The position numbers were made by a program, and so were the translations under genes. Positions 1 through 64,000 of a stretch of 64,000 nt of DNA are shown here, piece after piece. Under the pieces are notes generated by a model that saw nothing but the letters and a program-made list of their open reading frames with translations, was not told the DNA's origin and did no database searches. This DNA comes from Microbacterium paraoxydans. GTDB taxonomy: Bacteria; Actinomycetota; Actinomycetes; Actinomycetales; Microbacteriaceae. The DNA lies in the NCBI RefSeq assembly GCF_900105335.1, contig NZ_LT629770.1:1736001-1800000 (forward strand), given 5' to 3'. Numbering within the stretch: position 1 is the first letter of the stretch; every line of letters starts with the position of its first letter.

Positions 1-2059
1 CCAGCTTGTTCTGCACCTCGGTCTGGATGAGGCGACGCAGCGGGCGGGCGCCGAACACCGGGTCGTACCCGCGCTCGGCCAGCCACGACCGCGCCCCGGG
101 AGTGACCGCGAGCGTGAGGCGACGGTCGCGCAGCCGGTCGTGCAGCTGGTCGACCGACAGCTCCACGATCTGCGCGAGATCGTCTTCGGTGAGCGCCTGG
201 AACATCACGATGTCGTCGAGACGGTTGAGGAACTCCGGCCGGAACGCCTGGCGCACGAGGGCCATCACCTGCTCCCGCTTCTCCTCCACGGAGAGCACGG
301 GGTCGATGAGGATCGGCGAGCCCAGGTTGGAGGTCAGGATGAGGATCACGTTCGAGAAGTCGACCGTGCGCCCCTGCCCGTCCGTCAGCCGTCCGTCGTC
401 GAGCACCTGCAGCAGCACGTCGAACACCTCGGGGTGCGCCTTCTCGACCTCGTCGAGCAGGATCACGCTGTACGGACGACGGCGCACGGCCTCGGTCAGC
501 TGACCGCCCTGCTCGTAGCCGACGTACCCGGGAGGGGCGCCGACGAGCCGGGAGACCGAGTGCTTCTCGCCGTACTCCGACATGTCGATGCGCACCATGG
601 CGTGCTCGTCGTCGAAGAGGAACTGCGCGAGCGCCTTGGCCAGCTCGGTCTTCCCGACACCGGTCGGGCCGAGGAACAGGAACGAGCCGGTGGGGCGACC
701 GGGATCGCTGATGCCCGCGCGCGAGCGGCGCACCGCGTCGGACACGGCCTTGACGGCGTCCTTCTGGCCGATGAGGCGCTTGCCGAGCTCGTTCTCCAGG
801 TGCAGGAGCTTCTCGCTCTCCCCCTGCAGCAGCCGCCCGACGGGAATGCCGGTCCAGGCCGCGATCACGGCCGCGATGTCCTCCTCGGTGACCTGCTCGT
901 TCACCATGCGCGGTTCGCTCGAGGCCGTGGCCTCGGCCTGCTCGGCTTCGGCGATGTCGCGCTCCAGGCGCTTGATCGTCTCGTACTCGAGCTTCGACGC
1001 CTTCGTGTAGTCGGCGTTGCGCATGGCGAGGTCGCGCTGGGTGATCGCGTCGTCGAGCTGCTTCTTCAGCTCTCCGACCCGGTTCAGGCCCTGCCGCTCC
1101 CGCGCCCAGCGGGCCTCGAGTCCGGCCAGCTCCTTCTCGAGTTCGACGAGGTGCTCGCGGAGGGTGCCGAGACGCTCCTTGGACGCGGCGTCCTTCTCCC
1201 GCTTGAGCGCGAGCTCCTCCAGCTTCAGCCGGTCGACCTGACGCTTGAGCTGGTCGATCTCGACGGGAGAGGAGTCGATCTCCATCTTCAGACGAGACAT
1301 CGACTCGTCGATCAGGTCGATGGCCTTGTCCGGCAGCTGCCGCGCGGGCAGGTAGCGGTTGGAGAGGGAGGCCGCGGCCACGAGCGCGCTGTCGGAGATG
1401 GTCACCCCGTGGTGCGCCTCATAACGCCCCTTGAGCCCGCGGAGGATCGCGATCGTGTCCTCGACCGTCGGCTCGCCCACGTACACCTGCTGGAAGCGTC
1501 GCTCGAGGGCGGCGTCCTTCTCGATGAACTCGCGGTACTCGTTGAGCGTGGTGGCGCCGATGAGCCGCAGCTCGCCGCGGGCCAGCATCGGCTTGAGCAT
1601 GTTCGAGGCCGCGACCGAGCCCTCGCCGCCGCCCGCGCCCATGAGCACGTGCAGCTCGTCGATGAACGTGATGACCTGGCCGTCCGACTCGGTGATCTCC
1701 TTGAGCACCTGCTTCAGGCGCTCCTCGAACTGGCCGCGGTACATCGCACCCGCGACGAGCGCGGAGATGTCGAGCGAGACGAGCTCCTTGTCCTTGAGGG
1801 ACTCGGCGACGTCGCCCGCGACGATGCGCTGCGCGAGGCCTTCGACCACCGCGGTCTTGCCGACGCCGGGCTCACCGATCAGCACCGGGTTGTTCTTGGT
1901 ACGGCGGGTGAGCACCTGGCTGACGCGCCGGATCTCACTGTCCCGTCCGATGACGGGGTCGAGCTTGCCCTCGCGGGCACGGTCAGTCAGGTTGATGCCG
2001 AACTGCTCGAGGGCGGACTGCTGTTCCTGGTTCGGGGATCCGGTCTGCGGGGTGGTCAT
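1..2059 (-). CDS. clpB: ATP-dependent disaggregase ClpB, C-terminus off window
   Basis: Hexameric AAA+ disaggregase that rescues aggregated proteins with DnaK. About 686 residues are visible. The first nucleotide-binding domain has Walker A GEPGVGKT near residues 62-69 and Walker [11 protein letters not shown] charged middle domain (rich in K, E, R, L) lies near 255-370. The second AAA domain has GPTGVGKT and [15 protein letters not shown]. The protein starts about 35 residues before the first AAA core, so the usual N-terminal Clp_N substrate domain (about 150 residues) is absent; the ATG at 2057-2059 follows a GGAG-type RBS and sits just below the HAIR site, which argues that this short form is real. 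The last part lies beyond base 1. Family assignment is very secure. Confidence 0.96.
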
Positions 2060-2089
2060 GCGCTCCTCCTGGAGATGCTCCTTCTGAAA

Positions 2090-2110
2090 GTTGAGTTTGG
2101 TTGACTCAAG
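2090..2110. promoter_or_regulatory. HAIR (HspR) operator upstream of clpB
   Basis: The sequence reads GTTGAGT-N7-ACTCAAG, one mismatch from the HAIR consensus CTTGAGT-N7-ACTCAAG bound by the MerR-type repressor HspR in actinobacteria. It lies 31 bases upstream of the clpB start codon. An hspR gene is in this window at 51736-52149, so repressor and target are both visible. Binding itself is inferred. Confidence 0.85.
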
Positions 2111-2144
2111 TTTAGCATTCGGCGGTGCGCGGCTCCACCACCTC

Positions 2145-3344
2145 TCACCTCTCGCGGGCGACCTCGTCCCAGACGGCCGCCGCCACCTCGCGCTTGGTCC
2201 CGGCCGCGGTCCGTGCCAGGGCTCCTCCGCGACCGAGGATGTGCACGGCGTTCTCGCCACGCTCGAAACCCTGCTCCCAGCCGACCTCGTTCACCACCAG
2301 CAGGTCGACCCCCTTGCGCTCCTGCTTGCCGCGGGCACGGGCGAGCAGTTCGGCCTCGTCCTCCGGGGTCTCCGCCGCGAACGCGACGATGAGCTGCCCT
2401 TCCCGCCGGATGTCGACGAGCGCGGCGACGATGTCCTCGTTCTCGACGAGTTCGATCGTGCCGACGCCGCCACGGTCCTTGGTGAGCTTGCGGGCGGAGA
2501 CCTCGACCGGACGGTAGTCGGCCACCGCCGCCGCCATCAACACGACGTCGGCCGTCGCCGCCTCCTCCTTCATCGCCGCGGACAGCTCGGCGGCTGTGCC
2601 GACCCGCACGATCCGGATGTGCGGGTGGCGGGCCTCCGCGAGCACGTCCCCGGAGACGTTCGCCGCGACGAGCACCACCTCCGCGCCGCGCCCCGCCGCC
2701 TCCGCCGCGAGCGCGACCCCCTGGCGGCCGCTGCTCCGGTTGCCGAGGAAGCGCACCGGATCGATGGGCTCTCGCGTGCCGCCCGCCGAGACGACGACCC
2801 GCACGCCTGCGAGGTCGCCCGGGGCCAGCAGCGCCTGGACGGCGGCGAGGATCTCCTCCGGCTCGACCATGCGACCGGGGCCGCTGTCGCCGCCGGCCAG
2901 TTCGCCGTCGGCGGGGCCGACCACGTGCACGCCGCGGTCCCGGAGCGTGGCCATGTTCGCCTGCGTGGCGGGGTTCCGCCACATCTCCGCGTGCATCGCG
3001 GGGGCGACGAGCACGGGCGCCTCGGTCGCGAGCAGCGTCGTGCCGAGGAGGTCGTCGGCGAGGCCCGCGGCCATCTTCGCGAGGGAGTTCGCCGTCGCCG
3101 GGGCGACCACGACGAGGTCCACCCCCTGCCCCAGCGCGACGTGCCGCACGCGGGCGACATCCTCGTGCACGCTCGTCGTCACCGGGTGCCGGCTCAGCGC
3201 CTCCCAGGTCGGCAGGCCCACGAAGCGCAGCGCATCCTCCGTGGGCACGACGGTCACGTCATGCCCGGTCTTGGTGAGCAGGCGCACGAGGTGCACCGTC
3301 TTGTACGCGGCGATGCCGCCTGTGACTCCGACGACGATGTTCAC
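2145..3344 (-). CDS. coaBC: Bifunctional phosphopantothenoylcysteine decarboxylase / phosphopantothenate-cysteine ligase
   Basis: Cytoplasmic enzyme of coenzyme A synthesis: the CoaB half joins cysteine to 4-phosphopantothenate and the flavin-dependent CoaC half decarboxylates the product. 399 residues, normal length. It starts at a GTG giving (M)[14 protein letters not shown], the FMN-binding start of the family. The decarboxylase part (about 1-180) has H68 in [20 protein letters not shown], and PAMHAEMW (115-122), with His in place of the usual Asn. The flap motif reads GGDSGPGRM, with Gly where E. coli has the active Cys (ACGDxGxGRM). The ligase part has [21 protein letters not shown] and [10 protein letters not shown]. 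The next gene upstream (NRDE) is divergent. Function is secure; the two substitutions may be lineage-typical. Confidence 0.95.
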
Positions 3345-3431
3345 GCCTCGATTCTGCCTCAGGGTTCGGACGCCCGGGTCGTCGCGGGCGGATCCGTCCC
3401 TGGCCGTCCCGGCCGACCTAGACTCGGAGGC

Positions 3432-4130
3432 GTGTGCACGGTGGTGATCGATGTCGAGGCCGCGGGTTCCGCGCGGCTGCTGGCCGTCCGCGACGAGGAC
3501 CCGGCTCGGGAGTGGGATGCCCTGGGCGCGTGGTGGCCCGAGGAGTATCCGGGGGTGATCGGCATCCGCGATCGGCGGGCCGGTGGCGCCTGGCTCGCCG
3601 TGAACCCCGCCGAACGACGCCTCGCCGTGCTCCTCAATCGTGCCGATGTGCAGGACCTCTCCACGACCACGGCCGTCTCCCGCGGCGCCCTCCCGCTCGC
3701 CGCGGTCACCGGGCGCTCCCCGCAGGACGCCCCGCCGATGCACGGCTTCAATCTGCTCGACGTCGGTCCGGAAGGCGCCCGAGTGCTCTCCTGGGACGGT
3801 GCCGAGCTGCGGGAGACTCCGATCGAGCCCGGGACGCACATGATCGCCCACGACGACCTCGACGACGAGGAGACCCCGCGCATCGCCGCGTGGCTCCCGG
3901 AGTTCCGCGCTCTGGGGCCCGCCGCGGCGAGCGCCGACTGGGCGGCCGAGTGGACCGCGCTCCTCGGAGCCTCCGCGGACCTGCCCCCGGAAGACGACCG
4001 CGCCATCATCCGCGACAACCGCCCGCACGGGTACCCGACACAGTCCCTCCTCTATGCGGTCGCCACGGTCACGCCCGCCGGGGTCGACGTCCGCGACGTC
4101 ACCCTCCCCTCCCCCGCCCACTGGCACTGA
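3432..4130 (+). CDS. NRDE (TANGO2-like) family protein
   Basis: 232 residues. The GTG start is chosen because it places Cys as residue 2 (M-C-T), the hallmark of NRDE proteins, where that Cys may be exposed as an Ntn-type nucleophile. The family motif itself appears in variant form as LLAVRDEDPAREWDALGAWWPEEYPGV near residues 14-39, followed by a Gly/Ala-rich middle and a conserved-looking C-terminal IIRDNRPHGYPTQS. NRDE proteins are related to eukaryotic TANGO2, linked to heme or lipid handling, but no bacterial role is established. It is a single gene, divergent from coaBC, with a 564-bp repeat-filled gap after it. Family call moderately secure; function unknown. Confidence 0.75.
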   Translation: MCTVVIDVEAAGSARLLAVRDEDPAREWDALGAWWPEEYPGVIGIRDRRAGGAWLAVNPAERRLAVLLNRADVQDLSTTTAVSRGALPLAAVTGRSPQDAPPMHGFNLLDVGPEGARVLSWDGAELRETPIEPGTHMIAHDDLDDEETPRIAAWLPEFRALGPAAASADWAAEWTALLGASADLPPEDDRAIIRDNRPHGYPTQSLLYAVATVTPAGVDVRDVTLPSPAHWH

Positions 4131-4694
4131 CCCCCCTCTTTCCCTCTCCACCTCTCCACCCCTCCACCGCTCGCGCCGCGGGATCAAAACCGCGCCCCCG
4201 CCCTCCGCCCGCGGCCCCTTTCTGATCCCGCCCGGCCCGCCGCTTCCCGCGCAGGATCGAAAACGCATCTAGCCGTCCATCCCGCGGGGCCTTTCTGATC
4301 CCGCACCGATGCGGGCGACCGACTCTCGGTTCGACGAGATCCGCTGCGGAGCTTGGGGGGCGATGCCCGCCGGGCGGGGCTGGACCAGAATGCCGCGGCC
4401 TGTCGCGGGACCGTTCGGCCTGATGCGGGACGGTCAACGCTCCGGATCCGGCTCGGTGCCGCGCGTTTTTGGTCCCGCACGACAGCGGGGGACGGTCGCG
4501 AGGCCGACGGGCAGAAGCGGGACGGAAAACGCCCCGGACGCGGGGCATTCACGCGCGTTTTCGATCCCGCACGACTGCGGGGGCGGGTAGGGGGACCGTG
4601 GCGGGACGGAAAGTGGCCCGGATGCGTGGAAACGGGGCACGAAATTGATCCCGCACCGCCGAAGGAAGGGCGGGACGGGGCGGAAGGGGCGGGG
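4131..4694. repeat. Gene-free gap filled with inverted copies of a GCGGGATCRAAAACGCG motif
   Basis: This 564-bp gap separates two convergent genes and holds no convincing gene. About ten copies of a motif near TGCGGGATCAAAACGCG occur in alternating orientation as roughly five inverted pairs: about 4180 with 4220, 4252 with 4300, 4428 with 4475, 4513 with 4570, and 4603 with 4655. Each pair would fold with GCGGGA(T/C)C at one foot and GATCCCGC at the other, enclosing 40-70 bases. A related pair forms the terminator at 10492-10545. The position suggests a bidirectional terminator array or a REP-like expansion. The motif and orientation are read directly; the role is inferred. Confidence 0.6.
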
Positions 4695-5663
4695 TCAGGC
4701 GGCGGGGAGGGCGTCGGCGCAGGAGAAGCGGGCGCGGTAGGCGGTGGGAGTCACGCCCAGCACGCGGGCGAAGTTCTGCCGGAGGACGGCCGCGGAACCG
4801 AAGCCGCAGTCCGTCGCGATGTGTTCGAGCGGAAGATCGGTGCGCTCGAGGAGGCGCTGGGCCTGGATGATCCGCTGCCGGCCGAGCCACGCCGCAGGGG
4901 TCGCCCCGTACTCGGCCTTGAAGCGGCGCGCGAAGGTCCGCGGCGACATGAGTGCCCGCGCTGCGAGCTGGTCGACCGTCAGGTCTTCGCGGAGGTTCTC
5001 CACCGCCCAGTCGGCCACCACGGCGAGCGAATCCGTGGGCGCGACCGGGATGGGGCGATCGATGAACTGCGCCTGACCCCCGTCCCGTTGCGGCGGCACG
5101 ACCATCCGACGCGCGATCCGGTTGGTGATCTCCGCCCCGAGCTCCTGTCGCAGCAGGTGCAGGCAGGCGTCGATGCCCGCGGCGGTGCCCGCGCTGGTGA
5201 TGATGCGGCCGTCCTGGACGAAGAGCACGTCCGGATCAATGTCGACGGCGGGGTACATGTCGGCCATCGTGTGCGCGTACATCCAGTGCGTCGTCGCCCG
5301 CCGCCCGTCCAGCACTCCGGCCGCGGCGAGGATGAACGACCCGCTGCACACGCTCATGACCCAGGCGCCGCGCGCCACGGCCTCGCGGGCCAGGTCGACG
5401 AGGAGCGGGTCGATGTCGCCCCAGACCTCGCGCGGCACCGGGCAGAACACGACGAGGTCGGCCTCCGCGGCGAAGGACAGATCATGTTCCACGTTGATGG
5501 AGAAGCCGATCTTGGAGCGCACGACCCCGGGCCGCGGGGCGACGATGCGGAAGTCGAAGTTCGGCACCCCGTCGGCCGATCGGTCGAGGCCGAACGCCTC
5601 GCAGGCGACCCCGAACTCGAACGGCGCGAAGCCGTCCTGCACCACGCACGCGACGGTCTTCAT
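4695..5663 (-). CDS. GlxA-type AraC family transcriptional regulator (DJ-1/PfpI + HTH)
   Basis: 322 residues from the ATG at 5661-5663, which follows a GGGAGC RBS. The N-terminal half is a class-I amidotransferase/DJ-1-like sensor domain with the nucleophile-elbow sequence VMSVCSGSFILAAAGVL. The C-terminal third is an AraC double HTH: LTVDQLAARALMSPRTFARRF, then HIATDCGFGSAAVLRQNFARVLGVTPTAYR. This architecture is that of GlxA and ArgR-type regulators of amine or amino-acid metabolism; the ligand here is unknown. It is divergent from the tiny membrane-protein gene at 5750. Family secure, target not visible. Confidence 0.85.
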   Translation of the reverse strand: MKTVACVVQDGFAPFEFGVACEAFGLDRSADGVPNFDFRIVAPRPGVVRSKIGFSINVEHDLSFAAEADLVVFCPVPREVWGDIDPLLVDLAREAVARGAWVMSVCSGSFILAAAGVLDGRRATTHWMYAHTMADMYPAVDIDPDVLFVQDGRIITSAGTAAGIDACLHLLRQELGAEITNRIARRMVVPPQRDGGQAQFIDRPIPVAPTDSLAVVADWAVENLREDLTVDQLAARALMSPRTFARRFKAEYGATPAAWLGRQRIIQAQRLLERTDLPLEHIATDCGFGSAAVLRQNFARVLGVTPTAYRARFSCADALPAA

Positions 5664-5749
5664 CACAGCTCCCGGAATGGCAGTTTTCCTACGCACAGTG
5701 CCCGATCCGCCACTCGTGGCAGCATCACACCGAGCGTAGCTTTTCTGCC

Positions 5750-5911
5750 ATGGTACTCCCCATCCTCCTCCTCGCCCTCGTCATCTGGGCGGTCGTCGCC
5801 ACCTTCGTCGAACTGCGGCGCGACGGCTACCGCCCGACCCCCACCGACTGGAGCCGCGTCGCCGGTCAGGACGCCCTGTCGCAGGCCGACCCCGGCCACG
5901 TCTACCGCTGA
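5750..5911 (+). CDS. Small single-pass membrane protein
   Basis: A 53-residue open frame beginning MVLPILLLALVIWAVVATFV, a single hydrophobic helix, followed by a polar tail with RRDGYRPTPTDW and ending GHVYR. Codon use is GC3-rich like that of its neighbours. It sits between a divergent regulator and a co-directional membrane-protein gene that starts 38 bases later. No strong RBS is seen. I do not recognise the family; short tail-anchored proteins of this kind are common in actinobacteria. Moderate confidence that it is expressed. Confidence 0.55.
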   Translation: MVLPILLLALVIWAVVATFVELRRDGYRPTPTDWSRVAGQDALSQADPGHVYR

Positions 5912-5948
5912 CCTGCCGACAATCCGCGAGGAGGGCTACGCTCGGGTC

Positions 5949-6539
5949 ATGAGCGACCCCCAGCAGCCCGGACAGCCCTCGCGCGACGGCGCCGTCGACC
6001 CGGCCGCGACCCCGACCCCTCCGTCGCTCCCGGCGGAGCCGCAGTACCCCGGCGCGCAGGCCCCCGCACCGGGAGCGCCGTACGCCCCCGGCCTCGGCGG
6101 GGGTCATGTCTTCCCCACCGCCACCCCGCAGGCCTCCCCCACCGCGATACCGCAGCCGTCACCGACCGCACCGGGATTCGTCCCCGGATCCGCCGGCATC
6201 CCGCCCTATGGCGCACCGGCCCCGAGCACATCCGGCAACGGCCTCGGCCGCGCGGCGTTCATCGTCGCGCTGGTGACCCTCGCGATCGACGTGTTCCTGA
6301 TCCTCGCGCGGCCGTTCGTCTACATGTCGGACCGGACCTACAGCCTGATCGGCCTGATCGAGGGAGCGTCGGGCATCCTCACCTTCCTCGGCTACGGGGC
6401 TGCGCTCGTGCTCGGCCTCATCGCGGCGCGACGCCCGGGTCCGCGGCTGCTCGCCGGGATCGCCATCGGCATCTCGGGCGCCGGTCTGCTGACGATCGTG
6501 CTGAGCTGGCTCTCGTCGACCTTCTACGGGTTCCTGTGA
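5949..6539 (+). CDS. Proline-rich membrane protein (DUF4190-like architecture)
   Basis: 196 residues. The first about 95 are disordered and rich in Pro, Ala, Gly, Gln and Thr (PTATPQASPTAIPQPSPTAP), followed by three hydrophobic helices: GRAAFIVALVTLAIDVFLIL, GILTFLGYGAALVLGLIAA and LLAGIAIGISGAGLLTIVLSW. A cytoplasmic Pro-rich head before a small membrane domain is typical of actinobacterial DUF4190-like proteins of unknown function. It ends 4 bases before the convergent glycosyltransferase gene. Function not known. Confidence 0.7.
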   Translation: MSDPQQPGQPSRDGAVDPAATPTPPSLPAEPQYPGAQAPAPGAPYAPGLGGGHVFPTATPQASPTAIPQPSPTAPGFVPGSAGIPPYGAPAPSTSGNGLGRAAFIVALVTLAIDVFLILARPFVYMSDRTYSLIGLIEGASGILTFLGYGAALVLGLIAARRPGPRLLAGIAIGISGAGLLTIVLSWLSSTFYGFL

Positions 6540-6543
6540 CCGC

Positions 6544-7770
6544 TCAGGATCGCGGGAGCACCCGCTCGTAGACCTCGATCATGGCGGCCGTCCGCGACGA
6601 CTGCCGGAAGGCGTCCGCCACGGCGGGCACCGGCCGCGGCGCGATCCCGTCCGCGATGTCCGCGGCCGCCTGCCGCAGCGTCGCGGCGAGGGCCTCGATC
6701 CGTTGCGCCTCGACGGCTCGTCCGCGAGCGTGCGGATCCGTCGTCGGCACCGCCCAGAGCCCGCCCTGGAGCTCCGCGGCGATGTCGGGGTCGCACACGA
6801 CGGAGGGCGTGCCGAGGGTGGCCGCCTCGAACGGCGTCATGCCCTGGGTCTCGAACCCGATGGACGTCTGCACGAGCGCATCGGCGGCGGCGATCCGCTC
6901 CAGCGTCTGCGCATACGAGAGCCGGCCGGCGAACCGCACGTCCGCACGCCCCGCGACGATGCGTTCGGCCGCGGCGCGCTGTCCGCCGCCGCCGATCACC
7001 TCGAGCTCGGCGTCGATGCCCGCGTCGACCCAGGCCTGGAGGAACGGGAGCAGGCGCTTCTCCGGACTCATCCGCCCGAGCCAGACGAAGCGCGGGCGCC
7101 CCGGCGTCCGTTCCGCGGGTGCCGCTGCGAGGGTCTGCGCACGGACGTCGTCGTCGATGCCGTTCCACACGACGTCGACGACGCGGGCGACGCCGTTCTG
7201 CTCCAGGCGTCGCGCGAAGTGCCCTGACGGGGCCGTGACGGCGGCGGCGCTCGCCGCGAGACCGCGGAGGTACGACCACCCGTCGCTGCCGCCGACCGGC
7301 ATGCCGATGCCGCGGAGGGCAGCGCGGCGCCAGAGGTTGAGCACGGCGAGCACGGGCCGGTGCAGCGGGGTGACTGCGGCGAGCCCGACATCGACGCGGT
7401 TGTGCATCGTGTGCACGACCGGGATTCCGTGCCGGGCGGCGAAGCGGTGGCCGATGAAGGCGCCCCAGAAGTCGGCCTGCACGTGGACGAGGTCGACGGG
7501 CGGGCGGTGCGCCATGGCCCGGTCGAGAGTCCGATCGGTCGCCCGCCCCGGCCAGGTCATCGCGTACTCCCGATCGAGGGTGATCGGCAGCGACGGAAGG
7601 TCGACGTTCCCCTCGGATGGTGCGGCGTCGTCGCGCCGTGCGTGCATACGGGGCGCGACGACTGTCACGGTGTGCCCGGCGCGCTCCAGGAACGTCCGCT
7701 GCAGCCGCATCGACACCTGCGCCCCGCCGAGGGAGTCGAGGTGCTGATCGGCGAAGAAGACGACGTGCAT
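6544..7770 (-). CDS. GT4-type glycosyltransferase (second of a pair)
   Basis: 408 residues, GT-B fold. The N-terminal domain starts MHVVFFADQHLDSLGGAQVS with the acceptor-side GGA(Q) loop; the C-terminal nucleotide-sugar domain has RFVWLGRMSPEKRLLPFLQAW and the E(x7)E-like GFETQGMTPFEAATLGTPSV. The ATG at 7768-7770 is used; a GTG nine bases upstream (7777-7779) overlaps the stop of the upstream gene as GTGA and is an equally plausible start. It is translationally coupled to the GT gene at 7776-8999, so the pair probably act in order on one glycolipid or cell-envelope acceptor. Sugar donor not determinable. Confidence 0.85.
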   Translation of the reverse strand: MHVVFFADQHLDSLGGAQVSMRLQRTFLERAGHTVTVVAPRMHARRDDAAPSEGNVDLPSLPITLDREYAMTWPGRATDRTLDRAMAHRPPVDLVHVQADFWGAFIGHRFAARHGIPVVHTMHNRVDVGLAAVTPLHRPVLAVLNLWRRAALRGIGMPVGGSDGWSYLRGLAASAAAVTAPSGHFARRLEQNGVARVVDVVWNGIDDDVRAQTLAAAPAERTPGRPRFVWLGRMSPEKRLLPFLQAWVDAGIDAELEVIGGGGQRAAAERIVAGRADVRFAGRLSYAQTLERIAAADALVQTSIGFETQGMTPFEAATLGTPSVVCDPDIAAELQGGLWAVPTTDPHARGRAVEAQRIEALAATLRQAAADIADGIAPRPVPAVADAFRQSSRTAAMIEVYERVLPRS

Positions 7771-7775
7771 CCGCG

Positions 7776-8999
7776 TCACTCGGGCAGCGGCTCGTCGCGG
7801 TACAGCGCCTCGAAGGTGTCGAGCGTGCGGTTGATGTCGTGGATGGCCACACCGTCGAGGGACGCCTTCTGCATCCGCTCGTACTCGCCGGGGGAGGCGG
7901 TCAGCACGGCGGTGAGCTTCGCGGCGAGGTCGTCGACGTCTCCCGGCGTGAAGAGGTGGCCGTTCTCGCCGTCGTGCACGAGGTGCGGCAGGGCGACGGC
8001 GTCCGCGGCGACGATCGGCAACGCCGATGCCATCGCCTCCATCGTCGCGATGGACTGTAGCTCGGCGATCGACGCGATGACGAAGAGGCTCGCACGGGAC
8101 AACAGCGCCCGCAGCTCCTCGTCGGTGGTCCGGCCGTGGAAGGTGACCCGGTCCGACAGCCCGAGCTGTGCCGTCAGGTGCTCGAGCTGCTTGCGCTGGT
8201 CTCCGCCGCCGACGATGTCGAACGTCGTGTGCAGCGCCGGGTCGAGCTTGGTCATCGCCTTGAGGATGACCTCGACCTGCTTCTCCGCCGTCAGCCGGCC
8301 CACGAACACGAGCCGGTTCTCCTCGCGCGGGGCGATGACCGGGGTGTACTGGGAGCGGTCGATGCCGCAGCTCACCGGGATGACGCCGCGCACCTCGACC
8401 GTCTTCTCCAGGAAGTCGGCGGCCCGACGCGTCGGCGTGGTGATCGCCCGCGTCAGGTCGAAGGTGCGCTTCGCGTCGGCCCAAGCGAACTTGAGCACCA
8501 GGTCGTCGACGAACTTCGGCATGGTCGTGTGGTCGAGGATGTTCTCGGCCATGACGTGGTTCGTCGCGATGACCGGAATGCCGCGCTGCTTCGCGATGCG
8601 CGCGAGTCCGCGCCCGATCACGATGTGGGACTGGATGTGCACGACGTCGGGCTGCACGGCGTCGAGCACCTTCCGGGCGTAGTGCTTGGAGCGCCACGGC
8701 CACACGAAGCGCAGCCAGTCGTGCGGGGCCCAGCGCACGGAGGGCAGGCGGTGGAGCGTCATCGGCTCCCCCTCGATGACCTCGGTGCGGGGCGCGGTGC
8801 GACGGTAGGCCTGGTTGGGGGCGACGACGTGCACCTCGTGCCCGCGCTGCACGAGCCCGGCGGCGAGACGCTCCGCGAAGCGGGCGGCGCCGTTGATGTC
8901 GGGCGCGAACGTGTCGCAGCCGAGGAGGATCTTCAGCGGACGGGGCTGTGCGGCGGTGGCGTCGCGCGACGCATCGATCGGATCGTCGGAGGAGGTCAC
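7776..8999 (-). CDS. GT4-type glycosyltransferase (first of a pair)
   Basis: 407 residues from a GTG start. After a short polar tail the protein reads LKILLGCDTFAPDINGAARFAERLA, the acceptor-binding start of GT4 enzymes, then HIQSHIVIGRGLARIAK and NHVMAENILDHT. The C-terminal half has LVFVGRLTAEKQVEVILKAM and FVIASIAELQSIATMEAMASALPIVAAD, the donor-binding EX7E region. The closest general resemblance is to actinobacterial mannosyl- and glucosyl-transferases that build glycolipids such as PIM or diglucosyl-diacylglycerol. It overlaps the second GT by four bases if the GTG start there is used. Exact product unknown. Confidence 0.85.
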   Translation of the reverse strand: MTSSDDPIDASRDATAAQPRPLKILLGCDTFAPDINGAARFAERLAAGLVQRGHEVHVVAPNQAYRRTAPRTEVIEGEPMTLHRLPSVRWAPHDWLRFVWPWRSKHYARKVLDAVQPDVVHIQSHIVIGRGLARIAKQRGIPVIATNHVMAENILDHTTMPKFVDDLVLKFAWADAKRTFDLTRAITTPTRRAADFLEKTVEVRGVIPVSCGIDRSQYTPVIAPREENRLVFVGRLTAEKQVEVILKAMTKLDPALHTTFDIVGGGDQRKQLEHLTAQLGLSDRVTFHGRTTDEELRALLSRASLFVIASIAELQSIATMEAMASALPIVAADAVALPHLVHDGENGHLFTPGDVDDLAAKLTAVLTASPGEYERMQKASLDGVAIHDINRTLDTFEALYRDEPLPE

Positions 9000-9126
9000 A
9001 GAGATGCCTAACGGGGTGGCGGCCAAGGAGAAGCCCTGGTCGGGCGGTGGCAACTCTACCCGAGGGCCCTGTCCCCGACGCCGAGCCATACCGGCATCCT
9101 TCAGCCTCGGCCGATACCGTGAAGCC

Positions 9127-9714
9127 ATGCGACTGCACGCCGACGCCGACCCCCAGCTGTGGATCCCCGTGACGGACTCGCTCGGGTGGAGGGGACGCCG
9201 GCATCGCAAGGCCGCGATCCGGATGCTGCTCGGCCAGGTGAACGCCGCGGTCGGCGCGACGGAGCGCCCCGGTTCGCGGTTCGGAGCCTGGGCGATGAGC
9301 CAGGCCGCGCCGATGCTCATGAAGAAGGCCGACGGCCGGGTGCTCGCGTGGACGTGGAAGGCGGAGCCGGACCTCGTCGTGGCGATGGCGACGGTGCAGG
9401 CGCTGACCCCCGACATCCGGATCGCCCGCGCGTCGATGCCGATGGAGTACGACGACACGACCTCCTTCCCGACCCGGCTCGGCGTCGGCGAGAAACTCGT
9501 GGTCCCGACCCCGCCCTCGCCTTCGGCGCCGCCCTTCGCGACCTACACATGGGACACCGGTACGCACCTGGTGACCCTGACCGCCGTCTGCAGCGACCGG
9601 GAACGCTTCGGCACGCTCATCGGCGCGCTGGACGAGCTGGCCCGCAGCCTCCGCATCGCCGACGACCTCACCGGCGGCGAGTCGCCCGACGTCCTCCGCC
9701 TCCCGCCCGCCTGA
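9127..9714 (+). CDS. Conserved hypothetical protein
   Basis: 195 residues with no signal peptide or membrane helix. It begins MRLHADADPQLWIPVTDSLGWRGRR; the middle has WAMSQAAPMLMKKADGRVLAWTWKAEPDLVVAMATVQ and the C-terminal part THLVTLTAVCSDRERFGTLIGALDELARSL. It looks like a soluble alpha/beta protein of the kind seen next to envelope genes, but I do not recognise the family. It is divergent from the glycosyltransferase pair and is followed six bases later by a membrane-protein gene, so the two are probably co-transcribed. Codon bias supports coding. Confidence 0.7.
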   Translation: MRLHADADPQLWIPVTDSLGWRGRRHRKAAIRMLLGQVNAAVGATERPGSRFGAWAMSQAAPMLMKKADGRVLAWTWKAEPDLVVAMATVQALTPDIRIARASMPMEYDDTTSFPTRLGVGEKLVVPTPPSPSAPPFATYTWDTGTHLVTLTAVCSDRERFGTLIGALDELARSLRIADDLTGGESPDVLRLPPA

Positions 9715-9720
9715 CACCGG

Positions 9721-10500
9721 ATGCGGATGCCGATGAACACTGTCGCGCGGTCCCCGCGCATCGTCGACGGCTCACGATCGGTCCACCCGAACGGCCGCTT
9801 CCCGTCTGCGGCGCTCGGGCTCGTCGGCATCCTTCCTCTGCTGCCCCTGCTGCTGGCGATCATGGATACCCGTCCAGGCTTCCGCCTCATCCTGATCGCA
9901 CTCGCTCTCTACGCCGCGATGCTCGCGGTCGCGCTCTGGGTCTGGGTGCGGTCCTTGCGCGAACGCCTGATCCGAATCGAGGCAAGCGGCCCGCTGCGAT
10001 TCACGCCGTCCACGGGCGTCCGCATCTCCTCGTGGCTCGTTCCCGTGACGGGCCTGCTTCCCGCAGCGGCGGCCTTCCTCGTTCACACCCTGGGCCTTCC
10101 GACGATGGGCGGTCGGCTTCTCGAATGGGGCCCGTACGTGCTCGCCGTCGTCTCGCTCGTCGGCCTCGGTCGGGAAGTCCTCGCGCAAGGCCACCCGCTG
10201 GGTCTCGTACTCGACGAGAGGGGCCTGCACGGAGTCCGCAGATCCGCCCGGGTCGAAGCCTCCTGGGAGGAGATCGGCACCACCACGCCTGTCGGCCCAC
10301 ACGGGCCGAAGCTGGCGATCTCGGTCGCCGGACGCGCCCCCGTGATCCTCGATGCGCATCACCTGGGGTCTGACCCGGCAGCAGTGGCCTCCGTCGTCTC
10401 CTTCTTCCGCGACGCCCCCGATCAGCGACCTGCGCTGGTCGACGGCGTCGCGGCGATGCGCACCGTCGAGCACGCGCACCGATCCCGCCCGGCGGGATGA
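9721..10500 (+). CDS. Four-helix integral membrane protein, unknown function
   Basis: 259 residues. Hydrophobic helices lie near residues 29-47 (ALGLVGILPLLPLLLAI), 53-75 (RLILIALALYAAMLAVALWVWV), 100-120 (WLVPVTGLLPAAAAFLVHTLG) and 133-150 (YVLAVVSLVGLGREVL); a soluble tail of about 100 residues follows, including GLHGVRRSARVEASWEEIG, which resembles a PH-like membrane-proximal domain. Starts at codons 1, 3 or 5 (9721, 9727, 9733) are all ATG; the first is given. Its stop codon lies inside the inverted-repeat terminator at 10492-10545. No family recognised. Confidence 0.65.
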   Translation: MRMPMNTVARSPRIVDGSRSVHPNGRFPSAALGLVGILPLLPLLLAIMDTRPGFRLILIALALYAAMLAVALWVWVRSLRERLIRIEASGPLRFTPSTGVRISSWLVPVTGLLPAAAAFLVHTLGLPTMGGRLLEWGPYVLAVVSLVGLGREVLAQGHPLGLVLDERGLHGVRRSARVEASWEEIGTTTPVGPHGPKLAISVAGRAPVILDAHHLGSDPAAVASVVSFFRDAPDQRPALVDGVAAMRTVEHAHRSRPAG

Positions 10501-10537
10501 GAAACGCGCCTCCCCAAGGGCGGGGAGGCGCGTTTCT
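10500..10537. terminator. Strong bidirectional terminator hairpin
   Basis: Perfect 15-bp arms (GAAACGCGCCTCCCC and its complement) enclose the 6-base loop AAGGGC, with an extra A-T pair at the foot. It lies between convergent genes (membrane protein at 9721-10500 and the GH38 gene at 10578-13592). The feet GCGGGATGAGAAACGCG and CGCGTTTCTGATCC match the repeat motif of 4131-4694. Confidence 0.8.
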
Positions 10538-10577
10538 GATCCGGCGCGGAGCGCCCGGCGACGCGGAGGCGAGGGGC

Positions 10578-13500
10578 TCAGCGGACGATGCGGAGCGTGC
10601 GGACCTCGAAGGGGCGGAGGTGGAACCCGCCGCCGAGGCGGGGCGCCTCGATCTCGTCGTCGATCAGGCTCACCTCGCGCACCTCGCGGTGCTCGAAGCC
10701 GACCGACAGCTCGCCGACCGCCCGGCGCCCGAGCGCCTCGTACACCCGCACGATGACGTCGCCGGAACCGTCGTCGGCGAGCTTCACGGCGGAGACGACG
10801 ATCCCCTCGCCCGACACCTCCACCAGCGGCTCGACCTCGCGCGCCCCGCGGATCACCGTGGGCGTGCTGTTGAGGCGGATGCCCTCGGCCGTGGCGATCG
10901 CGGCGTCGGCCCCGATCACGAGGCCGACCTCGATCTCGTGGAGCCCGTGATCCGTGTCCGGGTCGGGGAAGCGCGGCGCCCGCAACAGGGAGAGCCGCAC
11001 GGTCGTGGTGACGCCGTCCTCGCCGACCTCGCGCGTCGTGTCGTACCCGTAGATCGAGTCGTTCACGAGAGCCGCACCGAAGTCCTGCTCCCGTACCAGC
11101 ACGTAGCGGTGCATCGAGGTCTCGAACTTCGCCGCCTCCCAGCTCGTGTTCGTGTGGGTGACGCGCGCCTGGTAGCCGAACTGCGTCTCGGCTTCGGTGT
11201 GCGACGCCTGGATGTCGAGCGGGAAGGCGAGCTTGAGCAGCTTCTCGGTCTCGTGCCAGTCGACCTCGTTGCGAAGCAGCACCGTGCGCGAGCCGGGCGC
11301 GAGAAGGATCGTCTGCGTGATGGTCGACTCCGAGAACGGACGCACGACGACGATCTGCGCGACACCGTCCACGAGCGACGCTTCGATCGACGAGACCGCC
11401 GTGAGGTCGTCGACGCTGTTGCGGTAGTAGCGGTCGATGTCCCACGCGTCCCACATGTTCGGGAAGTCCTGGTGCAGCTGGAACAGGTTCGCGGCCTTGC
11501 CTGCGGCGACCGTCTCCCGCCCCGTGGCCTTGTCGACGGCGGAGACGATCAGGCCCTCGCCCGAGACGAGCACGGACACGAGATCGTTCTCGATCCGCCA
11601 TCCCGGGTGGGTCGCTGAGCCTGCCGAAGCGTCCTCGACGAGCGAGACCGGCCCTTCGACGGGCTCCGGGACCCACGAGGCGCCGAGTGCGCGCCCCCGA
11701 CCGACCGACGTCGGCTCGAACAGCAGCTCGCGGTCGCCATCGCCGGCGAGCGACCGGCGCGCGGCGTCAGCGATGTCGCGCGCATCCGAGAGCACGTCGG
11801 ACAGCACGGCGACGGCCTCGCGGTGCACCCACGCGATCGAGGTGCCGGGCAGGATGTCGTGGAACTCGTGCAGCAGCACGGCCTGCCAGAGCCGGTCGAG
11901 CTCGGCCTGCGGGTACGCGGCGCCGGTGCGCACGGCGTCGGTCGCGGCCCACAGCTCGGCCTCCACGAGCGCGTGCTCGGCCCACCGGTGCAGCGCCTTC
12001 GTGGCGTGCTGGCTCGTGAGCGTGCCGCGGTGCAGCTCGAGGTAGAGCTCGCCGACCCACACGGCCGGGTTCGGCAGCTCGGCCTTGGCGGCGTCGAAGA
12101 ACACGTCCGGGTGCTCCCACACCACCTGCGCGCTGCCCTCGAGGTCGCGCAGCCGCTCGGCCTTGCCCGTCATCTCGCGCGTCGTGCCGCCGCCGCCGTC
12201 ACCCCAGCCGACCGGGGCGATCGACCGCGAGCTGCGGCGGTTCTCCTTGAACTGCCGCGAGGCCTTCGCGACCTCCATGCCGCTCAGCTGCGAGTTGTAG
12301 GTGTCCATGGACGGGAAGTGCGTGAACACCTGCGAGCCGTCGATGCCCTCCCAGAGGAAGGAGTGGTGCGGGAAGACGTTCTGCTGGTTCCACGAGATCT
12401 TCTGCGTGAAGAACCACTCGAACCCGGCACGGCGCATCAGCTGCGGAAGGGCCGGCGAGTAGCCGAAGCTGTCCGGCAGCCATACGCCCTTCGACCGGAG
12501 GCCGAACTCGCGCTCGAAGAAGCGCTGCCCGTGCGAGAACTGCCGCACGAGCGACTCTCCCGTCGGCATGACGGTGTCGGACTCCACCCACATGCCGCCC
12601 AGCGGCAGGAAGCGTCCGGCGGCGACCGCGGCCTTGACCCGCTCCCACACCTCGGGACGGTGCTCCTTGATCCAGGCGTACTGCTGCGCGCTCGACATGC
12701 CGTACTGGAACTCGGGCTGCTCCTCGATGAGCGTGGTCATGGACGAGGTGGTGCGCGCGACCTTGCGGATCGTCTCGCGCACCGGCCACAGCCAGGCGGA
12801 GTCGATGTGCGCGTGGCCGACGGCCGAGATCCGGTGCGCACTCGCTTCGGCCGGAGCGGCGAGGACATCCGCGAGCCGGGCCCGCGCGTCGGCGGCGGTC
12901 TCCACGATGTGCTGCAGGTCGAGCACGTCGAGCGCGTCGTCCAGCGCCTGCAGGATGCGCATGCGGCGCGGCGACGTGGCGGGGAGCTCCGCCTGCAGCT
13001 CGAACAGCACCTCGAGGTCGAGGGACAGATCGAACACCTCGGGCTCGAACACCGCGAGGTCGAGGCGGCGCAGCCGGTACAGCGGCTCCTTCGAGGAGGT
13101 GAGGATGTCGCCCTCCTGCGTCGGCAGGAAGGGGTGGTAGTCGAGGAGGACGGGGTTGGACGCGCCCTCCAGGTAGAGCTCGACGGCCTCGTCACCCGCG
13201 GCGGTCTCGGCGATCGGGACCCACTGGTTGCGCGGGTTGATGCTCTTGATCGGCGTGCCGTCCGGCCGGTAGGCGAGGGCCTCGCACTGGAACCCCGTCA
13301 TGTTCACGTCGAAGCCCAGATCGATCAGCGCCTCGACCCGGCGGCCTGCCCATTCCGCGGGCACTCGACCGGTGAGCTTGAACCACGTCGTCCCCCACGC
13401 CGGGCCCCACAGCTCGCCGACCGCGGCGGGGGTGAACGAGAGCGCCAGGCCCTCCGCCGGGGCGACGGGCTCTCCGGGGAGCTGGTGCGCCTCGACCGTG

Positions 13501-13592
13501 AGGGGGATCGCGGCCGAGTGGATCGCCGGGCGGATGCGCTCTTCGAGGACCCGCTTGACGCGGCCGACGGTGAGCGAGGTGTCGTCATGCAT
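10578..13592 (-). CDS. GH38 alpha-mannosidase, cytoplasmic
   Basis: 1004 residues, full GH38 length, no signal peptide. Retaining, zinc-dependent alpha-mannosidase that trims alpha-mannose from oligomannose glycans. After an N-terminal beta domain, residues 259-270 (GHAHIDSAWLWP) give the metal-binding HxD (H262, D264), and WLPDSFGYSP (371-380) carries the predicted nucleophile D374. FFTQKISWN and the long beta-rich C-terminal half (from about 640) complete the family pattern. The ATG at 13590-13592 follows GGAGAACCC. It is divergent from the LacI gene, with two copies of the 16-bp operator between them. Expected to act on imported glycan fragments with the GH92 and GH5 enzymes. Confidence 0.95.
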   Translation of the reverse strand: MHDDTSLTVGRVKRVLEERIRPAIHSAAIPLTVEAHQLPGEPVAPAEGLALSFTPAAVGELWGPAWGTTWFKLTGRVPAEWAGRRVEALIDLGFDVNMTGFQCEALAYRPDGTPIKSINPRNQWVPIAETAAGDEAVELYLEGASNPVLLDYHPFLPTQEGDILTSSKEPLYRLRRLDLAVFEPEVFDLSLDLEVLFELQAELPATSPRRMRILQALDDALDVLDLQHIVETAADARARLADVLAAPAEASAHRISAVGHAHIDSAWLWPVRETIRKVARTTSSMTTLIEEQPEFQYGMSSAQQYAWIKEHRPEVWERVKAAVAAGRFLPLGGMWVESDTVMPTGESLVRQFSHGQRFFEREFGLRSKGVWLPDSFGYSPALPQLMRRAGFEWFFTQKISWNQQNVFPHHSFLWEGIDGSQVFTHFPSMDTYNSQLSGMEVAKASRQFKENRRSSRSIAPVGWGDGGGGTTREMTGKAERLRDLEGSAQVVWEHPDVFFDAAKAELPNPAVWVGELYLELHRGTLTSQHATKALHRWAEHALVEAELWAATDAVRTGAAYPQAELDRLWQAVLLHEFHDILPGTSIAWVHREAVAVLSDVLSDARDIADAARRSLAGDGDRELLFEPTSVGRGRALGASWVPEPVEGPVSLVEDASAGSATHPGWRIENDLVSVLVSGEGLIVSAVDKATGRETVAAGKAANLFQLHQDFPNMWDAWDIDRYYRNSVDDLTAVSSIEASLVDGVAQIVVVRPFSESTITQTILLAPGSRTVLLRNEVDWHETEKLLKLAFPLDIQASHTEAETQFGYQARVTHTNTSWEAAKFETSMHRYVLVREQDFGAALVNDSIYGYDTTREVGEDGVTTTVRLSLLRAPRFPDPDTDHGLHEIEVGLVIGADAAIATAEGIRLNSTPTVIRGAREVEPLVEVSGEGIVVSAVKLADDGSGDVIVRVYEALGRRAVGELSVGFEHREVREVSLIDDEIEAPRLGGGFHLRPFEVRTLRIVR

Positions 13593-13643
13593 GGTGGGGT
13601 TCTCCGGGCTCGACGGTGAGGGACTGGGTTCGATGCGTGTCGT

Positions 13644-13659
13644 TACTAAAACGATCTAG
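13644..13659. promoter_or_regulatory. LacI-type operator, site 1 (TACTAAAACGATCTAG)
   Basis: A 16-bp CG-centred site that fits the consensus TGCTNAAGCGNTNTAG built from the five copies in this locus. It lies 52 bases upstream of the GH38 start codon, in the gap shared with the divergent LacI gene. Confidence 0.75.
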
Positions 13660-13697
13660 CACGGGAGTCTACGGCACGTTCTCCGCTGCTTTCGAGA

Positions 13698-13713
13698 GGC
13701 TAAACCGATCAAG
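13698..13713. promoter_or_regulatory. LacI-type operator, site 2 (GGCTAAACCGATCAAG)
   Basis: Second, weaker copy of the 16-bp operator, ending 13 bases before the LacI ATG at 13727. The position suggests autorepression by the LacI regulator. Confidence 0.6.
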
Positions 13714-13726
13714 TAGGGTGATGCCT

Positions 13727-14752
13727 ATGACCCCGGGGAAACGCGTAACCATCGCGGATATCGCGCGCATGGCCGGCGTCTCCCCCGGCGCCGTATCGTT
13801 CGCCCTCAACGGTCGTCCCGGCGTGAGCGAGGAGACGCGGCAGCGCATCCTCTCGATCATCGAGGAGCACCACTGGCAGCCGAGCTCCGCCGCGCGCGCC
13901 CTCGTCGGCGCCCGGGCCAACGCGGTCGGGTTCGCCCTCGCCCGCCCGGCGCGCTCCCTCGGCTCCGAGGCCTTCTTCACCGACCTCATCGCCGGCATCG
14001 AGTCCCGGCTCTCCGAGAGCAAGGTCGGTCTGCAACTCCGCCTCGTCGCCGACATCGACGAGGAGATGGAGGTGCATCGGCAGTGGCGGTCGTCGAATCA
14101 GGTCGACGGCATCATCCTCATCGACCCGCGCGACGACGACCCGCGCGGCGCGCGCATCACGGCCCTGGACGCCCGCGCCGTCATGATCGGCTCGAAGCCC
14201 TCCCCGGACGGCGCGGTGCCCAGCGTGTGGATCGGCGACGACACCGTCGCGGAGACCCTGTTCTCCTACCTCGCCGCCCTCGGTCACACGCGCATCGCCT
14301 ACGTCGCCGGTCCGGCTGAACTGGAGCACACCCGTCTGCGCGCCGAGGTGCTGGAGCGGATGGCGGCGGACGGCGTCTCCGGTGAGGTCATCACGACCGA
14401 CTTCTCCCCCGCCCGCGCCTCCGCCGTGACGCGCGCGCTGCTCTCCGGCCGGCAGCGCCCGACCGCGATCGTGTACGACAACGACGTGATGGCCGTCGCC
14501 GGCCTCCGGGTCGCCCAGGAGATGGGCCGGGCGGTTCCCCGCGACGTCTCCCTCGCGTCGTTCGACGACTCGGTCATCGCGGGTCTCATCAACCCGTCGA
14601 TCACCGCGATGACCCGCGACACGTTCGAGCTCGGCGAGCAGGCCGCCACGCTTCTGCTGCAGCAGATCGAGGCCGGCACCACGCTGCCGAGCGTCCAGGG
14701 CCCGACCCCGGTGCTCACCGCTCGCGAGAGCACCGCGCCACCACCCCGCTGA
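13727..14752 (+). CDS. LacI family regulator of the N-glycan locus
   Basis: 341 residues. The N-terminal HTH reads VTIADIARMAGVSPGAVSFALNGRPGVSEETRQRI (6-40), followed by the hinge helix SSAARALVGARANAVGF and a periplasmic-binding-protein-like sugar sensor ending VLTARESTAPPPR. The ATG at 13727 has GGG at the right distance; ATG 13721 is also possible. It lies between GH38 and GH5, both transcribed away from or towards it, and five copies of a shared CG-centred 16-bp site mark this locus, so it is the likely repressor of the mannosidases, the importer and the Endo-H-like gene. The inducer is probably a mannose-containing oligosaccharide (inferred). Confidence 0.9.
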   Translation: MTPGKRVTIADIARMAGVSPGAVSFALNGRPGVSEETRQRILSIIEEHHWQPSSAARALVGARANAVGFALARPARSLGSEAFFTDLIAGIESRLSESKVGLQLRLVADIDEEMEVHRQWRSSNQVDGIILIDPRDDDPRGARITALDARAVMIGSKPSPDGAVPSVWIGDDTVAETLFSYLAALGHTRIAYVAGPAELEHTRLRAEVLERMAADGVSGEVITTDFSPARASAVTRALLSGRQRPTAIVYDNDVMAVAGLRVAQEMGRAVPRDVSLASFDDSVIAGLINPSITAMTRDTFELGEQAATLLLQQIEAGTTLPSVQGPTPVLTARESTAPPPR

Positions 14753-14830
14753 GACCCCGCCTCCCCGCCCACACCCCGGGCTCTCGACGCACGCACCCCG
14801 GGGTGTCGACGACAACCCGGGGTCTCGGCC
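14753..14830. terminator. CCCCGGGG-rich hairpin cluster between convergent genes
   Basis: Three imperfect tandem units of about 23 bases share CCCCGGG(G/C)T(C/G)TCG; one contains the perfect palindrome CACCCCGGGGTG (14794-14805), and the outer GAGACCCCG (14751-14759) can pair with CGGGGTCTC (14819-14826). The gap separates the convergent LacI and GH5 genes, so a bidirectional terminator is likely. Confidence 0.55.
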
Positions 14831-16135
14831 TCAGACGACGGTGTTGACGGAGGCGTAGCGCGTCACGTCGGACGCGGACGGGGCGGGGTGGATGAGACGG
14901 TGGATGCTGCGTGCCTCCAGCGCCGCGGGATCCTGTGCGGTGCGGGAGGTCACCAGAGAGGGATCCTCGCCCGCGGCGCAGGCATCGACCCAGGCCTGGA
15001 AGACCGCGCCGCCGGGGCTCAGGGCCGCCCGGCTCACCGGCACCTCCTGTTCGTCGACGTCCACCACGATCGCCGTCGGACGAGCCGGAGCCGCGGTGCG
15101 GGTGCGCAGCTCAGGGATGAGCTCCGCGAACCGGCGGCCGAGGGGCTTCGCCGCCCCCTCCTGGTCGATCAGCCCGAGGGAGTACTCCAGCTCCGGGAAG
15201 TCGGCGAGCTCCCGGCTCACGTCGTGCGAACACCACCAGGTCACACCCCAGAGGTTCTCGGTGCGGAGAGCCGAGCGCACGGTGGCCTCGAGGAACCCGG
15301 GCATCTCGCTCTCGTCGAGACAGTTCGAGGGGGCACCCACCTCCTGCAACCAGATGGGCCGGGCGGGATCCGTCGCGAACGCGCGGGACAGCTCGATGAG
15401 GTACTCCGCGTGGCGGTCGGCGGCGATCGAGCGCCCGCCGTAGCGCTGGGCGGTGCCGTTGAAGATCCAGGAGTGGATGGTCGTCATCGCGCCGAGCCGG
15501 GAGGCATGCGCCGGCGTGAACCCGTGATCGTCCATGTACCAGACCGCGTCGTACTCGCTGTGCACGTGCGGCAGCCCGGGAGCTCCCCGGTCCGCGGCGG
15601 CGAGCAGGGCCTCGATCCACCCGCCGGCCTCATCCGTCGTGACCGGCCACGGCGAGGGATGGGTGTGCGCCGAGAACTGATTCGTCTCGTTGCCGAGCGT
15701 GAGCCCGAGGAAGTTCGGGGCGTCCCGCAGCGCGCCGGCCAGCCGCTCCACGAGCTGCGCCTGGCCGTCCAGGGCGCTCGGATCGGTGAACATGTTCCGG
15801 TCGTGCCAGGTGTACAGCCAGGACGGGACGAAGTCGAAGCTCGACAGATGCCCCTGGATGACATCGACGCTCGCGTCCAGGCCGAACTCGGCGGCGATGT
15901 CGACCATGGTGCGCACGTCGTCGATCGCCTTCGCCCGGATGAGGGTGCGGTTGGGCTGCAGGACGGTCCAGAGCGGGAACACGCGCACGTGGTCGAGGCC
16001 GAGTGCGGCGAGGGCCGCGAAGTCGCGACGCACGTCGTCCGGGGTGAAGTCGAGCCAGGAGTGCATCCAGTCCGTCGACGGCGTGTAGTTCGCCCCGAAG
16101 CGAAGTGGGGCGTCGAGAGCGCCGCGCTGCGTCAT
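14831..16135 (-). CDS. GH5 glycoside hydrolase, GH5_18-like (N-glycan core beta-mannosidase candidate)
   Basis: 434 residues, no signal peptide. TIM-barrel enzyme; TLGNETNQF holds the acid/base E150 and IWLQEVGAP the nucleophile E265, the two catalytic Glu of clan A. The start [25 protein letters not shown] and the [11 protein letters not shown] segment resemble GH5 subfamily 18, whose characterised bifidobacterial member cleaves the Man-beta-1,4-GlcNAc left after N-glycan breakdown. The ATG at 16133-16135 follows GAAAGGTG. It is divergent from the importer operon, with one operator copy in front of it. Subfamily assignment is from recalled motifs, not a search; a beta-mannanase or another GH5 activity is the alternative. 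Confidence 0.8.
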
Positions 16136-16182
16136 GTGTGCACCTTTCGGACCGTGCCCTCCCGCGAGGACATGTCGCACCA

Positions 16183-16198
16183 CTATAACGCTTGAGCA
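16183..16198. promoter_or_regulatory. LacI-type operator, site 3 (GH5 promoter)
   Basis: On the minus strand it reads TGCTCAAGCGTTATAG, an almost exact match to the five-site consensus. Its TATAG end extends to TATAGT, a likely -10 element of the GH5 promoter, so bound repressor would block polymerase. Confidence 0.8.
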
Positions 16199-16219
16199 TC
16201 AGCCTCGATAGGCCACGCC

Positions 16220-16265
16220 TTGACACCGGCCGGATCGGATGGTTTCATCTGCTAAAGCGCTGTAG
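16220..16265 (+). promoter_or_regulatory. Importer promoter with overlapping LacI-type operator, site 4
   Basis: TTGACA (16220-16225) and TTTCAT (16243-16248) are 17 bases apart as -35 and -10. The operator TGCTAAAGCGCTGTAG occupies 16250-16265, at the expected transcription start, 48 bases before the binding-protein ATG. It matches the five-site consensus well. Confidence 0.75.
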
Positions 16266-16313
16266 TCCCTTCGTCGGACCACGCCGAATCGCCCGCCTCG
16301 AGGAAGAAGCACG

Positions 16314-17615
16314 ATGAAAGTTCCCGCACGCATTGTCGCTCTGGCAACCTTCACGATCGGCGCCCTGGCGCTCGTGAGCTGCACCGGAGGGGGCGCCGCC
16401 TCCGACGACGCCGGCCCCATCGACACCTCCGGCGAGCTCAGCGGAACCATCCAGTTCCAGACCTGGTCGCTGAAGAACGAGAAGTTCACGCCGTACTTCG
16501 AAGACCTCATCGCCGCCTTCGAGGAAGAGCACCCGGACGTGACCGTCGAGTGGCTCGACCAGCCCGGCGACGGCTACCAGGAGAAGATCCTGAGCCAGGC
16601 GAACGCCGACACGCTGCCCGACGTGCTCAACCTGCCGCCGGACATCGCCTACCCCCTCGTCGCGGCGGGGAAGCTCGTCGATCTGGACACCGCGGATCCG
16701 GACCTGAAGGCGGCGTACAACGCCGGGGCCTGGGACGCGTACAGCCAGTACCCCGGCGTCGAGGGCACCTACGGCCTGCCCTGGTACCTCTCCAGTGACG
16801 CGTCCTGGTGGAACCTCGCCCAGCTCGCCCCGTACGGCGTCACCGAGGAGAACCTCCCGACGACGGTCGACGAGCTGCTCACACTCGCGAAGGACGTCGC
16901 CACGGAGTCCGGCGGCAAGGTCCAGCTCCTCTCCTCGATCCCGGCGCTCGACACCTTCACCGCCGCCGGCATGGAGGTCATCAACGAGGAGGGCGAGTTC
17001 GACTTCAACACCGACGAGGCCGCCGCGATCATCGAGCAGTACGCCGACGCCTACGCGGCGGGCGCGATGCCCGCGGAGGCACTGACCGGTGACTACGGCG
17101 GGAACGCGGAGGCGTACATCCAGGAGAAGGTCGCCTTCACGACCGGCGGCACCGGCTTCACGACCGATCTGCAGAAGGACGCCCCGGCACTGCTGGAGAA
17201 CACCGTCGCCACCCCGCGCCTCGGTGTCGCCCCGCTCTACGTGCAGGGCCTCAACGTCTCCGCCGACTCCGACAACAAGGAAGCGGCCCTCGCGTTCGCC
17301 GAGTTCGCGACGAACGAGGAGAACCAGGTCGCGTTCTCCTCCCTCGCGGTCGGCACTGCCCCGGGCACGGCCGACGGCGGCGACCAGGTCGTCGAGAACA
17401 TCGCCTCCTCGGTCACGGACGAGAAGCAGCTCGCCGCGATCGACACCGTGTTCGGCGCGATGAAGGACGCCAAGGCGCTGCCGTTCCAGTGGACCTCGGA
17501 CATGGCCACCTACATGACCCAGCAGATCGCTCTCGCCGTGAACGGCGAGGCCGACGCCAAGACGCAGCTCGACAAGATCGTCGAGTACGCCAACGCGAAC
17601 CGCGTGGACCAGTGA
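16314..17615 (+). CDS. Sugar ABC transporter substrate-binding lipoprotein (N-glycan locus)
   Basis: 433 residues, extracytoplasmic solute-binding protein family 1. The signal peptide MKVPARIVALATFTIGALALVSC ends in the lipobox LVSC, with Cys23 as the lipid-anchored residue. The mature part has the family patterns LPDVLNLPPDIAYPLVAAGKLVDLD and TYGLPWYLSSDASWWN. It is the first gene of SBP-permease-permease-GH92 and should deliver an oligosaccharide, most simply the high-mannose glycan freed by the Endo-H-like enzyme. There is no ATPase gene in the cluster; a shared MsiK-type ATPase elsewhere is the usual actinobacterial solution. Confidence 0.92.
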   Translation: MKVPARIVALATFTIGALALVSCTGGGAASDDAGPIDTSGELSGTIQFQTWSLKNEKFTPYFEDLIAAFEEEHPDVTVEWLDQPGDGYQEKILSQANADTLPDVLNLPPDIAYPLVAAGKLVDLDTADPDLKAAYNAGAWDAYSQYPGVEGTYGLPWYLSSDASWWNLAQLAPYGVTEENLPTTVDELLTLAKDVATESGGKVQLLSSIPALDTFTAAGMEVINEEGEFDFNTDEAAAIIEQYADAYAAGAMPAEALTGDYGGNAEAYIQEKVAFTTGGTGFTTDLQKDAPALLENTVATPRLGVAPLYVQGLNVSADSDNKEAALAFAEFATNEENQVAFSSLAVGTAPGTADGGDQVVENIASSVTDEKQLAAIDTVFGAMKDAKALPFQWTSDMATYMTQQIALAVNGEADAKTQLDKIVEYANANRVDQ

Positions 17616-17656
17616 GCATGCGCGCGGACACCGGCACCCGGAAGCGGAGGTCGACG

Positions 17657-18544
17657 ATGAGATCCCACAAGTGGTTCACCCCGTGGCTGCTCCTCGCCCC
17701 CGCCGTGATCTGGGTGCTGGTGTTCGCGCTCTGGCCGTTCCTGAACACCGTCGTCCTCAGCTTCACGGACGCCCGCCCCCTGCGGACCCCGGAGTTCGTC
17801 GGCGGCGCGAACTACGAGCGCATGTTCGGCGACGAGATGTTCTGGAACGCGCTGACCACCTGCCTCATCTACGTGGTCGTGTGCGTGCCGCTGCTCACGG
17901 TCCTCCCGCTGCTCCTCGCCCTCCTCGTGCAGAAGAAGCTCCCCGGCATCTCGTTCTTCCGCACCACGTTCTACTTCCCCGTCATCGCCTCGGTCGTCGT
18001 CGTCGCCCTCATCTGGACCTGGCTGTTCGACAGCCGGGGCATCATCAACCAGACACTGGAGTTCCTCGGCCTCATCGATCAGCCGATGGCCTTCCTCGTC
18101 GACCGCTGGCTGCTGCTCGGCTGCGCGATCCTGCTCACGGTGTGGAAAGGACTCGGGTACTACATGGTGGTGTACCTCGCCGCCCTGGGGAACGTGGGCA
18201 AGGAACTGCACGAGGCCGCGATGCTCGACGGTGCGAGCTCCTTCCGCCGCTTCCTCTCCGTCACGATCCCGTCCGTGCGCGGGGCGATGCTCCTCATCGC
18301 GGTGCTGATCGCGGTGTCCGCCATGCGCGTGTTCGCCGAGCTCGACGTGCTCTCCAAGAGCACGGGCGGCCCCGGCGGCTACGACATGTCGCTCGTGATG
18401 CTCATCCGCCAGGTGGGCTCGGGCCTGAACGGCAACATCGGCTACGCATCCGCGATCAGCGTGGCGCTGTTCCTCCTCACGCTCGTGCCGCTCGCGGCGA
18501 TCGCGTTCATGAACCGCGAGAAGAAGGCGAAGGTCTCCGCATGA
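17657..18544 (+). CDS. Sugar ABC transporter permease, MalF type
   Basis: 295 residues with six predicted membrane helices, starting TPWLLLAPAVIWVLVFALWPF. The cytoplasmic EAA loop reads ELHEAAMLDGASSFRRFLSVTIPS. The ATG at 17657 has GGAGG six bases upstream; an upstream GTG at 17612 overlapping the SBP stop (GTGA) would add 15 residues. It ends in a 4-nt ATGA overlap with the second permease. Forms the membrane channel with that permease for the SBP at 16314. Confidence 0.9.
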   Translation: MRSHKWFTPWLLLAPAVIWVLVFALWPFLNTVVLSFTDARPLRTPEFVGGANYERMFGDEMFWNALTTCLIYVVVCVPLLTVLPLLLALLVQKKLPGISFFRTTFYFPVIASVVVVALIWTWLFDSRGIINQTLEFLGLIDQPMAFLVDRWLLLGCAILLTVWKGLGYYMVVYLAALGNVGKELHEAAMLDGASSFRRFLSVTIPSVRGAMLLIAVLIAVSAMRVFAELDVLSKSTGGPGGYDMSLVMLIRQVGSGLNGNIGYASAISVALFLLTLVPLAAIAFMNREKKAKVSA

Positions 18545-19473
18545 CGACTCTGACGACGCCCCCGGTGGAGAGCACTCCGCCCGTGGAGGAGGCACCGCGG
18601 CCCGGCCGCGAACGCATCTTCCGCCGCCGCGGCTCCGGAGACTTCAGCAAGCCCACGCTCGGCGGACTCATCGGCCGATACGCGCTGCTGCTGTTCGTCC
18701 TCTTCCTCGTCATCGGCCCCTTCGTCTGGCAGCTCTCCACGTCGTTCAAGGGACCGCAGGAGAACATCTACTCCTTCCCACCCGAGCTCATCCCCCGCGA
18801 TCCGACGCTGCAGAACTACACGAGGGTCGCCGACATCGTCCCCGTCTACCTCTACGCCTGGCACTCGCTGCTCGTCTCGCTCGGCACCGTGCTCAGCAAC
18901 GTGATCCTGGCCACGTTCGCCGGCTACGCCCTGGGCTGCATGCGCTTCCGCGGGAAGTGGATCGTCATGGGCATCCTGCTGTCCACGCTGCTGTTCCCCG
19001 GCGAGGTCACGGTCACCAGCAACTTCCTCACCATCCGCGCGCTCGGGCTCGCCGATACCCTGTGGGGCGTGTTCCTCCCGGGAGCGATCAGCGCCATGAA
19101 CGTGCTGCTCGTCGCCACCGCGTGCCGCATGATCCCGAAGGACGTGCTCGACGCGGCCACCGTCGACGGTGCGACCACGTGGCAGCGCATCCGGCACATC
19201 GTGTGGCCGAACATCCGCGGCATGGTCTCGGTGGTGGCGATCTTCGCCTTCATCGGCGCGTGGGACGACTACCTCTGGCCGCTCATCGTGCTGTCCGACC
19301 CGGCGAAGTACACCCTGACCGTGGGCATGGCCTACCTCAACAGCAGCTTCTCGGTCGATCCGCGACTCATCGCCGCCGGCACCATGATCGCGCTCGTGCC
19401 CATCGTGATCATGTTCTCGTTCACGCAGCGCTTCTTCTTCAAGGGCGTGCAGGAGGGTGCGCTGAAGGGGTGA
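18541..19473 (+). CDS. Sugar ABC transporter permease, MalG type
   Basis: 310 residues: an N-terminal cytoplasmic tail of about 50 residues, then six membrane helices. The EAA loop reads MIPKDVLDAATVDGATTWQRIRHIVWPNIRG, and the C-terminal end FTQRFFFKGVQEGALKG is typical of the family. Start ATGA overlaps the previous stop, and its own stop overlaps the GTG start of GH92. Pairs with the permease at 17657. Confidence 0.92.
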   Translation: MTTLTTPPVESTPPVEEAPRPGRERIFRRRGSGDFSKPTLGGLIGRYALLLFVLFLVIGPFVWQLSTSFKGPQENIYSFPPELIPRDPTLQNYTRVADIVPVYLYAWHSLLVSLGTVLSNVILATFAGYALGCMRFRGKWIVMGILLSTLLFPGEVTVTSNFLTIRALGLADTLWGVFLPGAISAMNVLLVATACRMIPKDVLDAATVDGATTWQRIRHIVWPNIRGMVSVVAIFAFIGAWDDYLWPLIVLSDPAKYTLTVGMAYLNSSFSVDPRLIAAGTMIALVPIVIMFSFTQRFFFKGVQEGALKG

Positions 19474-22400
19474 ACGCGCCGCTGCTCCGCCCGGCCTCCG
19501 GTCCCGCGGATCCTCCGTCGTCGCGCCCGCACGCCGGAGTGCTCCCCGGAGTCATCTTCGCGTACACGTTCGACCCCTCCCGCGGGGCGCAGCGGATCGA
19601 CGTCCCCGGCCTCGACGGCATCGTCCTCACCCCGGACACCGTGCTGCACTGGGCGTTCTACGCCGACGGCCCTGCGGCGACCCTCGCGCCGTGGGCCGGG
19701 CTCGCGGTCGCCGTCGACGTGCGGACCCCCGACGGCAGCCGGCTGAGCGACATCACCGCCGTCCGCGACCGCTACGACTTCCCGCTCACGGCCGAGGGGC
19801 AGTTCGCCGCCCGGTGGAGCATGCCCGAGCAGTGGAACGCCGACAGCGTCGCCCTCGCGCCCCTCGCCGTCGGGAGGGGCACCGGGACGGGCACGGTCGA
19901 GCTCGTCCTCGGCACGGCCGAGCTGGCGAGCACGCCGGATGTGCCCGCCGAGGTCAGCGGCTTCGTCCAGGTCCGCGTCGAGGAGCGCCCTGCCCCCGAC
20001 GATCTCCCACCCGTCGAGCGGGTCGACACCCGGCGCGGCTCCCACTCCGGCTCCCGCTTCTCCCGCGGGAACACGATCCCAGCGGTCGCCGTGCCCCACG
20101 GCTTCACCTTCGTCACGCCCGCGACCGACGCGGCGGACCCGCGCTGGCCCTATCGTCCGTTCGTGCACGACGATCCGCAGGGACGGCGTCTCGAAGCCCT
20201 GCAGTTCTCGCACCAGCCCAGCCCGTGGATCGGCGATCGCGCGGTGCTCCAGTTCATGCCGTTCCGGGGGACGCCGACGTCGGACAGGGCGGCCCGGCGT
20301 CGCTGGATCGTCCCCGAGAGCGAGCGCGCCCGCCCGCACGAGTACGCCGCGGACCTCGGCGATGGGCTGCAGGTCGAGATGACCGCGACCTCGCACGCCG
20401 CGGCGTTCCGCGTGCGGTGCGAGGACCCGCACGCCGCCGTGGGGTTCGTGATCGACCAGCTCACGGACGACGGCCGACTCACCTTCACGGACGCCGGCTT
20501 CGAGGGCTGGATCCCCGAGGGGCCTGAGGGCTGGGGGAACGCGCCGCGCTGCTACTTCGCCGGGACCGTGCACAGCGCATCGGACGTCGCGAAGGGCGCC
20601 CTGGACGACGACGGGCGTGCCAGGGTCGCGGGCTTCGTCCGCGCCGGGGGCGCCGTCGAGGTGCGGGTCGGGGTCTCGTTCCTCTCCGTCGCGCAGGCTC
20701 GGCACAGCCTCGCCCTCGAGGCCCCTCCCGCCGCCCCCTTCGACGAGCTCCGCGCCCGCGCGGCCACCGCGTGGAACCGCCTGCTCGGGCGCGTGACGAT
20801 CCCCCCGCTCCCCGAGGCCGAGCGCCCGTTCCGCGGCCTGGCCGACGAGGAGCAGCGCGCCCGGATCGCCGCCGCACTCCACCGGATGCACCTGTATCCG
20901 AACACGGCGGCGGAGAACGCGGGCACCGCGGACGCGCCGGAGTGGCGCTTCGCCGACGTGTTCGCCGCGCGGACCGCCTTCGGCGAGTCGGCAACGGGGG
21001 CGCCGGTCGTGGAGGGCGAGCTCGTCGTCAACAACGGCTACTGGGACACGTACCGCACCGAGTGGCCCGCGCTCGCACTCCTCGACCCCGCGCTGGCCGG
21101 GCGCCTGCTGGACGGGCAGCTCGCCCAGTATCGCCGCGGCGGCTGGATGGCCCGCTGGAGCGCCCCCGGGTACGTCGACAGCATGGTCGGCACCTCGAGC
21201 GACCAGATCTTCGCCGACGCGGAACGCTGGGACGTGCCCTTCGACCGGGAGGCGGCGTTCGAGAGCGGGTGGCGCCACGCGTGCGAGCCGGGACCCGATC
21301 CGCGACGGGGTCGCAAGGGCATCGGCCGCGGGCGCTTCCTCGGCTTCATCCCGTCCGACGTGCCGGAGGGGATGAGCTGGAGCATCGAGAACGCCGTGAG
21401 CGACGCCGCCCTCGGCCGGTTCGCCGCCCGACTCGCGGCATCAGCGGCGGCGGACCAGGCCGCGCGCTATCGGGCCTTCGCGCGGTACTTCGCGAATCGC
21501 TCCCGCGCGGCGCGCGTGCTCTTCGACCCGGCGTCCAAATTCTTCCGCGGTCGCGCGGCGGACGGGTCGTTCGCGCCGGATTTCGATCCTCGGGTCTGGG
21601 GTGGCGACAACGTCGAGACGAACGCCTGGGGCATGTCGGTCGGCATGGTGCACGACGGGCCGGGACTCGCGGCGCTGCACGGCGGGCGGACCGGACTCGG
21701 CCGGCACCTCGACGCCCTCTTCGCGGAGCCGGAGACCGCCGACGAGCGCTTCGGCGGTGCGTACGGCACGGTCATCCACGAGCAGCGCGAAGCCCGCGCC
21801 CAGCGGTCGGGCATGTGCGCCCTGTCGAACCAGCCGGCCCACCACATCCCCTTCATGTACGCCTTCAGCGACCGGCCGTGGCACAGCGCGGGCCTCGTGC
21901 ACGGCCTCGCGCGCCGCCTCTTCGCCGGTGCGCACATCGGCCAGGGCTTCCCGGGCGACGAGGACAACGGAGAGATGAGCGCTTGGTGGCTCTGGGCTGC
22001 GCTCGGCCTGTATCCCCTGGAGCTCGCTGCGGGGTCTCTGCGGATCGGGTCGCCGCTCTCGGACGACATCCGGGTCGCGCGCGGAGACGGCTCGTCGCTG
22101 CGCATCCGCTCGCGACGGAGCTCCCCCGAAGCCCACGTGCTGGAGGAAGCACGCCTGGACGGACGCCGGCTGCCCACCGCCGACCTCCCGATCGACGCAC
22201 TCCAGCGAGATACGGTGCTCGAGCTCGTGTTCGGCACGGACCCGGCGCGCGCGTTGGAGAGCGGGGAGGACGCGCTCGACGCGGAGCCGTGGCACCGCGA
22301 CCTCACGGGCGGAGAGGGAGAGGCCGTCGCCTCCGCGGATGTCCGCGAGGCGCGGCGCCTGTTCGACGACGGCGACCCGCAGGGTGACGAAGGCGTCAGG

Positions 22401-22682
22401 CTGCCGGAAGGCTCGTGGGTGGGCTGGCGATTCCCCTCACCCCGCGGACTCACCGACATCACCGTCACGAGCCGCGGGCCCGTCGCGGCCGGTGTGCTGC
22501 GCGGGGAGGTGGAGGGGGCCGACGGTCGCTGGCACCCGCTCACCACGACGCACCTCGAAGGGCTGGCGCCCGATCGCACGACGCCGTTCGCTCTGGAGAC
22601 GCGGGTCGTGACCTCGGCCGTCCGCATCCGCGCGGACGCCGAGGTCACGCTCCGTCAGATCGAGCTCTTCGATCTGGACTGA
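19470..22682 (+). CDS. GH92 alpha-mannosidase, no visible signal peptide
   Basis: About 1070 residues. GH92 enzymes are calcium-dependent inverting exo-alpha-mannosidases acting on alpha-1,2/1,3/1,4/1,6 linkages. The signature GDEDNGEMSAWW, with catalytic-region acidic residues, lies near residues 830-842, and NNGYWDTYRTEWPA, NVETNAWGMSVGM and SNQPAHHIPFMY fit the catalytic (alpha/alpha)6 domain; a beta-rich domain precedes it. A discoidin-like tail covers about the last 150 residues. The GTG start overlaps the permease stop. No secretion signal is visible, unlike many Bacteroidetes members, which fits a cytoplasmic enzyme acting after import. It ends one base before the convergent Endo-H-like gene. 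Confidence 0.93.
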   Translation: MNAPLLRPASGPADPPSSRPHAGVLPGVIFAYTFDPSRGAQRIDVPGLDGIVLTPDTVLHWAFYADGPAATLAPWAGLAVAVDVRTPDGSRLSDITAVRDRYDFPLTAEGQFAARWSMPEQWNADSVALAPLAVGRGTGTGTVELVLGTAELASTPDVPAEVSGFVQVRVEERPAPDDLPPVERVDTRRGSHSGSRFSRGNTIPAVAVPHGFTFVTPATDAADPRWPYRPFVHDDPQGRRLEALQFSHQPSPWIGDRAVLQFMPFRGTPTSDRAARRRWIVPESERARPHEYAADLGDGLQVEMTATSHAAAFRVRCEDPHAAVGFVIDQLTDDGRLTFTDAGFEGWIPEGPEGWGNAPRCYFAGTVHSASDVAKGALDDDGRARVAGFVRAGGAVEVRVGVSFLSVAQARHSLALEAPPAAPFDELRARAATAWNRLLGRVTIPPLPEAERPFRGLADEEQRARIAAALHRMHLYPNTAAENAGTADAPEWRFADVFAARTAFGESATGAPVVEGELVVNNGYWDTYRTEWPALALLDPALAGRLLDGQLAQYRRGGWMARWSAPGYVDSMVGTSSDQIFADAERWDVPFDREAAFESGWRHACEPGPDPRRGRKGIGRGRFLGFIPSDVPEGMSWSIENAVSDAALGRFAARLAASAAADQAARYRAFARYFANRSRAARVLFDPASKFFRGRAADGSFAPDFDPRVWGGDNVETNAWGMSVGMVHDGPGLAALHGGRTGLGRHLDALFAEPETADERFGGAYGTVIHEQREARAQRSGMCALSNQPAHHIPFMYAFSDRPWHSAGLVHGLARRLFAGAHIGQGFPGDEDNGEMSAWWLWAALGLYPLELAAGSLRIGSPLSDDIRVARGDGSSLRIRSRRSSPEAHVLEEARLDGRRLPTADLPIDALQRDTVLELVFGTDPARALESGEDALDAEPWHRDLTGGEGEAVASADVREARRLFDDGDPQGDEGVRLPEGSWVGWRFPSPRGLTDITVTSRGPVAAGVLRGEVEGADGRWHPLTTTHLEGLAPDRTTPFALETRVVTSAVRIRADAEVTLRQIELFDLD

Positions 22683-22683
22683 C

Positions 22684-23616
22684 TCACCGCGCCGCTGCGC
22701 GGTAGACGGTCGCCTCGCCCTTCAGCGCCTCGGTGATGCCGGAGAGATAGGACGACTGGTTCGTCGCCGTGAGGTTGTACGCGACATAGACGCCGTACCC
22801 GTCAGCCACCGTGCGCTGAGCGAAGTCCGCGGCCGTCGTGGCGCTCGTGTTCGCGAGGTCGATGGCCGCGGCGCCGAGCCGAGCGCGGTCGTCCAGGCCC
22901 GGCACGGTGGGAGCATCGTAGGTCGGGTAGTACGGGTTCCAGGCGTGATCGAGCACGCTGCCGGCGTCGAAGAGGCCGAAGTCCGTGGTCGTGTAGGACG
23001 GGCCGATGGCATACAGCGTGATGAGCTTGTCCGGCCCGAGCCGGTCGCGCAACGCGGAGGCCAGCCAGCCGAAGGACTGCGGGTTCGGCTGCGGGGTGCC
23101 GTTCGCCCCGTAGTTGCTCCACTCGTCGTCGAAGTCGATGCCGTCGAGGCCGTAGGCGGTCACGGTGTCTGCGAGCTGCGCGGCGAAGGCGTCGGCATCC
23201 GCGTACGACGTGAAGTTCGCGAAGCCGGCACCCTGGTGGTTTCCGAGGACCGACAGCAGCACCTTGGTGCCCTGGGCCTGCAGCGGGCGGATCTGGTTCT
23301 GCGCATCCTGCAGCGTCTCGGTGACCCGGTCGTTGAGGTGGAGGACCGCCTGCTCCCCGTCGTAGTTGATGTTCGCGGCGAAGATCATGGCCAGATCGAC
23401 CGCTGGGCGGCCCGACTCGGCGAGCGTGTAGTCCGCGACGTTCGCTAAATCGTTCGAGTTGACCTCGACGTAGACGGCGAGCTTCGGGTCGGCAGCGGCG
23501 GTATCGGCGACCGCTGTGGTCGAGGCGGCGAGGGCGGCGGCTCCAGCGGCTGCGAACGCCGCTGCTGCCGCGATACCTCTTCTCAGGCGGGACGATCGTG
23601 CGGGTGAGGAACTCAT
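22684..23616 (-). CDS. Secreted Endo-H-like endo-beta-N-acetylglucosaminidase (GH18)
   Basis: 310 residues. A Tat/Sec-type signal peptide (SSRLRRGIAAAAAFAAAGAAALA) is followed by an Ala-rich cleavage region near residues 38-42. The catalytic motif LDGIDFDDEW (157-166) fits GH18 DxxDxDxE, with the acid E165, and its context YGLDGIDFDDEWSNYG is nearly that of Streptomyces Endo H (EC 3.2.1.96), which cuts high-mannose N-glycans between the two core GlcNAc. LLSVLGNHQGAGFANF also matches that family. Length is normal for Endo H. The promoter carries operator site 5, tying it to the mannosidase locus. Chitinase activity is less likely because of its short Endo-H-type barrel. Confidence 0.9.
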   Translation of the reverse strand: MSSSPARSSRLRRGIAAAAAFAAAGAAALAASTTAVADTAAADPKLAVYVEVNSNDLANVADYTLAESGRPAVDLAMIFAANINYDGEQAVLHLNDRVTETLQDAQNQIRPLQAQGTKVLLSVLGNHQGAGFANFTSYADADAFAAQLADTVTAYGLDGIDFDDEWSNYGANGTPQPNPQSFGWLASALRDRLGPDKLITLYAIGPSYTTTDFGLFDAGSVLDHAWNPYYPTYDAPTVPGLDDRARLGAAAIDLANTSATTAADFAQRTVADGYGVYVAYNLTATNQSSYLSGITEALKGEATVYRAAAR

Positions 23617-23680
23617 GACGGGATCTTCTCCTTCGGCGTCGTTGTCGAGATCGGGTCGCGACGTCGCGACTCGCGGCCGA

Positions 23681-23696
23681 CTATATCGCTTAAGCA
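23681..23696. promoter_or_regulatory. LacI-type operator, site 5 (Endo-H-like gene)
   Basis: On the minus strand it reads TGCTTAAGCGATATAG, the best match to the five-site consensus together with sites 3 and 4. It lies 65 bases upstream of the GH18 start codon; its TATAG end continues as TATAGT, a possible -10. Confidence 0.8.
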
Positions 23697-23712
23697 CCTG
23701 CGTCGGAAGGGG

Positions 23713-25620
23713 ATGCTGGCGGTGCGCACCGATTCCGACGATGCTGGACGCATGCGCGCCCTCCGACTCCTCTGGCGGTACCCGGTCATCACGCTCACGG
23801 TCCTGGTCTTCGCCGTGGTCGGGGCGCTCCACGCCGCCGGGGAGGAGACCATCGGCCGATGGGTCGCGACGATCTTCGTGGCTGCGGTGGTCGTGTGGAC
23901 GCTCATCGGCATGGTCCGCGACGTGCTCCGCGGCCACGTCGGACTCGACATCCTCGCCGTCGTCGCCATGGTGGCGACACTCGCGGTGGGCGAGTACATC
24001 GCGGCGCTCATCATCGTCCTCATGCTCTCCGGGGGCGAGGCGCTGGAGGACTTCGCGGGCCGCCGGGCCAAGCGCGACCTCTCCGCTCTGCTGGATCGCT
24101 CGCCGCGCAGCGCCCATGTGCTGACACATCCCGAGGATGCGGACTCGGACGCGGCGAGGGAGGTGCCCGTCGACGATGTGGCCGTGGGCGACGTCCTCCT
24201 CGTGCGCCCGGCGGAGATCATCCCCGTGGACGGTGAACTGCTCACGGACAGCGCGTCGTTCGACGAATCCTCGCTCACGGGCGAGAGCCTGCCCGTGACG
24301 CGCGGTGCAGGCGACGAGGTGCTGTCCGGCGCGATCAACGGCAGCCGGGCCATCCACCTCCGCGCCCTCCGCACCGGCGCCGACAGCCAGTACCAGCAGA
24401 TCGTCGCCCTGGTCGCCCAGGCCGAGTCCTCCCACGCGCCCATCGTGCGTCTCGCCGACCGGTTCGCGATCCCGTTCACCGCCGTCGCGCTCGTGCTCGC
24501 GGGGACGGCCTGGGCGCTCTCCGGCGACGCCACGCGGTTCGCCGAAGTGCTCGTGCTGGCGACGCCCTGCCCCCTGCTGATCGCCGCTCCCGTCGCCTTC
24601 CTCGGCGGACTCTCCCGGGCGGCGAAGTCGGGCGTCATCATGAAGAGCGGTGCGGTGATCGAGCAGATCGCGCGCGTGCGCTCTGCGGCGTTCGACAAGA
24701 CCGGGACGCTCACCCAGGGGAGGCCGGAGCTCGTCGACGTGCGTCCGGCACAGGGCTTCGATGCGGAGGAGATCCTGCGACTCGCCGCCTCGGCCGAGCA
24801 GTACTCCTCGCACGTGCTCGCCGACGGCATCCGTCGCGCCGCCTCCGCCCGAGGCCTGGCGCTGCACGGGGCGACGGAGGCGAGCGAGACCGCGACGAAC
24901 GGGGTGTCCGCGACGATCGGCGGCCGCGCGGTGGTCGTCGGCAAGCCGGCGTATGTGGCGTCCCTCGCCCCGGACACCGTGCGGGCGGAGCTCGCGCCGG
25001 GACAGGCCGCCGCCTATGTCGCCGTGGACGGACGGTTCGCGGGGGTCCTGGTCCTCGCCGATGCCGCTCGCCCGGAGGCGCCGGCCGTGATCTCGTGGCT
25101 GCGGACGCATGAGGTCGACCGGCTCGCGATGCTGACCGGGGACGTGGAGACCACCGCGGCGTCGATCGGACGGCAGGTCGGGATCGACGAGATCCACGCC
25201 GAGCTCCTGCCGCCCGAGAAGGTGCGTCTGGCCGCCGAGATGCAACCGCGGCCCGTGCTGATGGTCGGCGACGGTGTGAACGACGCCCCGGTGCTGGCAG
25301 CGGCCGACATCGGCATCGCGATGGGCGCGAAGGGAGCGACGGCCGCCGGGGACGCCGCCGACGTCGTCATCCTCGTGGATTCGCTCGCCAAGGTCGTCGA
25401 CGCCGTCGCGATCGGACGGCACACCCTCCGCGTCGCCCTCACCGCGATCTGGATCGGGATCGGGCTGAGCGTGGGGCTGATGGTCGTCGCGATGACCGGC
25501 GTCATCCCCGCGGTCGTCGGCGCTCTGGTGCAGGAGCTCGTCGACCTCGCGACGATCCTCTACGCCCTGCGCGCGCTGAGCGGCCCGCCGAGCGACCTCC
25601 GCCCCTCCGGAATACCGTGA
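23713..25620 (+). CDS. Heavy-metal P1B-type ATPase with atypical CPL motif
   Basis: 635 residues, short for P1B pumps because no N-terminal HMA metal-binding domain is present. Eight hydrophobic helices are visible. The actuator motif LTGES, phosphorylation site DKTGTLTQG, MLTGD and GDGVNDAPVL are intact. The transmembrane metal site reads ATPCPLLIAAP, that is CPL rather than CPC, CPH or SPC, and the nucleotide-domain SEHPL motif reads SSHVL. Metal specificity therefore cannot be predicted. Translation could begin at ATG 23713 or, 13 codons later, at 23752 (MRALRLL). Its last 14 bases (CCGGAATACCGTGA) begin the direct repeat copied at 29251. Confidence 0.88.
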   Translation: MLAVRTDSDDAGRMRALRLLWRYPVITLTVLVFAVVGALHAAGEETIGRWVATIFVAAVVVWTLIGMVRDVLRGHVGLDILAVVAMVATLAVGEYIAALIIVLMLSGGEALEDFAGRRAKRDLSALLDRSPRSAHVLTHPEDADSDAAREVPVDDVAVGDVLLVRPAEIIPVDGELLTDSASFDESSLTGESLPVTRGAGDEVLSGAINGSRAIHLRALRTGADSQYQQIVALVAQAESSHAPIVRLADRFAIPFTAVALVLAGTAWALSGDATRFAEVLVLATPCPLLIAAPVAFLGGLSRAAKSGVIMKSGAVIEQIARVRSAAFDKTGTLTQGRPELVDVRPAQGFDAEEILRLAASAEQYSSHVLADGIRRAASARGLALHGATEASETATNGVSATIGGRAVVVGKPAYVASLAPDTVRAELAPGQAAAYVAVDGRFAGVLVLADAARPEAPAVISWLRTHEVDRLAMLTGDVETTAASIGRQVGIDEIHAELLPPEKVRLAAEMQPRPVLMVGDGVNDAPVLAAADIGIAMGAKGATAAGDAADVVILVDSLAKVVDAVAIGRHTLRVALTAIWIGIGLSVGLMVVAMTGVIPAVVGALVQELVDLATILYALRALSGPPSDLRPSGIP

Positions 25621-25930
25621 CAGCCTGAGACCCCGGACTCAGACTGGAGGCATGACCGTGGACGACCCGCAGGTATGGACTCTGATCGGCGTCTTCGCCG
25701 CCGTGATGCTCGGCGGCATGACGCTCATGACGTCGCAGCTCAGCCGCGTGATCCGCGCGGAGGTGGACCGCATCGACGGAACCCTCTCCGCACGGATCGA
25801 CCGCATCGACGGCACCCTCTCCGCACGGATCGACGGCCTCGACGCCCGGCTGGGACGGATCGAGACGAAGGTCGACGATCTCGACAGGGAGCTCACGAAC
25901 CTCGCGACGCGATTCTGGCGCTCGCAGTGA
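25607..25930 (+). repeat. Left copy of a direct repeat flanking the isomerase/kinase genes
   Basis: Begins with CCGGAATACCGTGACA, identical in 16 bases to 29251-29266, and continues through the short coiled-coil gene. Its paralogous right copy runs 29251-30117 with an internally expanded centre. Both ends of the two coding copies are alike. Confidence 0.7.
25652..25930 (+). CDS. Small membrane-anchored coiled-coil protein (short paralogue)
   Basis: 92 residues. The N-terminal helix DPQVWTLIGVFAAVMLGGMTL is a membrane anchor; the rest is a charged coiled coil with repeats of IDGTLSARIDRIDGTL, ending KVDDLDRELTNLATRFWRSQ. Its paralogue at 29296-30117 shares both ends but has a longer repeat-built middle. 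A TGGAGG RBS stands just before the ATG. Function unknown; single-helix anchored coiled coils often serve as spacers or as partners of envelope proteins. Confidence 0.75.
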   Translation: MTVDDPQVWTLIGVFAAVMLGGMTLMTSQLSRVIRAEVDRIDGTLSARIDRIDGTLSARIDGLDARLGRIETKVDDLDRELTNLATRFWRSQ

Positions 25931-25943
25931 CGAGCCCGCGGCC

Positions 25944-27578
25944 TCAGATCGAGACGTCGCCGACGAGGTTGACCTTGATGCCCATGCCGTCGAACATCGC
26001 GGCCTTCGCGATCAGCGCCTTGTCCGCGGTCTCGGCGTCGGGCGCGTAGACGAGCTGCGCGTGGTTCGCCTTGTGCCGCGCCATGAACTGGTCGCGCGAG
26101 ATGCCGTGCAGCACCACATGGGCGATCGGCCACTCCGGGTTCGTGGCGTCCTTCCGGCGCTGCGTCTCCTCCGCCGGCAGCTCGACGACCGACGCCCGGA
26201 AGATGTCCGCCTGCAGGACGCCCTCGGCGATGAACACCCGGGAGAGCACGACCTCGCCGGGCTTCGAGACGCCGTTGATCGTGGCGCCGCCGGCGGGGAA
26301 GAACACGTGACCCTGGCGCCACCCCTCCGCGTTCTGCCAGCCGCCGAGATGGGAGGCCGGCACCGAGCCGGAGATCTCGTACACCCATACGAACTGCCCG
26401 TCGTAGTCATCGCCCCAACGGACGTCGTGGAGAGTGTTGTCGGGGACGAGCCCCATCGCCCGCCAGACGCGGTCGGTCACGAGTGCATCGACGGCGACGC
26501 CCTCGTCGGCCTCGTTGAAGTGCGGGAACGCGCGCCCCTCATGCAGCACGCGGGAGCCGTCGCGCGAGGTCACCGGCGGGCGCTCGGTGGAGTTCAGGAT
26601 GCCCTCCGCCAGGTCCGACGCCGGAACGAGGTCCTTCAAGCCCTGCTGGTACTGGATGCCGACCGCGTCGAGGCCGAAGTCGTCGGCGATGCGGAGGGCG
26701 GCGATGTACATCTTCAGCTGCCACTGCACCTGCTCGCGGGTGAGCTCGGTCGCGGCGTCCTCGCCGTAGCGGAAGGTCATGCCGCGCTCGATCAGCCAGT
26801 CGTAGGCGGCGTCGGCCTCCTCCTCGGTCACGTTCAGCATCTCCGCGTAGAGGGCCGACTGCGACAGGCGCTCCTTGTAGATGCCGGTCTGGTTGAGGAG
26901 CTCGTCGTCGAAGATGGCGTTGTACATGCCCATGCAGCCCTCGTCGAAGACGCCGATGATGGCCTTCTCGGCGCGCAGCTCCGCGGCGAGCGCCTCGCCG
27001 AGCTGCTTCTCCGGGCTGTCGGGCAGTGCGGGGAGCGGACGCACGTGGGAGGCGTCGTGGGTGATGGCGCCGGTCTCCGTCCACTCGCGGATGCCGTCGC
27101 GGAACCAGTCGTCGGTGAAGTCGACCGACCAGATCGTCGCGTACGGCTTGTCCATCTTCGTCAGGCCCGCGTTGAGGCCGAGGAGGCCGACGAGGCCGGG
27201 CCAGTCGCCCGCGAAGTTCGCCACCGTGAGGATCGGGCCCTCGTGCGTGCGGAGGCCCGCCAGCACGTGGTGCGAGTACTGCCAGACGGCCTCGGCGACG
27301 ATGAGCGGCGCGTCGACGGGGATGTTCTTGAACACCTCGAGCCCCATGCGCTGGCTGGAGATGAAGCCGTGACCGGTCTCCGGGTCGACCTCGTTGGCGC
27401 GGACGACCGTCCAGCCGAGGTCGTTCAGCACGCCGGTGACCCCGGCCTCGAGCTCGACCTGGGTGGGCCAGCCGGCTGTGTTGGCCGACTCTCGGAGGTC
27501 GCCGGAGGCGATCAGGTACGCGGTCTTCGGCGCAGCGGTGGGACGGGATGCCGGGGTGGGCAGGGTGTAGGCGGTCAT
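25944..27578 (-). CDS. L-fucose isomerase family sugar isomerase
   Basis: 544 residues. Manganese-dependent ketol-isomerase of the FucI type, interconverting L-fucose/L-fuculose or D-arabinose/D-ribulose. The region GVFDEGCMGMYNAIFDDELLNQTGIYKERLSQSALYAEM and QYQQGLKDLVPASDLAEGILN fit the family's catalytic centre, and HKANHAQLVYAP lies near the C-terminus, where FucI has its metal-binding His. Slightly shorter than E. coli FucI (591). The ATG overlaps the kinase stop (ATGA), so the kinase is translated first and the two are coupled. The substrate could be fucose, a 6-deoxy sugar or D-arabinose; it cannot be fixed from sequence. Confidence 0.82.
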   Translation of the reverse strand: MTAYTLPTPASRPTAAPKTAYLIASGDLRESANTAGWPTQVELEAGVTGVLNDLGWTVVRANEVDPETGHGFISSQRMGLEVFKNIPVDAPLIVAEAVWQYSHHVLAGLRTHEGPILTVANFAGDWPGLVGLLGLNAGLTKMDKPYATIWSVDFTDDWFRDGIREWTETGAITHDASHVRPLPALPDSPEKQLGEALAAELRAEKAIIGVFDEGCMGMYNAIFDDELLNQTGIYKERLSQSALYAEMLNVTEEEADAAYDWLIERGMTFRYGEDAATELTREQVQWQLKMYIAALRIADDFGLDAVGIQYQQGLKDLVPASDLAEGILNSTERPPVTSRDGSRVLHEGRAFPHFNEADEGVAVDALVTDRVWRAMGLVPDNTLHDVRWGDDYDGQFVWVYEISGSVPASHLGGWQNAEGWRQGHVFFPAGGATINGVSKPGEVVLSRVFIAEGVLQADIFRASVVELPAEETQRRKDATNPEWPIAHVVLHGISRDQFMARHKANHAQLVYAPDAETADKALIAKAAMFDGMGIKVNLVGDVSI

Positions 27579-29092
27579 GAGTTCTCCGGGGTCGAGGGGG
27601 TGGGGGATCCGCCGCGCTGGGCGGCGGCGAGTTCATGGACGACGTCCTTCGAGCCGTCGTAAAGGCGCACGTAGCGGTCGAAGAGGGCGTCGGCGAAGGG
27701 ACACAGCGCCTCGTCCGGGCGGACGGTGTCGGCGATGGGGTTCCAGTCGGTGATCGCGGGCGTGGCACCGTCGGCGGCCGTGGCCGTCGCCGCGAGGAAG
27801 GCGGCGCCGTAGCTCGCACCGATCGTGGTCTGCGGCACCTCCTGCACGAGCCCGGTGATGTCCGAGACGATCTGCAGCCACAGCCGTCCCTGCGTGCCGC
27901 CGCCGACCGCCACGATGCGGCGGATGTCGGCGCCGGCGGCTCGCATGGTCTCGACGTTGTGACGTACGCCCAGCGCCGTGGCCTCGAGGGCCGCGCGATA
28001 GAGGTCTCCTCGGGTGTGCCGGAGGGTGAGTCCGGCGATGACCCCGCGGGCGTCGGGATCCTGGATCGGGGTGCGCTCACCGGCGAAGTACGGCAGCATC
28101 AGCAGGCCGTTCGCGCCGGGCCCCGACTCCTCGGCCTCGGCGAGCAGCGCCGGGTAGTCGGCGCCGGAGAGGTCCTTCAGCCACGCGGTGAGCGCTCCGG
28201 ATGTGGACAGCCCGCCGGCGAGGTTGCGCGTGCCCTCGAAGGCGCCGGCCGTCGTCCACATCGAGGGTGTGCGGAGGGTCTGCTCCCCGGTCGCGACGAG
28301 GAACATCGTCGTGCCGTACATCAGCATGAGGTCGCCGACCTCGTGGGCGCCGACGCTCACCGCCTCGGTCCAGGCGTCGATCGTGCCGGTGATGACCGGG
28401 GTCCCCTCGGGCAGGCCGGTCAGGGCCGCCGCAGCGGCGGTCACGATGCCCGCGATCTCCCCCGCCCAGCGCAGCGGCGGCTGCTCGACCGTCCCGGCGA
28501 ACCGCTGCCACCAGGGCTCGTGCCAGCGCTCACCCTCGATGTCGTACAGCGGCGAGACCTGGCTGGCGGACTGGTGGTCGAGGACGTAGGCGCCGGTGAG
28601 CTTGCGGGCCAGCCAGGAGGCGGGCATGTAGAGCCGCCGCGCGCGCTGCCAGGCTCCCGGCTCCTCCTCGGCGACCCAGGCGATCTTGGGCCCACCGGCC
28701 TGCGAGGTGAGGGTCGAGCAGCCGACGCGGGTGATCTCCTCGACGCCGAGCTCCGCCGTCATGCGCTCGATCTGAGCGGTGGATCGGGTGTCCACGCCGT
28801 AGAGGATCGCGGGGCGCACGGGCTCGTCGTCCTCGTCGGCGAGCAGGATGCACGGACCCATGCCGCTCACGCCGACGCCCACGACCTCCGCGTCGGGCAC
28901 CGCGGCGAGAAGGTCCGCGGCCAGCTCGACGAACTCGTCCCACCAGATCCGGCCGTCCATCTCGACCCATCCGGACTGCGGACGGGAGACGTCGTGCGCG
29001 CGGGTCGCGGTCGCGAGGATCGTGCCGGCGGGATCCACGAGGACGCCCTTGCTGCTGGACGTGCCGATGTCCACCCCGAGGGTGCAGCGCAT
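27575..29092 (-). CDS. FGGY family carbohydrate kinase
   Basis: 505 residues, ASKHA fold. N-terminal phosphate loop TLGVDIGTSSSKGVLVD, the middle motif MYGTTMFLVATGEQ, and the C-terminal adenosine motif RRIVAVGGGTQGRLWLQIVSDITG identify the FGGY family (xylulo-, fuculo-, glucono-kinases). It is followed by the overlapping isomerase gene, which suggests it phosphorylates the ketose product. No aldolase of the FucA/RhaD type is adjacent. Upstream lies a CG-centred LacI box at 29144-29155. Substrate not decided. Confidence 0.85.
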   Translation of the reverse strand: MRCTLGVDIGTSSSKGVLVDPAGTILATATRAHDVSRPQSGWVEMDGRIWWDEFVELAADLLAAVPDAEVVGVGVSGMGPCILLADEDDEPVRPAILYGVDTRSTAQIERMTAELGVEEITRVGCSTLTSQAGGPKIAWVAEEEPGAWQRARRLYMPASWLARKLTGAYVLDHQSASQVSPLYDIEGERWHEPWWQRFAGTVEQPPLRWAGEIAGIVTAAAAALTGLPEGTPVITGTIDAWTEAVSVGAHEVGDLMLMYGTTMFLVATGEQTLRTPSMWTTAGAFEGTRNLAGGLSTSGALTAWLKDLSGADYPALLAEAEESGPGANGLLMLPYFAGERTPIQDPDARGVIAGLTLRHTRGDLYRAALEATALGVRHNVETMRAAGADIRRIVAVGGGTQGRLWLQIVSDITGLVQEVPQTTIGASYGAAFLAATATAADGATPAITDWNPIADTVRPDEALCPFADALFDRYVRLYDGSKDVVHELAAAQRGGSPTPSTPENS

Positions 29093-29118
29093 GGTCTCTC
29101 CTTCGATACCGACGGTCC

Positions 29119-29155
29119 GTGCAGGCCTGCACCCAGGCTACGCGAAATCGATTTC
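29119..29155. promoter_or_regulatory. LacI box (GAAATCGATTTC) and a second palindrome upstream of the kinase
   Basis: GAAATCGATTTC (29144-29155) is a perfect CG-centred LacI-type palindrome, repeated exactly at 37110-37121 before the second importer. GTGCAGGCCTGCAC (29119-29132) is a second perfect palindrome nearer the gene. On the minus strand TTGCAT and TAGCCT, 18 bases apart, could be -35 and -10 with the LacI box between them. Confidence 0.75.
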
Positions 29156-29295
29156 ACGATGCAAGGAGCTGACTGCTTCTGCACCACGAGGACCGATATC
29201 GAGAGTCTCCACGATCTTCGCCTCCGGCCGGAAAAAACGCCGGTTCAGCACCGGAATACCGTGACATCCTGACCCCTCCGATCGAGACTGGAGGC

Positions 29296-30117
29296 ATGCC
29301 CTTGAACGACCCGCAGGTATGGACGCTGATCGGCATCTTCGTGACGACGATGCTCGGCGGCATGACCCTCATGACGACGCAGTTCGGTCGCGTGCTCCGT
29401 GCGGAGATCGGCGGACTGCGGGGAGAGATGACCGGCGAGATCGGCACCCTCCGCACTGATATGACCACCGAGATCGCCGGCCTCCGCACCGAAATGACCA
29501 CCGAGACCACACGACTACGCAGTGAGATCGGCACCCTCCGCACCGACATGACCACCGAGATCGCCGGCCTCCGCACCGAGATGACCACCGAGATCGGCAC
29601 CCTCCGCACCGACATGACCACCGAGACCACACGACTACGCAGTGAGATCGGCACCCTCCGCACTGATATGACCACCGAGATCGCCGGCCTCCGCACCGAA
29701 ATGACCACCGAGACCACACGACTACGTAGTGAGATCGGCACCCTCCGCACCGACATGACCACCGAGATCGCCGGCCTCCGCACCGAGATGACCACCGAGA
29801 TCGGCACCCTCCGCACCGACATGACCACCGAGACCGCGGGCCTCCGCACCGATACGACGAACGAGGTCAGCGGACTCCATGGGGCGTTGGCGGCGCTGCA
29901 CGCGGCGATGATGCGCGAGGTCGGAGGGCTGCGCGCGGCGATGGGTGCGCTGCACGGAGCGATGATCGGGCTGCGTGGCGAGATGATCGGCCTGCGTGGC
30001 GAGATGACCGCACGGCTCGACGGCCTCGATCACCGCCTCGACCGATTGGAGGTGAAGGTCGACGATCTCGACAAGGAGATGACGAACCTCGCGGCGCGAT
30101 TCTGGCGCTCGCAGTAG
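29296..30117 (+). CDS. Membrane-anchored coiled-coil protein with undecad repeats (long paralogue)
   Basis: 273 residues. The anchor DPQVWTLIGIFVTTMLGGMTL and the tail VKVDDLDKEMTNLAARFWRSQ match the short paralogue at 25652. Between them lie repeated 11-residue units (GTLRTDMTTEI, AGLRTEMTTET/I) and a 7-residue unit (TRLRSEI), an undecad coiled-coil design. The repeat order shows a higher-order period of 69 residues (207 bp), then a degenerate region rich in GLHGAM/GLRGEM. The protein would form a long rod projecting from the membrane. No function is known. The RBS is ACTGGAGGC just before the ATG. Confidence 0.78.
   Translation: MPLNDPQVWTLIGIFVTTMLGGMTLMTTQFGRVLRAEIGGLRGEMTGEIGTLRTDMTTEIAGLRTEMTTETTRLRSEIGTLRTDMTTEIAGLRTEMTTEIGTLRTDMTTETTRLRSEIGTLRTDMTTEIAGLRTEMTTETTRLRSEIGTLRTDMTTEIAGLRTEMTTEIGTLRTDMTTETAGLRTDTTNEVSGLHGALAALHAAMMREVGGLRAAMGALHGAMIGLRGEMIGLRGEMTARLDGLDHRLDRLEVKVDDLDKEMTNLAARFWRSQ
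29437..29835 (+). repeat. 207-bp tandem duplication inside the coiled-coil gene
   Basis: The segment 29437-29643 is repeated from 29644; 191 of 192 compared bases to 29835 are identical, including silent variants (ACTGAT, GAA), with one C-to-T change at 29727. This points to a recent in-frame duplication of a higher-order unit. Confidence 0.9.
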
Positions 30118-30128
30118 CGACGCTGCGT

Positions 30129-31112
30129 TCAGGCGCGCGCGGCCGCGCGCTGCACCTCGCCGGAGAGGACGATCGTCCGGGCCGGTTGCTCGTCGCCCTT
30201 GATCCGATCCAGCAGCATCCGCGCCGCTGTCACACCCATGAGGCGCGCGGGGAGCCTGACGACGGTGACGGCGGACGGCGACAGCGTCGTGAAGGGCAGC
30301 GACCCGATCACCGCGACGCCGAGCTGCGGCGGGGTGAGTCCGCGCTCCGTGAGGACCTGGATCGCGCCGACACCGATGAGGTTGTTCCCGGCGACCACCG
30401 CGTCCGGCGGCTCCGGCAGCGCGAGGAGCTCCTCCATTGCCGCGCGCCCGCCCTCGACGCGGAACGTGGCGAAGCGCTGGAGCGAGGAGAGGTCATGATC
30501 GGAATCCATCACCGAGAGCGCTTCCCGCCAGCCTTCCGCACGCTCCGCCGCAGTGTCGATGTGCGCGGGGCCACCGATGTACGCGATGCGCCGATACCCG
30601 GCGTCGAGAAGGCTCTGCGTCGCTGCGGCGCCCGCCTCCCGGTTGGCCATGACCACACCGTCGATGTCGGCGTCCGTGCGACGGTCCACCGCGACGACCG
30701 GCCGTCCCGTCGCCCGCACCGGCCCCAGATCCGAGTGCTCGTCCGCCGTCGCGATGATGACGCCCGACATGTTCTCGGCGATCGCGATCCGGAGGTACGT
30801 CGCCTCCTTCTCAGCCTGTGCGTCGGAGTTGCACAGCACGACGGAGTACCCCGCTTCGGACGCCGCATCCTCCACGCCGCGCGCCATCTCGGTGAAGTAC
30901 GGGTTCTCGATGTCCGGGATCACCAGGGCGATGACTTCGGAGCTCTGGGTCCGCAGCGTACGCGCCGTCCGGTTCGGGGTGAAGCGCAGTTCCTCGGCCG
31001 CCGCCCGCACCGCCGCCGCCTTCTCCTCCGACACGCTCGTGCCGTTGAAGACGCGCGAGACCGTGGCCGGGGAGACGCCGGCCCGCCGCGCGACGTCGTA
31101 GATCGTGGCCAT
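30129..31112 (-). CDS. LacI family regulator of the second sugar cluster
   Basis: 327 residues. HTH ATIYDVARRAGVSPATVSRVFNG (2-24), hinge FTPNRTARTLRTQSSEVIALVIPDIENPYFTEM, then a sugar-sensing domain. ATG 31112 is chosen over GTG 31118. It follows the aldolase gene by 27 bases in the same direction and probably belongs to the same operon. It has its own box TGTAACCGGTTTCA at 31123-31136. CG-centred palindromes upstream of the importer and the kinase are its likely targets. Confidence 0.88.
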   Translation of the reverse strand: MATIYDVARRAGVSPATVSRVFNGTSVSEEKAAAVRAAAEELRFTPNRTARTLRTQSSEVIALVIPDIENPYFTEMARGVEDAASEAGYSVVLCNSDAQAEKEATYLRIAIAENMSGVIIATADEHSDLGPVRATGRPVVAVDRRTDADIDGVVMANREAGAAATQSLLDAGYRRIAYIGGPAHIDTAAERAEGWREALSVMDSDHDLSSLQRFATFRVEGGRAAMEELLALPEPPDAVVAGNNLIGVGAIQVLTERGLTPPQLGVAVIGSLPFTTLSPSAVTVVRLPARLMGVTAARMLLDRIKGDEQPARTIVLSGEVQRAAARA

Positions 31113-31122
31113 GGGCACCCAC

Positions 31123-31136
31123 TGTAACCGGTTTCA
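31123..31136. promoter_or_regulatory. LacI box upstream of the LacI gene
   Basis: TGTAACCGGTTTCA is a near-perfect CG-centred palindrome of the classical LacI/GalR type. It ends 24 bases before the LacI ATG and overlaps the 3' end region before the aldolase stop at 31140, so it may control a secondary promoter for the regulator. Confidence 0.7.
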
Positions 31137-31139
31137 GCC

Positions 31140-32051
31140 TCAGCTCTCCGCGAGGAATCGATCGAGAGTCGTTCCGAGAGCATCGAGCCGGGTCCGAGCC
31201 GCACCCGAGAGCGGTCGGAACGGACGACGACAGTCCCCCAGCGCTCCGGCACCTCCCGCACTGCGACCGGAGAGGTATTTCGCCGCGGGGAAGACGTCGA
31301 TCGCGACGAGCTCGGCGATGACATGGTTGATCCGGCTCTGCACCCGCTGCGCTCCGACCAGGTCGCCGGCGTCGAGGAGGCGCCGCGCCGCCTGGAAGAG
31401 CTCGACCTGGAGCCCCACGGTCGTGCCGATCGTCCCGCGAGCACCGGCGGCGAGCGCGGGCACGAACACCTCGTCGAACCCGTTGATGTAGGCCTTGTCG
31501 GGGAACGCCGCCTTCATGCGCTCGAGGGCGTACATGTTGTGCGCGGTCTGCTTGAGACCGATCACGCGATCGTCGCCCAGGAGTTCTCCGGCCGTCTCGA
31601 GCGTGAACTCGGTCCCCGTGAACTGCGGGATGTTGTAGACGATGAGCGGGAGGTCCACGGCGTCCAGCACCGCGCGGTAGTGGTCGAGGACGGCCTCGAT
31701 GCCGAAGGAGTAGTAGATCGGCGGGATCATCGAGAGGGCGGATGCGCCGGCGCGCTGCGCCCGCCGTCCGAGTTCGATCGCCTCCCGCGTCGACAGCGCG
31801 CCGACGTGGGCGACGACGGGGATGCGCCCCTCGGCGGCGCGCACGGCGGTCTCCACCACCGCGGTCCGTTCATCCGCCGACAGGAGGAGACCCTCCCCCG
31901 ACGACCCGCAGCAGTAGATCCCCTCGACGCCGCGGGAGACGTAGTCCTCCACGAGCGTCGAGAGCAGCCGCGTGTCGACCGCCCCCTCCGCGTCGTAGGG
32001 GGTGGCGATCGCGGCCATCAGCACCCCGAGGTCCGCCGCCGTGGTCACCAT
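31140..32051 (-). CDS. DapA/NanA-family lyase or dehydratase (aldolase class I)
   Basis: 303 residues, TIM-barrel Schiff-base enzyme of the dihydrodipicolinate synthase/N-acetylneuraminate lyase superfamily. CCGSSGEGLLLSADE corresponds to the GxxGE motif, the Tyr in IVYNIPQFTG is the proton relay, and Lys in VIGLKQTAHNM is the predicted Schiff base. Located after the SDR gene (ATG overlaps its stop) and the enolase-type dehydratase, it most likely cleaves a 2-keto-3-deoxy sugar acid. Sialic-acid lyase activity cannot be excluded. Substrate inferred only from context. Confidence 0.82.
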   Translation of the reverse strand: MVTTAADLGVLMAAIATPYDAEGAVDTRLLSTLVEDYVSRGVEGIYCCGSSGEGLLLSADERTAVVETAVRAAEGRIPVVAHVGALSTREAIELGRRAQRAGASALSMIPPIYYSFGIEAVLDHYRAVLDAVDLPLIVYNIPQFTGTEFTLETAGELLGDDRVIGLKQTAHNMYALERMKAAFPDKAYINGFDEVFVPALAAGARGTIGTTVGLQVELFQAARRLLDAGDLVGAQRVQSRINHVIAELVAIDVFPAAKYLSGRSAGGAGALGDCRRPFRPLSGAARTRLDALGTTLDRFLAES

Positions 32052-32872
32052 GCGGTCCACCCCCCGTCCACGACGAGGTTCGCTCCGGTCATGTAGCGCG
32101 AGGCGTCCGAGAGCAGGAAGACCGCGGCCCCGTTGAAGTCGGTCGCCTCCGCCATGCGTCCGATCGGGATGCGCGCCGTGTAGTTCTGCCGGAAGGTCGC
32201 GTCCTGCGAGTCCCGACCGACGCCGGAGGGCGTGAGGGTGTTGACCCTGATGCCCTGCCGACCCCAGTACGTCGCGCAGTACCGGGTGAGGTTGTATAGC
32301 CCCGACTTCGCCGCCGAGTAGGCCACCGGCTTCACGAACGGCACCCCGGTCTGCTCCTCCTTGTAGGCGTAGATGTCCTGCACCGGCGACACCATCCCGT
32401 AGATCGAGCCGACGTTGATGATTGAGCCCGGCTTCCCGGCGGCGCGCATCCGAGCACCGGTCGCCTGCGTGACGAGGAAGGTGCCGACGAGGTTCACGTC
32501 GACCACCTCGCGGAACACGTCGAGGGGGAAGTCCTCGAAGGGACCGGAGACCTCGGGTGGCGCGCTCGGCTGGGTGTCCAGACCGGCGTTGTTGATCACG
32601 CCGTCCGGCGCCGCACCCCATACATCGACGATCGCGTCGAGGCCGGCCTCGACGCTGTCCTTCGAGACGATGTCCATGGAGACGCCGAAGAGGCGCGGGC
32701 TGTCGGCGATCTCGGGGAACGTCTCCTGCAGGCGCGCGGCGTCGACCGTGCGCGATGCCACGGCCACCCGGGCGCCGCGTCCGTGGAGCTCCCGGACGAA
32801 GGCCGATCCGATCTGGCCGAGGCCGCCGGTGACCAGGATGATGCGGTCGGTGAGGTCGAAGATGTCCGCCAT
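32045..32872 (-). CDS. Short-chain dehydrogenase/reductase
   Basis: 275 residues. Rossmann motif VTGGLGQIGSAFVREL (14-29), NNAG, catalytic Ser in INVGSIYGMV, and the YSAAKSG Tyr/Lys pair are all present. Between Ser and Tyr there is an extra stretch (VQDIYAYKEEQTGVPFVKP), longer than in most SDRs. It is coupled to the DapA-type gene by an overlap and follows the enolase-superfamily gene. A sugar-acid or 2-keto-3-deoxy acid dehydrogenase role is plausible. RBS GGGAG precedes the ATG. Confidence 0.85.
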   Translation of the reverse strand: MADIFDLTDRIILVTGGLGQIGSAFVRELHGRGARVAVASRTVDAARLQETFPEIADSPRLFGVSMDIVSKDSVEAGLDAIVDVWGAAPDGVINNAGLDTQPSAPPEVSGPFEDFPLDVFREVVDVNLVGTFLVTQATGARMRAAGKPGSIINVGSIYGMVSPVQDIYAYKEEQTGVPFVKPVAYSAAKSGLYNLTRYCATYWGRQGIRVNTLTPSGVGRDSQDATFRQNYTARIPIGRMAEATDFNGAAVFLLSDASRYMTGANLVVDGGWTAW

Positions 32873-32886
32873 GTCGTTCGTCTCCC

Positions 32887-33972
32887 TCAGCTCACCGCGT
32901 GCCGCGCGAGGTTCTCGCGGTCGTACTCCAGGCCGTTCCCCGGCGCTCCGGTCGGCACGAAGAACCCGTTCTGCGGCCGCTGCGGCACGATGACACCGAG
33001 ATCGCTGAGCGTGCCGCCGTCCGTCATCTCGCCGAACAGGGCGTTGGGCACCGCGCAGAGCACGTTGGCCGTGAGCTCCATCACGAAGTGCGGCGTCATC
33101 GGAGCGTTGTACGCCCGGCCCAGGGCAGCGATGTCCATGTAGGGCGTGATACCGCCCACGCGACCGACGTCGGCCTGGATGAAGTCGCACGCGTCGGCGA
33201 GGAGGTACTGGTTGAACTGCTGGAGCGTGTAGACGTTCTCGCCCAGCCCGATCGGGATCGGCGAGCGGGCCCGGAGGCGGGCGTGCGAGGCGACGTCGTC
33301 CACGCGCAGCGGCTCCTCCACCCAGTAGAGGTTGAGGTCGCGGAACCGGGTGACCGCCCGGACCGCCTCCCCGTAGGTCCATCCCTGGTTCGCATCGACC
33401 ATGAGCGGATACTCGCCCGCCGCCTCGCGGATCTTGGTGAGCCGGTAGACGTCCTCTTCGAGGTCCGGCTTGCCGACCTTGACCTTCCCGGCGGCGTACC
33501 CGTCGGCCTTCCACTCCTTGACCTGCTCGACGACCTCCTCGGCGGACAGGTTCAGGTTGATGCCGCTGCCGTACAGTGCGACCCGGTCGCGCACCTGGCC
33601 GAGGAGCTTCGCGAGCGGCTGCTGGTAGTGCAGCCCCAGCAGGTCCCACAGCGCCACATCGATCGCGGCGAGGGCGAGCGTCGTGGTCCCGCCGGGGCCG
33701 TTGTCGCGCAGGTGCTGCCAGGAGTGCTGCCAGACGGCCCGCGGATTGACCTCGCGGCCGATGAGCGTGGGGATGAGCTCGCGCAGCGCCGCCACCATCA
33801 TCTGGCCGCCGACACCGGACGTGTGGCTGAAGCCGGTGCCGACCAGCCCGGTGTCGGTGGTGATGTCGGCGAGGATGATCTCGATGTGGGTCACCCGATG
33901 GATCTGGTCTCCCCACGGTCCCTTGGGGAGGGGGATGCGGGAGAGCTGGAGGTCGATCGATTCGATTTTCAT
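32887..33972 (-). CDS. Enolase-superfamily sugar-acid dehydratase (mandelate racemase subgroup)
   Basis: 361 residues, two-domain alpha+beta capped barrel. Catalytic KxK lies in GKVKVGKPDLEEDV, the magnesium ligands are in MVDANQGW, YWVEEPL and IGLGENVYT, and the His-Asp dyad is supplied by ADVGRVGGIT and APMTPHFVMEL. This set is that of sugar-acid dehydratases such as fuconate, galactonate or galactarate dehydratase, which convert aldonate to 2-keto-3-deoxyaldonate. The adjacent SDR and DapA-type lyase would complete a non-phosphorylated pathway. The exact acid is not predictable. Confidence 0.85.
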   Translation of the reverse strand: MKIESIDLQLSRIPLPKGPWGDQIHRVTHIEIILADITTDTGLVGTGFSHTSGVGGQMMVAALRELIPTLIGREVNPRAVWQHSWQHLRDNGPGGTTTLALAAIDVALWDLLGLHYQQPLAKLLGQVRDRVALYGSGINLNLSAEEVVEQVKEWKADGYAAGKVKVGKPDLEEDVYRLTKIREAAGEYPLMVDANQGWTYGEAVRAVTRFRDLNLYWVEEPLRVDDVASHARLRARSPIPIGLGENVYTLQQFNQYLLADACDFIQADVGRVGGITPYMDIAALGRAYNAPMTPHFVMELTANVLCAVPNALFGEMTDGGTLSDLGVIVPQRPQNGFFVPTGAPGNGLEYDRENLARHAVS

Positions 33973-34011
33973 GCGTGGTCCTTCCGGGACGACGAGGAGG
34001 GGACGGGAGCT

Positions 34012-34866
34012 TCAGCCTTTGACGGCGCCGGCGGCGAGACCGGCGACGAGGCGCTTCTGCACGAGGAGGAAGCCGACGACGACGGGGAGCACCGAGAGCA
34101 CGCCGCCGGCGGTGAGGAGGTCCCAACGGATCTGGTACTCGCCGATGAACAGGTGCAGCCCGACCGGCAGCGTGCGGGTCGCCGTCTGCGAGGTGAAGGT
34201 GAGGGCGTAGAGGAACTCGTTCCAGGTGAGGATGAACGCGTAGGTTCCTGCCGCCACCATCCCGGGCCGCAGCAGGGGCAGCAGCAGGATGCGGACGATC
34301 TGCGCGGACGAGGCCCCGTCGATCTGACCCGCCTCCTCGATCTCCCGGGGGATGGAGTCCGCGAACCCCTTGAGCAGCCAGGTGGCGAACGGTGTGGCGA
34401 ACGCGGCGTGCACGAGGGCGAGACCGAGCGTCGTATCCATCAGCCCCATCCCGCGCAGCTGCCCCTGCAGCGAGATCACGAGCAGCACGGCGGGGAACAT
34501 CTGCGCGAGCAGCAGCCCGATCATGACGGCACCGCGACCGCGGAAGTCGAACCGGGACATCGCGATCGCGGCGCCGGTGGAGACCACGAGGGTCACCGGG
34601 ACGGCGATCGCGGCCACGGTGAGGCTGTTCCGCAGATAGGTCAGGAACGGCGTCGTCGACAGCAGCTCGGCGTAGGAGGCGGTCGTGAACTCCGAGGGGA
34701 TGAGGTTCGCTCCGGCGCCGGCGAGCTGGTCCCGGGGCGTGAGTGACGTCAGCAACATGACGATGTACGGCCCGAGCACCATCGCGAGCACGCCGAGGAG
34801 GGCGATCGCGAAGCCGGTCCTTCCCGCGAGGCGGCCGAAGCGGACGGGGGCGGTCGTCGTGGTCAT
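34012..34866 (-). CDS. Sugar ABC transporter permease, MalG type (second cluster)
   Basis: 284 residues, six membrane helices. The EAA loop reads SIPREIEEAGQIDGASSAQIVRILLLPLLRPG, and the end LVAGLAAGAVKG is typical. Its ATG overlaps the stop of the first permease (ATGA). It works with the permease at 34863 and the binding protein at 35825. The end is followed 39 bases later by the dehydratase gene. Confidence 0.92.
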   Translation of the reverse strand: MTTTTAPVRFGRLAGRTGFAIALLGVLAMVLGPYIVMLLTSLTPRDQLAGAGANLIPSEFTTASYAELLSTTPFLTYLRNSLTVAAIAVPVTLVVSTGAAIAMSRFDFRGRGAVMIGLLLAQMFPAVLLVISLQGQLRGMGLMDTTLGLALVHAAFATPFATWLLKGFADSIPREIEEAGQIDGASSAQIVRILLLPLLRPGMVAAGTYAFILTWNEFLYALTFTSQTATRTLPVGLHLFIGEYQIRWDLLTAGGVLSVLPVVVGFLLVQKRLVAGLAAGAVKG

Positions 34867-35816
34867 CGCGTGGTGTCCTTCCGGGTGAGGCGCACGTAGA
34901 GCGCGATGAAGACGGCGAGGAACAGGGCCTGGATGACGGCGTACGCCGCGCCGGCACCGAAGTCGCTGGCCTTGTAGGTCGTGAGATACGACTCGAGCGC
35001 CAGGGTCGTCGAGGACGTGCCCGGCCCGCCGCCGGTGAGGATGAAGATGAGGTCGACGCAATTCGAGGTCCAGATCAGGCGCAGGAGCGTCGTGATGAGG
35101 ATCGTCGGGAGGATGGCGGGCAGCACGACGTGGCGGAAGACCCCGACGGGGCCGCATCCGTCGATCTGCGCGGACTCCTTGAGCTCGCCGGACACGCTCT
35201 GCAGCGCCGCGAGGATCATGATCGCGAAGAGCGGGATGCCCTGCCAGACGTCGATCATCACGAGCGTCGGCAGCGCGGTGCTGTTCTGCGAGAGGAACTC
35301 GATCGGGGCGTCGATGACGCCGGCGTTCAGGAGCCACTGGTTGAGGGCGCCGTTGTTGGGGTCGAGGATCCACTTCCACATCAGGGCCACCAGGACGCTC
35401 GGCGTCGCCCACGGGATCATGATGAGCCCGCGGTACACGCCCCGCAGGGGGAAGCGGTTGTTCAGCATGAGCGCGAGCGACAGCCCGCCGATCAGCTGGA
35501 GCGCGACGGCACCGAAGGTCCAGAACGCCGTGCGGCCCAGCGTGGGGGCGAACTCCGCGGTGCCGATGACGCTGGCGAAGTTCTGGAACCCGACGAACTC
35601 GAGCACGCCGGTGAAGACGCTCACGTCGTTGAACGAGAACCAGATCGAGCGGACGAGCGGATATCCGGCGAAGACCGCGACGAGCACGATCGCCGGCGCG
35701 AGCAGGACGAGGGGGGCGACCGAGCCGCGGCGCGCGCGTCGCCGCGGCCGGGTCACCGGCCGGCGCGGGGCCGGCCGGCCGGTGACGACCGCTTCCGTGA
35801 GGGTGGAGCTTGCCAT
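34863..35816 (-). CDS. Sugar ABC transporter permease, MalF type (second cluster)
   Basis: 317 residues: a basic, Pro/Arg-rich N-terminal tail (about 35 residues), then helices starting APLVLLAPAIVLVAVFAGYPL. The EAA loop reads ELKESAQIDGCGPVGVFRHVVLPAILP. Forms a channel with the permease at 34012 and begins 8 bases after the binding-protein stop. No ATPase gene is nearby. Confidence 0.92.
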   Translation of the reverse strand: MASSTLTEAVVTGRPAPRRPVTRPRRRARRGSVAPLVLLAPAIVLVAVFAGYPLVRSIWFSFNDVSVFTGVLEFVGFQNFASVIGTAEFAPTLGRTAFWTFGAVALQLIGGLSLALMLNNRFPLRGVYRGLIMIPWATPSVLVALMWKWILDPNNGALNQWLLNAGVIDAPIEFLSQNSTALPTLVMIDVWQGIPLFAIMILAALQSVSGELKESAQIDGCGPVGVFRHVVLPAILPTILITTLLRLIWTSNCVDLIFILTGGGPGTSSTTLALESYLTTYKASDFGAGAAYAVIQALFLAVFIALYVRLTRKDTTR

Positions 35817-35824
35817 GTCGGTCC

Positions 35825-37072
35825 TCAGCGCAGCACGTCGGACATCTTCGTCAGCACGTCCTGGCTGCTGATCTCACCCTGGAACGCCTGCTGGATGAGC
35901 GGGTTCCACTCCTTCGCGGCGAGCTCGGCCACCCCCTCCAGCGCCGGCCACGTCTTGGCGGTGGGAATAGCGTCGACGGCGACCGCGAGCTGCGGGTCGG
36001 ACGAGTACGCCTCGGTGTCGATCACCGACTCGAGCACCGGAAGCTGACCCTGCGGCGAGGCGGAGATCTTCTCCATCTGCGCCTCCTCGCTCAGCCAGGA
36101 GATCCACTCCCAGGCGGCGTCCTTCTTGTCGGAGCCCTCGAGGATGACGTTGCCGCTCATGCTGCCGAGTGTCGCGCCGGGCTTACCGTCGGCCGTGGGG
36201 ATCGGGACGACGCCGAGCTTGTCGCCGAAGACCCCCTGCAGCTCCTTCAGCGAACCCGGGTGGTGGATCATCATGCCGGTGAGGCCCTCGACGAAGTTCG
36301 TCTTGACGTCGGCGAAGGCGGCCGTGATCGATCCGGGGGGCGCCGCCTGCAGGTCGGTGACGATGCGGAGGTAGTCCTCGTTCACCGCGACGCCCTTCGC
36401 GTCGTCCAGGACGACCTCGCCGGAGTCGTCGACGACCGACGCCCCGCCGGCGTACATCCACGCGAGCCACTGATCCTGTCCGCCCGCACCGCCGCGGACG
36501 TCGATGCCGTACCTGCCGTCACCGGTGAGGGCGGCCGCCGCGTCGAGGAGGTCCTGCTGGGTGCGCGGAGCCTCGAGCCCGAGCTCCTCGAAGTAGTCCG
36601 TGCGGTAGTAGAGGTAGAGCGTCGTGTACTGGTGCGGCAGCATGTACACCGCGTCCTCGCCGGGCAGCTGACCCGTCGCCCAGAGCGAGTCGACGACGTC
36701 GTCCGAGGCGTCCCAGCCGTCGACGTACGAGGTCAGGTCGGCGATGGCGCCCTGGGGCGCGAACTGCCCGAGCCACCAGTCCTTGCTGCGGGCGGCGTCC
36801 GGCCCGGTGCCGTTCATCGCGGAGGACACGAGCTGGTTCTGGTACTGGTCGAGCGGGATCGTCTCCAGCACGACCTTCACGTCGTCCTGAGCGCCGTTGA
36901 ACTCGTCCGCGAGTTCCGTCCAGGTGGGATCGGTCGCGTCGTCCTGCCAGAGCCAGTAGGTGATCTCGACGGGGCCGTCCCCTTCCCCGGACGGGGCGCT
37001 GCCGGCACAGCCGGTGGCGAGGGCGACGACGCCGAGGGCGGCCAGGGCGGGGAGGATTCGGGTGGATCTCAT
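35825..37072 (-). CDS. Sugar ABC transporter substrate-binding lipoprotein (second cluster)
   Basis: 415 residues. Signal peptide MRSTRILPALAALGVVALATGC with lipobox ATGC. Mature part: VEITYWLWQDDATDPTWTELADEFNG and MLPHQYTTLYLYYRTDYFEE, as in family 1 binding proteins. The ATG at 37070-37072 follows AAGGAG. The LacI box at 37110-37121 stands in its promoter, so transport is tied to the same control as the kinase/isomerase pair. Confidence 0.9.
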   Translation of the reverse strand: MRSTRILPALAALGVVALATGCAGSAPSGEGDGPVEITYWLWQDDATDPTWTELADEFNGAQDDVKVVLETIPLDQYQNQLVSSAMNGTGPDAARSKDWWLGQFAPQGAIADLTSYVDGWDASDDVVDSLWATGQLPGEDAVYMLPHQYTTLYLYYRTDYFEELGLEAPRTQQDLLDAAAALTGDGRYGIDVRGGAGGQDQWLAWMYAGGASVVDDSGEVVLDDAKGVAVNEDYLRIVTDLQAAPPGSITAAFADVKTNFVEGLTGMMIHHPGSLKELQGVFGDKLGVVPIPTADGKPGATLGSMSGNVILEGSDKKDAAWEWISWLSEEAQMEKISASPQGQLPVLESVIDTEAYSSDPQLAVAVDAIPTAKTWPALEGVAELAAKEWNPLIQQAFQGEISSQDVLTKMSDVLR

Positions 37073-37109
37073 GATGCGTACTCCTTCGTCGATCAGATGA
37101 GGGTCGTGC

Positions 37110-37121
37110 GAAATCGATTTC
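37110..37121. promoter_or_regulatory. LacI box (GAAATCGATTTC) upstream of the second importer
   Basis: Perfect 12-bp CG-centred palindrome identical to 29144-29155. It lies 38 bases upstream of the binding-protein ATG, in the 86-bp gap after the GntR gene. Confidence 0.8.
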
Positions 37122-37158
37122 AAGACGGGTGCGACAGAACGCGCCGGTGCGGGGAGGG

Positions 37159-37875
37159 TCAGACCGGCAGCGGGGCCGTGGTGCCGAAGTCGATGTCCGG
37201 ATAGCGGTTGCGGACACCGTAGAAGTGGGCGTCCAGCTCGTGGACGGCCCGGCGGGTGTCGCCGGCCTCGATCGCATCGATGATGCGACCGTGCATCGCG
37301 GCGATGGCCGGATCCTCCTCGACGGGCTCCTCGCGTCGCGCGGCGGCGAAGACGACCCAGAAGGACTGCAGGAACTGATCCACGAACGCATTGCCCATCG
37401 GCGCGAGCAGCCCGCGGTGGAATTGCTGGTCGAGCTCGGCGAAGCTCTCGTTGCGCAGGGCGCGCTCCACCATCTCCTCCGAGAGCAGCCGCAGACGGGC
37501 CAGGTCGCTCGGCTGCAGGCGCGGGATCACCAGAGGCAGCAGAGACGTCTCCAGCGCGTGACGCACTTCCAGGAGCTCGCGGGTGGCGGCCTCCGGGTCG
37601 TCGACGAAGCCGATCCAGCGGGTGGCGAGATCGGCGGCGCGGAATCCTCGCCAGACCCGGCGCGCCCCTTGCCGGGACACCACGATGCCGAACGCCTCGA
37701 GGACGCTGAGGGCCTCGCGGATGCGCTGCCGTCCCACCTCCAGCACGGCGCCGAGCTCCGCCTCTGTGGGCAGCGGGTCGCCGATCTCCAGGCCGGAACG
37801 CTGCAGGTGCTGAGCCAGACGCCGGGCGAGCGCGTCCGACAAGTCGGACCCGGTTACCTCGATCTTGTCTGACAT
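37159..37875 (-). CDS. GntR family regulator, FCD type
   Basis: 238 residues. Winged-helix domain DLSDALARRLAQHLQRSGLEIGDPLPTEAELGAVLEVGRQRIREAL, followed by an all-helical FCD sensor domain with the metal-site motif ELDQQFHRGLL and the late His residues in HGRIIDAIEAGDTRRAVHELDAHFYG. FCD ligands are typically carboxylates or sugar acids, which fits the neighbouring dehydratase and lyases. Likely operators CTTGTCCGACAAG and CTTGTCGTCAAG lie upstream. The importer operon starts 86 bases downstream. Confidence 0.88.
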   Translation of the reverse strand: MSDKIEVTGSDLSDALARRLAQHLQRSGLEIGDPLPTEAELGAVLEVGRQRIREALSVLEAFGIVVSRQGARRVWRGFRAADLATRWIGFVDDPEAATRELLEVRHALETSLLPLVIPRLQPSDLARLRLLSEEMVERALRNESFAELDQQFHRGLLAPMGNAFVDQFLQSFWVVFAAARREEPVEEDPAIAAMHGRIIDAIEAGDTRRAVHELDAHFYGVRNRYPDIDFGTTAPLPV

Positions 37876-37938
37876 GTTCCGTTCGCCCCTTCGCGATATC
37901 GGCGGAATTCCTGGTTCTGAGCCTAGACAGTCGTTGCG

Positions 37939-37983
37939 CTTGTCGTCAAGTGCCCTCTCACCCACGTTCACTTGTCCGACAAG
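37939..37983. promoter_or_regulatory. Paired GntR-type operators (TTGTCNGACAA-like)
   Basis: CTTGTCCGACAAG (37971-37983) is a palindrome of the FadR/GntR type, and CTTGTCGTCAAG (37939-37950) is a second related one 20 bases away. Both are in the promoter region of the GntR gene. A similar palindrome, GTCCGACAAGTCGGAC, lies inside its first codons (near 37836-37851). Confidence 0.65.
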
Positions 37984-38003
37984 CGAGCGCGGGCACACGC
38001 AGA

Positions 38004-38031
38004 GATGCCGCGACCCGAAGGCCGCGGCATC
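38004..38031 (-). terminator. Terminator after the tctCBA-dapA operon
   Basis: GATGCCGCG and CGCGGCATC form a 9-bp stem, with a further CC/GG pair and loop CGAA inside. It begins 28 bases past the stop of the lyase gene at 38060. Confidence 0.65.
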
Positions 38032-38059
38032 CCGTCGCGTGCGTCTCCCCGGATTCGCG

Positions 38060-38929
38060 TCAGCGGTGCGCGGCCACCACCTGCGCGACGGCCGCCCGCT
38101 CATCGGCGGAGGGTTCGGCGATGGCCATACGGCAGTGCGTGTCCACGACATCGAGCACGCGGTACGCCTCCTTCATCCGCGCCATGTCGCCGCCGATGAG
38201 CGCGACGACGTCGTCCACGGCGGCCTGTGCCGCGGCGATGGCGTCCGTGTCGCCGGAGCGTCCGGCGTCGGCCAGGGCGCGGAAGGGCTTCGGCGTCACG
38301 GAGGAGACACCCGAGACGACGCCCTGCGCGCCCGCTTCGACGGCCGCGATGAGGTCGCGGTCGGCGCCGGTGTAGAGCTCGAAGTCGGCCGGCACCACCG
38401 CGCGGTACGCCGCGATGTCGTCGAGGGAGAGCTCGCTCACCTTGGCCCCGACCACGTTCGGCAGGGCGGCGATGCGTACGAGCAGCTCCGGCGAGACGGG
38501 GTTCCCGCTGCGCGCGGGATAGATGTAGACGTAGAGGCGCCCCTCCCCCACGGCTGCCGATACCGCGCGGTAGTAGTCGAGGATCGCGTCGTCCGAGGCA
38601 CGCAGGTAGTAGGGGGTGAGGGCCGCGAACTCCGTGGCCCCCAGCTCCTTCGCGATGCCGACCAGGCGCACGGCCTCGAAGGTGCTCGGCTGTCCGACGT
38701 GCACGATCACGCGCATCCGGTCCGCCAGCTCCTCCAGCGCGGCACCCACGAGCGCCCGGAACTCGTCCGCGTCCACGGCGGGGAACTCGCCCGTGGTGCC
38801 GAGGACGAAGGCGCCCTCGTTCCCCGAGTCGGCCACGAACCGGAAGATCGCACGCGACCCGTCGAGGTCGAGGGTCCCGTCGCGGTGGAACGCGGTCGGG
38901 ACGGCGGTCAGGATGTCGTAGCGGGTCAC
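38060..38929 (-). CDS. DapA-family lyase/dehydratase linked to the Tct transporter
   Basis: 289 residues, class-I aldolase fold. GTTGEFP is the GxxGE motif, IYPARSG carries the Tyr/phosphate-like motif and Lys in VVGAKVSELS is the predicted Schiff base. It starts at GTG overlapping the TctA stop (GTGA), so it is co-expressed with the Tct transporter. This suggests that it processes the imported carboxylate, for example a 2-keto-3-deoxy or 5-keto-4-deoxy sugar acid. It is paralogous to but distinct from the enzyme at 31140. Substrate unknown. Confidence 0.82.
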   Translation of the reverse strand: MTRYDILTAVPTAFHRDGTLDLDGSRAIFRFVADSGNEGAFVLGTTGEFPAVDADEFRALVGAALEELADRMRVIVHVGQPSTFEAVRLVGIAKELGATEFAALTPYYLRASDDAILDYYRAVSAAVGEGRLYVYIYPARSGNPVSPELLVRIAALPNVVGAKVSELSLDDIAAYRAVVPADFELYTGADRDLIAAVEAGAQGVVSGVSSVTPKPFRALADAGRSGDTDAIAAAQAAVDDVVALIGGDMARMKEAYRVLDVVDTHCRMAIAEPSADERAAVAQVVAAHR

Positions 38930-40596
38930 TTCTCGGTCTCCTCGGGGGTCGTGCTCTTGCGGTTCTTGCGGTCGGCGCGTCCCCGGCGCGCACCGGCGTC
39001 GACGTTGCGGACGGTGGAGGTGAGCAGGTCGGGCTGCGCCGCGAGCTCGTCGTGTGCCTTCTCGATCTGCACGATGCTGTCGGTGTGGAGGATCGAGTCC
39101 TCCACCGAGGCCCGCTCTGCCCGGGGCGTGCGGGCGGCGCGGATCGCGGGCATCACGATCGACAGCACCGCGAGCGCGAGCAGAACGAGGGCGATCGGGC
39201 TGACGACCTCGAAGAACGGCCGCGTCGGCAGGATCGCCAGCGTGCGGGCGAGGTTCTCCTCGGCGAGCGGACCGAGCAGGAGACCGAGCACCACGGGTCC
39301 TGCCGGGACCTGCATGCGCTTGAGCAGCACGCCGACCACACCGAAGACGAGCATCGTGACGACCGTCGACAGGCTATTCGAGGTGGCGTACGTGCCGATG
39401 ATGCAGAAGATGAGGATGCCGCTCCACAGATACGGCTGCGGCACGTCGAGCAGCTTGACCATGCCCTTCATCCGCACGAGGCTCAGCGCGAGCGACAGGA
39501 GGGTCGCGACGAGCATGATCCCGACGATCGAGACGACGAGGTCGGGGCGGTTGGTGAACAGCGTGGGGCCGGGGGTGATGCCCCAGATGATCATCGAGCC
39601 GATCATCACCGCCATCACGGAGTCCCCGGGGATGCCGAGTGCCATCGTGGTGGTCAGCGAGCCGCCGAGCGTGGCGCTGGAGGCGGTGTCGGACGCGGCG
39701 ACGCCCTCGATCGATCCCTTGCCGAACATCTCCGGGTGCTTCGACGCCTTGCGCGCCCGCTCCCAGCCGATGAGCCCGGCGATGTCGCCGCCGGCCGCGG
39801 GGATGAGGCCGACACCGAGGCCGACCGCGCCGCCGACCGCGGTGGCCCGTCCGCTCTGCTTCAGCTCCGCGCGGTTCGGCCACCACCGCCCGAGGCTCGA
39901 GATCGGTCGGACGTGCGACTTCCGGTGCGTGAGGAGCTGGTCGAACAGCTCGGCGATGCCGAAGAGGCCGATGATGACGGCGATGAAGTTCACGCCCTCG
40001 ACGAGTTCCAGCACACCGAACGTGAAGCGCTGGTCGGCCGTGGCGGCGTACGTTCCGACACTGCCGAGCATGAGTCCGAAGAGGCCCGCGAGGATGCCCT
40101 TGAGCATCGACTTGGACGAGATGCCGATCATCATCGCGATGCCGAAGACGACGAGCGCGAACAGCTCGGGCGACTTGAAGTAGTCCCGGGCGAAGCTGGC
40201 GATCGGCACGGCGGCGACCGAGAAGAGCACGAGCGAGGCGAGGATGCCGACGGCCGACACGATCGCGGAGATCGTCAACGCGAGACCGGCCCTGCCCTGT
40301 TTCGCCATCGGATAGCCGTCGAGGGTGGTGGCGATGGAGGCGGGAGTCCCCGGGGTGTTGATGAGGATGGACGGCACCCGGTCGCCGAAGTTCGCCGCGA
40401 CGTAGATCGTCAGCAGCACCGCGAGGCCCTGCACGGGTTCGAGGGTCATGGTGAAGCCGGCCGCGAGCGCGACGGCCATGGTCGCGGTGATGCCGGGGAA
40501 GGCGCCGACCATGAAGCCGAGGACGAGGCCGACCGCCATGTACAGCAGGATCGAGATGTCGAGGAGCGAGTTCAGCCCCTCCAGGAGCGCGTTCAC
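38926..40596 (-). CDS. tctA: Tripartite tricarboxylate transporter, large membrane subunit TctA
   Basis: 556 residues with about 12 membrane helices, starting LLEGLNSLLDISILLYMAVGLVLGFMVGAFPGI. The TctA signature region AVGLGVGLIPAAGGDIAGLIGWERARKASKHPEMFGKG and LGIPGDSVMAVM are seen. A hydrophilic C-terminal tail of about 65 residues is longer than usual. GTG start overlaps the TctB stop. Forms the secondary transporter with TctB and the binding protein TctC for a carboxylate. Confidence 0.93.
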   Translation of the reverse strand: MNALLEGLNSLLDISILLYMAVGLVLGFMVGAFPGITATMAVALAAGFTMTLEPVQGLAVLLTIYVAANFGDRVPSILINTPGTPASIATTLDGYPMAKQGRAGLALTISAIVSAVGILASLVLFSVAAVPIASFARDYFKSPELFALVVFGIAMMIGISSKSMLKGILAGLFGLMLGSVGTYAATADQRFTFGVLELVEGVNFIAVIIGLFGIAELFDQLLTHRKSHVRPISSLGRWWPNRAELKQSGRATAVGGAVGLGVGLIPAAGGDIAGLIGWERARKASKHPEMFGKGSIEGVAASDTASSATLGGSLTTTMALGIPGDSVMAVMIGSMIIWGITPGPTLFTNRPDLVVSIVGIMLVATLLSLALSLVRMKGMVKLLDVPQPYLWSGILIFCIIGTYATSNSLSTVVTMLVFGVVGVLLKRMQVPAGPVVLGLLLGPLAEENLARTLAILPTRPFFEVVSPIALVLLALAVLSIVMPAIRAARTPRAERASVEDSILHTDSIVQIEKAHDELAAQPDLLTSTVRNVDAGARRGRADRKNRKSTTPEETEK

Positions 40597-41132
40597 AGGG
40601 GGATCCTCAGGAGCATGCCGAAGACGACGTAGACGAACGCCGTGACGGCGGCGGAGTAGATGACGAGGCTCAGCCAGCGGCGGTGGCCGTAGAGGAGCAT
40701 CAGTGCGGCCATGAGCAGGGCGCAGGCGATCGGGAAGACCTCGATCCGGTAGCCGAAGAGGATGACCGAGCCGAGGGACCAGAGCGCGATGAAGGCACCG
40801 GCGATCGCGATCGTCGCGATCACCCGGAGGACGCCGCCCGGCTGGATGCGCTCGAGATCCTCGCGTGTGGGTGCCGGTCGGGTGATCGCGACGGCGAGCA
40901 GGGCGATCGCGATCACGACGCCGGTGACGCCGATGACGAGCGGCCAGAAGCGGGCGTCGATCTGTCCGGGGGCGGCCTCGCGGCGCAGTGGGATCTGCGT
41001 GGCGAGGAAGAGATAGCCGGCGGTGATCGCGAGGGCGACGGCGGCGAACGCGATCTCGAGGGGTCGCGAGGCGGTCGCCCCCTCGTAGCCGCCCGGCGCG
41101 GCCGCCTCGGCCGCGGTGTCGGGGCTGGTCAT
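40593..41132 (-). CDS. tctB: Tripartite tricarboxylate transporter, small membrane subunit TctB
   Basis: 179 residues with four membrane helices (LEIAFAAVALAITAGYLFLA, FWPLVIGVTGVVIAIALL, VIATIAIAGAFIALWSLGSVILFG and VFPIACALLMAALMLLYG...). Start ATG 41130-41132 follows AAGGAG. It overlaps TctA by four bases and is separated from TctC by a strong hairpin. Confidence 0.88.
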   Translation of the reverse strand: MTSPDTAAEAAAPGGYEGATASRPLEIAFAAVALAITAGYLFLATQIPLRREAAPGQIDARFWPLVIGVTGVVIAIALLAVAITRPAPTREDLERIQPGGVLRVIATIAIAGAFIALWSLGSVILFGYRIEVFPIACALLMAALMLLYGHRRWLSLVIYSAAVTAFVYVVFGMLLRIPL

Positions 41133-41154
41133 GGTGCTCCTTCGTCGGAGGACG

Positions 41155-41184
41155 CGGTGGGGTCGGCGCGTACCGACCCCACCG
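41155..41184 (-). terminator. Intercistronic hairpin between tctC and tctB
   Basis: Perfect 12-bp arms CGGTGGGGTCGG and CCGACCCCACCG with a 6-base loop, in the 59-bp gap between the TctC stop (41192) and the TctB start (41132). Such hairpins usually raise the level of the binding protein over the membrane subunits by attenuation or by protecting the 3' end. Confidence 0.7.
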
Positions 41185-41191
41185 GAGGTGT

Positions 41192-42160
41192 TCAGCCCAG
41201 GAGATCCTGGAACAGGGCGAACTGGTCGTCGACGAACCCGGTCCACTCCGCGGAGTCGCGGTAGACCACGAGGTTGCCGGCGTCCGCCTGGAACTTCTGG
41301 TAGCTCTCGGACTCCACAGCCTCCTTGACGGCGGCCTCGAGGGCGTCATGCACGTCGTCGGGCAGGCCGGCCGGCGCGTAGATGCCGCCCCAGCCGCCGA
41401 AGACGACCTCTTCGCCGATGGCCTCCTCGACCGTCTCGACGTCCTCCGCGTCCGGGTGACGCTCGTCGTTCATGACCGCGAGGATGCGGACGGCCTCGCC
41501 CTGCGCGAGGGCCTCGCCGAGTCCGGAGACGGCGGCGACGGTCTCACCGGACGCGGCGGCCGCGACCGCCGTGGCGCCACCGTCATAGGGCACGGGGGTG
41601 AAGTCGGCGTCCGTGGCCTTGCCGAGGCCGAGGGTGGCGGCCTCCCAGATCGAGCCGGCGCCGGAGTTCGCGACCGTGACCGCGCCGGACTTCGCCTGGG
41701 TCACGAGGTCGTCGAGGGTCTCGATGCCGCTGTTGGCGCCCACCGTGATGACGCCGGGGGCGAGCATGATCTGTCCGAGCAGGTCGAAGTCGTCGGGCAG
41801 CACGTCGGCGCTCTGGGTCGTGTTGAGCATCGCGATCTCGACCGGGGCGAACCCGATGACGTAGCCGTCCGGGTCCTGCGAGCCGACGTACTCCATCGCG
41901 AGCGCTCCCGCGGCTCCGGGCATGTTCTCCGGGATCACGCTGACGCCGAGGATCTTCTCGAGCTCGGTCGCGAGCGCGCGGGACGACAGGTCGGAGCCGC
42001 CACCGGGGTTGGCCTGGATGATAAGCCGGATGTCGTCCTCGGGATAGGTCGAGGCGGCCCCCTCGCTCTCGTCGACCTTCGTGCAGGCCGACAGCACCAG
42101 AGCGGTGGCGGCGAGGGCGGCGAAGGCAGCGGCCGCCCGAGTGATGCGCATGCGGGGCAT
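41192..42160 (-). CDS. tctC: Tricarboxylate transporter binding lipoprotein TctC (Bug family)
   Basis: 322 residues. Signal peptide MPRMRITRAAAAFAALAATALVLSAC with lipobox LSAC. Bug-family features: IRLIIQANPGGGSDLSSRALATEL at the ligand mouth, NMPGAAGALAMEYV, and YDGGATAVAAAASGETVAA. The first ATG follows GAGGAGCAAAG. It is the first gene of tctCBA-dapA and lies behind the 34-bp palindrome. Ligand: an unknown carboxylate. Confidence 0.9.
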   Translation of the reverse strand: MPRMRITRAAAAFAALAATALVLSACTKVDESEGAASTYPEDDIRLIIQANPGGGSDLSSRALATELEKILGVSVIPENMPGAAGALAMEYVGSQDPDGYVIGFAPVEIAMLNTTQSADVLPDDFDLLGQIMLAPGVITVGANSGIETLDDLVTQAKSGAVTVANSGAGSIWEAATLGLGKATDADFTPVPYDGGATAVAAAASGETVAAVSGLGEALAQGEAVRILAVMNDERHPDAEDVETVEEAIGEEVVFGGWGGIYAPAGLPDDVHDALEAAVKEAVESESYQKFQADAGNLVVYRDSAEWTGFVDDQFALFQDLLG

Positions 42161-42202
42161 CTTTGCTCCTCTACGTGGGTCGACCGTGTTGTCGACACCG
42201 CG

Positions 42203-42240
42203 AGGTTACCAGTGTTGACTGTTAACAGTCAACACTGGTA
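42203..42240 (-). promoter_or_regulatory. tct promoter inside a perfect 34-bp palindrome
   Basis: Bases 42207-42240 form a perfect 34-bp palindrome centred on GTTAAC. On the minus strand TTGACT (42227-42232) within it and TAACCT (42203-42208) are 18 bases apart, a plausible -35/-10 pair. A bound dimer would cover the -35. The core CTGTTAACAG recurs at 51698-51707, in front of a GntR gene. Confidence 0.85.
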
Positions 42241-42245
42241 CCGAG

Positions 42246-43031
42246 TCACCGCACGCGACACACGGCCAGGAGGTGCGGGCTCAGCTCCCGGATTCCGGGA
42301 ACGGTGCTCCCGGCTCGCGCCAGCTGAAGGGCCGCCTGCGTGAGCGCCGTCTCCTCCGCGGGCATCCCCTCCAGCGACAGCCCGCCGGGCCCTTCGACGC
42401 CATGGACCTCCAGAACCTCGAGTCCGGCGGAGACGGCCTCCGCGGCGAGCGACTCCGCCGTATGGAAGTGCCCCGCCGGGAAGCGACCCCGCGAGGAGGG
42501 AGTCCCGCGTTCCAGCAGGGCGCCGTGTTCCTCGTCGAGATGGAGGTCGGTCACGCCCAGCGCGAGCTGACCGAATCCGACGAAGCGCGAGAGCCCTGCC
42601 GCGAACACCCACCCGCCGGATCCCACCACCCGTGCGGCCTCGCTGAGGGCCTGGACGCGGTCCGTGCGATCGGCCAGGTGGTACAGCGGACCGAGGAGAA
42701 GCGCAGCATCGAAGCTGTCCGCGGCGAACCGCAGCGAGCGCGCGTCGCCTACCTGTGCGTCCACCCCGAGCTGCGCCGCACTCCGGACATGACCCGGCAC
42801 CGGGTCGACGAGGGTGACCCGATGCCCGCGGTCCAGGAGCGAGCGCGCATGGACACCCGCCCCACCTCCGACATCGATCACGCGACCCTCGGTGAGGTGA
42901 TCCGCGATCAGCTCCTGGATGCGCTGGTGCTCGAGCGGTCCCTGCGCCGACCGGGTCGTCAACCGCACCGATTCGTCGAACTGCTCCTCGTAGTAGTCGC
43001 GGATCCGCTCGTCGAGCTCACGCTGGTCCAT
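42246..43031 (-). CDS. Class I SAM-dependent methyltransferase
   Basis: 261 residues. SAM-binding motif I reads RVIDVGGGAGVHARSLLDRGHRVTLVDP (residues 50-77), and LLLGPLYHL follows at motif IV. An N-terminal helical tail (DQRELDERIRDYYEEQFDES) precedes it. Related to UbiE/COQ5-like small-molecule methyltransferases. It stands alone between the SBP terminator at 43081 and the tct palindrome, with no partner to reveal its substrate. Confidence 0.82.
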   Translation of the reverse strand: MDQRELDERIRDYYEEQFDESVRLTTRSAQGPLEHQRIQELIADHLTEGRVIDVGGGAGVHARSLLDRGHRVTLVDPVPGHVRSAAQLGVDAQVGDARSLRFAADSFDAALLLGPLYHLADRTDRVQALSEAARVVGSGGWVFAAGLSRFVGFGQLALGVTDLHLDEEHGALLERGTPSSRGRFPAGHFHTAESLAAEAVSAGLEVLEVHGVEGPGGLSLEGMPAEETALTQAALQLARAGSTVPGIRELSPHLLAVCRVR

Positions 43032-43080
43032 GGTCGGCCTCCGATCGGTAGGCCTCCATCATCCACGCCCGTCCGCGCGA

Positions 43081-43120
43081 GGGACGGCGCCAGGCGGGGA
43101 TGTCCGCCTGGCGCCGTCCC
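43081..43120. terminator. Strong terminator after the third importer operon
   Basis: Perfect 17-bp arms (GGGACGGCGCCAGGCGG and its complement) with a six-base loop GGATGT. It begins 18 bases past the binding-protein stop at 43138 in the direction of that operon and ends just before the methyltransferase start. Confidence 0.85.
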
Positions 43121-43137
43121 TCCGCGTCTGACCGGCT

Positions 43138-44502
43138 CTAGCCGGCCGTAGCGTTCTCGTACGCCCGCATCGCGGCCTCCTGCGCCTCCTTCAGCGCGTC
43201 CTCCGGCGACTTGTCCCCGAGCAGCGCCGCCGTGATGGCGTTGTTGAGCTCGTTCTGGATCTCCTGACCCGCCGGCGAAGAGCCGAACGACTGCCCGTAG
43301 TCCACCACGTCGTAGTAGGTGGAGATGACCTGATCGAAGCCGGCGTTGCCGCTGTCGGTGACGAAGGTCTGGCGGATCGACTGGTCGGCGGACGGCGACC
43401 CGGTGAACAGCCCGGTGTTGATCCCGCCGTCGGTCTTCAGGGTCTCGGCACGTGCCTCGCCCGCCGCATTCCACGCGTCGTCGGAGGTGAGGTTCACCAT
43501 CCACGCGCACGCCGCCGCGGGGTTCTCCGCTCCGGCCGGGATCACGAACGCGGTGCCGGAGGCGACCGAGAACGGCTCGCCGTCGGCGTTCCGGAACGGC
43601 ACGGCCTCGAGGTCGATCTGGTCGGCGTAGGGGCTGAGCACGTTCGGATACCACTGCGCGTTCACCTGCGCGCCCACCTGCTGGGCGACGAACTGGTTCT
43701 GGTCGCCGAAGGCGTCGAACGAGTCGGTGAAGCTCTTGACGGCTGCGAAGCCGCCCTGCGCGTCGGTGATCTGCTTGAGCATCTCGATGCCGGCCACGTT
43801 GCTGGGGTCGTCCAGGGTGGGCGCCCCCTTCTCATCGTTGAGCTGGCCGCCCATGCCGAGGATCCACAGCCCGGCCTGACCGGTCGCGACCGGATCGAAC
43901 CCGAGCCGCGTGGGTACGCCGCCGGACTCCTGGTACATCTTCTCGATCGCGCCGAGCAGCACGTCGGGCTTCGAGGTGTCGATCTCGTCCGCCGTCACCC
44001 CCGCCTCGTCGAGCACGGCCTTGTTCAGCAGGATCGCCGGCGGCTGGTAGAACTGCGGCACCGCCCACACCGCGTCGTCGTAGGTGACGTCGTCGACGAC
44101 GAAGGGGTACCAGTGGTCCCGCGGCGAGACGTCCTGCGCCGCGAAGCACTCGTCGAGCGGCATGATGAGGTCCTGCGCGGCGTACGTGGTCACGTACCGG
44201 CGGTCCATCTGCACGACGTCGGGCACGTCGCCGCTCGCGATGCGGGTGGTGAACTTCTGCGCGTCGAAGGCCGTCGCATCGAGGTCGACCTCGACGTCCT
44301 TCAGCTGCTCGGCGGCGTAGTCCATGCGCGAGGTGCCGACGTCGTCGGCGTTCTCGAAGCCCCACGCCTTCAGCGTGCCGCTCGGCTCCGCCCCGAAGTC
44401 GGCGTCGGCCGCCTGGTCGTCTCCCCCTCCCCCGCCGCACCCGGCGAGGACGAGGACGGATGCCGCGGCGACCGCGGTGATTCCCAGCATGCGTGTGCGC
44501 AT
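43138..44502 (-). CDS. Sugar ABC transporter substrate-binding lipoprotein (third importer)
   Basis: 454 residues. Signal peptide MRTRMLGITAVAAASVLVLAGC with lipobox LAGC, followed by a GGGGGDD linker. The mature part has the family 1 pattern TRIASGDVPDVVQMDRRYVTTYAAQDLIMPLDE and MGGQLNDEKGAPTLDDPSNVAGIEML. Start ATG 44500-44502 follows AAAGGAG. It is the last gene of permease-permease-SBP, an unusual order for this transporter family. Sugar unknown. Confidence 0.9.
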   Translation of the reverse strand: MRTRMLGITAVAAASVLVLAGCGGGGGDDQAADADFGAEPSGTLKAWGFENADDVGTSRMDYAAEQLKDVEVDLDATAFDAQKFTTRIASGDVPDVVQMDRRYVTTYAAQDLIMPLDECFAAQDVSPRDHWYPFVVDDVTYDDAVWAVPQFYQPPAILLNKAVLDEAGVTADEIDTSKPDVLLGAIEKMYQESGGVPTRLGFDPVATGQAGLWILGMGGQLNDEKGAPTLDDPSNVAGIEMLKQITDAQGGFAAVKSFTDSFDAFGDQNQFVAQQVGAQVNAQWYPNVLSPYADQIDLEAVPFRNADGEPFSVASGTAFVIPAGAENPAAACAWMVNLTSDDAWNAAGEARAETLKTDGGINTGLFTGSPSADQSIRQTFVTDSGNAGFDQVISTYYDVVDYGQSFGSSPAGQEIQNELNNAITAALLGDKSPEDALKEAQEAAMRAYENATAG

Positions 44503-44528
44503 GACTGCTCCTTTCGATCTGTGGTTCG

Positions 44529-45482
44529 TCATCCCTTACGCCCCTGGGTCGCGACGCCCTCGATGAAGGCGCGCTGCCCGAAGGCGAAGAGGATGAGCAT
44601 CGGGAGGGTCACCAGGAGGGAGGCGACCATGACGTACTGGTAGTCGCCGTGACCGCCCGCGGTGGGGCTGTACTTGGTCATGGCGTACGCGATGCCGAGC
44701 GGCGCGGTGAACTCGTCCACCGACCCGGCGTTGAGGTAGATGAGGGCGGCCTGGAGGTTGTTCCAGCTCGCCTGGAACTCGAACAGGAACACGATGACGA
44801 ACGACGGGATCGACAGCGGCATCGCGATCCGCCAGAAGAGTCCCCAGGCGCTGGCCCCGTCGAGCCGCGCCGCCTCGAACAGCTCCCGCGGCAGGCCGAG
44901 GAAGAACTGCCGCTGCAAGAAGATGTAGAAGGCCGATCCGAAGAGGTTCATCCCCCACAGCGGCACCCAGGTGCCGAGGAGTCCGGTCTCCTTCCAGATG
45001 AGGTAGATCGGGATCATCGTCACCGCGCCGGGAAGCATCATCGTCGCGAGCACGAGGCCGAACAGCAGGCCGCGCCCCGGGAAGCGGAAGTAGGCGAACC
45101 CGAACGCCACGATCGAGCTGGAGATCGCGACAGCACCGGCGGCGAGCAGCGCGATGGCGATGCTGTTGCCCATCCAGTTCAGCAACGGGAGCTGATTCCA
45201 CACCTCCACGTAGTTCTCCGGCACGAAGGTCTTCGGGATGAGGGCGTTGTCGAACACCTCCCCTCGTGGCTTGAAGCTCGCCGCGAGGAGCCACGCGAAG
45301 GGGTACAGGAACAGCAGCGCGAACAGCACGAGGATGACGTTCAGCACGATGCGGGCGATGAGGCTCTTCGGCTGCCGCAGCTGCCGTCGCCAGCGCGAAC
45401 GGGTGGCGACGGTGGTCGTGAACGTGCCAGGGGACTTCTCGGGCTCCGCCTCGACGGGGACCTGACGCAGGGTCTGGGACAT
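44529..45482 (-). CDS. Sugar ABC transporter permease, MalG type (third importer)
   Basis: 317 residues. After a 40-residue cytoplasmic tail come six membrane helices. The EAA loop reads LPRELFEAARLDGASAWGLFWRIAMPLSIP, and the end QRAFIEGVATQGRKG is family-typical. Its start overlaps the stop of the permease at 45482 by one base (TGATG). A 26-base gap precedes the binding protein gene. Confidence 0.92.
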   Translation of the reverse strand: MSQTLRQVPVEAEPEKSPGTFTTTVATRSRWRRQLRQPKSLIARIVLNVILVLFALLFLYPFAWLLAASFKPRGEVFDNALIPKTFVPENYVEVWNQLPLLNWMGNSIAIALLAAGAVAISSSIVAFGFAYFRFPGRGLLFGLVLATMMLPGAVTMIPIYLIWKETGLLGTWVPLWGMNLFGSAFYIFLQRQFFLGLPRELFEAARLDGASAWGLFWRIAMPLSIPSFVIVFLFEFQASWNNLQAALIYLNAGSVDEFTAPLGIAYAMTKYSPTAGGHGDYQYVMVASLLVTLPMLILFAFGQRAFIEGVATQGRKG

Positions 45483-46402
45483 CAGCGGTCTCCCTCGTAG
45501 TAGACGAAGCGGTTGCCGACCTTCACCTGGATGAGCGTGATGATCATGATGATGACGAAGAGCAGCCACGCCATCGCCGCCGCGAAGCCGAAGTTGAACT
45601 GCCGGAAGGCCTGCTGGAACAGGTAGATCGCGTAGAAGAGGGATGCCTCCGGTGACGAATTGCTCTGATCCCGCCAGAACAGCAGGTACGCCTGGTCGAA
45701 GATCTGGAACGCGGCGATCGACAGCACGATGACGTTGAAGAACATGGCCCCCGAGATCATCGGGAGGGTGATCGAGAAGAACTTCCTGATCGGTCCCGCC
45801 CCGTCGAGCGAGGCCACCTCGTACAGCTCGACGGGCACGTTCTTCAGCGCCGCGAGGAAGATCACCATGGTCCCCGCGACGGTCCACAGCGTCATGATCA
45901 CGATGCTCGGCTTGACCCATGCGGGGTCGACGAGCCACTGCGGCCCCTGGATGCCGAACACCCGGAGGAACTGGTTGATCGCCCCGGAGTTGCCGTTCAG
46001 GAGGAGGAAGAACACCGCCGCGGTCGCGACGGCCGGCGTCATCTTCGGCAGGTAGTAGAGCACCCGGAAGGCACCCGCACCCCGTCCGACGCGGTTGAGC
46101 AGCAGGGCGAGGATCAGCGCGAACACGATCTCCAGCGGCACCGCCATCACCACGTAGAACAGCGTGTTCGCGAGCGAGACGCCCACCCGCGGGTCCTCGA
46201 AGAGGTTGGCGTAGTTGTCGATGCCGACCGGGCGGGCGCTGTTCGTGGCGAGGTTGTAGCTGCTGAACGAGATGTACAGGCTGTAGACCATCGCGCCGGC
46301 CGTGAAGATGAGGAATCCGATGAGCCAGGGCAAGATGAAGAGATAGCCGGCGAGGGCCTCCCGGCGGTTGTACCGGTCCCGCTGGCGGGTCTTGAGCGGC
46401 AT
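45482..46402 (-). CDS. Sugar ABC transporter permease, MalF type (third importer)
   Basis: 306 residues from ATG 46400-46402, preceded by AAAGGAGG. Helices begin AGYLFILPWLIGFLIFTAGAMVYSLYI; the EAA loop reads VPVELYEVASLDGAGPIRKFFSITLPMISG. Two possible LacI-type sites lie upstream (46467-46509). Forms the channel with the permease at 44529. Confidence 0.9.
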   Translation of the reverse strand: MPLKTRQRDRYNRREALAGYLFILPWLIGFLIFTAGAMVYSLYISFSSYNLATNSARPVGIDNYANLFEDPRVGVSLANTLFYVVMAVPLEIVFALILALLLNRVGRGAGAFRVLYYLPKMTPAVATAAVFFLLLNGNSGAINQFLRVFGIQGPQWLVDPAWVKPSIVIMTLWTVAGTMVIFLAALKNVPVELYEVASLDGAGPIRKFFSITLPMISGAMFFNVIVLSIAAFQIFDQAYLLFWRDQSNSSPEASLFYAIYLFQQAFRQFNFGFAAAMAWLLFVIIMIITLIQVKVGNRFVYYEGDR

Positions 46403-46466
46403 CCACCTGCCTCCTTTCCGAGGACGTGCAGACACGACACTCCCGTCCTGGCGCGATGGTAGATCC

Positions 46467-46509
46467 GGAGAAGCGGTTCTCCGCGGGGCTTGCGCAGAAC
46501 CGTTTCCTG
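46467..46509. promoter_or_regulatory. Two CG-centred palindromes upstream of the third importer
   Basis: GGAGAAGCGGTTCTCC (46467-46482) and GCAGAACCGTTTCCTG (46494-46509) share AGAANCGNTTC and are 27 bases apart. They look like LacI/GalR-type sites for a regulator not located next to this operon. The gap is shared with the divergent phosphatase operon. Confidence 0.6.
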
Positions 46510-46601
46510 TGGTTCACCTGAATGCCGCGTGGGCGCCCTGGTGCCCCGGCTGCGGTTCCTCCCTAGGATGAGGGGAATAAACACGGAGGAGGGCCGGGGG
46601 A

Positions 46602-47756
46602 ATGTTCGACGAGCGACGGCGACAGGCAGCGCTCGAGGAACTGGGGATCCTTGACACACCACCCGATGAGCGGGTGGATCGGGTGGCACGACTGGCGAAG
46701 GAGATGTTCGGCGTGCCGATGGTCAGCGTCTCGCTGATCGACCGCGACCGACAGTGGCGCAAATCGCAGATCGGCCTCGGGGGGAACGAGGCACCGCGCC
46801 AGGACTCGTTCTGCGACTACACCGTGTCGCAGGACCGGACCGTGGTGGTGGAGGACGCGAGCACCACCGACCTCTTCGCCGAGAACCCGTTCGTGACCGG
46901 CGATCCGCACCTCCGCTTCTATGCGGCCCATCCGCTGCACGCGCCGGGCGGCGAGCCGGTCGGGACGCTGTGCGTGCTCGACACGGAGCCGCACACCTTC
47001 ACCGACGCCCAGCAGGACCTCCTGCGCGACCTCGCGTTCTGGGTGCAGACGGAGCTGGCACAGGACGCGGACATCGACCATGCCGCCGTGGTGCAGCGAG
47101 CGCTGCGCCCGCGGGTGCATCCGGAGATCGAGGGCTACACGATCGCCGCCGGCGCCGCCCCACGCGGCATGCTCGCCGGCGACTACTACGACTTCTCGCG
47201 ACACGGCGACGCCCTGCGCGTGACGCTGGCTGACGCGATGGGCAAGGGCACGGGACCGGCGCTGGTCGCGGCCACGGTGCGCGCCTCCCTGCGGACGGCG
47301 CCGGAGCGCTCGCTGTCCGACGCCGTGATCGAGGTGGACCGCCTGCTCGAGGACGATCTCGCGGACACGTCGATGTTCGTCACGGCCGTCGTCGCCGAGC
47401 TGCGGCCGGAGACGGGAGACCTCGAGGTCATCGACGCCGGTCACAGCCTCGCTTTCGTCGTCCGGGCGGACGGGTCGTGGACGCCGCTGCGCTCCACGAA
47501 CCTGCCGCTGGGCATGGGGATGGGCCTGGCCGACCCCCGCGTCCCGGTGACCACCCGTCTGGAACCGGGCGACGCGTTCATCTGCTGCAGCGATGGACTC
47601 CTCGACGTGCTCGACCCGGACGACCCGTTCGGCCACGTCGAGCGCGTCCTCGCGGAGATGGGCCCCGGTGGCGCTGTCGGCGAGGCGCTGCGGCTCGCGA
47701 ACGATGACCGCGCCACCGACGACATCACCGTCGTGGTGGTGCGGAGGGACGCATGA
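46602..47756 (+). CDS. GAF-PP2C (SpoIIE/RsbU-like) serine phosphatase
   Basis: 384 residues, soluble. The N-terminal about 150 residues are a GAF sensor (FDERRRQAALEELGILDTPPDERVDRVARLAKEMFGVPMVSVSLIDRDRQ and PHLRFYAAHPLHAPGGEPVGTLCVLD). The C-terminal SpoIIE/PP2C domain has GDYYDF, LADAMGKGTGPALVAATVRASLRT, and CCSDGLLDVLD with DRATDDITVVVV, giving the metal-binding Asp residues. Such enzymes dephosphorylate a STAS protein in partner switches, and one is encoded three genes on. RBS GGAGGAGGG precedes the ATG. Its stop overlaps GT2 (ATGA). Confidence 0.92.
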   Translation: MFDERRRQAALEELGILDTPPDERVDRVARLAKEMFGVPMVSVSLIDRDRQWRKSQIGLGGNEAPRQDSFCDYTVSQDRTVVVEDASTTDLFAENPFVTGDPHLRFYAAHPLHAPGGEPVGTLCVLDTEPHTFTDAQQDLLRDLAFWVQTELAQDADIDHAAVVQRALRPRVHPEIEGYTIAAGAAPRGMLAGDYYDFSRHGDALRVTLADAMGKGTGPALVAATVRASLRTAPERSLSDAVIEVDRLLEDDLADTSMFVTAVVAELRPETGDLEVIDAGHSLAFVVRADGSWTPLRSTNLPLGMGMGLADPRVPVTTRLEPGDAFICCSDGLLDVLDPDDPFGHVERVLAEMGPGGAVGEALRLANDDRATDDITVVVVRRDA

Positions 47757-49717
47757 CCGCGCGGTTCGCGACGATCCGCGTCCTCGCCCTCCTCTCGGTC
47801 CTGCTGGGCGTGAACTATGTCGCCTGGCGATGGCTGGAGTCGGTGAACTGGTCGGCCTGGTGGATCGCGGTGCCGCTCGTGATCGCCGAGACCTACAGCC
47901 TCATCGACACCTTCCTGTTCTGCCTCACGATGTGGCGCGCGAAGGAGCGTCCGGCGCCGGTATCGCCGCCACAGGGCACCGTCGACGTGTTCATCACGAC
48001 CTACGACGAGCCGATCGAGCTCGTCATGACGACGGCCAGGGCGGCGAAGCGGATCGCCTATCCGCACTCCACCTGGATCCTCGACGACGGCTCCCGCCCC
48101 GAGCTCGAGGCCGAGGCCCGGGCCGCGGGCGTCGGCTACCTCACCCGCTCCGAGGACTGGACCGGCAAGCCCCGGCATGCCAAGGCGGGCAACCTCAACA
48201 GCGCGCTCTTCCAGACCGACGGCGAGTTCCTCCTCATCCTCGACGCCGACCAGGTGCCGGACCCGCTGATCCTGCACCGCACGCTCGGCTACTTCGCGGA
48301 TGACCCGGAGGTCGCCCTCGTGCAGACGCCGCAGTGGTTCGTGAACGTCGACGAGGCCGATCCGCTCGGCAGCCAGGCGCCGCTGTTCTACGGGCCGATC
48401 CAGCAGGGGAAGGACGGCTGGAATGCGGCCTTCTTCTGCGGGTCGAACGCCGTGCTCCGCCGCGAGGCGCTCATGCAGCTCGGCATCGTGGGCTACGTGC
48501 GGAACGTGACGGACTCCGCCGCGCGGGCGCTCAAGACCTCCGAGGCGCTGATCGCCCGCGAGGCCGAGGCCGCGACCGACCCCGCGCTCGCCACCGAGCT
48601 CGGGGCGCTCCGCATCGCGATCGCCCGCGGGCGGAAGGAGCTCGCCGGCGGCGACTCCGTCGCCGAGGTCGCCGCGCGCGTGGGGGAAGCTGTCGACAAC
48701 GCCTCCCGGATCCTCGTGGCGCACGACTTGGAGGGCATCCGTGCCGACCTCGCGGTGATCGAGTCCCTGCCGGTGCAGCACGACGCGGAACTCGGGCAGG
48801 TGATCGTGGACGAGGCCGGGCTCGACGCTCTGGCCGCCTCCGACCTCTCCCCCCTCACCGCCGTCGAGGCCGTCCGCGGACTGCTCGACGCGCTCCGCCT
48901 CGACCGGGCCGATGAGGCGCAGCCCATCCTCCCGCTCGCCACGATCTCGGTGACGGAGGACATGGCGACGGCGATGCAGCTGCACGCCCTCGGCTGGAAG
49001 AGCGTCTACCACCACGAGATCCTGGCGCACGGCCTCGCCCCGGAAGACCTCCGGACGATGCTCACGCAGCGGCTGCGGTGGGCGCAGGGGACGCTGCAGG
49101 TGATGCTGCGCGACAACCCCCTGGCCAAGCGCGGACTCTCGGTGGGGCAGCGCCTCATGTACTTCGCGACGATGTGGAGCTACCTGTCCGGCTTCGCGGC
49201 CATCGTCTACCTCGCCGCCCCGGTGATCTATCTCGTGTTCGGGGTGCTTCCCGTCACCGCCTGGTCGGTCGACTTCTTCGTGCGGTTCCTGCCGTACTTC
49301 CTCGTCAACCAGGCGCTGTTCCTCGTGGTCGCGAAGGGGGTGAAGACCTGGCGAGGTCAGCAATACTCGCTCGCACTGTTCCCCGTGTGGATCCGCGCGT
49401 GCTGGACGGCCTTCGCCAACGTGGTGCTCGGCCGGCCGCTGTCCTTCGCCGTGACGCGGAAGGACGGCCGAGACCCGCGCGGCGTCCCGTGGCGCGAGAT
49501 CTGGCCGCAGCTGACCGCGATGGTCGTGCTCGTGATCGCTCTCGTCATCGGGGTCGCCCGGGTCATCGTCGGCACCGGCGACGGCACCGGCACCCTCGTC
49601 AACACCGCCTGGGTCCTGTACGACCTGGTCGTCCTCAGCGTCATCATCCAGGCGGCGCGCTATCGCGGTCCCGCCGCACAGGTCCTCGAGAAGGAGTCGA
49701 ATGAACGTCAGCACTGA
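47753..49717 (+). CDS. Cellulose-synthase-like GT2 membrane glycosyltransferase with a helical insertion
   Basis: 654 residues, processive inner-membrane GT2 architecture without a PilZ domain. Two N-terminal helices (8-60) are followed by the cytoplasmic catalytic domain: WILDDG (111-113), DAD (164-166), FFCGSNAV (227-234), TED (401-403) and QRLRW (439-443). At least five helices follow. Between CGSN and TED, where BcsA-like enzymes have about 20 residues, there is an insertion of about 145 (roughly 247-392), Ala/Glu-rich and probably helical. The product would be an exported polysaccharide of unknown sugar. It is embedded in an operon with phosphatase, STAS and kinase genes. Confidence 0.9.
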   Translation: MTARFATIRVLALLSVLLGVNYVAWRWLESVNWSAWWIAVPLVIAETYSLIDTFLFCLTMWRAKERPAPVSPPQGTVDVFITTYDEPIELVMTTARAAKRIAYPHSTWILDDGSRPELEAEARAAGVGYLTRSEDWTGKPRHAKAGNLNSALFQTDGEFLLILDADQVPDPLILHRTLGYFADDPEVALVQTPQWFVNVDEADPLGSQAPLFYGPIQQGKDGWNAAFFCGSNAVLRREALMQLGIVGYVRNVTDSAARALKTSEALIAREAEAATDPALATELGALRIAIARGRKELAGGDSVAEVAARVGEAVDNASRILVAHDLEGIRADLAVIESLPVQHDAELGQVIVDEAGLDALAASDLSPLTAVEAVRGLLDALRLDRADEAQPILPLATISVTEDMATAMQLHALGWKSVYHHEILAHGLAPEDLRTMLTQRLRWAQGTLQVMLRDNPLAKRGLSVGQRLMYFATMWSYLSGFAAIVYLAAPVIYLVFGVLPVTAWSVDFFVRFLPYFLVNQALFLVVAKGVKTWRGQQYSLALFPVWIRACWTAFANVVLGRPLSFAVTRKDGRDPRGVPWREIWPQLTAMVVLVIALVIGVARVIVGTGDGTGTLVNTAWVLYDLVVLSVIIQAARYRGPAAQVLEKESNERQH

Positions 49718-50033
49718 CACCAGGGACGGCTACGCCGTCGTCGCGATCACGGGGCGCCTGACCGCCTCGGGCGCGCCGTTGCTGCGCAACGCGGTGAGCG
49801 ACCTCGTCGCCGCCGGGCAGCCGCGCATCGCGATCGACCTCAGCGGCACCGAGTTCGTCGACTCCTCGGGCCTCGGCGCCCTGGTGGGCGGCCTCAAGAG
49901 CGCCCGGGTGGCCGGGGGCGATCTGCGCATCGCCGCGGTCCCCGAGGCCGTGCGCACCGTCCTCCACCTCACCAACCTGGATCGCGTGCTCCGCGACTAC
50001 CCGACGCCGGAATCGGCGTTCGATGGACGCTGA
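49701..50033 (+). CDS. STAS-domain anti-sigma-factor antagonist-like protein
   Basis: 110 residues, single STAS domain. The phosphorylation-site motif EFVDSSGLGALVGG has Ser56 at the position of SpoIIAA Ser58. It overlaps the GT2 3' end by 17 bases and has its own AAGGAG RBS. It should be dephosphorylated by the PP2C enzyme at 46602 and phosphorylated by the kinase at 50023. No sigma factor gene accompanies it. Confidence 0.9.
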   Translation: MNVSTDTRDGYAVVAITGRLTASGAPLLRNAVSDLVAAGQPRIAIDLSGTEFVDSSGLGALVGGLKSARVAGGDLRIAAVPEAVRTVLHLTNLDRVLRDYPTPESAFDGR

Positions 50034-50454
50034 CACCCGGGCCTTCCACATCGACGGGCCCGCCGGGCTCGCCCTCGTCGACCGCGCCCTCGACGAGCTC
50101 GACCGACTCTGGACTCAGGCTCCGGAGGTACCGGCGCAGGACCAGGTGCTGTTCACCCTGGCGTTGAGCGAGGTCACGACCAACGTCGCGCAGCACAACG
50201 AGCACGCGGACGTCGTCCTGAGCATCGACGTCCGCGTGACGGCGGAGGAGCTGCGCGCCTACATCCGCGACACCGCCCCGCCGGCACCGATCGACTGGGA
50301 CGCGGTGACGATGCCGGGCGAGGAGGCGGAGAGCGGACGCGGACTCGCGCTGTCGCAGGCGGCGCTCGACGAGTTCACCCACACGGTCACCGATCTCGGC
50401 AACACCTGGGTGCTCGTCCGGCGCGTGGATCCCGCGCGCGAGGCGGGCGGCTGA
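50023..50454 (+). CDS. RsbW/SpoIIAB-like serine kinase (anti-sigma-type HATPase)
   Basis: 143 residues. The Bergerat-fold N-box is FTLALSEVTTNVAQHNEHAD; the glycine-rich lid segment is EAESGRGLALSQAALDEFTH. It overlaps the STAS gene by 11 bases and ends the four-gene operon. In partner switches this kinase holds a partner inactive and phosphorylates the STAS protein. Here the partner may be the GT2 enzyme or an unlinked sigma factor (inferred). It converges on the DoxX gene with a four-base gap. Confidence 0.9.
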   Translation: MDADTRAFHIDGPAGLALVDRALDELDRLWTQAPEVPAQDQVLFTLALSEVTTNVAQHNEHADVVLSIDVRVTAEELRAYIRDTAPPAPIDWDAVTMPGEEAESGRGLALSQAALDEFTHTVTDLGNTWVLVRRVDPAREAGG

Positions 50455-50458
50455 CCCG

Positions 50459-50902
50459 TCAGGCGAGCCAGGCCGGCGCGCGTCCCCGGAGCGCGGCGGC
50501 GTCGATGGAGTAGCGCCCCGCCCCCGTGAGGGCGAGCGCGAGAGCCGCGGCGCCGAGCACGGCGACGAACTCGTAGCCGCCGGCCGTCACCCACAGGCCC
50601 GCGGGCAGGTGCACGAGCACGAGGGCGACCAGCATGTCGACGGCGAGGAGGATTCCGACCGGACGCGTCAGCAGTCCGAGGATCAGCAGGATCCCGCCGA
50701 TGAGCTCGAGGAAGGCCACGACGGGTGCGGCGATCTCGGCGAGCGGGACCCCCATCCCGGCGAAGCTGCCGATGGTCCCGGGGATCGTGAACTCGAAGAT
50801 CTTCTGGGCGCCGTGGGCGGCGAAGATCGCGCCGACGACGATGCGCAGGACGAGGAGTCCGAGCGACGAGGCGGAGGAGGCGGAGGCTGTGGTGTTCGTC
50901 AT
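50459..50902 (-). CDS. DoxX family membrane protein
   Basis: 147 residues with four membrane helices: LGLLVLRIVVGAIFAAHGAQKIF with the typical RxxxGxxFxxHGxQK pattern, then VPLAEIAAPVVAFLELIGGILLILGLLTRPVG and two more. DoxX proteins are small quinone- or redox-associated membrane proteins; in actinobacteria some act in membrane oxidoreductase complexes. Start ATG 50900-50902 follows GGAAG. It is a single gene, no partner visible. Confidence 0.9.
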   Translation of the reverse strand: MTNTTASASSASSLGLLVLRIVVGAIFAAHGAQKIFEFTIPGTIGSFAGMGVPLAEIAAPVVAFLELIGGILLILGLLTRPVGILLAVDMLVALVLVHLPAGLWVTAGGYEFVAVLGAAALALALTGAGRYSIDAAALRGRAPAWLA

Positions 50903-51028
50903 GAGGAGGTTCTTCCTTCGTGGCAGGACACCCGCGCGGGCGCGGACCAGGGCTCTTGCCCTGGCCCCCACGGTAGGAACCGTTCTTTTCCGTCCGCTGA
51001 ACGCCTCGGGTTCGCGGACGCGGCGACC

Positions 51029-51688
51029 TCAGCGGGAGCCGACCTCGTGGAGCATCCGCTCCCTGGCGCCGTCGAGGTGAGCCGAGAGCACCGCGGCGGC
51101 ATCCTCCGGGGCTCCCGTGCGCATGACGTCGAGCAGCTTCACGTGGTCGTCCGACGACTCGTGCAGGTCTTCGTCGTGGTTGATCGTGACCTCGAGCAGC
51201 GCCGTGAACGTGGGGAGGTACTGGTTCCAGGCGCCCTCCAGCCGCGGGTGATCGGCGAGGGCGTAGATCTGGGAGTGGAAGTCGAGGTCGGCCGTGACGA
51301 AGGCCGCATGGTCACCGGCGTCCGCGGCCTCGGCCATGCGCTGGACGGCGTCGGCCATCGGCTGCCACCGGTCGTCGTCGTCGACCCGCATCGCCCGCGA
51401 GAGGGCGAGCTGCTCCAATGCGCCCCGGAGGCTGTAGAGCTGGTCGACGTCGTCGCTCGTGAGGCCCACGATGTAGACCCCGCGCGGGCGCTGCACCTCG
51501 ACGAGCTTCTCGAAGCTGAGCTGGGTCAGGGCGTCGCGCACGGGACCGCGGCTGACGGCGAACTCCTCGGCGAGGGCCTCTTCGGTGAGGCGAGCCCCCG
51601 GTGCGAGCTCCCCTCGGACGATGCGCTGGCGCAGCACGCGCGCGACCTGCGCTCCGAGCGACTCCCCGCGCGTGACGGTCTGCGTCAT
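51029..51688 (-). CDS. GntR family regulator, FCD type; candidate regulator of tct
   Basis: 219 residues. Winged helix LGAQVARVLRQRIVRGELAPGARLTEEALAEEFAVSRGPVRDALTQL, followed by an FCD domain with DLDFHSQIYALADHPRLEG and HVKLLDVMRTGAPEDAAAVLSAHLDGARERML. Upstream is CTGTTAACAG (51698-51707), also the centre of the perfect 34-bp palindrome at the tct promoter, and it overlaps the RBS AGGAGG, so autoregulation is likely. FCD ligands are usually carboxylates, in line with control of a carboxylate transporter (inferred). Confidence 0.88.
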   Translation of the reverse strand: MTQTVTRGESLGAQVARVLRQRIVRGELAPGARLTEEALAEEFAVSRGPVRDALTQLSFEKLVEVQRPRGVYIVGLTSDDVDQLYSLRGALEQLALSRAMRVDDDDRWQPMADAVQRMAEAADAGDHAAFVTADLDFHSQIYALADHPRLEGAWNQYLPTFTALLEVTINHDEDLHESSDDHVKLLDVMRTGAPEDAAAVLSAHLDGARERMLHEVGSR

Positions 51689-51695
51689 GGTGACC

Positions 51696-51716
51696 TCCTG
51701 TTAACAGTTGACAGGA
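51696..51716. promoter_or_regulatory. Operator-like inverted repeat upstream of the GntR gene
   Basis: TCCTGT (51696-51701) and ACAGGA (51711-51716) flank a TTAACAGTTG core; CTGTTAACAG (51698-51707) is a perfect palindrome shared with the tct site. It ends the RBS region 8 bases before the GntR start codon. Confidence 0.7.
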
Positions 51717-51735
51717 TACACACCGGGGTACGCGG

Positions 51736-52149
51736 TCAGGCTCCGGAGCGCGGACTCCAGAGCACGAGCTCGGTCGAACGGCGGATGCGGCGACCGGTCG
51801 GCATGGGCACGACCCCCGCAGCTCCGGCGGCGAACACCCGCACGCCGGGACGGTTCTCGCGCTCGGCGCGGAGAGCGCTCTCGAGCGCGATGACACGGTC
51901 GCGCAGCATCCGGTTCTCATCCTCCAGGTCGAGGAGCCGGGCGATCGCGGGGAGACTGACCCCTTCGGAGGAGAGCTGGGCGACCTCGCGCAGCTGCTCG
52001 ATGTTGCGGTGAGAATAACGACGGGAGCCGCCGGGCGTCCGTCCCGGCACCACGAGGCCGATCCGGTCGTACTGACGGAGGGTCTGGGGGTGCAGGCCGG
52101 AGAGCTTGGCGGCTGCGGCGATCGCGAAGACCGGGGTGTCCGCGTCCAT
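51736..52149 (-). CDS. hspR: Heat-shock repressor HspR (MerR family)
   Basis: 137 residues from ATG 52147-52149 (GTG 52150 is also possible). MerR winged HTH: FAIAAAAKLSGLHPQTLRQYDRIGLVVPGRTPGGSRRYSHRNIEQLREVAQL, then a helical stretch LDLEDENRMLRDRVIALESALRAE. HspR binds HAIR sites with DnaK as co-repressor and controls dnaK and clpB. HAIR-like sites occur at clpB (2090) and twice at dnaK (55805, 55858). It is the last gene of the dnaK operon, as in Streptomyces and Mycobacterium. Confidence 0.93.
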   Translation of the reverse strand: MDADTPVFAIAAAAKLSGLHPQTLRQYDRIGLVVPGRTPGGSRRYSHRNIEQLREVAQLSSEGVSLPAIARLLDLEDENRMLRDRVIALESALRAERENRPGVRVFAAGAAGVVPMPTGRRIRRSTELVLWSPRSGA

Positions 52150-52243
52150 CACGCCTTCCTTCCTGATTTCACGTCAGGCCGCCGCGCCAGGTCAGGCAAC
52201 TCCCTTCCGGAAGCGCCTGACCCGACGCGAAAGCCTGTGCTCG

Positions 52244-53227
52244 TCAACGGCGGGCTTTCGCCATGAGCTCGGCCCGCGGGTTCTCCTGGGGCTCCAGCTC
52301 CTGGAACCTCTCGAGAGCCTCGCGCGCCGCGTCGTCGAGGTGCGTCGGAACCGCGACCTGGAGCTCGGCGAGCAGGTCACCGGTCCCCTTCGCGGTCGCG
52401 ACACCCCGTCCCTTGACGCGGAGCACGCGGCCCGACGGGGTCCCGGGGGCCACACGCAGCTTCACCACGTCGCCGCCGAGCGTCGGGACCTCGATGGTCG
52501 CGCCCAGCGTCGCCTCGGTGAAGGTCACCGGGACCACGAGGCGGAGGTTGAGGCCGTCCCGCGTGAAGACCGGGTGCGGACGCACCGTGATCTGCACCAC
52601 GATGTCTCCGCTCTCCCCACCGTCCGGCGAGGGGCGACCACGGCCGCGCAGCCGGATCTTCTGCCCGTCGGCGACGCCTGCGGGGATCTTCACCTTGAAC
52701 GGCTTGCCGTCCTCGCCCTGCAGGGTGATGGTCTCGCCCTGCACGGCGGTGCTGAAGTCCAGCGTGGTGCGGGCCGTGACGTCGGCGCCGCGCTGCGGAC
52801 CACCGAAGCCACGGAAGCCGCCGCTCGGCTGCCCGAACCGGCCACCGCCGAACGAGCTGCCCTGGCCCTGGTTGAACATCGCGAAGATGTCCTCGAAGTC
52901 GGCGGTCTGGCCGCGCCCCTGCTGTCCGAACCGGCTGAAGACGTCTTCGAACCCGCCGGCGCCCGAGCCGCTCGCCGTGAAGCGAGCGCCCGAACCCATG
53001 GCGCGGATCTCGTCGTACTCCTTGCGCTGCTCGGCGTCGGAGAGCACCGAGTAGGCCTCGCTGATCTCCTTGAACTTGGCCTCGGCCTTCGCATCGCCCT
53101 GATTGGAGTCGGGGTGATACTTGCGCGCGAGCTTGCGGTACGTCTTCTTCAGGTCAGCGTCGCTGACGTCCTTCGAGACCCCGAGGGTCTTGTAGAAGTC
53201 CTTGTCGAACCAATCCTGGCTGGCCAT
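52244..53227 (-). CDS. dnaJ: Chaperone DnaJ lacking the zinc-finger domain (CbpA-like)
   Basis: 327 residues. J domain with the HPD motif (KYHPDSN) near residues 37-41, a Gly/Phe-rich linker (about 75-145), then the C-terminal peptide-binding domains and a dimerisation end. The CxxCxGxG zinc-finger repeats of classical DnaJ are missing; in fact no cysteine is visible in the protein. It stimulates DnaK ATPase activity. It follows grpE by 7 bases in the dnaK operon. Confidence 0.94.
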   Translation of the reverse strand: MASQDWFDKDFYKTLGVSKDVSDADLKKTYRKLARKYHPDSNQGDAKAEAKFKEISEAYSVLSDAEQRKEYDEIRAMGSGARFTASGSGAGGFEDVFSRFGQQGRGQTADFEDIFAMFNQGQGSSFGGGRFGQPSGGFRGFGGPQRGADVTARTTLDFSTAVQGETITLQGEDGKPFKVKIPAGVADGQKIRLRGRGRPSPDGGESGDIVVQITVRPHPVFTRDGLNLRLVVPVTFTEATLGATIEVPTLGGDVVKLRVAPGTPSGRVLRVKGRGVATAKGTGDLLAELQVAVPTHLDDAAREALERFQELEPQENPRAELMAKARR

Positions 53228-53234
53228 CGATCAC

Positions 53235-53879
53235 CTACTCCGCGGGGACGGCGACGACGACCTTCGCAGGACGCAGCTCGACCTCGCCGAGGCGGTAGCC
53301 CACCTCGACGACCTCGAGCACCGTGGTCTTCGAGGTGCCGGGGGTCGGCTGCTGGAAGATCGCCTCGTGACGCTGGGGGTCGAACTCCTCGCCCTTCTCG
53401 CCGTAGGCGACCACGCCGAGGCGCTCCACGACCGCGCGCACCTTCTCGGCGATCACGGCGAAGGGGCTGCCCTCGACCAGATCACCGTGCTGCTCGGCGC
53501 GGGCCAGGTCGTCGAGCACGGGGATGAGGCCCTTGGCGGCCTCGCCCTTCGCGCGCTCGATCTCGATCTGGCGCTGCTCCTCGGTGCGGCGGCGGTAGTT
53601 CGCGTACTCGGCCTGCAGGCGCTTGAGGTCGGTCAGCAGGGCGTTCTCGGCGTCGGCGATCGCGGCGTCGCCCGCGGCGGCATCCGCCGTCTGCGCGGCA
53701 CCGAGGATGTCCTCGACCGTCAGCCCTTCCTCCGCCTCGGCAGCCGCGTCGACCGGGGTCTCGTCCGAGCCCTCGGCGGCCTTCGCCTCGCGGGAGTCCT
53801 GGTTCTGCGGCACGGGGCCGGATGCCTGAGCATCCGACCCCTCCGGAACCTCGTTCTCGTCGAAGTTCTTGTCCGTCAT
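53235..53879 (-). CDS. grpE: Nucleotide exchange factor GrpE
   Basis: 214 residues. An acidic, Ala/Glu-rich N-terminal tail of about 70 residues is longer than in E. coli, followed by the coiled-coil ENALLTDLKRLQAEYANYRRRTEEQRQIEIERAK and the beta domain GEEFDPQRHEAIFQ and EVGYRLGEVELRPAKVVVA. It exchanges ADP for ATP on DnaK. Starts two bases after the dnaK stop. Confidence 0.95.
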   Translation of the reverse strand: MTDKNFDENEVPEGSDAQASGPVPQNQDSREAKAAEGSDETPVDAAAEAEEGLTVEDILGAAQTADAAAGDAAIADAENALLTDLKRLQAEYANYRRRTEEQRQIEIERAKGEAAKGLIPVLDDLARAEQHGDLVEGSPFAVIAEKVRAVVERLGVVAYGEKGEEFDPQRHEAIFQQPTPGTSKTTVLEVVEVGYRLGEVELRPAKVVVAVPAE

Positions 53880-53881
53880 GA

Positions 53882-55795
<1,914 letters not shown>

Positions 55796-55804
55796 TCAGG
55801 GAAA

Positions 55805-55825
55805 CCTGAGTCGCGATGGCTCAAG
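55805..55825. promoter_or_regulatory. HAIR-like operator 1 upstream of dnaK
   Basis: CCTGAGT-N7-GCTCAAG differs from the HAIR consensus CTTGAGT-N7-ACTCAAG by one base in each arm. It lies 61 bases upstream of the dnaK start. Confidence 0.8.
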
Positions 55826-55857
55826 TGTACGCCGAGCCCCGGAGGCTGTCAAATGAA

Positions 55858-55878
55858 CTTGATATGAACAGGCTCAAG
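55858..55878. promoter_or_regulatory. HAIR-like operator 2 upstream of dnaK
   Basis: CTTGATA-N7-GCTCAAG, a weaker second copy, 53 bases further from the dnaK start. The promoter of the divergent MerR gene lies just beyond it, so that gene may also be affected. Confidence 0.7.
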
Positions 55879-55955
55879 TTTTCCGGCCGGGCGGTCAGAT
55901 GTCCGCGAGCCGCCATGCTTGACTCTCACACGGTGTCAGACGGGAGAACAGAGAC

Positions 55956-56759
55956 ATGTTGTCCATCGGAGCGTTCGCGCAGATCGGCCAGGTGACCCAC
56001 CGGATGCTCCGGCACTGGGACACGGCCGGGCTGCTCGTCCCCGCCCACGTGGACGAGTTCACCGGCTACCGGTCGTACGATCCGTCGCAGCTCGAGCGCC
56101 TGCACCGGATCGTCGCCCTGCGTCAGCTCGGCTTCGGCCTCGACGACATCTCGGCGATCCTCGCCCAGGGCGTCGACGCCGACCGGATCGCGGCGCTGCT
56201 GCGCATCCGGCGCGCCGAGGTGGAGCAGGAGCACCGGCTCGCCGCCGCGCGACTCGTCGATGTGGAGCGGCGCCTCCACCTCATCGAGAAGGAGAAGCAC
56301 ATGTCGCAGATCGAGATCGTCCAGAAGCCCCTCCCCGCCGTGCGCCTGGCGGCCGTGCGCACCGTCGTCGCCGAGCAGCCGGCGGTCGCCGAGGTCGTCG
56401 GCCCCTCCTTCGATGCCGTGGCCGAGGTCATCGGTGACGAATGCGGCACCCTCACCACCCCGATCGCCCAGTACCGGACGCTGCCGGACGGGATGGAGGT
56501 CATCGCCGGATACTCCTACTCCGGCCCCGCCGCCGACGGGATCGAGATCATCGAACTCCCCGCCGAGGAGGACGCCGTCTGCGGGGTGCACCTCGGCTCG
56601 ATGGAGCGGATCGCGGAGAGCTGGCACGCCATCCACACCGAGGTGGTCGCGCGCGGCCTCGTGCACGCCGGGCCGTGTCGGGAGCTCTACGTCCGCGCCG
56701 TCGGGGACGACCAGTCGGACTGGGTCACCGAGCTCCAGCAGCCCGTCGCGCGGCGCTGA
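55956..56759 (+). CDS. MerR family regulator with GyrI-like effector domain
   Basis: 267 residues. N-terminal MerR HTH (MLSIGAFAQIGQVTHRMLRHWDTAGLLVPAHVDEFTGYRSYDPSQLERLH), dimerisation helix with ERRLHLIEKEKHM, then a GyrI-like domain of about 155 residues (VRLAAVRTVVAEQPAVAEVV), as in BltR-type regulators that bind multidrug ligands. RBS GGGAGAACAGAG. No efflux gene follows; the nearest candidate is the MFS gene at 58432. Target unknown. Confidence 0.88.
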   Translation: MLSIGAFAQIGQVTHRMLRHWDTAGLLVPAHVDEFTGYRSYDPSQLERLHRIVALRQLGFGLDDISAILAQGVDADRIAALLRIRRAEVEQEHRLAAARLVDVERRLHLIEKEKHMSQIEIVQKPLPAVRLAAVRTVVAEQPAVAEVVGPSFDAVAEVIGDECGTLTTPIAQYRTLPDGMEVIAGYSYSGPAADGIEIIELPAEEDAVCGVHLGSMERIAESWHAIHTEVVARGLVHAGPCRELYVRAVGDDQSDWVTELQQPVARR

Positions 56760-56792
56760 CGCGGAGGCCGCGCAGACGGGGCGACGCGGCGA

Positions 56793-57254
56793 TCACTTGC
56801 CCCCGGGCGGGCCGACCAGCAGCAGGATCACGTACAGCGCGACGATGCCCACGACCAGCAGCACCGCGAGCACCCAGGGGCGGCGGAGGAACCAGCGCAT
56901 CAGGCGGTCGTACCAGCGGCGGTCACGCGGGTCGTCGGTCGCGTCGAGGCGCCAGTCGCCCTGGAGACGACCCGTGCGGTGCAGCCAGATCTCCATCGGG
57001 ATGGTCGCGTACGGCACGACGGCGCTGAGGACCGCCAGCACACCGACGCCCGGATGCCACCGCTGGTTGAGCGCGACGAGGACGGCGGTCGCGGCGTAGG
57101 CGAGGAATACGAACCCGTGGATACCGCCGCCGACCGTCACCACGACCCCCGGGGCACCGACGGCGCGGGCGATGATCGCGGCGATGAGGAGGGTCCAGGT
57201 GATCGCCTCCGCGATCGCGAGGACACGGTACAGGCGGCCAGGGGTGCGGAACAC
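56793..57254 (-). CDS. DUF3817 membrane protein
   Basis: 153 residues from a GTG start behind GAGGAG. Three helices (YRVLAIAEAITWTLLIAAIIA, GVVVTVGGGIHGFVFLAYAATAVLVAL and GVGVLAVLSAVVPYATIPMEIWL) with the family HGFVF and PMEIWL features, a cytoplasmic loop with DPRDRRWYDRLMRWFLRRP, then a fourth helix. DUF3817 proteins are common in actinobacteria; no role is known. Divergent from the AraC gene across a hairpin-forming inverted repeat. Confidence 0.85.
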   Translation of the reverse strand: MFRTPGRLYRVLAIAEAITWTLLIAAIIARAVGAPGVVVTVGGGIHGFVFLAYAATAVLVALNQRWHPGVGVLAVLSAVVPYATIPMEIWLHRTGRLQGDWRLDATDDPRDRRWYDRLMRWFLRRPWVLAVLLVVGIVALYVILLLVGPPGGK

Positions 57255-57293
57255 GGAACTCCTCGGGTGGGGTACCCCTCCAGCGTATCCCGC

Positions 57294-57352
57294 TTCGAAT
57301 CGCCCACTTTGCTCCATCCGCCGCCGAAATGGAGCAAGGTGAGCGATTCGAA
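57294..57352. repeat. Inverted repeat with 24-bp arms in a divergent promoter gap
   Basis: The arm at 57294-57317 (TTCGAATCGCCC...GCTCCAT) matches the reverse complement of 57329-57352 in 22 of 24 positions, with an 11-base GC-rich loop. It sits between the divergent DUF3817 and AraC genes, ending 37 bases before the AraC start, where a terminator is not expected. It may be an operator, a REP/MITE-like element or an RNA leader hairpin. Confidence 0.7.
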
Positions 57353-57389
57353 GGGGAATAGGGGGACGGCAGCCGACGTTGCCGAAGGC

Positions 57390-58304
57390 ATGGTGACGGT
57401 GGACGCGGATGCGCTGTCCGCTGTGCTCGGCACGGTGGACCTGCGGGTGGGGATCGCCCGCCGGGTGCGGCTGACCTCCGGAGGACTCCTCCCGCTGCCG
57501 CCCGGTCGCATCACCCTCGTCTACATCGCCGACGGCGCCGTGCACGGGCATCCGCCTCTGGGCACGGGGTGCCGCCTCGACGTGGACCCCTCGTCGCAGC
57601 AGCTCACGGTCGAAGAGCCAGGGCACTGCGATCGACTCGTGACCGGCGACGCCTTCCTCCTGCTCCGCGGCGACACCTTCGCGCTGGAGGCCGATGCCGA
57701 CACCGCGCTCCTCGTCGTCGACATCGAGCTCGCGGACACCGCCTCTCCCCTCCCTGCGCTCCTGCCGCCCTTCCTCACGGTGACCGGATTCGACGCGCTG
57801 GAGCCGGCCGCCGCCGCCCTGGCCGAGAACATGGGCGTTGTCGACGCGGCCGCGTGCCCGGTGCGCCAGGGCGACCCGCTGATCTGCCGGATGATGGCGA
57901 CCACCGTGCTGCTCTCGGTCATCCGGGCCTGGGCGGCGAACGGGTGTGCACCCGCGGGGTGGCCCTCGTTGTCGAAGGACCCCTTCCTCGACCGCGTGGT
58001 GGACGCCATCCACGAGCAGCCGGGACGGGACTGGACCGTCGAGCGCCTGGCCGCCGTCGGGGCCATGTCGCGCTCGGCCTTCGCGGAGCGGTTCCGTCTC
58101 ACAGTGGGTCGCTCCCCGGCCGACTATGTGACCGAGGTGCGGATCGACGCCGCGAAGCGGATGCTCCAGGCGGGGCAGTCCGTCTCGAGCGTCTCGCGCG
58201 AGCTCGGCTACGCATCGGACGAGGGCTTCAGTCGTGCCTTCCGCCGCCGGACGGGGATGACGCCGTCCTCCTGGCGCGCCTCGCACTCCCTCGTCCCCGC
58301 CTGA
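57390..58304 (+). CDS. AraC family transcriptional regulator
   Basis: 304 residues. The N-terminal cupin-like AraC_N domain covers about 1-180 (VRLTSGGLLPLPPGRITLVYIADGAVHGHPP). The C-terminal double HTH reads DWTVERLAAVGAMSRSAFAERFRLTVGRSPADYVTEVRID and SVSSVSRELGYASDEGFSRAFRRRTGMTPSSWR, the standard AraC pattern. Start ATG 57390 or GTG 57393. It converges on the MFS exporter gene, an arrangement often seen for AraC regulators controlling a transporter (inferred). Confidence 0.88.
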   Translation: MVTVDADALSAVLGTVDLRVGIARRVRLTSGGLLPLPPGRITLVYIADGAVHGHPPLGTGCRLDVDPSSQQLTVEEPGHCDRLVTGDAFLLLRGDTFALEADADTALLVVDIELADTASPLPALLPPFLTVTGFDALEPAAAALAENMGVVDAAACPVRQGDPLICRMMATTVLLSVIRAWAANGCAPAGWPSLSKDPFLDRVVDAIHEQPGRDWTVERLAAVGAMSRSAFAERFRLTVGRSPADYVTEVRIDAAKRMLQAGQSVSSVSRELGYASDEGFSRAFRRRTGMTPSSWRASHSLVPA

Positions 58305-58334
58305 TCCCACGACCTCGCCCCAGCCCGGGCGGGC

Positions 58335-58393
58335 GTGGCTTCGGAGCCACAGGACGACACGCCGGCCCCGAGCCCGCGGGGACGGCGTTTCGT
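58335..58393. terminator. Hairpins between the convergent AraC and MFS genes
   Basis: GTGGCT-TCGG-AGCCAC (58335-58350) is a perfect six-base stem with a TCGG loop. Next, GACGACACGCCG (58352-58363) pairs in 11 of 12 positions with CGGCGTTTCGTC (58382-58393) around a CCCCG/CGGGG stem. The gap ends a convergent gene pair, so a bidirectional terminator is likely. Confidence 0.65.
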
Positions 58394-58431
58394 CGGCCTG
58401 CTCCGAAATCGTGCCCGGGCGAGCCCGGGAG

Positions 58432-59628
58432 TCAGGAGCGGGAGCTGCGGGAGTTCGAGAGTCCGAAGAGCACGGCACCGGCGAGGAGCGAGACCGCACC
58501 GATCGTGTAGACGAGCTCGACGCTCAGGGTGTCGACGAGGAGTCCGCCCACGCCGGCCGCGAGCGTGATCGCGCCCTGGAACCCGACGACCACGAGGCTC
58601 CCCCCGGCCTCCAGGCGGTCCGGCATGCGGTGGCCCACCCAGGTGTTCACGACGATCAGCCACGACGAGAAGAAGAAGCCCCAGAGGAGCACGACCGCGC
58701 CGATGCCGATGATCGATCCGGAGAAGAGCACCATCGACAGCACGGCGCCCGAGATCACGAGCGGAGCGAACACCGCGAAGAAGGCGAAGGAGCGGTCGAT
58801 CACGAGGCCGATGGAGAGGTTGCCGAGGAGGCCCCCGACACCGAACAGCGCCAGCAGCACGACGATCGTCGACGCGTCCACGTCCGGGATGCGCTCCAGC
58901 GCGAGGCGGACGTAGGTGTAGGCGAGGAAGTGCCCGAGCACGACGAGCACGTGTCCGACCATCCCGAGGCCGATGCCCGGACGCCGCACCGTGTCGACGA
59001 GCAGACGCAGGCTCGACGCCCGCTCGGCCGGGACGGTCGGCAGCGCCCACCGCAGGGCCACGGCCAGCACCACCATGAGCACTCCCGCGATCGCGAACAC
59101 GGCGCGCCAGTCGACGACCTCGCTCAGCATGACTCCGAGCGGGACGCCGGCGACAGTGGCGAGCGAGACGCCGGCGGAGGTGAACATCACCCCGCGACCG
59201 AGGTGCTCCGGCCCAGCGAGCCGCGCGGCGACCGTGATCGACATGGTCCAGTAGGCGCTGATCGCGGCACCCAGCAGGAACCGCGCCAGCAGCACGACCA
59301 CGAGGTTCGGCGCGATGGCGACCACGAGGTTCGACACAGCGGCAGCGAGCGCCATCCACACCAGCAGCGACCGGCGGTCCAGACGGGGGAACACGAGGCC
59401 GACGGTCGGGGCGACGAAGAGCCCGACGAGGGCCGTGACCGTGACGGTCTGCCCGGCCTGGCCCGGGGTCACCCCGAGGCCGTCCGCCATCTCGGTGAGC
59501 ACTCCGTTGGGGAGGAACTCGGCGGTCACCAGCAGGAACCCCATCACCATGAGGGCGATGAGCCCTCCGTAGCGGATGCGGTCGCCGCGGGTGGTCGGCA
59601 GGGTCGGGACGGGGGCGGTCGTGGTCAT
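58432..59628 (-). CDS. MFS transporter (drug/metabolite exporter type)
   Basis: 398 residues, about 12 membrane helices in two halves. The first starts YGGLIALMVMGFLLVTAEFLPNGVL, in which TAEFLPxGVL is typical of the AraJ/SotB-like DHA1 arabinose/sugar and drug efflux proteins. Loop FPRLDRRSLLVWMA lies between helices 2 and 3. RBS GGAAG precedes the ATG. Two CGACCGRTCG sites (59663 and 59684) lie upstream. Substrate unknown. Confidence 0.9.
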   Translation of the reverse strand: MTTTAPVPTLPTTRGDRIRYGGLIALMVMGFLLVTAEFLPNGVLTEMADGLGVTPGQAGQTVTVTALVGLFVAPTVGLVFPRLDRRSLLVWMALAAAVSNLVVAIAPNLVVVLLARFLLGAAISAYWTMSITVAARLAGPEHLGRGVMFTSAGVSLATVAGVPLGVMLSEVVDWRAVFAIAGVLMVVLAVALRWALPTVPAERASSLRLLVDTVRRPGIGLGMVGHVLVVLGHFLAYTYVRLALERIPDVDASTIVVLLALFGVGGLLGNLSIGLVIDRSFAFFAVFAPLVISGAVLSMVLFSGSIIGIGAVVLLWGFFFSSWLIVVNTWVGHRMPDRLEAGGSLVVVGFQGAITLAAGVGGLLVDTLSVELVYTIGAVSLLAGAVLFGLSNSRSSRS

Positions 59629-59662
59629 GCTTCCAGACTCGCGACGAGGACGGGTCTGCGCC

Positions 59663-59693
59663 CGACCGGTCGTCCGCCGCACCCGACCGATCG
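59663..59693. promoter_or_regulatory. Twin CGACCGRTCG operators upstream of the MFS gene
   Basis: CGACCGGTCG (59663-59672) and CGACCGATCG (59684-59693) lie in direct repeats CCGACCG(G/A)TCGTCCGCC with a 21-base pitch, two helical turns, so two dimers could bind one face of the DNA. Their position 35-65 bases upstream of the MFS start suits a repressor site. A TetR- or PadR-type repressor is one guess; none is adjacent. Confidence 0.55.
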
Positions 59694-59781
59694 TCCGCCC
59701 CTGGACAACCTCCGTCCGGGCCCCTAGGCTCGACGACGCACCGGGATCCGCCCGGGAAGCCCGAGCGAAGGAGGCGATGAG

Positions 59782-59844
59782 ATGAACGCTGTCGTCGTCG
59801 CGCCTTTCGCCGACCACCTTCCCTTCGAGGCCACCCGCTCCTGA
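59782..59844 (+). CDS. Possible 20-residue leader peptide upstream of the RIO-type kinase
   Basis: MNAVVVAPFADHLPFEATRS is encoded by a frame with a strong AAGGAGG RBS (ends 9 bases before the ATG), ending 33 bases before the kinase GTG start, which itself has only a weak RBS. A second start (ATGAGATGA) just upstream is immediately closed. It may couple translation to the kinase gene or be a regulatory uORF. No family recognised; weak but suggestive. Confidence 0.4.
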   Translation: MNAVVVAPFADHLPFEATRS

Positions 59845-59877
59845 TCGCCGCGTGGCCTCCCTTCCCGGAGCCACACC

Positions 59878-60750
59878 GTGACCGAATCCCCCGCTTCCTC
59901 GGAAGCCGCGTCCTTCGACGCCACCTCCTTCGACTCCCTCGAGACCGCCCTCTCCTTCGCCGAGGTCGAGCCCGGCCCGAACCAGCGCTGGACGACCTGG
60001 CCCTCGTCCACCCCCACCGAGCGGGGACCGGAACCCCGCCCCGCCTGGGTCGTGACCTCCGCCGGCGCCCTGGACACCGAGCTCGGCATCCTGAAGACCG
60101 GCAAGGAGGCCGACGTGTTCCTGCTGGAGCGCGCCGTGCCTGACGACCCGACGCAGCGCACCCTCCTCGCCGCCAAGCGCTACCGCGGCATCGAGAACCG
60201 GAGCTTCCAGCGCTCCGCCGTCTACACCGAGGGGCGCAGCACGCGGAACACCCGCGATACGCGCGCCCTCGCCAAGAAGACCGCCCACGGACGGGAGGTC
60301 GCCGCAGCCCAGTGGTCGCGCGCGGAGTTCGAGGCCCTGTGCCGGATGTGGGAGCGCGGCGCCCCGGTCCCCTATCCCGTGCAGGTCAGCGGCACCGAGG
60401 TGCTCATGGAGTTCCTCGGCGACGACCAGGGCGTCGCGGCACCGCGGCTCGCCCAGGTGCGCGGGTCGAAGGCCGAGATGCAGGAGTACTTCACGCAGGT
60501 GGCCGACCTCATGCGGGTCTTCGCCGCCGCGGGCTTCGCGCACGGGGACCTCTCCGCCTACAACCTCCTCGTGCACGACGGGCGGGTCCGGGTGATCGAT
60601 CTGCCGCAGATCGTCGACGTGATCGCGAATCCGCAGGGCCTCGACCTCCTGCACCGCGACTGCGTCAACGTGTGCGACTGGTTCGCACGGCGACGGGTGG
60701 AGTGCGACGCCGAGGCCCTGTTCGCCGACCTCCTCGGGACCCTGTTCTGA
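59878..60750 (+). CDS. RIO-type atypical serine kinase
   Basis: 290 residues from a GTG start. The first about 55 residues are a polar tail. The kinase core has the ATP-binding region LDTELGILKTGKEADVFLLERA, the Lys in LLAAKRYRGIENRSFQRS, the catalytic loop FAHGDLSAYNLLVHDGRVRVIDLPQIVD (catalytic Asp in GDLSAYN, metal-binding Asp in VIDLPQ), as in RIO1 enzymes. Bacterial RIO kinases have no agreed target. It follows the possible leader peptide. Confidence 0.9.
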   Translation: MTESPASSEAASFDATSFDSLETALSFAEVEPGPNQRWTTWPSSTPTERGPEPRPAWVVTSAGALDTELGILKTGKEADVFLLERAVPDDPTQRTLLAAKRYRGIENRSFQRSAVYTEGRSTRNTRDTRALAKKTAHGREVAAAQWSRAEFEALCRMWERGAPVPYPVQVSGTEVLMEFLGDDQGVAAPRLAQVRGSKAEMQEYFTQVADLMRVFAAAGFAHGDLSAYNLLVHDGRVRVIDLPQIVDVIANPQGLDLLHRDCVNVCDWFARRRVECDAEALFADLLGTLF

Positions 60751-60759
60751 CTCCCGGTG

Positions 60760-61707
60760 TCAGGAGGCGAGTCGGGCGGCGAGAAGGGTCACCAGCTCGT
60801 ACACGACGTGACTCGCGGCGATCCCGGTCATCTGGGCGTGATCGTACGCGGGCGACACCTCCACGACGTCGGCGCCGACGATGTCCCGGTCGCGCAGCGC
60901 CCGGAGGATGCGCAGCAGCTCGCGGCTCGTGAGCCCTCCCGCCTCGGGGGTCCCGGTGCCGGGCGCGTGCGCGGGGTCGAGCACGTCGATGTCGATCGAG
61001 ACGTACAGCGGCTTGTCGCCGATGCGGGTGAGGATGCGGTCGATCGCCGCCTCCACCCCGTGCTCCTCGATGTACTCGCTGGAGACGATGGAGAAGCCGA
61101 GGCGCTCGTCGTCCTCGAGGTCCTGCTTCGAGTACAGGGGTCCGCGGGTGCCGACGTGGCAGCTCGCGGTGAGGTCGATCAGCCCCTCCTCGCTCGCGCG
61201 GCGGAAGGGGGTGCCGTGCGTGATGGGGGCGCCGAAGTAGGTGTCCCACGTGTCCAGGTGCGCATCGAAGTGGAGGACCGCGACGGGACCGTGCTTCGCG
61301 GCCACCGCCCGCAGCAGAGGAAGGGCCACGGTGTGGTCGCCGCCGATCGTGACGAGGCGCTGCACCTGCTCGCCGAGCGCCAGCGCCGCGCGCTCGACCT
61401 CGGTCACCGCCTCGGTGAGGTCGAACGGGTTCACCGGGATGTCGCCGGCATCCACCACCTGGGCGAGCTGGAACGGCGACACGTCCTGCGCGGGGTTGTA
61501 GGGCCGCAGCAGCCGGGACGACTCGCGCACGTGCGACGGGCCGAAGCGGGTGCCGGGGCGGTAGCTCACGCCGGAGTCGAACGGGATGCCGACCACCGCG
61601 ATGTCGGCGCGCGGCACGTCCTCGATGCGGGGCAGGCGGGCGAAGGTGGCGATGCCGGAGTACCGCGGGTTCACGGAGGCGTCGACGGGGCCGATGTTGT
61701 CGGTCAT
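60760..61707 (-). CDS. Ureohydrolase (agmatinase/guanidinobutyrase family)
   Basis: 315 residues. Binuclear manganese centre: [24 protein letters not shown] and [22 protein letters not shown] supply the usual His/Asp ligands. These enzymes release urea from agmatine, guanidinobutyrate or related guanidines. It is the last gene after an acetolactate-synthase-like ThDP enzyme, which fits the arginine-transaminase route (2-ketoarginine, then guanidinobutyraldehyde and guanidinobutyrate) better than arginine decarboxylation. Substrate choice is inferred. Confidence 0.88.
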
Positions 61708-61739
61708 TTCTCGTTCCTGTTCGTCGGGAGGTGTGGGTC

Positions 61740-63356
61740 TCAGAGGGCGTGCTGCGGGATGTGCACGAGCTGCACCCCGCCGTCGGCGATGGCCGCGCGG
61801 ATGCTCGGGGCGATGTCGGCGCGTGATGCCACCCGTCGCCCCGCCGCCCCGAAGGCGGTGGCGAGCGCGGCCCAGTCCGGCTGCACGAGGTCGACGCCCA
61901 CCGGGGTCATGCCCCGGTCGAGCTCGTTCTGGCGGATCTCCGCGTATCCGCCGTTGTCGACGCACACCACGGTGACGTCGAGGCGCTGCTCGACGGCGGT
62001 GACGAGCTCGTTCACGCAGAACATCAGGGCGCCGTCGCCGATGACGGTGACGACCGGGCGTTCGGTCTGCGCGACGGCCGCACCGATCGCGGCGGGGAGG
62101 CCATAGCCGAGCGTGGCGTAGGTCGGCGTGTAGAGGAGGGAATGCGGCTGCTCCTGCCGCAGCACGCTGCCGAGCGCCATGTACACGATCTGGGAGGAGT
62201 CGCCGGCGACGATCGCGTCAGCGGGAAGGGCGGCGGCGATGATCTCGGCCAGCGCGACGGTGTCCGCCGCGTTCTCCCGCGACTCGGCCTCGATCGCGGC
62301 CCGCTCGGCCGTGAGGTCGCGGGGGGGACGGGCGGGGTCCGGCAGCAGGGGCAGGAGGGCGTCGGTCACCGCGGCGGCGTCCCCCGTGAGACCGACCGTC
62401 GCGGTGAGGTTCTTGTCCCGCTGCTCCGGAGAGATGTCGACACGGATCACGGCGCCGCGCGCCTCGAGCCGCGGAGCCCAGAGCTCCGCCTCGCCCAGCT
62501 TCGAGCCGACCACGAGCAGCACGTCGGCGTCTTCGGCCACGGCCCGTGCGGCGGCGAGACGCAGGTTCGAGCCGAGGGAGAGCGGGTGCCGTTCGTCGAG
62601 CACCGCCTTGCCGTTCAGGGTCGTGAGCACGGGGGCTCCGAGCCGTTCGGCCACCGCGGCGATCTGGTGCGCGGCGTCCACCGCACCCCCACCGGCCACG
62701 ATCACCGGGCGGCGGGCGGCGGACAGCAGCCGGGCGGCCTCGGCGAGCGCGATCGGATCCCCGGAGACGCGGTCGGGCATCGGGCGCGGCTTCCGGTCCT
62801 CCGCGGGCACGGCGGCGGGCGCCTCCAACACGTCCAGCGGGATCTCGATGTGCACGGGACGGGGGCGGCCGGTGCGGAAGAGGTGGAACGCGTCGTGCAC
62901 GGCCTGCACCGCCTCCGCCGCGGTCGACACCCGTCGCGACCACTCCGCGATCGCGCCGACCATGGCCGTCGCGTCCTTGGTCTCGTGCAGCGTGCCGACG
63001 TCGGCGAACTCCGCCCCGAGCGGCACGCCGGGCGAGAGCACGATGAGGGGTCGCGACTCGCAGAACGCGGTGCCGATCGCGCTCATCGCGTTCTGCAGCC
63101 CGGGGCCGGAGGTCGTGATCACCACGCCGGGGAGCCCGGTCTGCTGCGCCCAGCCGTCGGCACCGTACCCCGACCCCTGCTCGTGGCGGTTGGTCACGGC
63201 ACGGATGCCGAGGTCGGCGAGGGGCCGGTAGAGCTCCAGGTTGTGCGTGCCGGGGATGCCGAAGATCGCGGTCACCCCGTAGGCGCGGATGGTCTCCAGG
63301 ACCGCACGGCCCGCGGTGTCGGCGTACCGGTCGTCTCCGATGGTGTCGGTGCTCAT
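61740..63356 (-). CDS. ThDP-dependent decarboxylase, AruI-like (acetolactate synthase family)
   Basis: 538 residues. N-terminal pyrimidine-binding domain with the catalytic Glu in [14 protein letters not shown], a central domain ([34 protein letters not shown]), and the C-terminal diphosphate motif [43 protein letters not shown] and [17 protein letters not shown] recall 5-guanidino-2-oxopentanoate decarboxylase (AruI), from memory rather than a search. Located between the ureohydrolase and an amidohydrolase in one operon. A 2-keto-acid decarboxylase or biosynthetic acetolactate synthase is the alternative. Confidence 0.78.
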
Positions 63357-63366
63357 CGTGTCATCC

Positions 63367-64000
63367 TCACATCGCGTGCCGACGGACGCCGTCGACCCAG
63401 GTCTCACGGACCTCGATCGCCGCGATCTCCTCGGCCGGCACCGCGAGCGGGTCGTCCGAGAGCACCGCGAAGTCGGCGTACTTGCCCGGCTCCAGGGAGC
63501 CGAGGTCGTCCTCGCGGCCGATCGAGACCGCGCCCTCGATCGTGTGCGCCCGCAGCGCCGCGGTCGCGGAGATGCGCAGATCGTCCGGGCCGAGCGTGTG
63601 CCCGCGCCGGGTGACCCGGGTGACCGCGGTCTGGATCGCCTCCAGCGGGATGGGCTCGGCGACCGGGGCGTCCGAGGAGATCGTGATGGGTACGCCCGCA
63701 CGCTCGAACTCCCCCAGCGGGTTGAAGCGCTCACCGGGCGTGCCGATGGCCTCCTCCACGCCTTCGCCCCAGTTGAAGTAGTGCTGCGTCTGGTTCACGG
63801 GACGGATGCCGGCGGCCGCCATCCGCTCGATCTGCGCGGGCGTCGGCAGTCCGCAGTGCTCGATGCGGTGCCGGGCATCCGCGTCCGGACGCTCCGCGAG
63901 CGCGGCCTCGATCGCCGACACCACCATCTCGATCGCGGTGGGCGACTGGGCGTGGGTCGCGGTCTGGAGCCCGGCCGCGTGGGCCTTGCGGATGAGCTCC
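63367..64000 (-). CDS. Amidohydrolase, metal-dependent (YtcJ-like), N-terminus off window
   Basis: About 211 C-terminal residues are visible. THAQSPTAIEM, HRIEHCGL and SSDAPVAEPIPLEAIQTAVTRVTRRG give the late metal-binding His and Asp of amidohydrolase family 3. C-terminal part ends with GSLEPGKYADFAVLSDDPLAVPAEEIAAIEVRETWVDG. Such enzymes cleave amide or amidine bonds of small molecules. First gene (as far as visible) of the operon with ThDP enzyme and ureohydrolase. Confidence 0.85.
   Translation of the reverse strand, partial: ELIRKAHAAGLQTATHAQSPTAIEMVVSAIEAALAERPDADARHRIEHCGLPTPAQIERMAAAGIRPVNQTQHYFNWGEGVEEAIGTPGERFNPLGEFERAGVPITISSDAPVAEPIPLEAIQTAVTRVTRRGHTLGPDDLRISATAALRAHTIEGAVSIGREDDLGSLEPGKYADFAVLSDDPLAVPAEEIAAIEVRETWVDGVRRHAM

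Follow-up and report, generated by a model that had tools for sequence, protein, structure and literature searches.

A probable locus for high-mannose N-glycan utilisation in Microbacterium, with a candidate swappable gene set on a shared chassis

The genes that fill positions 10578-23616 of the window (the whole stretch of 64,000 nucleotides of Microbacterium paraoxydans that was analysed) probably serve the utilisation of high-mannose N-glycans by Microbacterium, with a candidate swappable gene set mounted on a shared chassis, a reading drawn from comparison of sequences. In the pathway proposed here, a secreted Endo H-type GH18 would cut the chitobiose core, a binding protein and two permeases, served by an ATPase encoded elsewhere, would import the ManxGlcNAc, GH92 would remove the alpha-1,2-mannose and GH38 the alpha-1,3/1,6-mannose, and GH5_18 would finally split Man-beta-1,4-GlcNAc. 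All this would be governed by one LacI repressor acting at three regions with two operators each, the pair of GH18 being formed by one operator upstream of the gene and another inside it. The chassis would consist of LacI, the operators, the permeases, GH5_18 and GH38, and the high-mannose set of Endo H, GH92 and a type A binding protein; in relatives, an alternative set made up of an EndoS-like enzyme, GH20, a type B binding protein and, in some, a sulfatase would probably be directed to complex-type N-glycans.

All the genes that a sequence-only reading had placed in this interval were found there, and their association in one unit (importer, LacI gene, cytoplasmic GH38, GH92 and GH5, and secreted GH18) was borne out by Pfam, profile and structure matches. 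The genes and candidate operators are the following:

10578..13592, minus strand: GH38 alpha-mannosidase, predicted cytoplasmic, 1004 aa, without signal peptide by eye
13646..13659, plus strand: operator 1 of the GH38/LacI intergenic region, pattern match
13700..13713, plus strand: operator 2 of the same region, 54 bp from the first
13727..14752, plus strand: LacI-family regulator, 341 aa, Pfam LacI and Peripla_BP_3
14831..16135, minus strand: predicted GH5_18 exo-beta-mannosidase, cytoplasmic, 434 aa from the ATG
16183..16196, minus strand: operator upstream of GH5_18, pattern match, containing TATAGT toward the gene (by eye)
16252..16265, plus strand: operator before the binding-protein operon, separated by 69 bp from that of GH5_18
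16314..17615, plus strand: ABC importer binding protein, type A, Pfam SBP_bac_8/SBP_bac_1, lipobox-like LVSC by eye
17618..18544, plus strand: ABC permease 1, Pfam BPD_transp_1
18541..19473, plus strand: ABC permease 2, Pfam BPD_transp_1
19470..22682, plus strand: predicted GH92 alpha-1,2-mannosidase, cytoplasmic, GTG start, 1070 aa, without signal peptide by eye
22684..23616, minus strand: Endo H-type GH18 endo-beta-N-acetylglucosaminidase, predicted secreted, 310 aa, signal peptide by eye
23445..23458, plus strand: intragenic operator in GH18, overlapping codons S54 to L57 (D56 GAT, L57 TTA)
23681..23694, minus strand: operator preceding the GH18 gene, at 236 bp from that within it, with an internal TATAGT (by eye)

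The start of LacI was taken at the ATG at 13727, the open reading frame list beginning at the GTG at 13616; for GH5_18 the ATG was preferred to the GTG at 16183 because of the alignment to PDB 9y4v; this GTG touches an operator. The run of binding protein and permeases ends with GH92 as its fourth gene, with starts that overlap or are closely spaced. GH5_18, GH38, an importer and a regulator stand together, the combination expected of an actinobacterial N-glycan utilisation locus, and no ATPase gene for the transporter was seen within it. The earlier description of the locus as "complete" holds for the glycan-specific steps, and the claim is confined to these.

The GH18 protein is, as predicted by family score and motif, an Endo H-type enzyme. 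It reached 361.1 bits against the NCBIfam Endo H equivalog NF045482, whose cut-off is 300, and its best score against PDB Endo H was 273 bits, with entries named chitinase giving at most 39.7 bits among the matches listed, so that it groups with Endo H and not with the chitinases. The catalytic E165 that had been read from the sequence is the Glu of DGIDFDDE at residues 158-165, an instance of the motif DxxDxDxE, and DG[IV]DFDDE is present in 25/25 related GH18 proteins. Profile searches of the genome gave this protein as the single GH18 match and no match for GH85. The Endo H of Streptomyces, of the same equivalog family and with the same catalytic motif, is known as an isolated enzyme, whereas the GH18 of Microbacterium is part of a locus with a predicted common regulation.

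For the GH5 protein, to which Pfam gave no match, the nearest solved structures are 9y4v (853 bits), ScGH5_18 (513) and BlGH5_18 (472), which upholds its description as GH5_18-like and, by structure matches, places it nearest to subfamily 18. Its acid/base and nucleophile Glu are at the expected places in GNETN and QEVGAP, according to the residue roles given in the available text of PMC6160142, and the enzyme is predicted to cut Man-beta-1,4-GlcNAc. The solved GH5_18 of 9y4v, on which no paper was found in the open-access literature, is identical to the copy of Microbacterium oxydans (L013) over the 294 residues compared. GH92, with the N and catalytic domains of Pfam GH92 (searched on the longer open reading frame) and 542 bits against the alpha-1,2-mannosidase NnGH92, is likewise predicted to be an alpha-1,2-mannosidase: the acid Glu, the base Asp and the Trp and His-Glu of the +1 subsite of such enzymes are all present (roles from the available parts of PMC10167667 and PMC5930347), and E716, D830, W253, H770 and E771 are kept in 28/28 aligned sequences, that is, the window and 27 loci, L019 and L058 being omitted as partial. 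A GH92 devoid of general acid, which would uncap mannose-phosphate as in Cellulosimicrobium, was suggested by the Q in SNQPAHHIP, and was rejected, because the alignments and the numbering in those same two sources identify the acid as the Glu in VETNAW, a residue that this protein retains. GH38 has the N, middle and C domains of Pfam GH38 and the motif WLPDSFGY, its nearest solved structures being the alpha-mannosidase entries 7ufr/7ufu/7ufs/7uft at 700-797 bits. In the profile searches the single GH92 match and the single GH38 N-domain match of the genome are those of the locus.

At the level of the genus, strong Endo H matches were found in 41 of 295 Microbacterium genomes, 40 of which also carry a strong GH5_18 match, against 86 of the 295 overall, and in 37 of the 41 the two genes are 3.7-7.6 kb apart on one contig. 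In one genome (G173) a GH5_18 fragment lies on the same contig as the Endo H gene. The layout is not rare: of the 80 loci kept, 25 are of type A with Endo H, 24 belonging to Microbacterium and 1 to an Arthrobacter. The sequence-only reading knew of no described case of this layout in Microbacteriaceae, and no paper on the locus in this family was found in the available open-access literature.

These 80 loci are a sample of 121 confirmed GH5_18 loci, with gene content referring to the stretches examined. One of two binding-protein types, assigned by identity, is present in 51 of them, 30 being of type A and 21 of type B; the other 29, with a distant binding protein (16) or none detected (13), are outside this partition. 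Among the 30 type A loci, Endo H is found in 25, GH92 in 28 and an EndoS-like gene in none; among the 21 of type B, neither Endo H nor GH92 is found, and there is an EndoS-like gene in 13, a GH20 of at least 300 bits in 17 and a sulfatase in 10. The 8 type B loci in which no EndoS-like gene was found include 3 on contigs under 8 kb. A GH20 of at least 300 bits also appears in 5 type A loci, and so the two sets are not wholly exclusive. The slot directly after permease 2 is occupied by GH92 in 28/28 type A loci that have it and by GH20 in 17/17 of type B. The EndoS-like gene, whose protein has as best PDB match 6kpl, named "Chitinase", stands behind GH20 in 6 of the 13 loci, on the far side of LacI in another 6 and at a different place in the remaining one; in other words, the type B set is no single fixed block. 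In L022 this gene occupies positions 2262-4031.

Both types have the same kind of regulator and of operator. Five sites served to build the operator pattern CTNAANCGNTNNAG by eye, and scanning with it added a sixth, within GH18. The pattern matches 6 times in the window, where 100 shuffles gave 0.07 matches on average and never more than 2; in the genome it matches 9 times, 6 of them in the locus, against 15 for the reversed control pattern, which means that the enrichment is in the locus only and not in the genome as a whole; the clustering (binomial 2e-13) refers to a pattern derived from these same sites. A longer pattern, RCTNAANCGNTNNAGNA, has only 2 sites in the genome, and the core was preferred because the site ends vary. 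At least one match is found in 51/51 loci of types A and B, and a LacI orthologue stands next to the operators of related loci. The "one operator set" that had been noticed is thus real, in the form of six LacI-type candidate operators, palindrome-like, at each of the units that would be regulated and kept in orthologous loci, as expected of a LacI regulon; GH92, as part of the binding protein-permease run, lacks a separate operator. The operators of the three pairs are separated by 54, 69 and 236 bp, and in 18 relatives the GH18 pair is separated by 232-238 bp. A scan of 13500-16400 gave no consensus sigma-70 promoter and no terminator. Since A and B have regulator and operator type in common, induction is probably due to a compound that arises from both glycan classes, for instance Man-beta-1,4-GlcNAc or the mannosyl core.

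It is very improbable that GH18 lies beside a mannoside locus by chance, being chitinase-like or peripheral in function. Its strand is opposite to that of GH92, and there is no Endo H match in the genomes of LCT-H2 (GH5_18 97% identical) and L009, both of which have the rest of the locus, from which it follows that Endo H would be dispensable, or the glycans supplied by another enzyme; however, two genomes as near as these (G210 and G231) retain it, and a chance neighbour would hardly combine a score above the NF045482 cut-off, the same operator both upstream and inside the gene, and a distance of at most 7.6 kb from GH5_18 in those 37 genomes. The intragenic operator is itself kept in 19/19 type A1 GH18 genes, in all of which Leu57 is TTA, a codon absent from 13 other invariant Leu columns. 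TTA codons are switches in Streptomyces, and here TTA occurs just twice among the 1065 Leu codons of 25 window genes, Leu57 included, so translational control of the bldA kind, with no operator, could be imagined; it is nonetheless an improbable explanation, since the GAT of Asp56 (19/19) and the neighbouring TCG (18/19) are also conserved and, with the TTA, spell the operator, and the 7 type A2 GH18 genes, which are codirectional with the GH92 that they follow, lack both the TTA and a pattern match at GH18.

The identity of the target admits another possibility, as Endo H also cleaves yeast N-glycans: the same enzymes could act on the N-glycans of fungal or yeast mannoproteins and on fragments of outer-chain mannan, and not on high-mannose glycans of animals or plants. 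NnGH92, the closest GH92 with a solved structure, has a soil bacterium as its source and yeast alpha-mannan as an assay substrate (PMC10167667, in the part available). We consider this possible, although on the unlikely side, given that Pfam identified none of the locus proteins as a GH76-type endo-mannanase and that the accessible text on Cutibacterium assigns GH5_18 with GH38 to a pathway for the N-glycan core; the two readings do overlap. As to the origin of the two types, we infer from their pattern that high-mannose and probable complex-type sets would have been exchanged on one chassis. On the GH5_18 tree types A and B interleave, with 7 type changes (bootstrap 5-95% range, 6-7), at least 4 of them forced by starred branches. 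An old duplication followed by differential loss could be invoked instead, considering that a few genomes (G024, G098, G262) have two strong GH5_18 matches each, that only 22 of 47 inner branches are starred, and that the type B set is sometimes non-contiguous. This is unlikely in view of those forced changes, of the single slot beside the same permeases that GH92 and GH20 share, and of the presence of both endoglycosidases together in 0/80 loci. The exchange reading can be extended, tentatively and with slightly less than even confidence, to a plug-in N-glycan machine of Microbacterium and Arthrobacter, whose constant part would be the regulator with its operator type, GH38, GH5_18 and the two permeases; the binding protein would be swapped together with the enzymes that release and trim the glycan, repeatedly and between genera, a single inducer would derive from the core, and the intragenic operator would be maintained at the cost of a rare TTA.

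The proposed pathway has parallels in other systems. Uptake in the high-mannose PUL of Bacteroides thetaiotaomicron is of the SusC/D type, at the outer membrane, whereas Microbacterium has an ABC importer and LacI. The two systems would be alike in that the endoglycosidase acts first and the mannosidases are intracellular (PMC10154615, available part; see also PMC7021837). The high-mannose system of Bifidobacterium longum (Cordeiro et al., through the available part of PMC10154615) resembles the locus as proposed, with no trimming before the endoglycosidase, intracellular mannosidases, and GH5_18 among the Man-beta-1,4-GlcNAc enzymes; it differs in that a single operon unites a GH125 with three GH38, in contrast to one GH38, one GH92, an Endo H-type GH18 and, by profile search of the genome, no GH125 match in Microbacterium. 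In Bifidobacterium phasiani (L068) two GH38, a binding protein, permeases and GH5_18 are together. The GH38/GH5_18/GH20 locus of Cutibacterium acnes (PMC6160142) is similar in the adjacency of GH38 and GH5_18, the ABC genes, the regulator and the cytoplasmic trimming, but it comprises a GH20 and a GH18 without signal peptide, and the available text mentions no linked secreted endoglycosidase or GH92. Within the same genus, aman2 of Microbacterium sp. M-90 is a GH92 alpha-1,2-mannosidase, said in the accessible part of PMC10167667 to carry a CBM32, and resembles the locus GH92 in family and in predicted activity.

In summary, N-glycan feeding would be placed in Microbacterium, a genus that is not featured in the literature found, as far as the open-access texts available extend. 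The site within GH18 offers a clean case of a candidate intragenic operator, and two kinds of endoglycosidase from related loci are open to comparison. If exchange is accepted, the type of binding protein would be a predictor of the substrate class, and these loci would constitute a natural experiment in which the diet may have changed between two probable classes of N-glycan through the exchange of a few linked genes.

The N-glycan utilisation locus that the sequence-only reading had placed at 10578-23616 of the window was confirmed and comprises eight genes: GH38, a LacI regulator, GH5_18, the solute-binding protein (SBP) of an ABC importer, two permeases, GH92 and GH18. They are bordered on the left by an open reading frame with no Pfam hit, together with a glycosyltransferase, and on the right by a heavy-metal P-type ATPase, in a genome of 3.55 Mb (a single contig). 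Its closest named relative, judged by the GH5_18 protein, is Microbacterium sp. LCT-H2 (97% identity), from which the host is taken to belong to Microbacterium. Past the ATPase, the genes at 25944-31118 probably form a sugar locus of their own, encoding a protein whose C-terminal domain is of the fucose-isomerase type, an FGGY kinase and a second LacI regulator; 32887-42160 carries an enolase-superfamily enzyme, an ABC permease and binding protein, a GntR/FCD regulator, a DHDPS-family enzyme and a TctA/TctC transporter, perhaps a sugar-acid locus.

Judged from its sequence, the GH18 protein is of the Endo H type, as had been proposed, and does not group with chitinases: it reaches 361 bits against NCBIfam NF045482 (Endo H, cut-off 300) and, among PDB entries, 273 bits against Endo H and 130 against Endo F1, whereas entries named as chitinases give at most 39.7 bits; E165, which had been named as catalytic, does close the catalytic motif. 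The GH5_18-like assignment also held, with 513 bits against ScGH5_18 and 472 against BlGH5_18; this protein has no Pfam match, and its best PDB match (853 bits) is 9y4v, which shows no difference from the Microbacterium oxydans copy of fetched locus L013 in the 294 residues compared. The closest solved structure to GH92 is NnGH92, an alpha-1,2-mannosidase (542 bits), and the acid, base and alpha-1,2 specificity residues named in PMC10167667 and PMC5930347 are kept in all 28 sequences aligned, those of the window and of 27 out of the 29 loci in which GH92 was matched (L019 and L058, being partial, were excluded). GH38, GH92 and GH18 are each the sole Pfam match of their own family in the genome, the GH20 matches lie about 1.1 Mb from the locus, and neither GH125 nor GH85 was found by Pfam search of the genome. 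As GH125 is absent, the single GH38, whose closest solved structures are the 7ufr group (700-797 bits), which we take to be B. longum enzymes, would have to cut both alpha-1,3- and alpha-1,6-mannose.

The GH5_18 scan of relatives yielded 121 confirmed stretches, 80 of which were analysed and classed by binding protein: 30 type A (SBP at least 60% identical to that of the window), 21 type B (at least 60% identical to that of locus L022), 16 with a distant one and 13 in which none was detected, absence here and below being absence within the fetched stretch. Type A has Endo H in 25 loci, GH92 in 28, a GH20 of at least 300 bits in 5 and an EndoS-like gene in none; type B has neither Endo H nor GH92, and carries GH20 in 17 loci, an EndoS-like gene in 13 and a relative of the L022 sulfatase in 10 (GH20 matches scoring below 300 bits, present in 3 loci of type A and 2 of type B, were excluded). 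Endo H is missing from 5 type A loci, namely LCT-H2, L009 and 3 contigs of 6.6-8.0 kb; the 8 type B loci without the EndoS-like gene include 3 contigs under 8 kb. The slot right behind permease 2 is occupied by GH92 in all 28 type A loci having it and by GH20 in all 17 of the type B loci that carry it. The position of the EndoS-like gene varies: it lies behind GH20 in 6 of 13 cases, on the far side of LacI in 6 and at another place in 1, so that the genes of type B do not make up a single fixed block.

In L022 and L027 the EndoS-like proteins carry the Pfam EndoS TIM-barrel domain and match PDB entries 6kpl ('Chitinase', presumably an endoglycosidase of fungal origin), 8uen ('CP40'), 7puj ('beta-N-acetylhexosaminidase') and several of EndoS. 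EndoS-like enzymes prefer complex-type glycans, and from this general preference we infer that type B is a complex-type set. The L022 sulfatase (8433-9956), of the N-sulphoglucosamine type and flanked by the binding protein and GH5_18, hints at sulfated N-glycans as substrate. Two type A loci, L003 (12594-14039) and L005 (12444-13877), hold a GH20 amid LacI and GH38, perhaps serving hybrid-type glycans. Seven loci with GH5_18 and no detected binding protein (L033, L040, L043, L044, L049, L052, L054) were also seen, 5 of them with both GH38 and LacI.

Across 295 Microbacterium genomes searched at E 0.001, many with only part of their first-look candidates scored, GH18 was matched in 51 and GH5_18 in 108; strong matches, tallied by hand, number 41 for GH18 (Endo H, at least 258.8 bits) and 86 for GH5_18 (at least 200 bits). 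Forty of those 41 genomes are among the 86, the exception, G209, having a partial GH5_18 match on a different contig from Endo H. In 37 of the 41, a single contig carries both genes, separated by 3.7-7.6 kb; in G173 a GH5_18 fragment sits at the end of the contig with Endo H, roughly 6.6 kb from it, and in the draft assemblies G025, G032 and G209 they are on separate contigs. LCT-H2 and L009 have the locus and no Endo H match genome-wide with the query that finds matches in the 295-genome search; in LCT-H2 (L057, 3330-3560) the interval between GH92 and the ATPase lacks GH18 along with its two operators, while G210 and G231, equally close to the window, keep Endo H at 94-96% identity.

The operator pattern CTNAANCGNTNNAG, derived from 5 sites picked by eye, has 6 matches in the window (shuffle mean 0.07): 2 in the GH38/LacI region, 2 in the GH5/SBP region and 2 at GH18, one upstream and one intragenic, the latter revealed by the scan. 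Genome-wide there are 9, 6 of them inside the locus; since the reversed control pattern gives 15, the other 3, which have higher GC than the locus sites, are probably due to chance. The pattern is matched at least once in every one of the 51 type A and B loci, in 7 of the 13 that lack a detected binding protein and in 3 of the 16 distant ones, counts taken from the match listing, in which some sites are not upstream of any gene.

The codons beneath the intragenic site argue that it is no accident of the protein sequence. In the 19 genes of type A1, the window's subtype (its own copy and those of 18 loci), Leu57 is always TTA, 13 other invariant leucines never being so; Asp56 is always GAT, 15 other invariant aspartates being mostly or wholly GAC; and Ser54 is TCG in 18. 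In 25 window genes TTA serves 2 of 1065 leucine codons, Leu57 included. Codon invariance by itself is not rare, given that 38 of 156 invariant residues (Met and Trp excluded) are also codon-invariant, and it is the unusual codons that are telling. The 7 type A2 loci, with GH18 downstream of GH92 on the same strand, have neither TTA nor a pattern match at GH18. The two operators lie 232-238 bp apart in 18 of 18 loci (236 in the window), and a roadblock and a loop are both candidate modes of action.

The best-supported path would begin outside the cell with the Endo H-type enzyme, after which the ABC importer would take up ManxGlcNAc and GH92, GH38 and GH5_18 would act inside, a chemistry predicted from the enzyme families. 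A common core product, the putative inducer, would then free the genes from LacI; it is proposed as common because the LacI family and operator type are the same in A and B loci.

On a GH5_18 tree of 50 rows (the window, 29 type A and 20 type B loci; L058 and L060 excluded as partial), in which L045 is a long branch, types A and B require 7 changes (bootstrap 5-95%, 6-7), at least 4 forced by starred branches, and none of 200 bootstrap trees needs only one; as GH5_18 adjoins the exchanged genes and may itself move with them, the count is a guide. An Arthrobacter locus (L056) is of type A, which suggests transfer between genera.

Pathways of the same logic are described for B. longum, S. pneumoniae and B. 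thetaiotaomicron in a review (PMC10154615), and a GH38/GH5_18/GH20 locus is described in C. acnes (PMC6160142). The genome of Subtercola, another of the Microbacteriaceae, is reported to contain a GH92 gene (PMC10303725). In the open-access literature we found no description of this locus, the proposed A/B exchange or the intragenic operator. Loci of this kind are already known; the proposed swapping of gene sets and the details of its regulation set this one apart.
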